From Verrucomicrobiota bacterium (lineage in GTDB: Bacteria > Verrucomicrobiota > Kiritimatiellia > Kiritimatiellales > Tichowtungiaceae), in assembly GCA_016342445.1 (NCBI GenBank), contig JAEIOF010000004.1, forward strand, positions 1-45,019: a DNA stretch of 45,019 nucleotides, read 5' to 3'. The position numbers and the translations under genes were made by a program. Below, in pieces: positions 1 to 45,019 of the stretch. Position 1 is the stretch's first letter. Each line of letters opens with the position of its first letter. Below the pieces are notes generated by a model that made no database searches, was not told where the DNA came from, and saw nothing but the letters and a program-made list of their open reading frames with translations.

Positions 1-2
1 CG

Positions 3-1031
3 ATCGTCCTTGAACATCACGATGACATCGTCCGCGAAGCCATTCTTCACGAGCTGGCGCGCGACGGGCAGATCTTCTACCTGCACAACCGCGTGCAAAC
101 CATCAGTAAAATCGCGAGCCATGTGCAAAAACTTGTTCCCGAAGCGCACGTAGAATTCGCGCACGGCCAGATGAGCGAAAAAGAGCTCTCCGATGTGATG
201 CATCGTTTTGTACGCGGACTCTTCGACGTACTCGTCTGCACCACCATCGTCGAAAGCGGCGTCGATATTCCAAACTGCAACACCATCCTCGTCGACCGCG
301 CCGACCGCTTCGGGCTCTCCGATCTCTACCAGTTGCGCGGACGCGTCGGGCGCGCCCGCCACAAAGCCTACGCCTTTCTGCTGTTGCCGCCCGGCGGAAC
401 CCTTTCCGACGATGCACGCCACCGCATCGATGCCCTGAAACAGTTCGGCGGGCTCGGCGCCGGGTTTCGCATCGCCATGCGCGATCTGGAAATCCGCGGC
501 GCGGGCAACCTGCTCGGCGCACAGCAAAGCGGGCATATTGCGGCAATCGGCTTCGACCTCTACTGTCAGCTTTTAAAACGCAGTGTCGCCCGATTACAGG
601 GGAAAAAGGTTCCACCGCTAATCGACGTCGCTGTGGAACTGGATTTTCTTGAGCGCTCGCCGGGTGAAACCACACCCCATGGCGCTTTTATTCCATATGA
701 ATACATTGAGGACGAAAATCTGCGCGTAAAGCTCTATGGACGAATCGCCTCACTGGCGACTGAAACCGAGGTGCGCACGCTGAAAAAAGAATTTGCTGAC
801 CGCTTCGGAAAACTACCGCCTGCTGTCAAAAATCTTTTTGAGGTCGCCCGGATACGAATTGCCGCCGCAAATTCCGACGTACAGGCTGTTCGTGTTCATA
901 AAAAACGTATTATCCTAACTCGCAACGGACAGGCAATGATGCCCAACGGGCGCTATCCGCGCCTAACATCAACAGAAACACCCGCCCGTCTTAAGGAAAT
1001 CATCAACCGGTTGAAAACACTCCTATTATGA
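3..1031 (+). CDS. mfd: Transcription-repair coupling factor Mfd, C-terminal part (5' end outside window)
   Basis: The frame is open from the first bases of the window, so only about 342 C-terminal residues are seen. Mfd is a cytoplasmic SF2 DNA translocase that removes RNA polymerase stalled at lesions and recruits UvrA. Visible pieces are helicase motif V (TTIVESGVDIPN), motif VI (QLRGRVGRARHKAYAF) and the following RecG/Mfd signature (RDLEIRGAGNLLGAQQSGHI). After them comes a TRCF C-terminal regulatory domain of normal size. RecG would lack this domain, so Mfd is preferred. The stop overlaps the start of the next gene as ATGA, which implies translational coupling. Confidence 0.95.
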   Translation: MVLEHHDDIVREAILHELARDGQIFYLHNRVQTISKIASHVQKLVPEAHVEFAHGQMSEKELSDVMHRFVRGLFDVLVCTTIVESGVDIPNCNTILVDRADRFGLSDLYQLRGRVGRARHKAYAFLLLPPGGTLSDDARHRIDALKQFGGLGAGFRIAMRDLEIRGAGNLLGAQQSGHIAAIGFDLYCQLLKRSVARLQGKKVPPLIDVAVELDFLERSPGETTPHGAFIPYEYIEDENLRVKLYGRIASLATETEVRTLKKEFADRFGKLPPAVKNLFEVARIRIAAANSDVQAVRVHKKRIILTRNGQAMMPNGRYPRLTSTETPARLKEIINRLKTLLL

Positions 1032-1579
1032 ATGCCCTACTCAAAAACCTAATCGAACAATACACAAGACTCGAACTTGATGTGCAGGAGCTCGTCAACG
1101 CACAGTGCAACGAATTATGCGTACAATGTGGCATCTGCTGTTGTACCGCGATCATCTGCGAAGAAGCGATCGAAAGCCCCTTTCTCAAGCTCGTCCATCA
1201 GCAATCGAACCTTTTTAACGACCGCTACGGGTTTTTAACCGAAAAAGGCTGCCTGCTTGATGCGGGCCGCCCGCCGGTCTGCTATGAATTTTTCTGCGCC
1301 GATCAACTCTTCCACCAGCCCGACGAACTTCACGGCAAGCTCCTCCGGATCTTGGGTGCCCTGCCGAATCATGCTGGAAAACAAGCCTTGGGCGATATTC
1401 ACCTTGTTGATATCCGCAACGAAAATGATTTCGAACGGCTTAATTTCCAAGGATTGGAAAAACAGCTTCAAGAAAGTTTCCAATGCTTGGAAATTCTACG
1501 CGGCTTCTTTAACGAAAAAACCCTGCCGGAGGATGCCGGCAGGGTTTTCGATCGAATCTCCGTTTCAACAGACGATTAA
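1028..1579 (+). CDS. YkgJ-like Cys-rich (putative metal-cluster) protein
   Basis: A 183-residue protein translationally coupled to mfd by an ATGA overlap. Residues 27-39 carry a dense cysteine cluster (CNELCVQCGICCC), and two more cysteines lie in PPVCYEFFC near residue 90. This resembles the YkgJ/UPF0153 family of presumed Zn or Fe-S binding proteins; the function is unknown. Two TTCCAA-N3-TTGGAA palindromes lie in frame and encode FQGLE (residues 140-144) and FQCLE (151-155). The last 60 bases contain a terminator hairpin that belongs to the convergent dapL gene, and the two stop regions overlap by 4 bp. The family assignment rests on the cysteine pattern alone. Confidence 0.65.
   Translation: MNALLKNLIEQYTRLELDVQELVNAQCNELCVQCGICCCTAIICEEAIESPFLKLVHQQSNLFNDRYGFLTEKGCLLDAGRPPVCYEFFCADQLFHQPDELHGKLLRILGALPNHAGKQALGDIHLVDIRNENDFERLNFQGLEKQLQESFQCLEILRGFFNEKTLPEDAGRVFDRISVSTDD
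1445..1492. repeat. Two TTCCAA-N3-TTGGAA palindromes inside the YkgJ-like gene
   Basis: Exact copies at 1445-1459 (centre GGA) and 1478-1492 (centre TGC), 33 bp apart start to start. Both are translated in the same frame as FQxLE. They belong to the dispersed palindrome family described in the findings. Confidence 0.9.
1517..1548 (-). terminator. Intrinsic terminator of dapL, bidirectional in form
   Basis: A 9-bp GC-rich stem (CCCTGCCGG / CCGGCAGGG) with a 6-nt loop, flanked by A-runs on the left and T-runs on the right. Read on the minus strand it ends in six T residues 28 bp after the dapL stop, so it fits dapL best. Read on the plus strand it ends in four Ts, but it lies inside the last codons of the YkgJ-like gene. 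Confidence 0.85.
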
Positions 1580-2799
1580 AACTTCAGATCGGCTTTTTTG
1601 AGACGCGCGGCGAGTTCGTTGAGTACGCGTTCGTCATCTTCGTCGTTGGCGGATTCGAAAACCGCGCCGAAGCGGATGAACGGGCCGGTGTTGTCCCACG
1701 GCACCGTGGAGATACCGAATCTCTCAATCAAATAGAGCGATGCCTCTTCGGCATTGGCGAAAGCGACATTCCCCGCCCCTTTCGGCGCTTTGACGTAGAG
1801 ATAAAAGGTTCCACCCGGCATCTTGGCGTCGAAGCCCGTTGCTTTGAGCACTTCGACCATGCGGATCAGGCGCTTCTCGTAATGGTCACGGATTCCCTCG
1901 GCGAGGCTTTCGTCGGCAATGCCAACACACGCGGCGTGCTGAATGGCCTTAAACTGTCCGCTATCACAGTTATCTTTGATCGTTGCCAGCGCATCGACAG
2001 CCCACGAGGCACCGCAGAAAAAGGCGAGGCGCCAGCCGGTCATATTGTAGGCTTTGGACATGGAGTGCAGCTCAATGGCGCATTCTTTCGCACCGGGGCG
2101 TTGAAGAATGGATTTTCGCTCCGCACCGTAAACGAGCGTGGCATACGGGGCATCCTGTACGATCAAAATGTTGTGCTTCTTCGCGAAGGCGATCAGCTCG
2201 TCATAAAACGCGTCGGTCGCGACCGCACCGGTCGGGTTGTTGGGATAGTTGATGTAAAACAGCTTGCAGCGGTCGGCCAGCGCCGGATCGATTCTTCCAA
2301 GGTTTGGAAGAAATCCGTTTTCTTCGAGCAGCGGAATATCGACCACTTCACCGCCGAGATATTTGGTGTGCGTGGCCATCACCGGATAGCCGGGGACGGT
2401 CTGGAAAATCACATCGCCGGGATTCACAAAAGCGAGCGGGAGCATGGCGAGCGCGGGCTTGGTGCCGATGCTGTGGTTGATTTCGGTCGCCGGGTCGAGA
2501 TCCACCCCGAAAAAATTCTTCATATAAACGGCCGCGGCCTGCTTGAACTCCGGAATTCCGTTATCGGAATAGCCGCGGTTCGAAGGCTTATCGACTTCCA
2601 CCTTCAGCGCCTCGCGGATCGGCGCGGGTGCCATTCGATCGGGTTCCCCCACACCGAAATCAAGAATTTCCAGGCCGGGCTGCTCTTTGCGCACCTTGGC
2701 CTTCGCCCGTTTGATTTTTTCGAATTTATAAATTTCGGTCGATTTACCGAACTGCTCGCCGCCGATGCGGTCGGCGAATAATTTTTCTGAATTCATCAT
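1576..2799 (-). CDS. dapL: LL-diaminopimelate aminotransferase
   Basis: A PLP fold-type I aminotransferase of 407 residues, the usual DapL length. It converts tetrahydrodipicolinate plus glutamate directly to LL-diaminopimelate for lysine and peptidoglycan synthesis, bypassing the acylated intermediates. Landmarks are the DapL-type N-terminus (FADRIGGEQFGKSTEIYKFE), GYSDNGIPEFK, YPNNPTG at 185-191, D216 in QDAPY, and the PLP lysine K249 in SMSKAYNMTGWR. An AAGGAG Shine-Dalgarno precedes the double ATG. A palindrome at 2295-2309 encodes PNLG (165-168). An intrinsic terminator follows. DapL is common in the Verrucomicrobia/Chlamydia lineage, which supports the taxonomic guess. Confidence 0.95.
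   Translation of the reverse strand: MMNSEKLFADRIGGEQFGKSTEIYKFEKIKRAKAKVRKEQPGLEILDFGVGEPDRMAPAPIREALKVEVDKPSNRGYSDNGIPEFKQAAAVYMKNFFGVDLDPATEINHSIGTKPALAMLPLAFVNPGDVIFQTVPGYPVMATHTKYLGGEVVDIPLLEENGFLPNLGRIDPALADRCKLFYINYPNNPTGAVATDAFYDELIAFAKKHNILIVQDAPYATLVYGAERKSILQRPGAKECAIELHSMSKAYNMTGWRLAFFCGASWAVDALATIKDNCDSGQFKAIQHAACVGIADESLAEGIRDHYEKRLIRMVEVLKATGFDAKMPGGTFYLYVKAPKGAGNVAFANAEEASLYLIERFGISTVPWDNTGPFIRFGAVFESANDEDDERVLNELAARLKKADLKF
2295..2309. repeat. TTCCAA-N3-TTGGAA palindrome within dapL
   Basis: Exact copy with centre GGT, translated on the minus strand as part of FLPNLGRID. It is a single copy without neighbours. Confidence 0.85.
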
Positions 2800-2811
2800 A
2801 AAACCTTCTCC

Positions 2812-3180
2812 TTAAAATGTTTTGTTTTCAGCGCCCCTCTTCCGCAGAGGCACACCTCGGGGGATCAAGCGATCGATCTGCTTCTCGAACTCGGCAATCG
2901 AAAACTTGCTCAAGGGAATACTCACATCCGAATTTTCGAGAATCCCGTTTTCAATCGAAATATTTTCCCGAAAAAAACCGATCACCAGCTTTTCATTGCG
3001 CACATCCACTCCGAGAAAAATGATGTCGATGATTTTCTCGCCTGCACCGCTAAACTCCTTGGAAAACGCGTACTGAATATTACGTACATAATCCCCGTGG
3101 CGCGTAAATTCCTCGTCGCTATCACAGTGACGATAGCCCCGAGCCGCTAAAATTTTACTCATGCTCGATTGAAATAACAT
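2812..3180 (-). CDS. Hypothetical protein, 122 aa
   Basis: I do not recognise this protein. It is soluble, mixed alpha/beta in appearance and charged, with a basic C-terminus (RGVPLRKRGAENK). It has no signal peptide, membrane segment or cysteine cluster. The first ATG is chosen because AGAAGGA lies about 8 nt upstream; the in-frame ATG six codons later has no such site. It ends 12 bp before the dapL start and may be cotranscribed with dapL, but nothing shows a role in lysine synthesis. Confidence 0.6.
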   Translation of the reverse strand: MLFQSSMSKILAARGYRHCDSDEEFTRHGDYVRNIQYAFSKEFSGAGEKIIDIIFLGVDVRNEKLVIGFFRENISIENGILENSDVSIPLSKFSIAEFEKQIDRLIPRGVPLRKRGAENKTF

Positions 3181-3256
3181 AGGTCTTTTCCTTCTGTCCG
3201 TTACAGGCCGAAAACGGTAGTCAATCTGCCGTGGTATTGTAAAGAAGCGATCCGGT

Positions 3257-4567
3257 CTAAAGAAGATTCGCCGCCTTCTCAGCGAGGTCGGAACGAACGC
3301 CTTCGGTCAACAGGATGTGCGCCGCCAGAGGTTCGCCGCGGAATTTCTCCACCACTGCGCTCAACCCGCTCGACAGGCTGTCCACGTAGGGATTATCGAT
3401 CTGATAGAGGTCGCCGGTCAGAATGATTTTGGTGTCGTGCCCGACGCGGGTAATCACCGTCTTCACCTCCAGCGGCGTCAGATTCTGCGCTTCGTCCACA
3501 ATCATGAACTGATTGGGAATGCTCCGTCCGCGAATGTAGGTGAGCGGCTCCACATCAATCAGCGGATTGGACGCAATGATATCCCCGCCCCTCTTGTTCG
3601 GCACGTTCGTATTTCCAGTCCGACCATGGACAATCAGCGAAAGCGCATCGTGAATCGGCTGCATCCAGGGATCGAGCTTTTCCTCCACCGTGCCGGGGAG
3701 ATAGCCGAGGTCTTTGCCCATCGGGAAAATCGGACGCGAAACCAGCAACCGCTTGTAGCGCTTGGTATCCATCACTTGATGATAACCCGCCGCGATCGCC
3801 AGCAGGGTTTTCCCGGTTCCAGCCTTGCCGGAAAGCGTGATCAGCTTAATCTTATCATTCAGCAACGCATCCATCGCAAAGCGCTGCTCCCGATTACGCG
3901 GCGTAATGGGCGCATTGTTATCTATCGTCAGCAGTTTCACCACACGGTGCGTCTCGACATCGTAGCGACCCAGCATCGTCTGCTTGGGATCGTTCGGATT
4001 CTGCAACGTCACATACTGATTGGGAAACAGCTCGTCCATTCCCGGAATCACCGCATGACCCTCGCTCGCGAAAAAGCCGATCGCCTCAGAGTCCGCCTCC
4101 AGCACCGCTTGCCCGGAATACATCTCATCCGGCTCGTGGTGCTGGCCATTTTCATAATCCTCTGCCTCCAGACCCAGCGCATCCGCCTTTAGACGCAGGT
4201 TGATATCCTTACTGACCACCGTGCACTTAACATCCGGCTCAGCCTTCTGAAGATCCACGGCCAGCTTGATGATCAAATCATCCGCAGATAGCCCCACGGC
4301 AAACGGATTGTCCATGTCCGCAAAAATCACCTTAATGGTTCCGCCGCTCTCGAGTCTCACCCCGTCGGAAAGCCGGCCGGTCTTGCGCAGCTCATCAAGC
4401 GACCGCGAAACCGTTCGCGCATTGCGCCCGCGCTCGCTAAGCTCGCGCTTAAACTGATCGATCTCCTCCAGAACCTTCAGCGGAATAATGACATTATTCT
4501 CCTCAAACTGACTGTAGGCGGAGGGGTCGTGAAGAAGGACGTTGGTATCCAGAATAAAATTTTTCAT
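3257..4567 (-). CDS. PIN domain-PhoH family ATPase (PhoH2-like)
   Basis: A 436-residue protein. An N-terminal PIN ribonuclease domain starts with FILDTNVLLHDP (metal-binding D7). It is followed by a PhoH ATPase with Walker A GKAGTGKT (about 247-254), Walker B VDEAQ (about 357-361) and sensor LTGDLYQID. PIN-PhoH proteins are proposed sequence-specific RNases/RNA helicases. The open frame extends 46 codons further upstream, but that stretch is low-complexity and unrelated to the family, so MKNFILDTN is taken as the start. There is no Shine-Dalgarno. A TACACT box lies 6 nt before the ATG, so the mRNA may be leaderless. Confidence 0.92.
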   Translation of the reverse strand: MKNFILDTNVLLHDPSAYSQFEENNVIIPLKVLEEIDQFKRELSERGRNARTVSRSLDELRKTGRLSDGVRLESGGTIKVIFADMDNPFAVGLSADDLIIKLAVDLQKAEPDVKCTVVSKDINLRLKADALGLEAEDYENGQHHEPDEMYSGQAVLEADSEAIGFFASEGHAVIPGMDELFPNQYVTLQNPNDPKQTMLGRYDVETHRVVKLLTIDNNAPITPRNREQRFAMDALLNDKIKLITLSGKAGTGKTLLAIAAGYHQVMDTKRYKRLLVSRPIFPMGKDLGYLPGTVEEKLDPWMQPIHDALSLIVHGRTGNTNVPNKRGGDIIASNPLIDVEPLTYIRGRSIPNQFMIVDEAQNLTPLEVKTVITRVGHDTKIILTGDLYQIDNPYVDSLSSGLSAVVEKFRGEPLAAHILLTEGVRSDLAEKAANLL

Positions 4568-4938
4568 GAAAGAAGTGTAGCGGCGACGCGGCGCACACAA
4601 AAGCCGATATTGCCACTCGCCTGCAGTTTGTTTCTTTTCGAGGTGCCAAAAGAACTTGCCAGCCGCAGGGCTTCCTTCTTTCTTACAGAAAGCCTGTTGG
4701 CGCATACGCCTGCTTGCAACGGCTCAGACCCAACCCCTGGAATTTTTCTGCCGGGATTTACCCTGAACGCGCAGCGGCAGATAATTCTACCAAAAATATA
4801 ATAACGACCAGCGGGAGTGATTCACCCTTGGAAAAGGATCACAAGACCCATCGCGATTAGTTCCACTCGACCAACAAGAGAGAAGCCCCGCGCATGCGAG
4901 ACCGTGACCAACGGGAACGGCAACGTTTTGGTGGAATT
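4568..4938. promoter_or_regulatory. Gap upstream of phoH with a -10-like box at 4574-4579
   Basis: About 370 bp between the phoH-like gene and the membrane protein gene. The minus-strand hexamer TACACT (4574-4579) ends 6 nt before the phoH ATG; the -35 region is poor (TTTTGT-like). I see no convincing gene, tRNA or terminator in the rest; short open frames here lack start signals and family resemblance. Confidence 0.4.
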
Positions 4939-6063
4939 TCAGATCAAACGAATCAAAAAGGCCATGACAATAAAGAAGAGGCCGAGCATCGTTTTGCTGA
5001 AAACCACGTTTTTCCGGGCCCACGCGAGGAGCGTTTCCGTGCGCAGTCCGAAGTAAACGGCAACAAACGTCAATGCCAGCGGCATGATGAACATCAGGTT
5101 ATACGCAAGCAGGTAGAGCCACGCCCGCGATTCTGAAAAAGCGCTGTTTTTCAAAATCAACACCAGCGTCGGCACATAAACCTGTCCCGTACAGACACTT
5201 TCCAGCGCCGTCACCGCCGTTCCGATCAGCAGACCACCCAGAATCACACTGCCCACACCCAACCCCCGGTGCATCACGCTGTGAATCCGTTTTTTCATGC
5301 CGGCTGAAAGCTGAAGCGTCACGTCATGCCCATCCCGGCTTTTCCGGAAACGAAGCGCATCGCGGAACGACAAAAACGCCAGCACCAACAAAACAGCCGC
5401 CATCGCCCACTCCACCGCGCTACGAAAAACCGTAAAGCCCGAGAAAAGATGCAAAACTCGAAGCAGACCAAACCCCAGCGCCAAATAGGTCAGAAACGAT
5501 GCCAGACAAAAGAAAATCCCTAACAACAAAAGCTGGCGATTCCGAACCTTAGAAACAGCCAACAGACTCATGAAAAAAACCAGCGTCGAAATTGCACACG
5601 GATTCATCCCGTCCAGCAATCCGGCAACAATCACCGCCGGGAAAGTAAAGCCGCCAAACCGCTCTTCCACCACATCCGGCAAAGCCCCGTCTGTTACGAA
5701 ATCCGCAGACGCCCCCTGCTCCGAAAGGCGTGAAATCAGCGAGTAAACATCCTGCGGGTCTGGCGAAGGACCGAAAATGTATTGGCAGTTGACAATCAGA
5801 TAAGCCCGATCCGGGCCCGTATGTCCGATGGCAGTCTCCAACTGAAGCAGATACAGGAAGTTCGTCTCTACACCAATGTCATGCGCCCGAATCGCACAGC
5901 CCCCCTGAAATTGCTCCACAATTCCGGGAAGCAGTTCCGCCGCGATCCGTTCGCAATCTCCACATCCGGGCTCGTAAAAAAAATCTACCTGAACCGGTTG
6001 CGCGCCATACGCGAATCCGCACAAAAACAAGATCAACGGGAACCATTTCAAAATCTGTCTCAT
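4939..6063 (-). CDS. Thioredoxin-like domain fused to a CcdA/DsbD-type membrane protein
   Basis: A 374-residue predicted inner-membrane protein. The chosen ATG gives a clean signal peptide (MRQILKWFPLILFLCGFAYG); the longer TTG-started frame does not. An extracytoplasmic thioredoxin-like domain with C34-x-x-C37 (EPGCGDCERI) follows. Next come about six membrane segments with one cysteine in DGMNPCAIST (C156) and another in ESVCTGQVYVP (C291), the pair expected in DsbD-beta/CcdA electron transporters. The inferred role is moving reducing equivalents across the membrane for disulfide reduction or cytochrome maturation. The substrate is unknown. It is a single gene flanked by non-redox genes. 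Confidence 0.75.
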   Translation of the reverse strand: MRQILKWFPLILFLCGFAYGAQPVQVDFFYEPGCGDCERIAAELLPGIVEQFQGGCAIRAHDIGVETNFLYLLQLETAIGHTGPDRAYLIVNCQYIFGPSPDPQDVYSLISRLSEQGASADFVTDGALPDVVEERFGGFTFPAVIVAGLLDGMNPCAISTLVFFMSLLAVSKVRNRQLLLLGIFFCLASFLTYLALGFGLLRVLHLFSGFTVFRSAVEWAMAAVLLVLAFLSFRDALRFRKSRDGHDVTLQLSAGMKKRIHSVMHRGLGVGSVILGGLLIGTAVTALESVCTGQVYVPTLVLILKNSAFSESRAWLYLLAYNLMFIMPLALTFVAVYFGLRTETLLAWARKNVVFSKTMLGLFFIVMAFLIRLI

Positions 6064-6406
6064 CCGATTTATTTTTAATCTACGAAATACGCCAAACTCA
6101 CGAAACAAATCATCGCAAGGTACCGCAAAAGTGTAACTCCGAGATTCATGAAGTTCCAGTAGTCATTCGCCCTGAACTGTAATCCCCGCAAAAACAGAAG
6201 ATTCTTCCGGGCACCCGTCACCTTATATATAATCCCTCCTGAACGGTTTTAAGCTCCACAGCAAGCTGATCGAAAAAGAATAAGATTAAAATCAATCGAA
6301 CCCGATCTTCCAACCGATTAATTATTCAACGATTTCTATCGATGAGCCCCTCTGCGGCGCTCGAATAAAAGGTTAAAAGACAGGACTGACACAGCTCCTT
6401 TAACGT
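6064..6406. other. Intergenic region upstream of the CcdA-like gene
   Basis: AT-richer non-coding DNA. On the minus strand a TAGATT box at about 6077-6082 lies 13 nt before the CcdA-like ATG, with a poor -35. I see no gene, tRNA or strong terminator. infA, rpmJ and rpsM, which often follow map, are not here. Confidence 0.4.
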
Positions 6407-6606
6407 TTCCAAATATTGGACCCAACTCATCCGTGTTAAAGGTTGCCGCGTAAAAACCTCAGTTTCTTTACAGGAGGATCCAAAGTCGGGAACTGTTTTT
6501 TCCAATGCTTGGAAAAATGAGGAGCAAGCATTCCAAGGGCTGGAAAAAAACCGCTGAGTTTTCCAATGTTTGGAAAAATTCCGGCAAAAAGATCCAAGGG
6601 CTGGAA
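6407..6606 (+). repeat. Cluster of five TTCCAA/TTGGAA palindromes downstream of map
   Basis: Copies start at 6407 (last base changed), 6500 (exact), 6531 (one change), 6561 (exact) and 6592 (two changes). Start-to-start distances are 93, 31, 30 and 31 bp. The spacer after 6531 carries CCGCTGAG and the one before 6592 ends in AAAAAG, matching spacers of the other clusters and giving this copy a plus orientation. It begins directly after the map stop codon, at the end of the ribosomal superoperon. Confidence 0.9.
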
Positions 6607-6608
6607 CT

Positions 6609-7355
6609 TTAAGCGATGGTGAGAATTTCGGCGGCGATTTTTCCGACCGCGATGGTGTGTTCGAAGTGAGCGGAAGCGGAGCCGTCTTTGGTGACGACAG
6701 TCCATTTGTCATCAAGAACTGACACTTTTGCCCCGCCCATGTTGACCATGGGCTCGATGGCAAGGGTCATCCCGGCTTTGAGAACAGGGCCGCGTCCTGG
6801 TTTTCCAAAGTTTGGAATCTGAGGATCTTCATGCATGCTTCGCCCGATGCCATGACCAACAAAGTCGCGAACGATGGTGAAACCGGCCGCTTCAACAACA
6901 GTCTGAATGGCGTGGGAGATGTCGCCGAGACGGTTGCCTTCAACCGCTTTAGCGATTCCGGCATGAAGCGAGGCTTTCGTGACGTCGAGCAGGCGCTGTT
7001 TTTCGGCGCTTATTTCGCCAACGGCAACGGTGACGGCTGTGTCGCCGATAAATCCACCATAGGAAATTCCTGTGTCAATGCTGACGATATCGCCCTCTTT
7101 CAGGATACGACCACCGGGGATTCCATGAACGACTTCGTCGTTAACGGAGGTGCAAATCTGACCAGAAAATCCGTGGTATCCGTAAAACGCACTGACGCCG
7201 CCGGCTTCGCGGATCATGGTTTGCGCGAGATTGCCGAGCGCCAGGGTGGTGATGCCGGGTTTGACATGCGCAGCGAGCGCATCGCGCACACGGGCGGTCA
7301 TTTGATTGACGCGACGCATGGCGTCGAGTTCGGAGTCGGATTTAACAATGATCAT
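6609..7355 (-). CDS. map: Type I methionine aminopeptidase
   Basis: A 248-residue enzyme that removes the initiator methionine from nascent proteins in the cytoplasm. All five metal ligands are visible: D94 (SIDTG), D105 (IGDTA), H168 (GHGIG), E201 (AIEPM) and E232 (AHFEHT). H77 in VVHGIP matches the substrate-binding histidine. It is the last gene of the str-S10-spc cluster, 69 bp after adk, in the usual secY-adk-map order. A palindrome at 6803-6817 encodes the conserved PNFG segment (181-184). The cluster of palindromes follows the stop. Confidence 0.96.
   Translation of the reverse strand: MIIVKSDSELDAMRRVNQMTARVRDALAAHVKPGITTLALGNLAQTMIREAGGVSAFYGYHGFSGQICTSVNDEVVHGIPGGRILKEGDIVSIDTGISYGGFIGDTAVTVAVGEISAEKQRLLDVTKASLHAGIAKAVEGNRLGDISHAIQTVVEAAGFTIVRDFVGHGIGRSMHEDPQIPNFGKPGRGPVLKAGMTLAIEPMVNMGGAKVSVLDDKWTVVTKDGSASAHFEHTIAVGKIAAEILTIA
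6803..6817. repeat. TTCCAA-N3-TTGGAA palindrome within map
   Basis: Exact copy with centre AGT. It is translated on the minus strand as IPNFGK, a segment naturally conserved in type I methionine aminopeptidases, so it was not inserted as extra sequence. Confidence 0.85.
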
Positions 7356-7424
7356 AAAAAACCTGAAATTATGAGCTGTGAGAGAAAAAAACCCGAAGCT
7401 CTGAGCCGTGAATTTCGAACTCTT

Positions 7425-8072
7425 TTACCCATTGAGCACGGCGAGGACCAACGCCTCAGTTTCGGCGGCAGAACCTCCCGCATCGATATCGCGAATGAGT
7501 CCCAGATCCCGATAGTATCCAATCAGGGGTGCCGTCTGTTTTTGATAGACTTCAAGGCGGTTGAGAATCGTTTCTTCGCTGTCGTCGGCACGCTGGTAGA
7601 GTTCGCCACCATCCACATCGCAGATCCCGTCCACTTTCGAGGGCATGTTGATGATGTGATAGATTGCACCGCAGGTTTTGCAGGTGCGGCGGGCGGTGAG
7701 TCGACAAATGAGCGCCTCGCGATCCGCATCGAGATTAAAGACGTGCGTGATGACCCCTCCGATTTCGGAAAAGAATGTATGAAGGCCTTCGGCCTGCTCC
7801 AGAGTGCGGGGAAATCCATCGAACATGAATTGAGCGCTGGAAGACTCCCGTGTTACGCGCTCTTTAATGATGTTCAAAACAACGGAATCGGGAACGAGTT
7901 CGCCGGATTCCATACAGGATTTTACTTCCAGCCCGACATCACTTCCGGATTTGACCGCCGCACGCAACATGTCGCCCGTGGAGACATGAAAAAAGCCCTT
8001 TTGCTTCCTGAGAGCATCTGCGAGGGTGCCCTTACCCGCGCCAGGACCTCCGAGAAGAATAATTGCGTCCAT
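7425..8072 (-). CDS. adk: Adenylate kinase
   Basis: A 215-residue AMP/ADP phosphotransferase. The P-loop GGPGAGKGT is at 8-16, the AMP-binding STGDMLR at 31-37 and FDGFPRT near 84-90. It is the long-lid form with a metal-binding lid: C131, C134, C151 and D154 (CxxC...CxxD), the cysteine/aspartate variant known in some bacteria. Its start is 3 bp from the secY stop, with AAGAAGG overlapping the end of secY, so expression is coupled. Confidence 0.96.
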   Translation of the reverse strand: MDAIILLGGPGAGKGTLADALRKQKGFFHVSTGDMLRAAVKSGSDVGLEVKSCMESGELVPDSVVLNIIKERVTRESSSAQFMFDGFPRTLEQAEGLHTFFSEIGGVITHVFNLDADREALICRLTARRTCKTCGAIYHIINMPSKVDGICDVDGGELYQRADDSEETILNRLEVYQKQTAPLIGYYRDLGLIRDIDAGGSAAETEALVLAVLNG

Positions 8073-8075
8073 CGC

Positions 8076-9428
8076 CTACCTTCTTCCGGATTTGAGTTTT
8101 CCTTTTTTCAGAAATCCGTCGTAGTGGCGCATCAAGAGGTGAGACTCGATCTGGCGCATCGTGTCGAGCATCACCCCGACCATAATCAGCAAGCTGGTCC
8201 CACCGAAGAAGGAGGCAACCAGTCCGGGAATTCCGAACTGCTTGGAAACGATCGTCGGCATGACGGCAATGGTGGTCAGGAAGAGCGCACCAGCCAAGGT
8301 GATGCGGGTCATGGTGCGATCCAAAAATTCAGCGGTCGGTGTTCCGGGGCGAATTCCGGGGACATAGCCGCCCTGTTTCTTCAGATCATCCGCAATTTTA
8401 ACGGGGTTGAACTGTGTGGCAACCCAGAAGTAGGAGAAAAAGAGAATCATGAGACCAAATGTGGCCATGTAAACCGGGGTGCCGTAAGCAAAGGCGGCAC
8501 CGAGTTGCTTAGCCGCAGGCCAAGGCATCATGGAGAACATTTTTGAGGGAAACATGAGGATGGCTTGCGCAAAGATGATGGGCATGACACCGGCGTAGTT
8601 GACGCGCAACGGCATGAAGGTGTGCTGTCCGCCGTACACTTTTTTACCGACGACCCGTTTAGCGTACTGTACGGGTATTTTCTGCTGAGCCTGTGTCACG
8701 GCAATGACTCCGGCGATTACCACCAGAATCATGATGATCATGGAAACACCCATAAAAGGAGAGTTGCGAACAATGCCGTCAACCGGCTTGAACATGCTGA
8801 TCATAGCGCCGACTGCCATCGGCAGACGACTGATGATGTTGACGGTGATGATCATGGAAATCCCGTTACCGATCCCCCGCTCGGTGATCTGCTCGCCGAG
8901 CCACATCATCAGCAAGGTGCCGGTGGTGATGGTCATGACGGTGAGGAGAACAAATCCAATGCCGGGAATCCGGACAATGGCGGGATCGAAGAATCCAAGG
9001 CCGTTGGTTTGCAGGGCTTTGGCCAGCAAAAAGGCCTGGAAAGAACAAAGGATGACGGTGAGGTAGCGGGTATACTGAGTGATTTTCGCCCGTCCGGCAT
9101 CGCCCTCACGGGCGAGCTTTTCGAGAAACGGAACCACTGCGGTCATCAGCTGAATAATGATCGATGCGCTGATGTAGGGCATGATGCCCAACGCACCGAC
9201 CGCACAGTTTTTGACTGCGCCGCCACTGAAGAGGTTGAACATGTCGAGAAACCCGACGCCTGCCCCGCCCGCCGCAGAGGCTTTAATCTGGGCGGTGATC
9301 ATCCCAAAATCGACCCCGGCAATTGGAATGTTTGCCAAGAGACGACAGAGGAAAATAATCCCCAGAGTGAACAGGATTCGCTGCCGCAATTCCTTGATCT
9401 TAAAGCTGTTTACAAAGGCGGAAAGCAT
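8076..9428 (-). CDS. secY: Preprotein translocase subunit SecY
   Basis: A 450-residue polytopic membrane protein with ten hydrophobic segments, the pore of the Sec translocon, acting with SecE (encoded at 36905-37108). Landmarks are the N-terminal KIKELRQRILFTLGIIFLCR, the plug region SGGAVKNCAVGALGIMPYIS, and the cytoplasmic loop GKKVYGGQHTFMPLRVNYAG. The length and the C-terminal RHYDGFLKKGK are normal. It sits between rplO and adk as in most bacterial spc operons. Confidence 0.97.
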   Translation of the reverse strand: MLSAFVNSFKIKELRQRILFTLGIIFLCRLLANIPIAGVDFGMITAQIKASAAGGAGVGFLDMFNLFSGGAVKNCAVGALGIMPYISASIIIQLMTAVVPFLEKLAREGDAGRAKITQYTRYLTVILCSFQAFLLAKALQTNGLGFFDPAIVRIPGIGFVLLTVMTITTGTLLMMWLGEQITERGIGNGISMIITVNIISRLPMAVGAMISMFKPVDGIVRNSPFMGVSMIIMILVVIAGVIAVTQAQQKIPVQYAKRVVGKKVYGGQHTFMPLRVNYAGVMPIIFAQAILMFPSKMFSMMPWPAAKQLGAAFAYGTPVYMATFGLMILFFSYFWVATQFNPVKIADDLKKQGGYVPGIRPGTPTAEFLDRTMTRITLAGALFLTTIAVMPTIVSKQFGIPGLVASFFGGTSLLIMVGVMLDTMRQIESHLLMRHYDGFLKKGKLKSGRR

Positions 9429-9452
9429 CGGTTAACCCCGCTGAATTTTAAA

Positions 9453-9893
9453 TTAAACTACTTCGCACGTACCGCCAGCGGCTTCGATCTTTTCTTTGGC
9501 CGTCGCACTGAATGCGCTGGCTTTGATCGAAAGCTTTTTGCTGATTTCGCCGGTTCCGAGGATTTTGATTCCGTCCCAGCGGCCCTTGACCAGCCCGGAC
9601 TTTTTCAATACTTCAGCAGTGACTTCGCTACCGTCTTCGAATGCATCCAGAGCGCTCAAGTTCACCGGTGCAAACACGCTGCGGGTGAAGTTTGTGAATC
9701 CGCGCTTAGGAATACGGCGGGACATCGGCATCTGTCCCCCCTCAAAGAGCGGCTTATGGCTTGAACCGGAGCGAGCATATAGACCTTTATGTCCACGACC
9801 ACTGGTTTTACCTTTTCCGGAAGCGCGACCTCGACCGACGCGCATTCTACGATGCGTGGAACCTTTAGCAGGTTGGAGTGAGTGCAAATTCAT
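9453..9893 (-). CDS. rplO: 50S ribosomal protein L15
   Basis: 146 residues, normal length. It starts with [16 protein letters not shown] followed by the Gly/Arg-rich [20 protein letters not shown], the 23S rRNA-binding tail typical of L15. GAGG lies 9 nt before the ATG. rpmD (L30), which usually lies between rpsE and rplO, is absent: only 15 bp separate the two genes. Confidence 0.97.
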
Positions 9894-9908
9894 TTCAAAA
9901 ACCTCTTC

Positions 9909-10400
9909 TTATTTTCCGCGGGCTGCGAGTGCTTCTTCCCGCGTACGCAGGGATGCAAGAGCGGCCATAGTTGCTTTGGTTACGTTCAATTTGTTGCTGC
10001 TACCGAGCGATTTGGCAAGCACGTCGTGCACACCGGCCAATTCCAGTACAGCGCGGCAGGATCCACCTGCGATCACACCCGTACCTTCAGAGGCGGGCTT
10101 CAGCATGACCTGTGCACCGCCGAATTCACCGAACGCTTCGTGAGGAATGGTGGTTCCCCGCATGGTCACTGGCACCATCCCACGCTTGCCGGCTTCGCCG
10201 CCCTTACGGATGGCGTCAGCCACTTCGTTGGCTTTGCCGAGGCCGTATCCGACTCGGCCCTTGCCATCACCCACAACGACGAGAGCGCCGAAGCTGAAGC
10301 GACGTCCACCTTTAACCACTTTCGAGTTGCGATTGATATGAACCACGCGCTCTTCGAACTCGGGTTTCTTTTCTTCTCTTTTTTCAAATCTTTTAGCCAC
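9909..10400 (-). CDS. rpsE: 30S ribosomal protein S5
   Basis: 163 residues, normal length, with the double-stranded RNA-binding N-terminal domain ([37 protein letters not shown]) and the C-terminal [18 protein letters not shown] segment. The N-terminus is unusually charged ([15 protein letters not shown]). S5 contributes to decoding accuracy and mRNA unwinding at the 30S entry site. The next gene is rplO, without an intervening rpmD. Confidence 0.97.
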
Positions 10401-10425
10401 AGCGGATAACTCCTATTTACATGAA

Positions 10426-10767
10426 TTAAAAATCGAGACCGCCTTCACGGGCACTATCAGCCAACGCCCGCAACCGCGAACCGAAGGCAAATCCACCGCG
10501 ATCGAATGCGATTCGCACGACGCCCTGCGCCTTGGCGGCTTCGGCTATTTTTGCCCCGAGCTCCTTGGCGGTTTCGACGGTGGCTTTGCCGCCCAACGAA
10601 GAGACCGAACAAATGGTCTTCTGCGCATCGTCGTCGATAACCTGAACGTAGATGTAGCGATTGGAAACATAAACAGCCATCCGCGGACGATCTGCCGTTC
10701 CTTTGATTTTGTTCCGCAAACGAAGGTGTCTGCGCTTCCGATAATCTGATTTGTTTTTGACCTTCAT
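10426..10767 (-). CDS. rplR: 50S ribosomal protein L18
   Basis: 113 residues, normal length. The basic N-terminus (KNKSDYRKRRHLRLRNKIKG) and RPRMAVYVSNRYIYVQVIDD match L18, which binds 5S rRNA with L5. Its ATG lies 2 bp from the rplF stop, so translation is probably coupled. Confidence 0.96.
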   Translation of the reverse strand: MKVKNKSDYRKRRHLRLRNKIKGTADRPRMAVYVSNRYIYVQVIDDDAQKTICSVSSLGGKATVETAKELGAKIAEAAKAQGVVRIAFDRGGFAFGSRLRALADSAREGGLDF

Positions 10768-10769
10768 GA

Positions 10770-11309
10770 TTAAGCCACTGCCTTACCTTCTTTACGACGA
10801 ATCTGTTCGCCTTTATATTTCACGCCTTTGCCTTTGTACGGCTCAGCGGGCGAGAATGCGCGAATGCGCGATGCAACCAAGCCAACCAGAGCCTTGTCAT
10901 GCCCCGAGACCTTCACCTCAAGCCCCGTTTTGTTCACTTCCACAGTGACTCCGGCGGGGATCTCATAGTTGATTTCGTGTGAAAAGCCAAGCGATAGCAC
11001 ACAGGTCGTTCCCTGCATCTGGGCCTTATAACCGACCCCGCTGATTTCGAGATCCTTCACATACCCCTTTTCGACGCCAACCACCATGTTGTTGATGACG
11101 CTACGAATGGTTCCGTGAAGCGAGCGAGCTTCTTTGGTTTCCTTCACACGGCCAACCAGCAACTGGTTGCCTTCCAGAGCCACCGAGATGACCTCCGGGA
11201 CTTCCCAGACGCTTTCACCTTTGGCCCCTTTGACCGTAACGGTTCTTCCTGCAATCTTCACCTCAACTCCGGCGGGGATCGCAATGGGTGCTTTTCCTAC
11301 TCTTGACAT
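10770..11309 (-). CDS. rplF: 50S ribosomal protein L6
   Basis: 179 residues, two alpha/beta repeats as in L6. It starts MSRVGKAPIAIPAGV and has the C-terminal signature PAEPYKGKGVKYKGEQIRRK. It binds helix 97 of 23S rRNA near the factor-binding site. It lies between rpsH and rplR, as usual for the spc operon. Confidence 0.97.
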   Translation of the reverse strand: MSRVGKAPIAIPAGVEVKIAGRTVTVKGAKGESVWEVPEVISVALEGNQLLVGRVKETKEARSLHGTIRSVINNMVVGVEKGYVKDLEISGVGYKAQMQGTTCVLSLGFSHEINYEIPAGVTVEVNKTGLEVKVSGHDKALVGLVASRIRAFSPAEPYKGKGVKYKGEQIRRKEGKAVA

Positions 11310-11330
11310 GGTTTAACCCTCGATTTCAAA

Positions 11331-11729
11331 TTACCAAATATAACAGAGCACTTCGCCGCCCACATGAGACTTACGGGCCTCAGTGTCGGTGAATACTCCC
11401 GATGATGTACTCAGAATCGCGGTTCCGATTCCACCTAATACGCGAGGGACATCGTCTGCGCCAACATAGTGACGGCGGCTCGGACGACTGACGCGGCGCA
11501 AGCCCTGGATCACCGGCTTCTGATCTTCCATATATTTGAGGAACAGAACCAATGTCGCTTTTCCGGCAACATTTTCGGTCGTGTAATCTTTGATATAGCC
11601 CTCTTCTTTGAGGATGCGAGCCAGCTCGCTCTTCATTCGGGAGTGCGGGATCTGAACCGTTTTATGCTCAGCCATGTTGGCATTGCGAATACGGGTCAGC
11701 ATATCGGAAATTGGATCGCTCAATATCAT
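11331..11729 (-). CDS. rpsH: 30S ribosomal protein S8
   Basis: 132 residues with MILSDPISDMLTRIRNANMA at the start and the C-terminal STSSGVFTDTEARKSHVGGE signature. S8 is a primary 16S rRNA binder and, in E. coli, the translational repressor of the spc operon. Its ATG overlaps the rplE stop by 4 bp (ATGA). rpsN (S14), usually found between rplE and rpsH, is missing here. Confidence 0.97.
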   Translation of the reverse strand: MILSDPISDMLTRIRNANMAEHKTVQIPHSRMKSELARILKEEGYIKDYTTENVAGKATLVLFLKYMEDQKPVIQGLRRVSRPSRRHYVGADDVPRVLGGIGTAILSTSSGVFTDTEARKSHVGGEVLCYIW

Positions 11730-12286
11730 TGCTGTTCACCTTTGTTTTTCTGTTCAAACGGCATGCCGATCAGACGGAGCAGTTCATGGGCCTCCGGATT
11801 GGTTTTGGCCGTCGTAACGATCGTCACATCCATACCATGAACTTTGCGGACACGGTCCGGATCGATTTCCGGGAAGATGGTCTGCTCTTTCAACCCGAGC
11901 GAGTAGTTCCCGCGTCCGTCGAAGGACTGAGCGGGGACACCGCGGAAGTCGCGAATTCGCGGCATGGCGATGTTGATGAGGCGATCCAGAAATTCATACA
12001 TCCGTGCGCCACGCAGGGTTATTTTTCCGGCTAAGGCCACACCTTCGCGCAGTTTGAAGTTTGAAACACTGCGTTGCGCCTTGATCATCATCGGGCGTTG
12101 CCCGGTAATTTTAGCTAAATCCTCAAGTACGGAATTCAAGGCGTCACGATCATGCTGCATCCCAACCGACACATTGATGACGATCTTGGAGAGCTTCGGA
12201 ATCAGCATGGTGTTTCCGTAATTGAACTTCTTCTGAAGCTCCGGAACCACCTGCTCACGATATTTGGTTTTCATTGTCGGGGTCAT
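11726..12286 (-). CDS. rplE: 50S ribosomal protein L5
   Basis: 186 residues, normal length. Landmarks are VPELQKKFNYGNTMLIPKL, ITGQRPMMIKAQRSVSNFKL, GARMYEFLDRLI and the C-terminal MDVTIVTTAKTNPEAHELL. L5 binds 5S rRNA and contacts P-site tRNA. It overlaps rpsH by ATGA. Confidence 0.97.
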   Translation of the reverse strand: MTPTMKTKYREQVVPELQKKFNYGNTMLIPKLSKIVINVSVGMQHDRDALNSVLEDLAKITGQRPMMIKAQRSVSNFKLREGVALAGKITLRGARMYEFLDRLINIAMPRIRDFRGVPAQSFDGRGNYSLGLKEQTIFPEIDPDRVRKVHGMDVTIVTTAKTNPEAHELLRLIGMPFEQKNKGEQQ

Positions 12287-12323
12287 AGTGTAGCCCGCTC
12301 CTCGTAAGTGGTTTGGTTAATAA

Positions 12324-12548
12324 TTATTCTGCTTTTTTCAAATTGGAGAGATGGATCGGAGCTTCTTTTTCAAAAACTCCCCCTTGCGGGTTGTCCTGCG
12401 TCTTCCGCATGTGTTTTTTAACAAAGTTCAGTCCCTCGACCAGCGCCCGGCCTCCACCAGACAGCACCTGAAGAACCTTTCCGGACTTGCCCTTGTCGTC
12501 GCCAGCGATGACTTGAACCATGTCCCCTTTTTTAATACGTGCTTTCAT
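12324..12548 (-). CDS. rplX: 50S ribosomal protein L24 (short form)
   Basis: 74 residues, at the short end for bacterial L24 (about 75-105). The KOW motif is clear ([20 protein letters not shown]), followed by [20 protein letters not shown]. The C-terminal extension seen in many L24 proteins is absent, ending at [11 protein letters not shown]24 initiates 50S assembly. An AGGA lies about 9 nt before the ATG. Confidence 0.96.
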
Positions 12549-12565
12549 AAAATTGATTCCTCTCC

Positions 12566-12931
12566 TTAAAGAACTTCAGGGGCCAGTGAAACCACCTTCA
12601 TGAAGTTCCCGTCGCGAAGTTCGCGAGCAACCGGCCCGAAAATACGGGTTCCGCGCGGATTGCGCGCCGCATCTAAAATCACAGCGGCGTTGTTGTCGAA
12701 ACGAAGAACAGAACCATCACGACGACGGATCGGAGCTGCGGTCCGCACAACGACGGCATCCAACACATCCCCTTTTTTGACCATCCCGTTCGGCTGAGCC
12801 TCTTTCACACACACCTTAATGACTTCGCCCACTTTGGCATAGCTGCGCTTGGTCTTCATAACCCGGATACACATCACGCTACGCGCACCTGTATTATCCG
12901 CCACCTGTAATCTGCTCTGCACTTGAATCAT
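12566..12931 (-). CDS. rplN: 50S ribosomal protein L14
   Basis: 121 residues, normal length, starting [20 protein letters not shown]. It contains the L14 signature region with [20 protein letters not shown] and [15 protein letters not shown]14 forms part of the intersubunit bridge with 16S rRNA. AGGA lies 5 nt before the ATG. Confidence 0.97.
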
Positions 12932-12943
12932 TGTTTTCCTGCC

Positions 12944-13195
12944 TTATTTCGAAATGATTTCGACGAGCCGCCAGCGTTTCAGCCGGCTGATCGGGCGTGT
13001 TTCCATGATGCGAACCACATCGCCCACTTTGGCATCGTTATTTTCGTCATGAGCGTGCACTTTTTTCTGCACACGAATTTCTTTACCCAGCAACGGATGC
13101 CGGACGCGGCGCTCGATCAGCACCGCGATCGTTTTGTTGTTTGCCGCGCCACACACGCGGCCTTCACGCACTTTGCGATTTCCTCTAGAGTCCAT
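12944..13195 (-). CDS. rpsQ: 30S ribosomal protein S17
   Basis: 83 residues with an OB fold: [20 protein letters not shown], then [20 protein letters not shown] and [14 protein letters not shown], the S17 signature. It is a primary 16S rRNA binder. The GAGGGG that serves its ATG lies in the end of rpmC, whose stop is 3 bp upstream. Confidence 0.97.
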
Positions 13196-13198
13196 TAT

Positions 13199-13399
13199 TT
13201 ACCCCTCGGCGTTTGCCGCCTGATTCATGATCGTTTTGACGCGGGCAATGGAGCGACGCACGGCACGAATCCGCAACGGATTCTCCAGCTGCCCCGAGAC
13301 CTGCTGAAGCCGGAGACTAAACAGCTCCTGTTTCGCACTGTCGATCTGCTCTTGCAGCTCGGCACTCGTCATGTCCATAAGTTCTTTTGTTTTTTTCAT
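13199..13399 (-). CDS. rpmC: 50S ribosomal protein L29
   Basis: 66 residues, two-helix protein: MKKTKELMDMTSAELQEQID, FSLRLQQVSGQLENPLRIRA and RRSIARVKTIM. L29 lies beside the peptide exit tunnel next to L23 and contacts trigger factor/SRP. It is between rplP and rpsQ as usual. Confidence 0.96.
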   Translation of the reverse strand: MKKTKELMDMTSAELQEQIDSAKQELFSLRLQQVSGQLENPLRIRAVRRSIARVKTIMNQAANAEG

Positions 13400-13423
13400 T
13401 CGATCGCTCTCATCTAAAAATCA

Positions 13424-13837
13424 TTAGCCGTGGCGAGTCACAAAGCGGACCCGGATTGGCAGTTTAGTTGCGGCCAGACGCATGGCGACCCGCGCCTGCG
13501 CTTCTGGAACTCCGTCGAGCTCAAAAAGGATCCGGCCCGGACGAACCACGGCCACCCATCCTTCGACTCCACCTTTTCCCTTACCCATGCGGACTTCCAG
13601 CGGTTTTTTCGTATAGGGTTTGTCGGGGAAAATACGAATCCACAACTTTCCTTTACGTTTCAGGTTGCGGTTGATTGCCACACGGCAAGCCTCAATCTGA
13701 ATGTTGGTGATCCAGGCACGTTCCAGCGCCTGCAGACCGAATTCGCCGAAGGCGATGGTCGTTCCGGCTTTGGCCATTCCTCCGCGGGAGCCCTTCTGGA
13801 CTTTGCGGTGTTTAACTCGTTTTGGCATTAAAGGCAT
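13424..13837 (-). CDS. rplP: 50S ribosomal protein L16
   Basis: 137 residues, starting [20 protein letters not shown] and containing [20 protein letters not shown] and [20 protein letters not shown]16 helps to position A-site tRNA and supports late 50S assembly. A second ATG (MPKRVKHRK, three codons on) is the alternative and more usual L16 start. Confidence 0.96.
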
Positions 13838-13854
13838 GATTCAAATACTCCTGC

Positions 13855-14490
13855 TTAAGCTTGCGCCTTTTGGTCCTTCTTGCAAATCCAGACCTTGATT
13901 CCGATTGCACCAGCAATCGTGCGGGCTGTCGCCACGCCATAATCAATGTCGGCACGCAGTGTGTGCAACGGGATCTTGCCTTCCTTATAGCTTTCCGAGC
14001 GGGAAAGCTCGGCACCGCCAAGACGACCACTTGCCAACACCTTGATTCCATCGGCACCCGTATCCATCGCCATCTGAATGGCGCGTTTCATGGCCCGGCG
14101 GAAAGAAACTCGGCGCTCCAGCTGGAGGGCGATACTCTCGGCCACCAGTGTTGCATCGAGGTCAGGACTTTTGACTTCATCAATTTCGATATATACTTCT
14201 TTTTTTGTCTTCGCGCTCAGCTGCTCGCGCAGCTTTTCGATGTCCTCGCCCTTGCGGCCGATCACCAAGCCCGGACGGGCTGTACGAATCGTCACACGAA
14301 CACGGTTTGCATAGCGCTCAATAAAAACGCTTGAAATTGCAGCATCTTTCAGACGCGCCTTAACGGCTTCGCGGATACGGATATCCTCTTGAAGCAGATC
14401 AGCAAACTCCTTTTTGCCGGCATACCAGCGTGAGCGCCAATTTTTATTGACCGCAATTCGAAGTCCTATTGGATTTACTTTCTGTCCCAA
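13855..14490 (-). CDS. rpsC: 30S ribosomal protein S3
   Basis: 211 residues. The N-terminus [20 protein letters not shown] and the KH domain with [19 protein letters not shown] are clear, followed by the C-terminal domain ([39 protein letters not shown]). S3 lines the mRNA entry channel. The length is near the usual minimum, without the long C-terminal tail of some phyla. Confidence 0.97.
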
Positions 14491-14507
14491 AACAATTCCC
14501 TTTCTAC

Positions 14508-14843
14508 TTACTTACGATCGGTCAAAACGACTGTTACATGTGTGGTACGCTTGCGGATTGCACTAGCCGATCCACGGGCGCGGGGACGAAACCGTTTCAA
14601 GGTCGGTCCACCATCCACATGCGCATCTTTCACAAAAAGCTTATCTGCGGAAACCCCTTCGTTGTTCTCGGCATTTGCAATGGCCGACTTCAAGGTTTTC
14701 CCAATCTGCAGAGCAGACTTTTTGGCGTTAAATTCAGTGATACGAAGGGCCTCCGCAACGGAAAGTCCACAGATCTCAGAGGCGACCCCGCGGGCTTTCA
14801 ACGGAGACATTCTCACATATTTTGTTGTTGCTGAAACTTCCAT
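14508..14843 (-). CDS. rplV: 50S ribosomal protein L22
   Basis: 111 residues, starting [20 protein letters not shown] and ending with the tunnel-lining hairpin region [21 protein letters not shown]22 contacts all domains of 23S rRNA, and its loop forms part of the exit-tunnel constriction. An unusually long 97-bp gap with a hairpin separates it from rpsS. Confidence 0.97.
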
Positions 14844-14940
14844 GTCTTTACCTTCTACAGTTTAGCTGCCGCTTTTCGGGCGCAAAGGCGGCAACTATAC
14901 GTCATTCCTTTTTCAAATCCAGAACTTCTATCAAAAATGT
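14844..14940 (-). promoter_or_regulatory. rpsS-rplV spacer with a hairpin and a possible internal promoter
   Basis: Elsewhere in this operon gaps are 2-37 bp; this one is 97 bp. It holds an imperfect hairpin (TGCCGC at 14867-14872 pairs with GCGGCA at 14888-14893) and, on the minus strand, a TATAGT -10-like hexamer (14894-14899) with a weak -35 (CTGGAT at 17 bp). It could be an internal promoter or an RNA control element for rplV and downstream genes. No run of Us follows the hairpin. Confidence 0.4.
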
Positions 14941-15219
14941 TTAGCGAATTGTTTTATCTGTCGCGATTCCGTGCGTTTTAAAGCCGCGGGTCGGAGAGAA
15001 CTCTCCCAAACGGTGCCCCACCATGTTTTCCGAAACAAAGACGGAAACAAACAATTTCCCGTTATGCACCATGAAGGTGTGGCCGACAAATTCCGGCGCG
15101 ATCATACAAGCTCGCGACCAGGTTTTGATCGGTTTTTTTCTGCCAGACACTTCCATCTGCTCAACCTTTTTGAGCAGTTTTGCGTCGATGTAGGGACCTT
15201 TTTTAAGTGAACGTGCCAT
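14941..15219 (-). CDS. rpsS: 30S ribosomal protein S19
   Basis: 92 residues, starting [20 protein letters not shown] with [20 protein letters not shown] and the signature [20 protein letters not shown]19 sits in the 30S head and pairs with S13. It starts 3 bp after the rplB stop. Confidence 0.97.
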
Positions 15220-15222
15220 AAC

Positions 15223-16050
15223 TTACTTCTTTCTCCGTTCGACAATATACTGGCTGGAAGCCTTTTTCTTTTTCCGAGTGCGCTTGCCTTTGGCCAGCGT
15301 TCCCCACGGCGAGATCGGATGTCCACCACCGGACGTACGACCTTCTCCACCACCCATCGGATGATCCACAGGGTTCATCGCCACACCGCGAACGGTCGGA
15401 CGAATTCCGAGCCAGCGTTTACGGCCGGCCTTACCACTCACGATATTTTCATGATCCACATTTCCAACCCGACCGATTGTCGCATAGCACGCTGTGCGGA
15501 TGCGTCGGATTTCTCCGGACGGCATTTTCAGGTTGGCAAAATCTCCCTCGCGGCTCATCAGCTGAGCGCTGGTTCCAGCAGAGCGAGCAATCTGCCCCCC
15601 GCAACCGGCCTGCAACTCAATGTTATGAACTGCGGTTCCCAACGGAATGTTTGCCAGCGGCAATGCATTTCCGATATCGGGCTCCACGTTCGACCCGGAC
15701 AGAAGCGTCGCGCCAACTTCCAGACCCACAGGGGCGATGATATAGCGTTTTTCGCCGTCCGCATAATTCAGCAAAGCGATTCGCGACGAACGGTTCGGAT
15801 CGTACTCAATGCTCGCCACGGTTGCGGGGATGTTGAGTTTATTGCGCTTAAAGTCAATCACACGGTAGCGACGCTTGTGGCCTCCCCCCTTATGGCGGGT
15901 TGTGATCCGGCCTGCGCTGTTGCGTCCGCCCGTGCTCTTCTTCGGACGAAGCAATGAACGCTCCGGGGTCGACTTCGTGATTTCTTCAAACGCGGAAGTC
16001 ACCATATGGCGACGACTCGGCGTGGTCGGTTTATATGTTTTCAAAGCCAT
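15223..16050 (-). CDS. rplB: 50S ribosomal protein L2
   Basis: 275 residues, normal length. It has [20 protein letters not shown] near the N-terminus, [20 protein letters not shown] centrally, and the highly conserved [20 protein letters not shown] near the C-terminus, with the histidine (MNPVDHP) implicated in peptidyltransferase-centre function. It is essential for subunit association. It lies between rplW and rpsS as in the S10 operon. Confidence 0.98.
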
Positions 16051-16061
16051 GATTATTCTCC

Positions 16062-16346
16062 CTAAACAAAGTCGATCTTGCTGTCTTCAGCAAGCGTCAC
16101 GACGGCGCGCTTCCAAGCGGCGGTGCGTCCGGCGCTGGCCGTGCGTTCACGTTTCTTTTTTCCCTGACGATTCATGGTATTAACGGCAACCACTTTCACC
16201 TTGAAAAACTTCTCAACAGCCTGCTTGATCTCCGCTTTATTAGCCTTCGGATTGACGCTGAAGATGTACTTGTTCTCTTCCTCGGAAAGGCGAGTGCCCT
16301 TCTCTGTCAACAGAACCTTATTAATTATCTGATAAATATCTTTCAT
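16062..16346 (-). CDS. rplW: 50S ribosomal protein L23
   Basis: 94 residues with [40 protein letters not shown] and [11 protein letters not shown], matching L23. It forms the exit-tunnel docking site for trigger factor and SRP. It lies between rplD and rplB. Confidence 0.97.
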
Positions 16347-16358
16347 TGAAATTCCCCT

Positions 16359-16988
16359 CTACGCCATCCGCTCTTCGAGCTTTTCCATTCCCGCTTTGGT
16401 GATCAAGATCTGCGGATAGCGAACAATATGATAGGTGCTCACAAGATCAGCACTCACCACTTCCACATCCGGCAGATTGCGCGCCGCGAGGCTAACATTC
16501 TGATTGATCTCGCCAAGAATCAGCAAGGCCTTGCCGCTGACTCCCAACGTTTTGAAAACAGAGACAAACTCCTTCGTGCGAGGCGACTCCAGCTTAATAT
16601 CATCCAGAACCGTAATCGCAGCTTCAGCAGCCCGTGTGCCGAAGGCACGAGCGAAGGCCAGACGAGCCACCTTTTTAGGCAACTGCTTGCGGACTTTATG
16701 AGGATGCGGACCCCACGCAACGGCACCGCCGCGCCATACGGGCGACTGCTTATAACCGGCACGGGCGCGGCCCGTCCCTTTCTGTTTCCAGGGTTTAGCT
16801 CCGCTTCCGTTCACGGCACCCTTGCCCTGCGTATTAGCAGACCCTTGATGCTGATGAGCCTGATAGGTGGTCACCGTTTGGAAGAGCGCCTGTGCACCCT
16901 TATCGGTCACATCAAACTTTTCACTGAGGCTCACTTCGCCCAGCGCCGTTCCCTTACAATCTTTAAGTGGCATTGTGTTCATGTTCAT
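16359..16988 (-). CDS. rplD: 50S ribosomal protein L4
   Basis: 209 residues at most. The tunnel loop (GAKPWKQKGTGRARAG, then SPVWRGGAVAWGPHPHKVRK) is typical. GAGAGG abuts the first ATG but is 6 nt before the second ATG (at 16982), which is therefore the likelier start, giving 207 residues. In E. coli L4 represses the S10 operon by binding its leader; no such leader is obvious here because rpsJ follows fusA without a gap. Confidence 0.96.
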   Translation of the reverse strand: MNMNTMPLKDCKGTALGEVSLSEKFDVTDKGAQALFQTVTTYQAHQHQGSANTQGKGAVNGSGAKPWKQKGTGRARAGYKQSPVWRGGAVAWGPHPHKVRKQLPKKVARLAFARAFGTRAAEAAITVLDDIKLESPRTKEFVSVFKTLGVSGKALLILGEINQNVSLAARNLPDVEVVSADLVSTYHIVRYPQILITKAGMEKLEERMA

Positions 16989-16997
16989 CCTCTCAAA

Positions 16998-17627
16998 TTA
17001 TTTCCGTTTGAGTGCTTCGCGAAGCACTAGCGTACTGCCGTTTGCACCAGGCACCGCACCCTTAAGAAGGATTAGGTTTTCTTCTGGACGAACCTGAACC
17101 ACTTTCAGACTCTGAACGGTGATTTTTGTTGATCCCATCTGACCCGGCATTTTCTTCGATTTGAAAACGCGGCCCGGATGTTCACACATCCCGATGGAAC
17201 CGGGTCTGCGATGAAAATGCGAACCGTGGGTCGCGGGACCGCCGCCGAAACCGTACCGTTTCATAACCCCTTGGAAGCCCTTCCCTTTGGTCACACCCAG
17301 AACATCCACAAACTTGATGTCTTCGAAGATCGCGGCGGTGAGCGTGTCGCCCGCTTTGGTTTCGTCGTCGGCGCTCACACGCACTTCACGCAGTTCGTGC
17401 ATCGTGCCCACACCGGCTTTTTTGTAGTGGCCAACCAGCGGCTTCGAAACACGTTGTTCCTTTTGCGCGCCGAAACCGATCTGAATCGCTTCGTAGCCAT
17501 CCGTCTTCGTTGTCTTGCGCTGAAGCACACTACACGGACCTGCCTCGATCACAGTGACCGGAATGCAACGTCCTTCGTCGTCGAAGATCTGCGTCATTCC
17601 CAATTTTTTTCCAATTAAACTTTTCAT
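16998..17627 (-). CDS. rplC: 50S ribosomal protein L3
   Basis: 209 residues, starting [20 protein letters not shown] and containing the central [25 protein letters not shown] loop that reaches the peptidyltransferase centre. L3 is an early 50S assembly protein. It lies between rpsJ and rplD. Confidence 0.97.
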
Positions 17628-17635
17628 GATATCGC

Positions 17636-17944
17636 TCAGATTTTAATGGTGATGTCCACGCCCGCCGGCAGATTCAGCTTTTTGAGCTCATCTACGGTTT
17701 TAATGGTCGGGTCGATGATGTCCAGCAAGCGTTTGTGCGTGCGGATCTCAAACTGCTCCATCGATTTTTTGTTCACAAACGGACTGCGGTTGACGGTATA
17801 CCGCTCGATGCGGGTCGGCATCGGAATGGGTCCGGCCACACGAGCGCCCGTGCGCTTAGCGGCTTCAACAATTTCTTTCGACGAGGTGTCGAGCACCCGA
17901 TGGTCGAAAGATTTTAAACGTATGCGTATGCGTTGATTATTCAT
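17636..17944 (-). CDS. rpsJ: 30S ribosomal protein S10 (NusE)
   Basis: 102 residues: [40 protein letters not shown] and a hydrophobic C-terminal strand. Besides its ribosomal role it acts as NusE in antitermination with NusB and links to NusG. It begins 9 bp after the fusA stop, so the str and S10 operons are fused here. Confidence 0.97.
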
Positions 17945-17953
17945 AACTTTTCT

Positions 17954-20092
<2,139 letters not shown>

Positions 20093-20128
20093 TTCAATTC
20101 TCAAAGAACAAGGGTCTGGAACCAGTCA

Positions 20129-20602
20129 TTACCACTTATAATGAGCAAAGGCTTTGTTCGCCTGAGCCATTTTGTGGGTGTCATCGCGCTTCTTAATCGC
20201 CGCACCCTGATTGGAGTAGGCATCCATCAATTCATTCGCCAGCGCACGGCGCATCGGCATCCCTTTACGGGTTTTGGAGTACTGGATCAACCAACGGCAA
20301 GCCAGTGCGGTTTGACGCTTGGCACCCACTTCGAGCGGGACCTGATAGGTAGCTCCACCGACACGTTTGGATTTTACTTCCAACTTCGGCTTAATATTCT
20401 CAACTGCACGAGAGAAGACCATCAACGGATCTTCATCAGGCATCTTAGTCTGAACATCTTCAAGTGCTCCGTAAACGATGGCTGCGGCGGTTGCCTTTTT
20501 GCCACGACCCATGATGCTGTTGACCATGTAGGCCACCAACTCGCTGTTAAAGCGGGGATCCGGAATAACTTCACGTTTTACTGCTGCGCGTCTTCTTGCC
20601 AT
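20129..20602 (-). CDS. rpsG: 30S ribosomal protein S7
   Basis: 157 residues, starting MARRRAAVKREVIPDPRFNS, with VNSIMGRGKKATAAAIVYGA, YQVPLEVGAKRQTALACRWL and MPMRRALANELMDA. S7 is a primary binder of the 16S 3' domain at the E site. It lies between rpsL and fusA. Confidence 0.97.
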   Translation of the reverse strand: MARRRAAVKREVIPDPRFNSELVAYMVNSIMGRGKKATAAAIVYGALEDVQTKMPDEDPLMVFSRAVENIKPKLEVKSKRVGGATYQVPLEVGAKRQTALACRWLIQYSKTRKGMPMRRALANELMDAYSNQGAAIKKRDDTHKMAQANKAFAHYKW

Positions 20603-20617
20603 GATTAAAAACCTTCT

Positions 20618-20992
20618 TTAAGCCTTCGGTCTCTTAGCGCCGTATTTTGAGCGCCCTTGTTTGCGTCCGTTCACACCGAGACAGTCCAGTGCACCGCGAA
20701 CGATGTGGTAACGAACACCCGGCAAGTCCTTCACACGACCGCCGCGAACCAGCACCATGCTGTGTTCCTGAAGATTGTGACCTTCGCCCGGAATGTAGGC
20801 ATTAATTTCGCGACCATTGGTCAAACGGACACGCGCCACTTTCCGCAACGCGGAGTTCGGCTTTTTCGGAGTCTGTGTCTTCACCAAAAGACAGACACCA
20901 CGACGCTGCGGACACGCGGTCAATGCAGGGCATTTCTTCTTCTTTTTCAGCGGAACACGCGGTTTTCTAACGAGTTGATTAATTGTCGGCAT
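20618..20992 (-). CDS. rpsL: 30S ribosomal protein S12
   Basis: 124 residues from the ATG at 20992, chosen because GGAAGGA lies 7 nt upstream and [12 protein letters not shown] is the standard S12 start; the frame itself opens six codons earlier. It contains [20 protein letters not shown] (streptomycin-site lysine PKKPNS) and [17 protein letters not shown], the decoding-centre loops. No resistance-type change is evident at these lysines. It is the first gene of the superoperon. Confidence 0.97.
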
Positions 20993-21024
20993 AAATATTC
21001 CTTCCCTCAAAAATCGAGCGGCAG

Positions 21025-21053
21025 ATAGTATGTTCCTGCCGCCCGCCCCGCAA
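21025..21053 (-). promoter_or_regulatory. Promoter of the str-S10-spc superoperon
   Basis: On the minus strand TTGCGG (21048-21053) and TACTAT (21025-21030) are separated by 17 bp, upstream of the rpsL Shine-Dalgarno. The inferred start lies near 21018, giving a leader of about 25 nt. Confidence 0.6.
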
Positions 21054-21300
21054 GCATTACATTAATTTTTTTTGCAGTTTTTTCTCAGCACCGGAATCCA
21101 CTGCAAAAAATGCGGCGCAAGCGGGCTATACAACCAAAAAACCAAAGAATAGCAAGGCTCTCCTGCAACTTCTTTTCACAATCCACTCCGCACCGAACCC
21201 TACGCCCCTGCCCTGTCGCCGGATAAAATGTTCCAATGATTGGAAACCGGCCCAAAGATTGTAACTTTGCTCCCGACGCCCTTGTGCCGCGACCCCGTCC
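21054..21300. other. recA-rpsL intergenic region with one palindrome
   Basis: Non-coding. It contains an inverted repeat of TTTTTTGCAG (about 21067-21076) with CTGCAAAAAA (21101-21110), which is A/T-rich with a long loop, and one exact palindrome at 21231-21245. No clear recA terminator is visible. Confidence 0.4.
21231..21245. repeat. TTCCAA-N3-TTGGAA palindrome downstream of recA
   Basis: Exact copy with centre TGA, about 56 bp past the recA stop. It is a single copy. Confidence 0.85.
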
Positions 21301-22317
21301 TTACGTCTTCTTAGAGCTCTCGGCTTCGAGGATCTTGGAGACGAGTTCGTCGGCCAGCGTGGGGTCGTCGAGGAGCGCTTTGCGCGCGCCCTCACGTCCC
21401 TGTCCCAGTTGCTGCCCATCACAGGAGAGCCAGGAGCCCTTCTTTTCGATCAATCCGGCCTCAATCCCGGCGTCCACGATGGAGCCGGCCCATGAAATGC
21501 CTTCGGCGTAGAGAATGTCGAACTCAGCGACCCTGAACGGCGCGGCCACTTTATTTTTCACCACCTTGACCTTGGTACGGTTCCCATAGATGGAGCCGTC
21601 GGTATTTTTGAGCTGACCGATGCGACGGATGTCGAGTCGAACAGAGGCATAAAATTTCAGTGCGCGGCCGCCGGGAGTGGTTTCGGGGCTACCGAACATC
21701 ACACCAACTTTTTCACGAATCTGGTTAGTGAAGATGCAACAGCAGTTGGTGCGGTTAATCGCGGAGGTCAGCTTACGAAGCGCCTGACTCATCAATCGAG
21801 CCTGCAGGCCGACGTGAGACTGGCCCATTTCGCCGTCGAGCTCGGCGCGCGGCGCGAGTGCTGCAACGGAGTCGAGCACCACAACATCAACCGACCCGCT
21901 CTGAATCAGCGTTTCGCAGATATTGAGCGCCTCTTCGCCCGAGTCGGGTTGGGAGACGAGCAGATTATCGATGTCCACACCAATCTTCTTGGCATATGCC
22001 GGATCCAACGCGTGTTCGGTATCGATAAAAGCGGCGATTCCGCCCTCTCTCTGAACGTTGGCGATGATGTGAGAACAAAGCGTTGTTTTTCCGGAGGATT
22101 CCGGGCCAAAAATTTCAATCACGCGCCCTTTAGGCACGCCGCCGATTCCGAGGGCAAGATCGAGCGTCAGTGCGCCCGTGGAAATATGAGCGATGGTCTT
22201 CGGGATTTCCTGATCACCCAAGCGGACAATTGCTCCGTCGCCATATTGTTGCTTAATCTGCGCGATAACCGTCTCAATATCGACGGTTCCTGTCTTTTTT
22301 TCTTTTTTAGCGGCCAT
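21301..22317 (-). CDS. recA: Recombinase RecA
   Basis: 338 residues. Walker A GPESSGKT at 71-78, [16 protein letters not shown], Walker [11 protein letters not shown], loop L1 [20 protein letters not shown] and loop L2 [20 protein letters not shown] are all intact. It is the central strand-exchange protein and SOS co-protease. The promoter is close to the ATG and I see no classical SOS box in the upstream region. The gene is monocistronic and divergent from the Hpt/response regulator pair. Confidence 0.98.
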
Positions 22318-22326
22318 AGTTCGGAG

Positions 22327-22354
22327 AGGTTACACTGCCGAAAAAATTGTGCAA
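22327..22354 (-). promoter_or_regulatory. recA promoter, very short leader
   Basis: On the minus strand TTGCAC (22349-22354), a 16-bp spacer and TAACCT (22327-22332), ending 9 nt before the recA ATG. No Shine-Dalgarno is present, so the transcript probably begins within a few bases of the start codon. Confidence 0.5.
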
Positions 22355-22574
22355 GCGCGGAAACTTCCCATCCAAGCTTACAGGCTCCAGACCGCCTATT
22401 TTCCGTTCATATGATACCGATTGAGCCATATTTGCAGATCGACGAGCAGACTCTAAAGATCCTCCTCGCGCCATGCCGCCTGCTAAATGAGCTATAGCGC
22501 GACCATGCCGCACCTTCAACTTCAGGTGCCAGCACGATGTTACGTCCAAAAAATGCCAATAAAGGAACAAACGG

Positions 22575-22594
22575 GGTGTTTAATAACACCTTTT
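22575..22594 (+). terminator. Small hairpin with T-run upstream of the Hpt gene
   Basis: GGTGTT (22575-22580), loop TAAT, AACACC (22585-22590), then TTTT. It is a weak terminator form or an operator-like palindrome just upstream of the inferred Hpt promoter. No gene on the plus strand ends here. Confidence 0.3.
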
Positions 22595-22598
22595 CACA

Positions 22599-22628
22599 TT
22601 GCTTGTGCCGCTGCGGACTCCTTATAGT
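22599..22628 (+). promoter_or_regulatory. Promoter of the Hpt/response regulator pair (leaderless)
   Basis: TTGCTT (22599-22604), an 18-bp spacer and TATAGT (22623-22628), which ends 7 nt before the ATG at 22636. There is no Shine-Dalgarno. Confidence 0.5.
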
Positions 22629-22635
22629 CCACGCT

Positions 22636-22989
22636 ATGAACACCACTGACTCAATTGATCTTAAACTTCTTATGGAGTCATCCTGTGATGACCGGGACAT
22701 CGCCATTGACCTGATTCACCTCTATTTCGACCTGACCGGCGAGGAGCTGGCCCGGCTCGAAGAAGCGGCGGGTAACGGGGATGCCGCGACCGTCTCGGCG
22801 GTCGCGCACAAATGCGCGGGGTCAAGCGTTGCCTGCGGAATGACAACACTGGGCATCCTGCTGCGCGCGCTTGAACTGGATGCCAAACAGGGACTGCCCG
22901 AGAACTTTCCGGAGCAACTAAAAAACATAAAAGAAGAAATGTCTGCAGTCCGCGACATTCTAAACAATCATTTCAACTGCGCATTTTAA
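22636..22989 (+). CDS. Histidine phosphotransfer (Hpt) domain protein
   Basis: 117 residues from the ATG at 22636. The longer frame adds 33 codons that do not fit the fold. The four-helix Hpt signature is VAHKCAGSSVACGM with phospho-accepting H58, comparable to the AHxLKGSS consensus, and an acidic helix precedes it. It would relay phosphate between hybrid histidine kinases and receivers. The stop is 2 bp before the ATG of a response regulator, so the two almost certainly work together. No kinase lies nearby. Confidence 0.8.
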   Translation: MNTTDSIDLKLLMESSCDDRDIAIDLIHLYFDLTGEELARLEEAAGNGDAATVSAVAHKCAGSSVACGMTTLGILLRALELDAKQGLPENFPEQLKNIKEEMSAVRDILNNHFNCAF

Positions 22990-22991
22990 TT

Positions 22992-23744
22992 ATGAAAACG
23001 ATCCTGCTTGTTGACGACGACCTGTTTGTAACCACGCTTTATAAAACAAAGCTGTCAGGCGAAGGATATCAGGTGGAAACGGCCAACAGCGGCGCAGAAG
23101 CGCTGTCTAAACTGGAACATCTCCGCCCGGACACCATCATCCTCGACCTCAATATGCCTGAAATGAACGGCGTGGAAGTTCTAAAGCAAATCCGCAACAT
23201 CCCGGAACTCAAAGACGTCCCGGTCATCATTTTTTCTAATGGACACGTTCAAAGTCTGCTCGACGAAGTCTGTCCGCTGGGCGTTCAAAAGTTTTTCACC
23301 AAATCTCTATGCCCACCAAACCGCCTGCTTGCGGAGATTCAAAACACCTTAGAGGCAGCGCCTATCGGCCAGAGCGGAAGCAAGCCAACCCCGCTAGAAA
23401 CCGCTGCGGCATCGACTGCGCCGGACGCACCCGTAAGAGCCGTGGCAATCGGCGCGCATCCCGAAGTCCAGCGCAAAGTACTGGCCGGCCTCTACCGGAG
23501 CGTCCAGCCCGAAATGAAGGCCGCGCTAGCGGATAAATCCGAATCGCGCCGCGAAGTGCTGGGCAGGGCTTTAAAACATCTGTTCAACGATCTGTATGAT
23601 CACCCCGAGCATATCACAGAAACCTCCATCCAAACCTTGATGCAAGGCCTCGGAAATCTACATCAAGCCGACCCCGCACCAACCAACCCCGTTCTGGATT
23701 CTGAGGCCGCCCTCAAAAGCATTCTCCAATCCTTTGAAGAGTAA
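22992..23744 (+). CDS. Response regulator with a novel helical C-terminal region
   Basis: 250 residues. Residues 1-120 are a CheY-like receiver with the acidic pair D8/D9, phospho-acceptor D52 (ILDLNMPEMNG), S82 in place of the switch Thr, and K104 (FFTKS). A Pro/Ala-rich linker (about 125-150) leads to a charged, apparently all-helical region (GAHPEVQRKVLAGLYRSVQP onward) that I do not recognise. It has no obvious HTH, GGDEF or other output motif. It is adjacent to the Hpt gene and probably its phosphorylation partner. Confidence 0.85.
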   Translation: MKTILLVDDDLFVTTLYKTKLSGEGYQVETANSGAEALSKLEHLRPDTIILDLNMPEMNGVEVLKQIRNIPELKDVPVIIFSNGHVQSLLDEVCPLGVQKFFTKSLCPPNRLLAEIQNTLEAAPIGQSGSKPTPLETAAASTAPDAPVRAVAIGAHPEVQRKVLAGLYRSVQPEMKAALADKSESRREVLGRALKHLFNDLYDHPEHITETSIQTLMQGLGNLHQADPAPTNPVLDSEAALKSILQSFEE

Positions 23745-23903
23745 AGCCACGGCGGGCCAGCGGATTTTTCCAGTGTTTTGCCGGATCATCTCGCGAACCC
23801 GATTCTTCGGGCCGGCTTCCAATGGTTGCCACTTCACTGCGTTCCGTTGCCGGTCGCAATAGCGCCGGCCTCTCTCCCGCTGGTCGAGTGAAAAAACTGC
23901 AGA
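23745..23903. other. Gap with two decayed palindrome-like sites
   Basis: No gene. TTCCAGTGTTTTGCC (about 23768) and TTCCAATGGTTGCCA (about 23817) look like degenerate family members with 2-3 or more changes. They are not in the usual spacing, so this is tentative. Confidence 0.25.
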
Positions 23904-25661
23904 TCAGCCGTGCGAGTCGAGTTCGGCCCAGCGGTTGAAGGCGGTTTCAAGCTCGTGCGGAACGGCTTCGGCTCGCGCGGTGACGGTTTTAATCTCGACC
24001 GGATCACGACGGTAGAAATCAGGATCGTTGAGGGTCGTGTTCAACTTTTCAAGCTCCGCTTCGAGCGTCTCAATGAGCCGGGGCAGTTCCTTCAGCTCCT
24101 CCCGCTCCTTATTGGTCAGCTTGCGCGTCCGCTCCTTCAACGACTCATCAACTTTTCGAGTCTGAACCGTAGCCTTCTGCTGCCGAGCGGATTGCTCAAG
24201 CCAGTCGTCGTAACCGCCGGCGTATTCGCCGATGCTCCCGCTCTCGAAAACAAGCGTTGAAGTTACGACGTTGTTGAGAAAAGCGCGGTCGTGACTGACA
24301 AGCAGAACGGTTCCCTGATACTCGGCCAGCAGCTCCTCGAGCAGGTCGAGCGTTTCCACATCCAGATCATTGGTCGGCTCGTCGAGCACCAGCAGGTTAG
24401 AGGACTGAGCAAAGAGCTTGGCGAGCATCAGGCGATTGCGTTCGCCGCCGGAGAGCGACCCGACCGGTTGCTCGGCATCCGCCGGAGAAAAGAGAAAATT
24501 ATTCAAATAGCCAATCACATGCTGACTTCCGCTATTGGTCTGAACGTACTCATTGTCGCCGCACAAATTCCACTTCACGCTCTTGGTTTCGTCGAGCTGG
24601 ATCCGATGCTGATCGAAATAAGCGATTTCGAGGCGTGTGCCATGACGCACCTCGCCCCTCGTCGGTTCGAGTTGCCCGAGCAGCGCATTGATCAGCGTCG
24701 ATTTCCCGCATCCATTAGGGCCGATGATACCGATACGATCGCCGCGCAAAATCTCGGTCGAAAAACCACTAACGATCACTTTGCCGTCATAGCCGCAGGA
24801 AATATTATCGGCAGTGATCACCTTGCGGCCCGAGGCGCCCGCTTCGTGCAGCTGCATCTTGACGGTCCCGGAGCGCTCGCGGCGCTGCGAACGGTCGCTA
24901 CGCATCTTTTCGAGCTCGCGCACACGGCCCTCATTACGCGTTCGCCGCGCCTTGATCCCCTTACGAATCCAAACCTCCTCCTGCGCCAGCTTTCGGTCGA
25001 ACTGAGCCCGCTGCCCCTCTTCCGCATCCAGCAGATCCTGCCTGCGCTTGAGATAGGTCGAATAATCGCACTCCCAGCTGGTCAGATTCCCACGATCAAG
25101 TTCGACGATACGGGTGGCCAACTTCTGCAAAAACACGCGGTCATGCGTCACAAATAAAACAGTACCGCGCCAACGGAGCAAAAAGTTTTCCAACCATTGG
25201 ATGGATTCAATATCGAGGTGATTGGTCGGCTCGTCGAGAATCAGCACATCGGGTTCGTTCACCAGCGTTTTGGCCAGCAGCGCGCGGCGGCGCATCCCGC
25301 CGGACAGTGCCGAAAACTCCTGCTCGCCATCGAGATTCATCAACGAAATCACCTTTTCCACCGGATGATCCAGCGCGTGCTCGTGGTTCCAATCCTTGGA
25401 AATAATATCGAACACCGTACCCTGAAGGTCTTGCGGAACCTTTTGGGTCAGGCGGGCGACCGTCACGCCGCCCTGACGAAGAACCGCCCCGCCGTCCGGC
25501 TCCAGATCGCCGCTGAGGATTTTGAGAAGGGTCGACTTGCCCTCCCCGTTGCGCCCGAGCAGACAGATCCGCTCTCCCGGTTCAATCTGAAGAGTCGCCC
25601 CGTCGAGCAGCTTGGGGCCGCCGAAAGCAATTTGAATGTTTTGTAAGCTAAGTAGTGCCAT
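23904..25661 (-). CDS. uup: ABC-F family ATPase, Uup type
   Basis: 585 residues from MALLSLQNIQIAFGG. The frame stays open 87 codons further, but that part is only translated palindrome repeats. Two ABC modules: Walker A GRNGEGKST (36-44) and GPNGCGKST (314-322), signatures LSGGMRRRALLAK and LSGGERNRLMLAK, Walker B ILDEPTNHLD and VLDEPTNDLD. The inter-domain linker with EEVWIRKGIKARRTRNEGRV and the C-terminal coiled coil (about 500-585) mark the Uup subgroup, which acts on ribosomes and branched DNA. It has no membrane domain. No Shine-Dalgarno is present; TACATT lies 10 nt before the ATG. Palindromes at 25188 and 25387 lie in frame. Confidence 0.88.
   Translation of the reverse strand: MALLSLQNIQIAFGGPKLLDGATLQIEPGERICLLGRNGEGKSTLLKILSGDLEPDGGAVLRQGGVTVARLTQKVPQDLQGTVFDIISKDWNHEHALDHPVEKVISLMNLDGEQEFSALSGGMRRRALLAKTLVNEPDVLILDEPTNHLDIESIQWLENFLLRWRGTVLFVTHDRVFLQKLATRIVELDRGNLTSWECDYSTYLKRRQDLLDAEEGQRAQFDRKLAQEEVWIRKGIKARRTRNEGRVRELEKMRSDRSQRRERSGTVKMQLHEAGASGRKVITADNISCGYDGKVIVSGFSTEILRGDRIGIIGPNGCGKSTLINALLGQLEPTRGEVRHGTRLEIAYFDQHRIQLDETKSVKWNLCGDNEYVQTNSGSQHVIGYLNNFLFSPADAEQPVGSLSGGERNRLMLAKLFAQSSNLLVLDEPTNDLDVETLDLLEELLAEYQGTVLLVSHDRAFLNNVVTSTLVFESGSIGEYAGGYDDWLEQSARQQKATVQTRKVDESLKERTRKLTNKEREELKELPRLIETLEAELEKLNTTLNDPDFYRRDPVEIKTVTARAEAVPHELETAFNRWAELDSHG
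25188..25202. repeat. TTCCAA/TTGGAT palindrome in uup
   Basis: One change from the consensus. It is translated as IQWLEN just after the first Walker B/D-loop, at a position where ABC-F proteins naturally have a WLE-type sequence. Confidence 0.6.
25387..25401. repeat. TTCCAA-N3-TTGGAA palindrome in uup
   Basis: Exact copy with centre TCC, translated on the minus strand as ISKDWNHE in the first ABC module. Confidence 0.8.
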
Positions 25662-25671
25662 AAGGCGTGGA

Positions 25672-25699
25672 AATGTAACGGTTCGCCTCTGAGAAACAA
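25672..25699 (-). promoter_or_regulatory. Possible uup promoter, very short leader
   Basis: On the minus strand TTGTTT (25694-25699), a 16-bp spacer and TACATT (25672-25677), which ends 10 nt before the ATG at 25661. Confidence 0.4.
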
Positions 25700-25737
25700 G
25701 CCGGAAGGCATTCGGAATTGAAAACAGACAGACCGTT

Positions 25738-25898
25738 TTCCAAGCAGTGGAAGCGGGCTGAGCCGGGAATCCTTCTGTTTTCCAAGCATTGAAAAAAAAC
25801 CGATGTGATTTTTCCAACCATTGGAACCCGCTGAGCCGGGGGCTTTCTGTTTTTCCAAACATTGGAAAAACAGAGACGAAAAGTTCCAATGGGTGGAA
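25738..25898 (+). repeat. Cluster of five palindromes, composite element, upstream of uup
   Basis: Copies start at 25738 (one change), 25780 (one change), 25812 (exact), 25853 (exact) and 25884 (one change). Distances are 42, 32, 41 and 31 bp, alternating long and short spacers. The two long spacers share GCTGAGCCGGG and end in CTTTCTGTTT or CTTCTGTT. The last short spacer ends GACGAAAAG. It reads through as an open frame on both strands, which produces misleading N-terminal extensions of uup. Confidence 0.92.
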
Positions 25899-25920
25899 AC
25901 CATCCCGGCGGCGGGCGGGC

Positions 25921-25957
25921 ATATATCGTAATACGATATATCACATAGTGATATATC
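25921..25957. promoter_or_regulatory. Two overlapping perfect palindromes (operator-like)
   Basis: ATATATCGTA-A-TACGATATAT (25921-25941) and GATATATCAC-ATA-GTGATATATC (25935-25957) are both perfect with 10-base arms and share GATATAT. They lie between the palindrome cluster and the rpoC terminator, far AT-richer than their surroundings. They could be an operator for an unidentified regulator or alternative RNA hairpins. Confidence 0.55.
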
Positions 25958-25980
25958 TAGCAGGGTGCGACGCAGGGACA

Positions 25981-26013
25981 AAAAAAGCGCCCCGGAATTC
26001 GGGGCGCTTTTTC
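25981..26013 (-). terminator. Intrinsic terminator of the tuf-rpoBC superoperon
   Basis: An 11-bp stem (AAAGCGCCCCG / CGGGGCGCTTT) with a 5-nt loop and a T-run on the minus strand, about 20-50 bp beyond the rpoC stop. The A-run on one side and T-run on the other make it potentially bidirectional. Confidence 0.92.
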
Positions 26014-26031
26014 GGAACTCTTTTGGAGTTC

Positions 26032-30222
<4,191 letters not shown>

Positions 30223-30250
30223 GATTCTCCTGTCAAAGATTAAAGATGCC

Positions 30251-34030
<3,780 letters not shown>

Positions 34031-34068
34031 TAAATTACCTTCAGGCTCATATTAGACGCTTAAACCCC

Positions 34069-34148
34069 CCGCTTCAAATGAAGCGGCAGGCTCACGAAAT
34101 TCAACCACACCACTTGACGCACAGAAGCACCGGCGGGGAAACCGCCGG
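34069..34148 (-). promoter_or_regulatory. rplL-rpoB intergenic hairpins
   Basis: Two stems lie in the gap: CCGCTTC-AAAT-GAAGCGG (34069-34086) and CCGGCGG-GGAAA-CCGCCGG (34130-34148). Neither is followed by a U-run on the minus strand. The position equals that of the E. coli rplL-rpoB attenuator and RNase III site, so attenuation or processing is a reasonable inference. Confidence 0.55.
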
Positions 34149-34171
34149 GCTACGACTGCGCATCGCTTTTG

Positions 34172-34603
34172 TTACTTGATTTCGACGGTCGCGCCAACGC
34201 CTTCGAGCGTTGCCTTGATCGAATCGGCTTCTTCCTGAGAGACGCCTTCTTTAACCGCTTTTGGTGCGCTGTCGACCAGGTCTTTAGATTCTTTCAGTCC
34301 CAGGCCGGTAATTGCGCGCAACTCTTTAATGACCTGAATCTTCTGCGAACCAGGAACCGTCAGTACAACCGTAAATTCGGTCTGAGCTTCTGCGGCAGCT
34401 TCGCCACCAGCTGCGGCACCGCCAGCTGCGGCAACCGCAACGGGGGCTGCTGCGGAAACGCCCAAACGGACTTCCAGAGCTTTCACCAGGTTGGAAAGTT
34501 CCAACACCGAAATACCTTCGATCCAGTCAACAAACTCAGCCATTTTGCCTTCGAGTTTGACTTCTACTTTTGCTTCTTCAGCATCTTTTACTTCTTCAGC
34601 CAT
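34172..34603 (-). CDS. rplL: 50S ribosomal protein L7/L12 with N-terminal extension
   Basis: 143 residues, about 20 longer than usual. A perfect AGGAGG lies 6 nt before the first ATG, so the acidic/basic extension [20 protein letters not shown] is genuinely translated; the familiar start would be near [20 protein letters not shown]. An Ala/Gly hinge ([17 protein letters not shown]) joins the dimerisation domain to the factor-binding domain ([20 protein letters not shown]). The stalk recruits EF-Tu and EF-G. Confidence 0.95.
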
Positions 34604-34654
34604 TTTTATTCCTCCTACAGATATATGAATCCCAACAATTAAATGAAAACGTTT

Positions 34655-35179
34655 TTACGCTGCCTGTTCTTTTTTTTCTACGACGGCATTGAGCACGTAT
34701 AGCAAACTGCAAACCTTCTGGTTCATCACGCCGACCACCTGAGTCATCGGGGCGGCCAGTGTGCCAACAAGCATTGCCTGAAGCTCTTTTTTGCCCGGCA
34801 GATCTGCCAATGCCACAACGTCATTCGACGAAAGAACGGAGCCTTCGAGTACGCCACCCTTAATGACCGGCTTTTTCGTTGCCGCAGAAAACTTCTTCAG
34901 AATCTTCGCCACTTCGACCACATCGCCAGCACCGCTGATCATCGCGGTCGGCCCAGTCAGCGTGTTCAGATTGCCATAGATGCGGTTGAGGGTGGTGTTT
35001 TTGACCACTTTCAGTTTCGCATCAGCACCCTTAAGCTGTTTTTTAAAATCCAGCGTTTCAAGCACGGTCATGCCGGTACAATCGGTTAGCAACATGTAAA
35101 GCGCACCGGAGACACTCTCCTGCACCTCGTTAAACATCGCCTGTTTTTCAAGTCTCAAATTTGTATTTTCTGTGCTCAT
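34655..35179 (-). CDS. rplJ: 50S ribosomal protein L10
   Basis: 174 residues. LYMLLTDCTGMTVLETLDFK, KQLKGADAKLKVVKNTTLNR and GPTAMISGAGDVVEVAKILK fit L10, the base of the L7/L12 stalk, with an Ala-rich C-terminal helix for L12 dimers. It lies between rplA and rplL, 18 bp after rplA. Confidence 0.96.
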   Translation of the reverse strand: MSTENTNLRLEKQAMFNEVQESVSGALYMLLTDCTGMTVLETLDFKKQLKGADAKLKVVKNTTLNRIYGNLNTLTGPTAMISGAGDVVEVAKILKKFSAATKKPVIKGGVLEGSVLSSNDVVALADLPGKKELQAMLVGTLAAPMTQVVGVMNQKVCSLLYVLNAVVEKKEQAA

Positions 35180-35197
35180 GACTCGTATGTCCTCAGG

Positions 35198-35893
35198 TTA
35201 AGCCGCAGCTGTTTCTTTTACATCGACATGTAGACCCGGCCCCATGGTGGTCGCGATCGTGCAGCGTTTGATATAAACTCCTTTAGCGGAGTCCGGTTTG
35301 GCAGCGAGAATCGCACCGTAAACGGAACGGAAATTTTCAGCCAGTGCTTCTGTCGTGAAAGAGCGTTTCCCGAACGGAACCATAATGTTGCCATTGCGAT
35401 CCATACGGAACTCAACCCGCCCAGCCTTCAACTGCTTTACAGCCGTCGCGGTGTCATCGGTAACCGTTCCTGTTTTCGGATTCGGCATCAGGCCGCGCGG
35501 TCCGAGAATTCGGGCCGCTTTACGGACTTCCTTCATGGCTTCTGTTGTGGCAACCACCACATCAAAATCCATCCAGCCGCCCATCACTTTAGCCAACAGA
35601 TCTTCGAAGCCGACTTCAGTAGCGCCTGCGCCTTTAGCGGCCTCAGCCGCTGCGCCAGTGGCAAACACGATCACGCGGACGTCTTTACCGGTTCCGTGAG
35701 GAAGCGCCACAGTCGAGCGGACCGCCTGATCCGACTTCGTCGGATCCAGACCCATCTTCAGAGCGATTTCAAATGTTTCATCAAAATTCGCGGTGGGGTT
35801 TTCTTTCAAAAACTCGATGGCCGTCTCAACGGCATAACGGTTCTCTTTCGAAACCTTTTCCTTAACAGCTCTATATTTTTTTCCGTGTATCAT
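35198..35893 (-). CDS. rplA: 50S ribosomal protein L1
   Basis: 231 residues, normal length. TANFDETFEIALKMGLDPTK, TVALPHGTGKDVRVIVFATG, LGPRGLMPNPKTGTVTDD and VEFRMDRNGNIMVPFGKRSF match L1, the mobile stalk protein at the E site and a translational repressor of rplKA in E. coli. It starts 2 bp before the rplK stop region. Confidence 0.97.
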   Translation of the reverse strand: MIHGKKYRAVKEKVSKENRYAVETAIEFLKENPTANFDETFEIALKMGLDPTKSDQAVRSTVALPHGTGKDVRVIVFATGAAAEAAKGAGATEVGFEDLLAKVMGGWMDFDVVVATTEAMKEVRKAARILGPRGLMPNPKTGTVTDDTATAVKQLKAGRVEFRMDRNGNIMVPFGKRSFTTEALAENFRSVYGAILAAKPDSAKGVYIKRCTIATTMGPGLHVDVKETAAA

Positions 35894-35895
35894 GG

Positions 35896-36318
35896 CTATT
35901 CAACCTCAATTCCCATGCTGCGGGCGGTGCCTTCAATGATACGGCAGGCCGCATCCAAGCTGTTACCCGTCAAATCTGCTTCTTTAATTTTAACAATTTC
36001 TTCAATTTGTGCGCGGGTCACTTTACCGACCTTGTCGCGGTTCGGAACCCCCGAGCCCTTAGCAATAGACGCCGCTTTTTTAAGCAGCGCGGACGCCGGC
36101 GGGCTTTTAGTTACGTAGCTGAAGGAACGGTCCTGATAGACCGTGATCACCACCGGAATGATCATCCCGGCGTCATTCTGCGTAGCGGCATTAAATGCCT
36201 TGCAGAACTCCATAATATTTACGCCTTTTTGACCCAGCGCCGGACCGACCGGCGGAGCCGGAGTTGCCTTCCCTGCCGGAATCTGCAATTTGATCTTTGC
36301 CATTTCTTTTTTTGCCAT
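35896..36318 (-). CDS. rplK: 50S ribosomal protein L11
   Basis: 140 residues: [37 protein letters not shown], the proline-rich hinge typical of L11, and [20 protein letters not shown] near the C-terminus. L11 binds the GTPase-associated centre. A second ATG (MAKIKLQIP, five codons on) is the more usual L11 start. Confidence 0.97.
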
Positions 36319-36335
36319 AAAAAACTCCGCTCAGG

Positions 36336-36887
36336 TTACGACGCTTTGTCCGCCTGCCAATATTCCAATTCCACAGGAGCAGTCCGCCCGAAGATCGAAA
36401 CTGAAACTTTCAGTTTTCCACGACTCGGATCCACTTCCTCAATCACTCCGCTAAAGTTCATGAACGGCCCGTCGGTGATTTTCACCGTTTCACCCGGTTC
36501 AAACTGAATCTTCGGCGTGACCTTTTCCTTCTTCTCTTCGACCTGATTCAAAATGCTATTCACTTCATCCTCACGCAATGGAACCGGGGCTACGCCTCCG
36601 ACAAATCCAATCACACTCGGTGTTTCCTGAATAAACGACCAGGTCTTCGCTATTAAATTTTTCTGCCCATCATACAAAGCCACATTGGCCAGTACATAAC
36701 CGGGGAAAAACTTGCGAGCCCGCGTTGTTTTCTTCCCATTCTTCACTTCCGAAATATTTTCGGTCGGAATCAGGATCTCCCCAACGTACTCCTCAAACTC
36801 TTCCTGCTTCACCCGGCTAGCAATATTATTCTGAACCTTCTGCTCATGCCCGGAGAGCGTATGTAAAACGAACCACTGCTTTTCCAT
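36336..36887 (-). CDS. nusG: Transcription elongation/antitermination factor NusG
   Basis: 183 residues from MEKQWFVLHTLSGHEQKVQN. The frame opens 63 codons earlier but that part overlaps secE and is not NusG. The NGN domain includes NISEVKNGKKTTRARKFFPG and VIGFVGGVAPVPLREDEV; the KOW domain has FEPGETVKITDGPFMNFSG. NusG binds the RNA polymerase clamp and links it to Rho or S10. It follows secE as in most bacteria. Confidence 0.96.
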   Translation of the reverse strand: MEKQWFVLHTLSGHEQKVQNNIASRVKQEEFEEYVGEILIPTENISEVKNGKKTTRARKFFPGYVLANVALYDGQKNLIAKTWSFIQETPSVIGFVGGVAPVPLREDEVNSILNQVEEKKEKVTPKIQFEPGETVKITDGPFMNFSGVIEEVDPSRGKLKVSVSIFGRTAPVELEYWQADKAS

Positions 36888-36904
36888 TATTCGTCTTTCT
36901 CCGC

Positions 36905-37108
36905 TTAGCGCAGAACCGCTCTTAACAAACCCATCAGTGTCGTGTCGCTCAATCCAACGAACACACCCAGAATCAACACCGAGACAACAACAACCATCGT
37001 TGAACCCAGCAACTCCCGGCGGGTCGGCCAGGTGCATTTCTTCAGCTCGGTTTTCACCTCGCCGAGAAACGTCCACAGCGCATTAATTAATTCAACAATT
37101 TTTTTCAT
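36905..37108 (-). CDS. secE: Preprotein translocase subunit SecE
   Basis: 67 residues, the single-membrane-segment form. An amphipathic helix with EVKTELKKCTWPTRRELLGS (TWPTR is the SecE signature) is followed by the hydrophobic segment TMVVVVSVLILGVFVGL. It clamps SecY. It lies between tRNA-Trp and nusG. Confidence 0.95.
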   Translation of the reverse strand: MKKIVELINALWTFLGEVKTELKKCTWPTRRELLGSTMVVVVSVLILGVFVGLSDTTLMGLLRAVLR

Positions 37109-37127
37109 CTCTTAACCCCGAAGAAAC

Positions 37128-37203
37128 TGGCAGGCCAGAAGGGAGTCGAACCCCTAACCCCCGGTTTTGGAGACCGGTGCTCTGCCAATTGAGCTACTGG
37201 CCT
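37128..37203 (-). tRNA. trpT: tRNA-Trp (CCA anticodon)
   Basis: A full cloverleaf on the minus strand: acceptor AGGCCAG, D arm AGCTCAATTGGCAGAGC, anticodon loop CTCCAAA (anticodon CCA), T arm GGGGTTCGACTCCC. The 3' CCA is encoded. It lies between rpmG and secE and is cotranscribed. Confidence 0.97.
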
Positions 37204-37221
37204 ACACCAAATCTTCAAAAT

Positions 37222-37374
37222 CTATTTTGTTTCTCTGTGCAGTGTGTGTTTCCGATCACTCGGACAGAATTTCTTGCGTTCGAGACGACCTGTCGAAAGC
37301 TTCTTGTTCTTCGTCGTCGAATAATTGCGACGCTTACATTCTGTGCAAGCCAGGGTAATAATATCTCTCGGCAT
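37222..37374 (-). CDS. rpmG: 50S ribosomal protein L33
   Basis: 50 residues, too short for a simple ORF screen. [20 protein letters not shown] then [31 protein letters not shown] fits L33. The first zinc pair is CTEC, but the second is CPSD, so the fourth ligand is aspartate rather than cysteine. GGAG/GAGG lies just upstream of the ATG. It sits between tuf and tRNA-Trp, as in many bacteria. Confidence 0.93.
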
Positions 37375-37410
37375 GATCTCCGCCCTCTTTTTCTATCGTT
37401 GGTGAGAATA

Positions 37411-37440
37411 GTGATGCACCCGCATGGGCGAATGCATCAC
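37411..37440 (-). other. tuf-rpmG intergenic hairpin
   Basis: A perfect 8-bp stem, GTGATGCA (37411-37418) with TGCATCAC (37433-37440), encloses a smaller CCC/GGG stem. No T-run follows on the minus strand. It may be an RNA processing or stability element that separates tuf from the lower-demand genes. Confidence 0.5.
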
Positions 37441-37465
37441 CGGCTCAACATTTCGTTGCGTCCGC

Positions 37466-38668
37466 TTACTTGACAATCTCGGTCACGCGACCCGCGCCAA
37501 CGGTGCGTCCACCTTCACGAATCGCGAAGCGCATGTGCTGCTCCATTGCGATCGGAACGATCAGCTCGACGTTCATGCTGACATTATCGCCAGGCATAAC
37601 CATCTCAACACCTTCCGGAAGGGTGATGTCACCCGTCACGTCGGTTGTGCGGAAATAAAACTGCGGACGGTATCCTTTAAAGAACGGAGTGTGGCGTCCA
37701 CCTTCGTCTTTGTTCAGGATGTACACTTCGGAAGTGAAGGTCGTGTGCGGGTTGATGGAACCGGGCTTAGCCAGAACCTGGCCGCGCTCCACGTCTTCCT
37801 TCTTGGTGCCGCGAAGCAGACAGCCGACATTATCGCCAGCCTGACCTTCGTCGAGGATTTTGCGGAACATTTCAACACCCGTACAGGTGGTTTTGACCGT
37901 GTCTTTCAGACCGATAATCGCAACTTCGTCACCGGTGTGAACCATGCCGCGTTCGATACGACCTGTTACCACGGTACCGCGACCTTCAATCGAGAACACG
38001 TCTTCGATCGGAAGCAGGAAGGCCTGGTCGGTAATACGCTCCGGCTCCGGAACATAGCTGTCGAGGGCTTCCATCAGCTCCTGAATACAAGCAGCTTCCG
38101 GTCCGCTCGGGTTCAGAATCGCCGGCAGAGCCGCACCACGGATAACCGGAACGTCATCGCCCGGGAATTCGTACTTGGAAAGCAGTTCGCGAATTTCAAG
38201 CTCCACGAGGTCGAGAAGTTCTTCGTCGTCCACGAGGTCACACTTGTTCATGAAAACAACGATGCACGGCACACCAACCTGACGAGCGAGCAGGATGTGC
38301 TCACGAGTCTGGGGCATCGGTCCGTCAGAAGCGGAAACGCAAAGAATCGCGCCGTCCATCTGAGCCGCACCGGTGATCATGTTTTTGACATAGTCGGCAT
38401 GTCCCGGGCAGTCAACGTGAGCGTAATGACGTTTGTCAGACTCGTACTCAACGTGCGAAGTCGCAATGGTCATGATTTTGGATGCATCACGACGGCCCTG
38501 GGATTCAGAAGCCTTCGCTACTTCATCGTAAGCAATATATTTGGACAGGCCCTTAGAGCCCTGCACACAAGTGATCGCTGCGGTCAGCGTAGTTTTACCA
38601 TGGTCAACGTGACCGATGGTCCCGACGTTAACGTGCGGTTTTGTCCGTTCGAATTTATCTTTAGCCAT
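37466..38668 (-). CDS. tuf: Elongation factor Tu with divergent switch I
   Basis: 400 residues. It delivers aminoacyl-tRNA to the ribosome. G1 GHVDHGKT (19-26), G3 [21 protein letters not shown]4 NKCD and domains II/III ([31 protein letters not shown]) are normal. Switch I is not: residues 48-71 read [25 protein letters not shown], where most EF-Tu proteins have an E-E-K-A-R-G-I-T-I-N segment. There are five extra residues, and RGITI is replaced by KIMTI, although the magnesium-contacting Thr (T67) and SHVEYE are kept. AGGAGG lies upstream of the ATG. It is the only tuf in the window. Confidence 0.96.
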
Positions 38669-38716
38669 GACTATTCCTCCTGATCCTTATTCTTATCTAA
38701 TTCACAAATCTTCAAC

Positions 38717-38792
<76 letters not shown>

Positions 38793-38962
38793 GGTAAACT
38801 CCTCGTGCTCGCGCTATTCGCCATTTAAACGCAAAAAAAAGCGTAAAAAAAACCGATCCTGTTTTGCGCTCCAACAAAAATCAGATTTTTATACCCTAAC
38901 TTCATTTAAATCACCCTGCGCAAACACCAAAGCACTTCTGGTTCATCACACAAAGGGGAGCG

Positions 38963-38990
38963 ACTTTAGCCAAAAACCGTTTCCTGTCAA
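38963..38990 (-). promoter_or_regulatory. Main promoter of the tRNA-Thr-tuf-rpoC superoperon
   Basis: On the minus strand a consensus TTGACA (38985-38990) and TAAAGT (38963-38968) are separated by 16 bp. The inferred start is near 38956, about 165 bp before tRNA-Thr. A second -10-like TATAAA lies nearer the tRNA (about 38890) with a poor -35. Confidence 0.65.
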
Positions 38991-39070
38991 CTTTTTTGGC
39001 GTAAATATTTACAACCATTTATCTCACCCTGCCCGCACCCCCCTGCATTCCAAAAAATTTCAAAAAACGG

Positions 39071-39098
39071 TTGCCAACACCGTTGCAATCCCTATCAT
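39071..39098 (+). promoter_or_regulatory. Promoter of the peroxiredoxin gene
   Basis: TTGCCA (39071-39076), a 16-bp spacer and TATCAT (39093-39098). AAGGAG (39129-39134) lies 7 nt before the ATG at 39142. Confidence 0.55.
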
Positions 39099-39141
39099 AA
39101 TTGTCACATTTAAAAACAGGCATTTAACAAGGAGAAACATC

Positions 39142-39705
39142 ATGCTGAAAATCGGGCAACAAGTCGACGACTTCGAAATGGACGTATTCCACAACGAAGA
39201 GATCAAAAAAATCAAACTCTCAGACTATAAGGGAAAATGGGTCGTTCTGATCTTCTATCCGGCCGACTTCACCTTCGTCTGTCCCACCGAGCTCAAAGAA
39301 GCCGCCCTGCTCTACGACAAATTCCAGGCCGCCGGCGCGGAAATCATTTCCATCAGCACCGACACCGCCTTTGTCCACAAAGCATGGCACGACGAATCCG
39401 AAGCCATCAAAATCGTCAACTACCCCATGGGCGCCGACCCGACCGGCAACATCAGCCGCGCCTTCGGAACCTACATTGATGCAGAAGGCCTCGCGCTTCG
39501 CGGAACCTTCATCATCGATCCCGACGGCGTCCTCAAAACCATGGAAATGCACGATCTCGGCATCGGCCGCAGCGCCGTCGAAGCCCTGCGCAAACTCGAA
39601 GCCGCCAAATTCGTCCGCCAATATGGCGACCAGGTCTGCCCCGCAGGCTGGCAGCCCGGCGATGCAACTCTCACGCCCGGCCTCGACCTCGTCGGAAAAA
39701 TCTAA
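39142..39705 (+). CDS. Typical 2-Cys peroxiredoxin (AhpC/Prx1 class)
   Basis: 187 residues. It reduces hydrogen and organic peroxides in the cytoplasm. Peroxidatic C47 is in DFTFVCPTE and resolving C166 in GDQVCPAGW. The length is AhpC-like. The partner reductase (AhpF or thioredoxin) is not in the window. A good Shine-Dalgarno and a terminator frame a single-gene unit. Confidence 0.95.
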   Translation: MLKIGQQVDDFEMDVFHNEEIKKIKLSDYKGKWVVLIFYPADFTFVCPTELKEAALLYDKFQAAGAEIISISTDTAFVHKAWHDESEAIKIVNYPMGADPTGNISRAFGTYIDAEGLALRGTFIIDPDGVLKTMEMHDLGIGRSAVEALRKLEAAKFVRQYGDQVCPAGWQPGDATLTPGLDLVGKI

Positions 39706-39730
39706 TCCTCCAGAGGGATTAAAAAAACCC

Positions 39731-39767
39731 AACCCGTCCGCTCGCAAGAGCGGCCGGGTTTTTCTTT
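39731..39767 (+). terminator. Intrinsic terminator of the peroxiredoxin gene
   Basis: AACCC..CCGCTC, loop GCAA, GAGCGG..GGGTT with a 2-nt internal mismatch, then TTTCTTT. It starts about 25 bp after the stop codon. The upstream A-run makes it bidirectional in form. Confidence 0.9.
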
Positions 39768-39798
39768 CCTGCCCGCCATAGCCTTTAGCGACGGCGGT

Positions 39799-39844
39799 TT
39801 CCAATGTTTGGAACTTTTCCGTCCCGTTCTTCCAAGCATTGGAA
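39799..39844 (-). repeat. Two palindromes between the peroxiredoxin and DUF4870 genes
   Basis: Exact copies at 39799-39813 (centre TGT) and 39830-39844 (centre GCA), 31 bp apart. Read on the minus strand, a CCGG-rich stretch ending CTGTT precedes the first copy and GACGGAAAAG precedes the second. These match the long and short spacers of the 25.8-kb cluster, so this is a partial composite element in minus orientation. Confidence 0.9.
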
Positions 39845-39871
39845 AACAGCAGGCCCGCCGGGGCTCCCGGC

Positions 39872-40237
39872 CTATTTGATGAAGCGGATGCAGAGCGGGT
39901 AGCGATAGTCATCGCCTTCATTCGCCCTCACAGAGGCAATAAGGATAAAGATGACATTCGCAATCCACACCAGCGGCATCAGCGCGATTCCGATCACCAC
40001 CACGGAAAGCATTCCGCAGATGATAACATAGAGCAGAATGCTGAGCTGAAAGTTCAGCGCCTCTTTTCCCTGCTTCTCAACATACGGATTTCCCTCGCGT
40101 TTGATCAGCCACAAAATCAGCGGCCCGACAAACCCCGTCATCAGCGCGATCAGATGGCAGCCCATCGCCCACGATTTCTCATCGGTAGACGGCGAACTCA
40201 TTTGCTCCTCACTCCGTTCCTGAGTTTCGTTTTCCAT
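39872..40237 (-). CDS. DUF4870 (Tic20-like) small membrane protein
   Basis: 121 residues from the ATG at 40237, chosen because AAGGAG lies 6 nt upstream; an in-frame ATG five codons earlier lacks such a site. A polar N-terminus is followed by three hydrophobic segments: MGCHLIALMTGFVGPLILWL, NFQLSILLYVIICGMLSVVV and MPLVWIANVIFILIASV. The intervening KREGNPYVEKQGKEALNFQL is the DUF4870 hallmark. The molecular function is unknown. It overlaps the end of the AMMECR1 gene by 29 bp, so it is probably cotranscribed. Confidence 0.8.
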   Translation of the reverse strand: MENETQERSEEQMSSPSTDEKSWAMGCHLIALMTGFVGPLILWLIKREGNPYVEKQGKEALNFQLSILLYVIICGMLSVVVIGIALMPLVWIANVIFILIASVRANEGDDYRYPLCIRFIK

Positions 40238-40877
40238 CTTCATCTCCTTCATCTTGTTGAATATACTCCGTGGTGTAGCGAAAGACGCGAAGGGTTTCCG
40301 ACCAGTATCCGGCGGGCAGTCCCGCCTTCAACTTAAGATGTTCGAAAAACATTTCCTTTTCGGGAAGCTCTTCCCAAACGCTCGGCAAAAAGGTTCCTCG
40401 CCGAACCCCCTCCTGCAAAATCAATCCGTCGACCCCGGGGCGAACCTGGCTTAGCAAATCAGCTTCCGATGAAAAGGACATTTCCCCCGGCGGGGAAAGA
40501 ACCGAAATACTGATTTGGAGATCGTCGAACTCATCACGCGAGAGCGGCGGGAAGCGCGGATCGTGAAAAGCAGCTGCCACGGCGTTTTCGGCAACATCCT
40601 CCGCCAACGGACGGCACGCTTCGAGCATCCCGATGCACCCGCGCAGATTGCCGTCGCTCGTCAGCGTCACAAACGTCGCACGCTGTTCCATCAGCTCGGC
40701 GGGAAGTTCGCCGGGTGCGCTCACCTGGCCTGCGGGTTTTCCAACCTCTGGAACTTTTTTATTATTTTTTTCCAACCCTTGGAAAACAGAAGACCTCCCG
40801 GCGCTGCCGAGTTCCAATGTTTGGAAAATCGCGTCGCGCGCAATCGCAAGTAACAGCTGCTGATGCTCCCGTTTCAT
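40209..40877 (-). CDS. amrA: AMMECR1-domain protein (AmmeMemoRadiSam component A)
   Basis: 222 residues. The AMMECR1 core is clear: RATFVTLTSDGNLRGCIGML (68-86 region), FHDPRFPPLSRDEFDDLQIS and LKAGLPAGYW. Between the N-terminal helix (HQQLLLAIARDAI) and the core lies a segment of about 40 residues that contains three translated palindromes: FQTLE (18-22), FQGLE (32-36) and VPEVG (42-46). The other two components of the system are encoded at 42386-43174 and 43226-44101. The biochemical role is not established; a radical SAM modification pathway is inferred. Confidence 0.9.
   Translation of the reverse strand: MKREHQQLLLAIARDAIFQTLELGSAGRSSVFQGLEKNNKKVPEVGKPAGQVSAPGELPAELMEQRATFVTLTSDGNLRGCIGMLEACRPLAEDVAENAVAAAFHDPRFPPLSRDEFDDLQISISVLSPPGEMSFSSEADLLSQVRPGVDGLILQEGVRRGTFLPSVWEELPEKEMFFEHLKLKAGLPAGYWSETLRVFRYTTEYIQQDEGDEDGKRNSGTE
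40739..40826 (-). repeat. Three palindromes inside the AMMECR1 gene
   Basis: Copies start at 40739 (one change), 40770 (exact) and 40812 (exact); distances are 31 and 42 bp. On the minus strand the long spacer has GCGCCGGG and ends CTTCTGTT, like the cluster at 25.8 kb, and the short one ends AAAAAG. The unit is translated in frame. Confidence 0.92.
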
Positions 40878-40959
40878 GAACCACTTTTACCATTTCTCCC
40901 ATTTAATGCTAGTCCTGACCGGTCAATCTGTTAAAACCTCGCGCATCAAAAGGACCTCT

Positions 40960-42375
40960 ATGACGACCAAACAAACAAAAATTATCTGCACGCTGGCTGA
41001 TAACCGGTGCGATCCCGATTTCATCAAGCAACTCATTGAAAACGGCATGGATGTGGTACGCCTGAATACGGCCCACATGGATCTCGCAACCGCCGAGAAG
41101 GTCGTCACGGCAATTCGCGCCGTCTCCGACCGGGTGGGCATTCTGCTGGATACCAAAGGCCCGGAAGTTCGCACCTGCAACCTGCCCGCCACCCTTCATC
41201 TCAAAACCGGCGACCGGGTGAAGATCGGTGCAGACCACGTTCCGGAGAACGGATTCCAGATCTCCTACCTCGGATTTGTCGAAAAAGTGCCTACGGGCTG
41301 TCAAATACTGATCGATGATGGCGACATCGCCCTGTCCGTCGACGAACGAGCCGATGGCATCCTGCTCTGCACCGCACTCAATGACGGAGAAATTAAAAAC
41401 AAGAAGAGCATCAATGTTCCCGGTATCGAGCTAGATCTGCCCGCTCTGACTGAGAAAGATGCCCTTTTTGTGGACTGGGCAACCCGCAACCCGATTGACT
41501 TTATCGCCCACTCGTTTGTTCGCTGCCGCGAAGACATACTCGCCATCCAGGGGATTCTGGATCTGCGCAACAGCCCGATCAAAATCATTGCGAAAATCGA
41601 AAATCAGGAAGGGGTAGACAACCTCGACTCCATTCTGGATGTTGCATACGGCATCATGGTGGCCCGCGGAGATCTGGGAATTGAAATCCCGGCCGCAGAG
41701 GTTCCCTGCATTCAGAAAGAGATGATCAAAACCTGCATCCGGCGGAAAAAACCGGTGATCACCGCCACCCAGATGCTACACTCCATGATCGAAAACCCGC
41801 GCCCGACCCGCGCCGAAGTCAGCGATGTCGCCAATGCCATCTATGACGGAACCGATGCCATCATGCTCAGCGGCGAAACCGCCTACGGGAAATTCCCCAT
41901 CGAAGCCGTCCGGATGATGGCCGATATTGCCCGCGCCGTGGAACAGCAGAAGAAGACCCTGATCGACTCCCTGCCGGTTCATGAACAGCGCGAAGAGCTC
42001 ATGCCGCGCAACCACATCGCCAAAGCGGCCGTCACGTGCGCTGCGGCACTGCCGGTAGCGGCAATCATCACCAGCACAAAAACCGGCGAAACCGCCCGGA
42101 CATGTGCCTCGTATCGCGGAAAAACGCCGATTCTGGCTCTCTCCCAGCACATCAGCACCATTCGCCAGCTCTCTCTGAGTTACGGTGTCTATGCGACCCA
42201 TGTCGAAGTGCCAAAAACGACCGACGAGCTGACCCGCGCCTGTCTGACAAAACTTCTTGAAGAGAAAAAAATCGAAATGGATGATTTGGTTGCATTCATG
42301 GGCGGCGGACAAATCTATGGCCGCTACACCAACTTCCTGCAGATTGAAACGCCGGCAATTCTGCTGAAGCAGTAA
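40960..42375 (+). CDS. pyk: Pyruvate kinase
   Basis: 471 residues from the ATG at 40960, which has AAAGGA 6 nt upstream; the frame opens 28 codons earlier without family resemblance. It makes pyruvate and ATP from PEP in glycolysis. DTKGPEVRT (64-72), catalytic K212 (AKIENQEG), ARGDLGIEIP and TATQMLHSMIENPRPTRAEV are normal. The N-terminal R-x-NFSHG motif reads RLNTAHM (34-40), so the Ser that usually helps bind K+ is Ala and the Gly is Met. Glu69 of the K+-dependent type is kept. The stop is 10 bp from that of the convergent MEMO1 gene. Confidence 0.93.
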   Translation: MTTKQTKIICTLADNRCDPDFIKQLIENGMDVVRLNTAHMDLATAEKVVTAIRAVSDRVGILLDTKGPEVRTCNLPATLHLKTGDRVKIGADHVPENGFQISYLGFVEKVPTGCQILIDDGDIALSVDERADGILLCTALNDGEIKNKKSINVPGIELDLPALTEKDALFVDWATRNPIDFIAHSFVRCREDILAIQGILDLRNSPIKIIAKIENQEGVDNLDSILDVAYGIMVARGDLGIEIPAAEVPCIQKEMIKTCIRRKKPVITATQMLHSMIENPRPTRAEVSDVANAIYDGTDAIMLSGETAYGKFPIEAVRMMADIARAVEQQKKTLIDSLPVHEQREELMPRNHIAKAAVTCAAALPVAAIITSTKTGETARTCASYRGKTPILALSQHISTIRQLSLSYGVYATHVEVPKTTDELTRACLTKLLEEKKIEMDDLVAFMGGGQIYGRYTNFLQIETPAILLKQ

Positions 42376-42385
42376 CCGCGGCTGT

Positions 42386-43174
42386 TCATTCATAGAAGGC
42401 GAAGGCACCGTAACCGACAACGGCATCGCGCGGCCCGGCGGTGTCGCCGGAGTTGCGCAGATCGAGCAGTTCAGCCCGCATGAGCTTTTGCTGAGCCAGG
42501 TGGACGAGTCCCTTGACGGGAAGCAGCCCGCAGGCGTCGTCAAACTCCAACCCGCGCGTGTCGAGATCCACAATCGCCTGGGCCGTGGTCCGATCCTTCT
42601 CGCTCGCCCGTTCATAGCTTTCGTAGTGGCAGAGGTCGGAACTGATCACCACGAGCGTTTCGGGGCCGCCCCACAGCGCGTCGAGAACTTCCGCCACCTC
42701 CTCCTTGGTGGTATCGCCCGCCACGAGCGGAACCAGCTGAAAGTCGTCCAGTACGCTCTGAAGAAACGGAAGCTGCACTTCGAGGCTGTGCTCCGCCTTA
42801 TGAGCCATATCCGACAGCTGAACCTGCGAGAGCGTTACCACTTTTTCCAATGCCTGGAAATCGATCAGAATCTCGCCGAGCGGGGTCTCCCACTCCAGCG
42901 CCTCGGGAGCCGCCAGTCCGGGGAAGGACACGCAGTGCGACGGGCCGATCAGCACCACGCGGTTGATGCCGGCGGGATGGAGCTGTGCATAGGCCGTGGC
43001 GGCGACGGGGCCGGAATAGATATAGCCCGCATGCGGAACGATGATCGCCTTCGGAGGCGTAAGCGAAATGGCGGCGGCCCTATCCAGAAACCCCGTCAGC
43101 ATCCGACGGAGCTCTTCAGGATCCGCGGGATAAAACATCCCCGCAACCGCAGGAACTCTAACTTTCTCGCTCAT
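42386..43174 (-). CDS. amrB: MEMO1-family protein (AmmeMemoRadiSam component B)
   Basis: 262 residues. VPHAGYIYSG (H48), GPSHCV (H80), AEHSLEVQLPFLQ (H129), SDLCHY (H183) and DDACG (C215) match the conserved pocket of MEMO1/class III extradiol dioxygenase-like proteins; human MEMO1 binds iron or copper through equivalent residues. A one-change palindrome encodes FQALE (106-110). It is divergent from the radical SAM gene with 51 bp between starts. No Shine-Dalgarno is present; TAAATT lies 6 nt before the ATG. Confidence 0.93.
   Translation of the reverse strand: MSEKVRVPAVAGMFYPADPEELRRMLTGFLDRAAAISLTPPKAIIVPHAGYIYSGPVAATAYAQLHPAGINRVVLIGPSHCVSFPGLAAPEALEWETPLGEILIDFQALEKVVTLSQVQLSDMAHKAEHSLEVQLPFLQSVLDDFQLVPLVAGDTTKEEVAEVLDALWGGPETLVVISSDLCHYESYERASEKDRTTAQAIVDLDTRGLEFDDACGLLPVKGLVHLAQQKLMRAELLDLRNSGDTAGPRDAVVGYGAFAFYE
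42845..42859. repeat. TTCCAA/CTGGAA palindrome in the MEMO1-family gene
   Basis: One change from the consensus, translated as DFQALEK. It is a single copy. Confidence 0.65.
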
Positions 43175-43225
43175 GGCTGAAATTTAAAGGATGTCATCCC
43201 GAAATAACAACGTTATTATCCGCCC
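43175..43225. promoter_or_regulatory. Bidirectional amrB/amrS promoter region with a palindrome
   Basis: Minus strand: TTGTTA (43205-43210), 18 bp, TAAATT (43181-43186), 6 nt, ATG of amrB. Plus strand: ATGTCA (43191-43196), 17 bp, TATTAT (43214-43219), 6 nt, ATG of amrS. The two promoters overlap. The perfect palindrome AATAAC-AAC-GTTATT (43203-43217) covers the amrB -35 and the amrS -10, a good place for one shared regulator. Confidence 0.5.
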
Positions 43226-44101
43226 ATGAAAACGGCGCGCTACTGGCACATGCGAACCGACGGGCTGATCGAATGCGATCTCTGTCCGCGCGGCTGCCGC
43301 ATCGCGGACGGAAAGCACGGAGCCTGTCTGGTTCGCCAGCGCGTTGGCGACCAACTGATCGCCGCCTCCTACGGCCTCGCCTGCGGGCTGGCGGTCGATC
43401 CGATCGAGAAAAAACCGCTCAACCATTTCCTGCCCGGCTCCAGCGCCCTCTCGTTCGGAACCGTCGGTTGCAACCTGACCTGCGGCTTCTGCCAGAACTT
43501 CCACATGAGCCGCGCAAACAAACTGGAGGGAACCTGCATCACTCCGGAGACCCTTGCGGAAGCGGCCATCAAATACGATTGCGAAAACGTAGCGTTTACC
43601 TACAACGAACCGATCATCTTTCTGGAGTTCGCCGTCGATACGGCGAAGGTGTGCCATGAACAGGGACTGAAAACGGTCGCCGTCACCAACGGCTGGATCA
43701 AACCGGAGCCGCGCAGAGAATTTTTCAGTCACATGGATGCGGCCAACGTCGATCTGAAAGCCTTCACAGATCGCTTCTATAAAGAGCTATGCGGCGCAAC
43801 GCTCCAGCCGGTGCTCGACACGCTGCTTTATCTCCAGAACGAAACGGATGTGCATCTCGAAGTGACCACTCTTCTGATTCCGGGCTGGAACGATTCGCCC
43901 GCCGAGATCGACGCGATGACTCAATGGGCCGTCGCCAATCTGGGGCCGGATGTGCCGTGGCACTTCAGCGCCTACCGCCCCACCCTCGAGTGGAATGAAG
44001 CCCCGCCGACCCCGCTCGAAACCCTGCTACAGGCAAAACAGATTGCCGAACACAACGGCCTGCATCACATCCACCTCGGCAACGTTCACATCGCGAGCTG
44101 A
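43226..44101 (+). CDS. amrS: AmmeMemoRadiSam radical SAM enzyme, shortened C-terminus
   Basis: 291 residues. N-terminal cysteines C17, C20, C24 and C34 (IECDLCPRGC...GAC) are followed by GTVGCNLTCGFCQN with the radical SAM C82-x3-C86-x2-C89. NVAFTYNEP, VTNGW and DLKAF are typical of the PflA-like family. Members usually continue past GNVH with about 35 residues that carry a CPxCG-type pair; here the stop falls at LGNVHIAS. The gene ends directly against the stop of the convergent GH172-like gene. It has no Shine-Dalgarno. Confidence 0.92.
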   Translation: MKTARYWHMRTDGLIECDLCPRGCRIADGKHGACLVRQRVGDQLIAASYGLACGLAVDPIEKKPLNHFLPGSSALSFGTVGCNLTCGFCQNFHMSRANKLEGTCITPETLAEAAIKYDCENVAFTYNEPIIFLEFAVDTAKVCHEQGLKTVAVTNGWIKPEPRREFFSHMDAANVDLKAFTDRFYKELCGATLQPVLDTLLYLQNETDVHLEVTTLLIPGWNDSPAEIDAMTQWAVANLGPDVPWHFSAYRPTLEWNEAPPTPLETLLQAKQIAEHNGLHHIHLGNVHIAS

Positions 44102-45019
44102 TTAGTCGACCTCGAATACTTTCCGGTAAACCACTTTGGCCCCGACTCCGGGGGGCAGCTCCCGGGCGCGCACGCCGTCCAGCTTTGACTGCAGCCCCAC
44201 ATACGGATCCGGATAAACAAACGGCACGGCTTCCTGCTCAGGAGGGCCTTTACATGTGCCAAATGGCTGATTCCAACCTGAGTCGTCATAGGATGAGTCG
44301 CGCCATTTCCCAACTGGATTCACGGCACACTTCCATGACGAGTCGATTCCCATTATCCAGACGCCCTTTTTCAGACCCGCCTGCACCCAGTCGGGCCATG
44401 CCCCGGCTTCGGTCTCAACGGACAAGACGTGCTCTCCGGCCGGAACGTCAACCGCGGCAACCCGGCTGCGGGTTGGATCCGAAGTCGCGAGCACAAGTTT
44501 CCCGTCGAGATAAACGGCCGATTTTTTATTCGAGTATACGAAAATTGTCATCGCCTCTTCCGAGGCAACACCGGAACGCTGCGCCTGATACGCCTGCACT
44601 CTTTGAGACAAAATGGCTTTGATGTCTGCAGGATATTTCCAGTACATCACCGCATGTTGCGTAAGTTTTTCGGCATTGGAAAAATCGTCGGACTTTTCGT
44701 AATCCCACAGCCGGGTCATTAACGACCGGGCCTCGAACTCATCCGGCGGCGGGTTCAACCACGCCTGACGAGGCTGATCGCCAAAAGCCTCCGAAGGCTG
44801 TTCAAGATAGTAGTAGACGGTGGTGTCGTACGCCGCGCGGCTGGTGTTGCCCGGCCCGCGTTCGAAGCCCATATTCAGTTCTTTTTCGAACGTCACGACA
44901 TCCGGGAGATGGAATCGGTATTGAACGGTTCTGAAGGGACGCTTCAGGGTTAAGCCATATAAAGGATTCTGAAATACGGCCCGGTAATACCACCCGCCGT
45001 TAAAATAGTCCTCCAGTCC
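44102..45019 (-). CDS. GH172/DUF2961 family enzyme, C-terminal part (5' end outside window)
   Basis: The frame is open to the window edge, about 305 residues visible. It begins GLEDYFNGGWYYRAVFQNPL then LYGL..RTVQYRFHLPD, the DUF2961/GH172 signature whose first Glu is the expected catalytic residue (bifidobacterial difructose-anhydride enzymes). The fold closes with YDTTVYYYLEQP. After it come a helical segment and a beta-rich region with WRDSSYDDSGWNQPFG and VVYRKVFEVD, resembling a galactose-binding-like accessory domain. A sugar-degrading role is inferred; the substrate and any signal peptide cannot be judged here. Confidence 0.8.
   Translation of the reverse strand, partial: GLEDYFNGGWYYRAVFQNPLYGLTLKRPFRTVQYRFHLPDVVTFEKELNMGFERGPGNTSRAAYDTTVYYYLEQPSEAFGDQPRQAWLNPPPDEFEARSLMTRLWDYEKSDDFSNAEKLTQHAVMYWKYPADIKAILSQRVQAYQAQRSGVASEEAMTIFVYSNKKSAVYLDGKLVLATSDPTRSRVAAVDVPAGEHVLSVETEAGAWPDWVQAGLKKGVWIMGIDSSWKCAVNPVGKWRDSSYDDSGWNQPFGTCKGPPEQEAVPFVYPDPYVGLQSKLDGVRARELPPGVGAKVVYRKVFEVD

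Follow-up and report, generated by a model that had tools for sequence, protein, structure and literature searches.

Helically phased palindromic sites in Kiritimatiellae genomes and an in-frame array in an AMMECR1 gene

The palindromic segment of the AMMECR1 gene is, in our assessment, probably one array within a genome-wide mosaic of cooperative sites for a putative dimeric DNA-binding protein. The larger finding, beyond the in-frame insertion, is a network of sites that is phased on the DNA helix and selected at the DNA level. The unit of this network is a 15-bp palindrome with the consensus form TTCCAA-NNN-TTGGAA, three copies of which lie in the AMMECR1 reading frame. In the window, that is, the whole analysed stretch of 45,019 nucleotides, there are 27 matches with at most two mismatches against 2.95 expected, and none of 100 shuffles reaches 27. 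The complete own genome (2.09 Mb) holds 793 exact copies, compared to 2 for a reversed-pattern control. The motif was not found in literature searches. The features of the AMMECR1 locus are as follows.

40209..40877, minus strand: AMMECR1-family gene, 222 aa (open frame and Pfam PF01871, E 2.6e-47)
40812..40826, unstranded: palindrome 1, TTCCAATGTTTGGAA, exact; residues 18-22, FQTLE
40797..40811, unstranded: 6-3-6 inverted repeat CCCGGC-GCT-GCCGAG, abutting palindrome 1; one of the dispersed hairpins whose arms covary
40740..40811, minus strand: in-frame insertion of 72 bp, residues 23-46, LGSAGRSSVFQGLEKNNKKVPEVG, absent from nine aligned relatives
40770..40784, unstranded: palindrome 2, TTCCAACCCTTGGAA, exact; FQGLE; 42 bp from palindrome 1
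40739..40753, unstranded: palindrome 3, TTCCAACCTCTGGAA, one mismatch; VPEVG; 31 bp from palindrome 2

The three in-frame palindromes encoding FQTLE, FQGLE and VPEVG, as described in the initial annotation, are confirmed at 40812-40826, 40770-40784 and 40739-40753, respectively. The same annotation took them for an extra segment over most of residues 17-50, which holds for residues 23-46 (72 bp) but not for FQTLE: palindrome 1 is not inserted but overlies native residues of the first helix. The start of the gene is conserved among the relatives, and an exact palindrome stands at the same coding offset (+51) in G013, G004 and G002, with versions carrying one or two mismatches in G009, G042, G006 and G012; other relatives have the native EHGL or SKGL at this place. 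In the AlphaFold2 model, FQTLE falls within helix 3-23.

The insert consists of the hairpin, 12 nt, palindrome 2, 16 nt and palindrome 3, the hairpin (40797-40811) being an addition to the initial annotation, which omitted it. Residues 23-46 are missing from nine aligned relatives, including an outgroup at 54% identity, and both sides of the gap align; G013 has none of the 24 residues. A partial insert of 14 of these residues is present in G010, where a palindrome again stands at offset +93. The claim of an in-frame insertion, bearing palindromes, between the first helix and the core is borne out by these nine relatives and by G013. The two checks proposed with that claim, an orthologue alignment and a structure model, both agree with it: the alignment gives nine relatives without the insert and a partial one in G010, and the segment is modelled as a low-confidence loop. 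No relative among those aligned lacks the palindromes while having the same residues. In the model, residues 33-51 have a pLDDT below 50 and most of the stretch 23-46 is predicted to form a disordered loop; the family core is unaffected. Because the insert lies directly against palindrome 1 and has palindrome 3 at its other end, its boundaries are ambiguous by the terminal-repeat and target-site-duplication criterion used for MITEs, and its placement would fit either recombination at palindromes or insertion beside one. Comparable in-frame insertions occur in other genes.

Among the 388 genomes of the phylum surveyed, the motif is restricted to the class Kiritimatiellae (counts of 0-5 outside the class are background) and is patchily distributed inside it, from 0 to 1339 sites per genome, the richest genome being G048. 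Among the congeners, G000-G004, G010 and G013 count as site-rich and G006-G009, G011 and G012 as site-poor. With genes called by a home-made procedure, 52% of the sites fall in predicted coding sequence, compared to 85% for random positions. Tandem, convergent and divergent gaps are all enriched alike, about 3-4-fold, and therefore no promoter preference is apparent. The sites are spread along the entire chromosome of G010, a single 3.9-Mb contig, and 40 samples of this complete chromosome give no origin or terminus trend; on this ground, a role in marking the origin or terminus was rejected. The window contains further arrays.

25738..25898, unstranded: five-site array at the 5' end of an ABC-F-type gene (23904-25922, minus strand); spacings 42, 32, 41, 31
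39799..39844, unstranded: two-site array with spacing 31, in the convergent gap after a peroxiredoxin gene; related to the AMMECR1 array
6407..6606, unstranded: five-site array (at most two mismatches); spacings 93, 31, 30, 31
1445..1492, unstranded: two-site array with spacing 33

The longest and second-longest stretches without sites in the 924 kb sampled also lie in the window. One of these (6804-21230, 14.4 kb) presumably consists of ribosomal-protein operons, and the other (25885-39798, 13.9 kb) spans two very long genes that we take to be rpoB and rpoC, plus an EF-Tu gene. The most constrained genes seem to keep the palindromes out. Separately, contigs from the IMG/VR viral collection carry the same phased pairs (L198 3429-3505, L199 650-767, L200 7669-7715 and L201 10589-10634); these contigs may be true Kiritimatiellae viruses or host DNA.

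The spacing of the sites follows the DNA helix. Across 924 kb of the own genome, with 569 sites of at most one mismatch, the centre-to-centre distances are 22, 30-32, 41-43, 52-53, 61-64, 72-75, 82-85, 91-96 and 105 bp and so on, with almost nothing between, that is, almost only multiples of 10.4-10.5 bp. This ladder recurs in three further species: the best period is 10.4 bp in G010 and G013, as in the own genome, and 10.6 bp in G008, the latter from five pairs only. On the assumption that pairs are independent, Rayleigh tests on nearest neighbours give p of about 1e-60 for distances under 60 bp, about 3e-11 for 60-110 bp and about 4e-3 for 210-300 bp; beyond 500 bp, the phase is lost. Degraded partners (at most three mismatches) of isolated sites obey the same rule, with 32 in phase versus 3 out of phase (P about 1e-10).

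Within genes, the palindromes are conserved as DNA. When the 12 core positions were compared with their flanks in genes aligned without gaps, core identity exceeded flank identity in the site-rich relatives G013 (0.875 vs 0.773) and G010 (0.788 vs 0.704), and the same applies to the fraction of identical synonymous third positions (0.86 vs 0.58 and 0.80 vs 0.50, respectively). In the site-poor G008, which served as the composition control, cores equal flanks (0.718 vs 0.719); the synonymous controls were codon-matched in the G008 comparison only. In this species, 79% of the aligned positions are within four mismatches of the palindrome, compared to 0.3% for the control, and this level of decayed palindromes is the one expected from general DNA conservation alone. 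Raw retention in orthologues (40% vs 0.8%) was rejected as a measure of selection, being overstated when general DNA conservation is uncontrolled. The comparison of cores with flanks suggests that palindromes inside genes are kept by selection on the DNA itself. The notion of a generally inserted element does not survive the comparison of 124 site/orthologue pairs in coding sequence, 86% of which are ungapped and only 5% fully gapped; most sites therefore stand on homologous residues. The centre base is C or G in 98% of the palindromes. The half-sites vary almost independently, with 15 of 144 dyad-symmetric and 9.3 expected, so that compensatory change across the dyad is weak at most.

The arrays are mosaics in which 15-bp units follow one another at helical spacing, separated by spacers that vary. 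Spacers recur between loci: over 92 bp, the AMMECR1 array matches the array of the ABC-F-type gene (25810-25899) with 77% identity (E 3e-11). Among the 42-bp spacers, 14 of 38 contain a palindrome-adjoining 6-3-6 inverted repeat (at least five pairs), compared to 0.6 in shuffles, and the hairpin arms differ yet pair (GCAGGC-TGA-GCCTGC, GGAAGC-TGA-GCTTCC, GCCGGA-TGA-TCCGGC, GTCGGC-AGC-GCCGAC). In several genes, the hairpin module falls in an alignment gap and has therefore been gained or lost in frame; some relatives keep a matching or decayed copy. The recurrence of spacers and the covariation of hairpin arms suggest that modules also spread as repeats, in which case some of the phasing could reflect geometry inherited with the module. 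In the 52-bp spacer class (L089 17459 and 17661, L095 2734), there is sequence of the type CCGCGAA..CACGAATGAACGCGAA, apparently an independent dispersed repeat caught between palindromes. Separately, L100 4522-4606 carries tandem translated modules (FQALENKMGEGSAFFQTLENKMAGSSASFQGLEK) in a 996-aa predicted protein.

The repeat-like behaviour of the modules is the basis for an alternative in which the palindrome is a selfish element, similar to the Rickettsia palindromic elements (RPE) or to MITEs, that spreads by insertion without a host function, with the phasing produced by module lengths. The clean 72-bp insertion in AMMECR1, the hairpin modules in alignment gaps of several genes, the spacers common to different loci and the patchy distribution (0-1339) are all compatible with such an element. 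We nevertheless regard this possibility as rather unlikely: the great majority of coding sites (86%) are ungapped relative to orthologues, cores are conserved above flanks in site-rich relatives, at synonymous positions too, and the phase persists past any module length.

The geometry of the sites is also that of the Lrp family, whose 13-15-bp palindromes form clusters with spacings of two or three turns of the helix, all on the same face of the DNA (PMC2995911). The palindromes might then be operators of the conserved Lrp/AsnC-family protein (G000:C17:16894-17370), of which the own genome has exactly one orthologue and whose family matches in palindrome size and helical spacing. This identification is improbable, given that site-poor congeners have the orthologue just as well and with similar sequence (86% identity in G008, which has 71 sites, against 85% in G010, which has 567) and that the palindrome centre is C/G rather than AT-rich. 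As an explanation of site number, it is rejected because the orthologue does not track the sites. The regulator is found in nearly all genomes, site-poor ones included; of the genomes that lack it, six fairly complete ones have 0-1 sites and five less complete ones 4-88. As for the protein itself, the sole Lrp/AsnC representative of the genome (L077 16894-17370) has no arginines in its recognition-helix region (PAAEVTACIADYEKSG), residues that are described as important for major-groove contacts (PMC2995911), and it may bind DNA unusually.

Mobilisation as REP/BIME elements by a RAYT (IS200-like) transposase would account for the palindrome-spacer mosaic, the covarying hairpin arms and the high copy number, but is very improbable. 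The Y1 transposases are absent from some site-bearing genomes (G086, with 183 sites, and G057, with 111), on which grounds RAYT mobilisation is rejected, and the richest genome, with its 1339 sites, has two weak Y1 matches; furthermore, by inspection, the listed hairpins lack a GTAG or CGTC tag, being mostly preceded by GGGT, GCCC and similar sequences, and half of the sites are in genes. Finally, a transcribed RNA hairpin (a terminator, attenuator or processing signal) is almost certainly not the explanation: the palindrome and the abutting hairpin could, by their sequence, fold in RNA, but the phasing is at the DNA helical period, convergent gaps are not strongly preferred over divergent ones, and an RNA stem-loop is rejected by the absence of a coding-strand wobble bias and of any Rfam match. 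Because the half-sites are nearly independent and there is no mRNA-strand bias (45 wobble-keeping vs 40 wobble-breaking changes), a protein operator is indicated rather than an RNA stem.

A dimeric protein on one face of the helix is the best explanation for the phasing, symmetry and conservation combined. Under this scenario, a dimeric DNA-binding protein would use the 15-bp palindrome as its operator and would assemble, presumably cooperatively, on several operators along one helix face; this putative binder would act as a nucleoid-associated or global regulatory factor. The arrays would disperse and grow by the copying of modules, either a palindrome plus a 16-nt spacer or a hairpin plus 12 nt plus a palindrome, and those in genes would persist only when they keep the reading frame and are tolerated. 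In AMMECR1, the 72-bp module, which encodes a surface loop, would have been added to an ancestral site in helix 1. More tentatively, and with somewhat less conviction than even chances would warrant, we propose that Kiritimatiellae have a sequence-specific nucleoid protein that bridges or coats DNA via more than 1000 phased operators, which selection would maintain even in coding sequence, and that protein loops are thereby dictated by the architecture of the chromosome. Lineages that lost the system, G008 for example, would have left their operators to decay. If this is right, the case would be an unusually explicit one of a DNA-level signal under selection strong enough to fix synonymous positions and to give proteins extra residues. 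The helical ladder is a sign of a phased nucleoprotein structure, defined by sequence, in a whole bacterial class; closely related site-rich and site-poor species offer natural gain/loss experiments, and the way palindromic repeats enter genes in frame becomes a testable question.

Several known systems share some of these properties. Upstream of rRNA promoters, the nucleoid protein Fis has 15-bp sites at distances of about three and four turns of the helix; these resemble the present palindromes in size and helical-turn spacing but differ in that the Fis motif is AT-rich and degenerate and is found at a few promoters only. The operators of Lrp/AsnC proteins share the 13-15-bp palindrome size, the spacing of two or three turns and the single helix face; unlike them, the sites described here number more than 1000 copies per genome, have a C/G centre and are not tracked by the orthologue. 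REP/BIME are high-copy palindromes that are joined by recurrent spacers into mosaics and bind proteins (PMC2817692). The likeness lies in this mosaic of palindromic units and recurrent spacers; BIMEs, however, are predominantly extragenic, whereas 52% of the present sites are in coding sequence (85% expected by chance), with strict helical phasing, no RAYT requirement and no GTAG/CGTC tag seen. The Rickettsia palindromic elements are dispersed palindromic DNA found in frame in unrelated genes and translated (PMC10969869). The resemblance to RPE noted in the initial annotation concerns the outcome, a translated in-frame insertion in coding sequence that gives AMMECR1 24 residues which nine relatives lack, and does not extend to the unit: an RPE is one fixed element of about 150 bp with a conserved peptide, whereas the arrays described here are mosaics of 15-bp units with helical spacing and variable spacers, and, unlike RPE, their sites stand mostly on homologous residues and appear to be under constraint at the DNA level.
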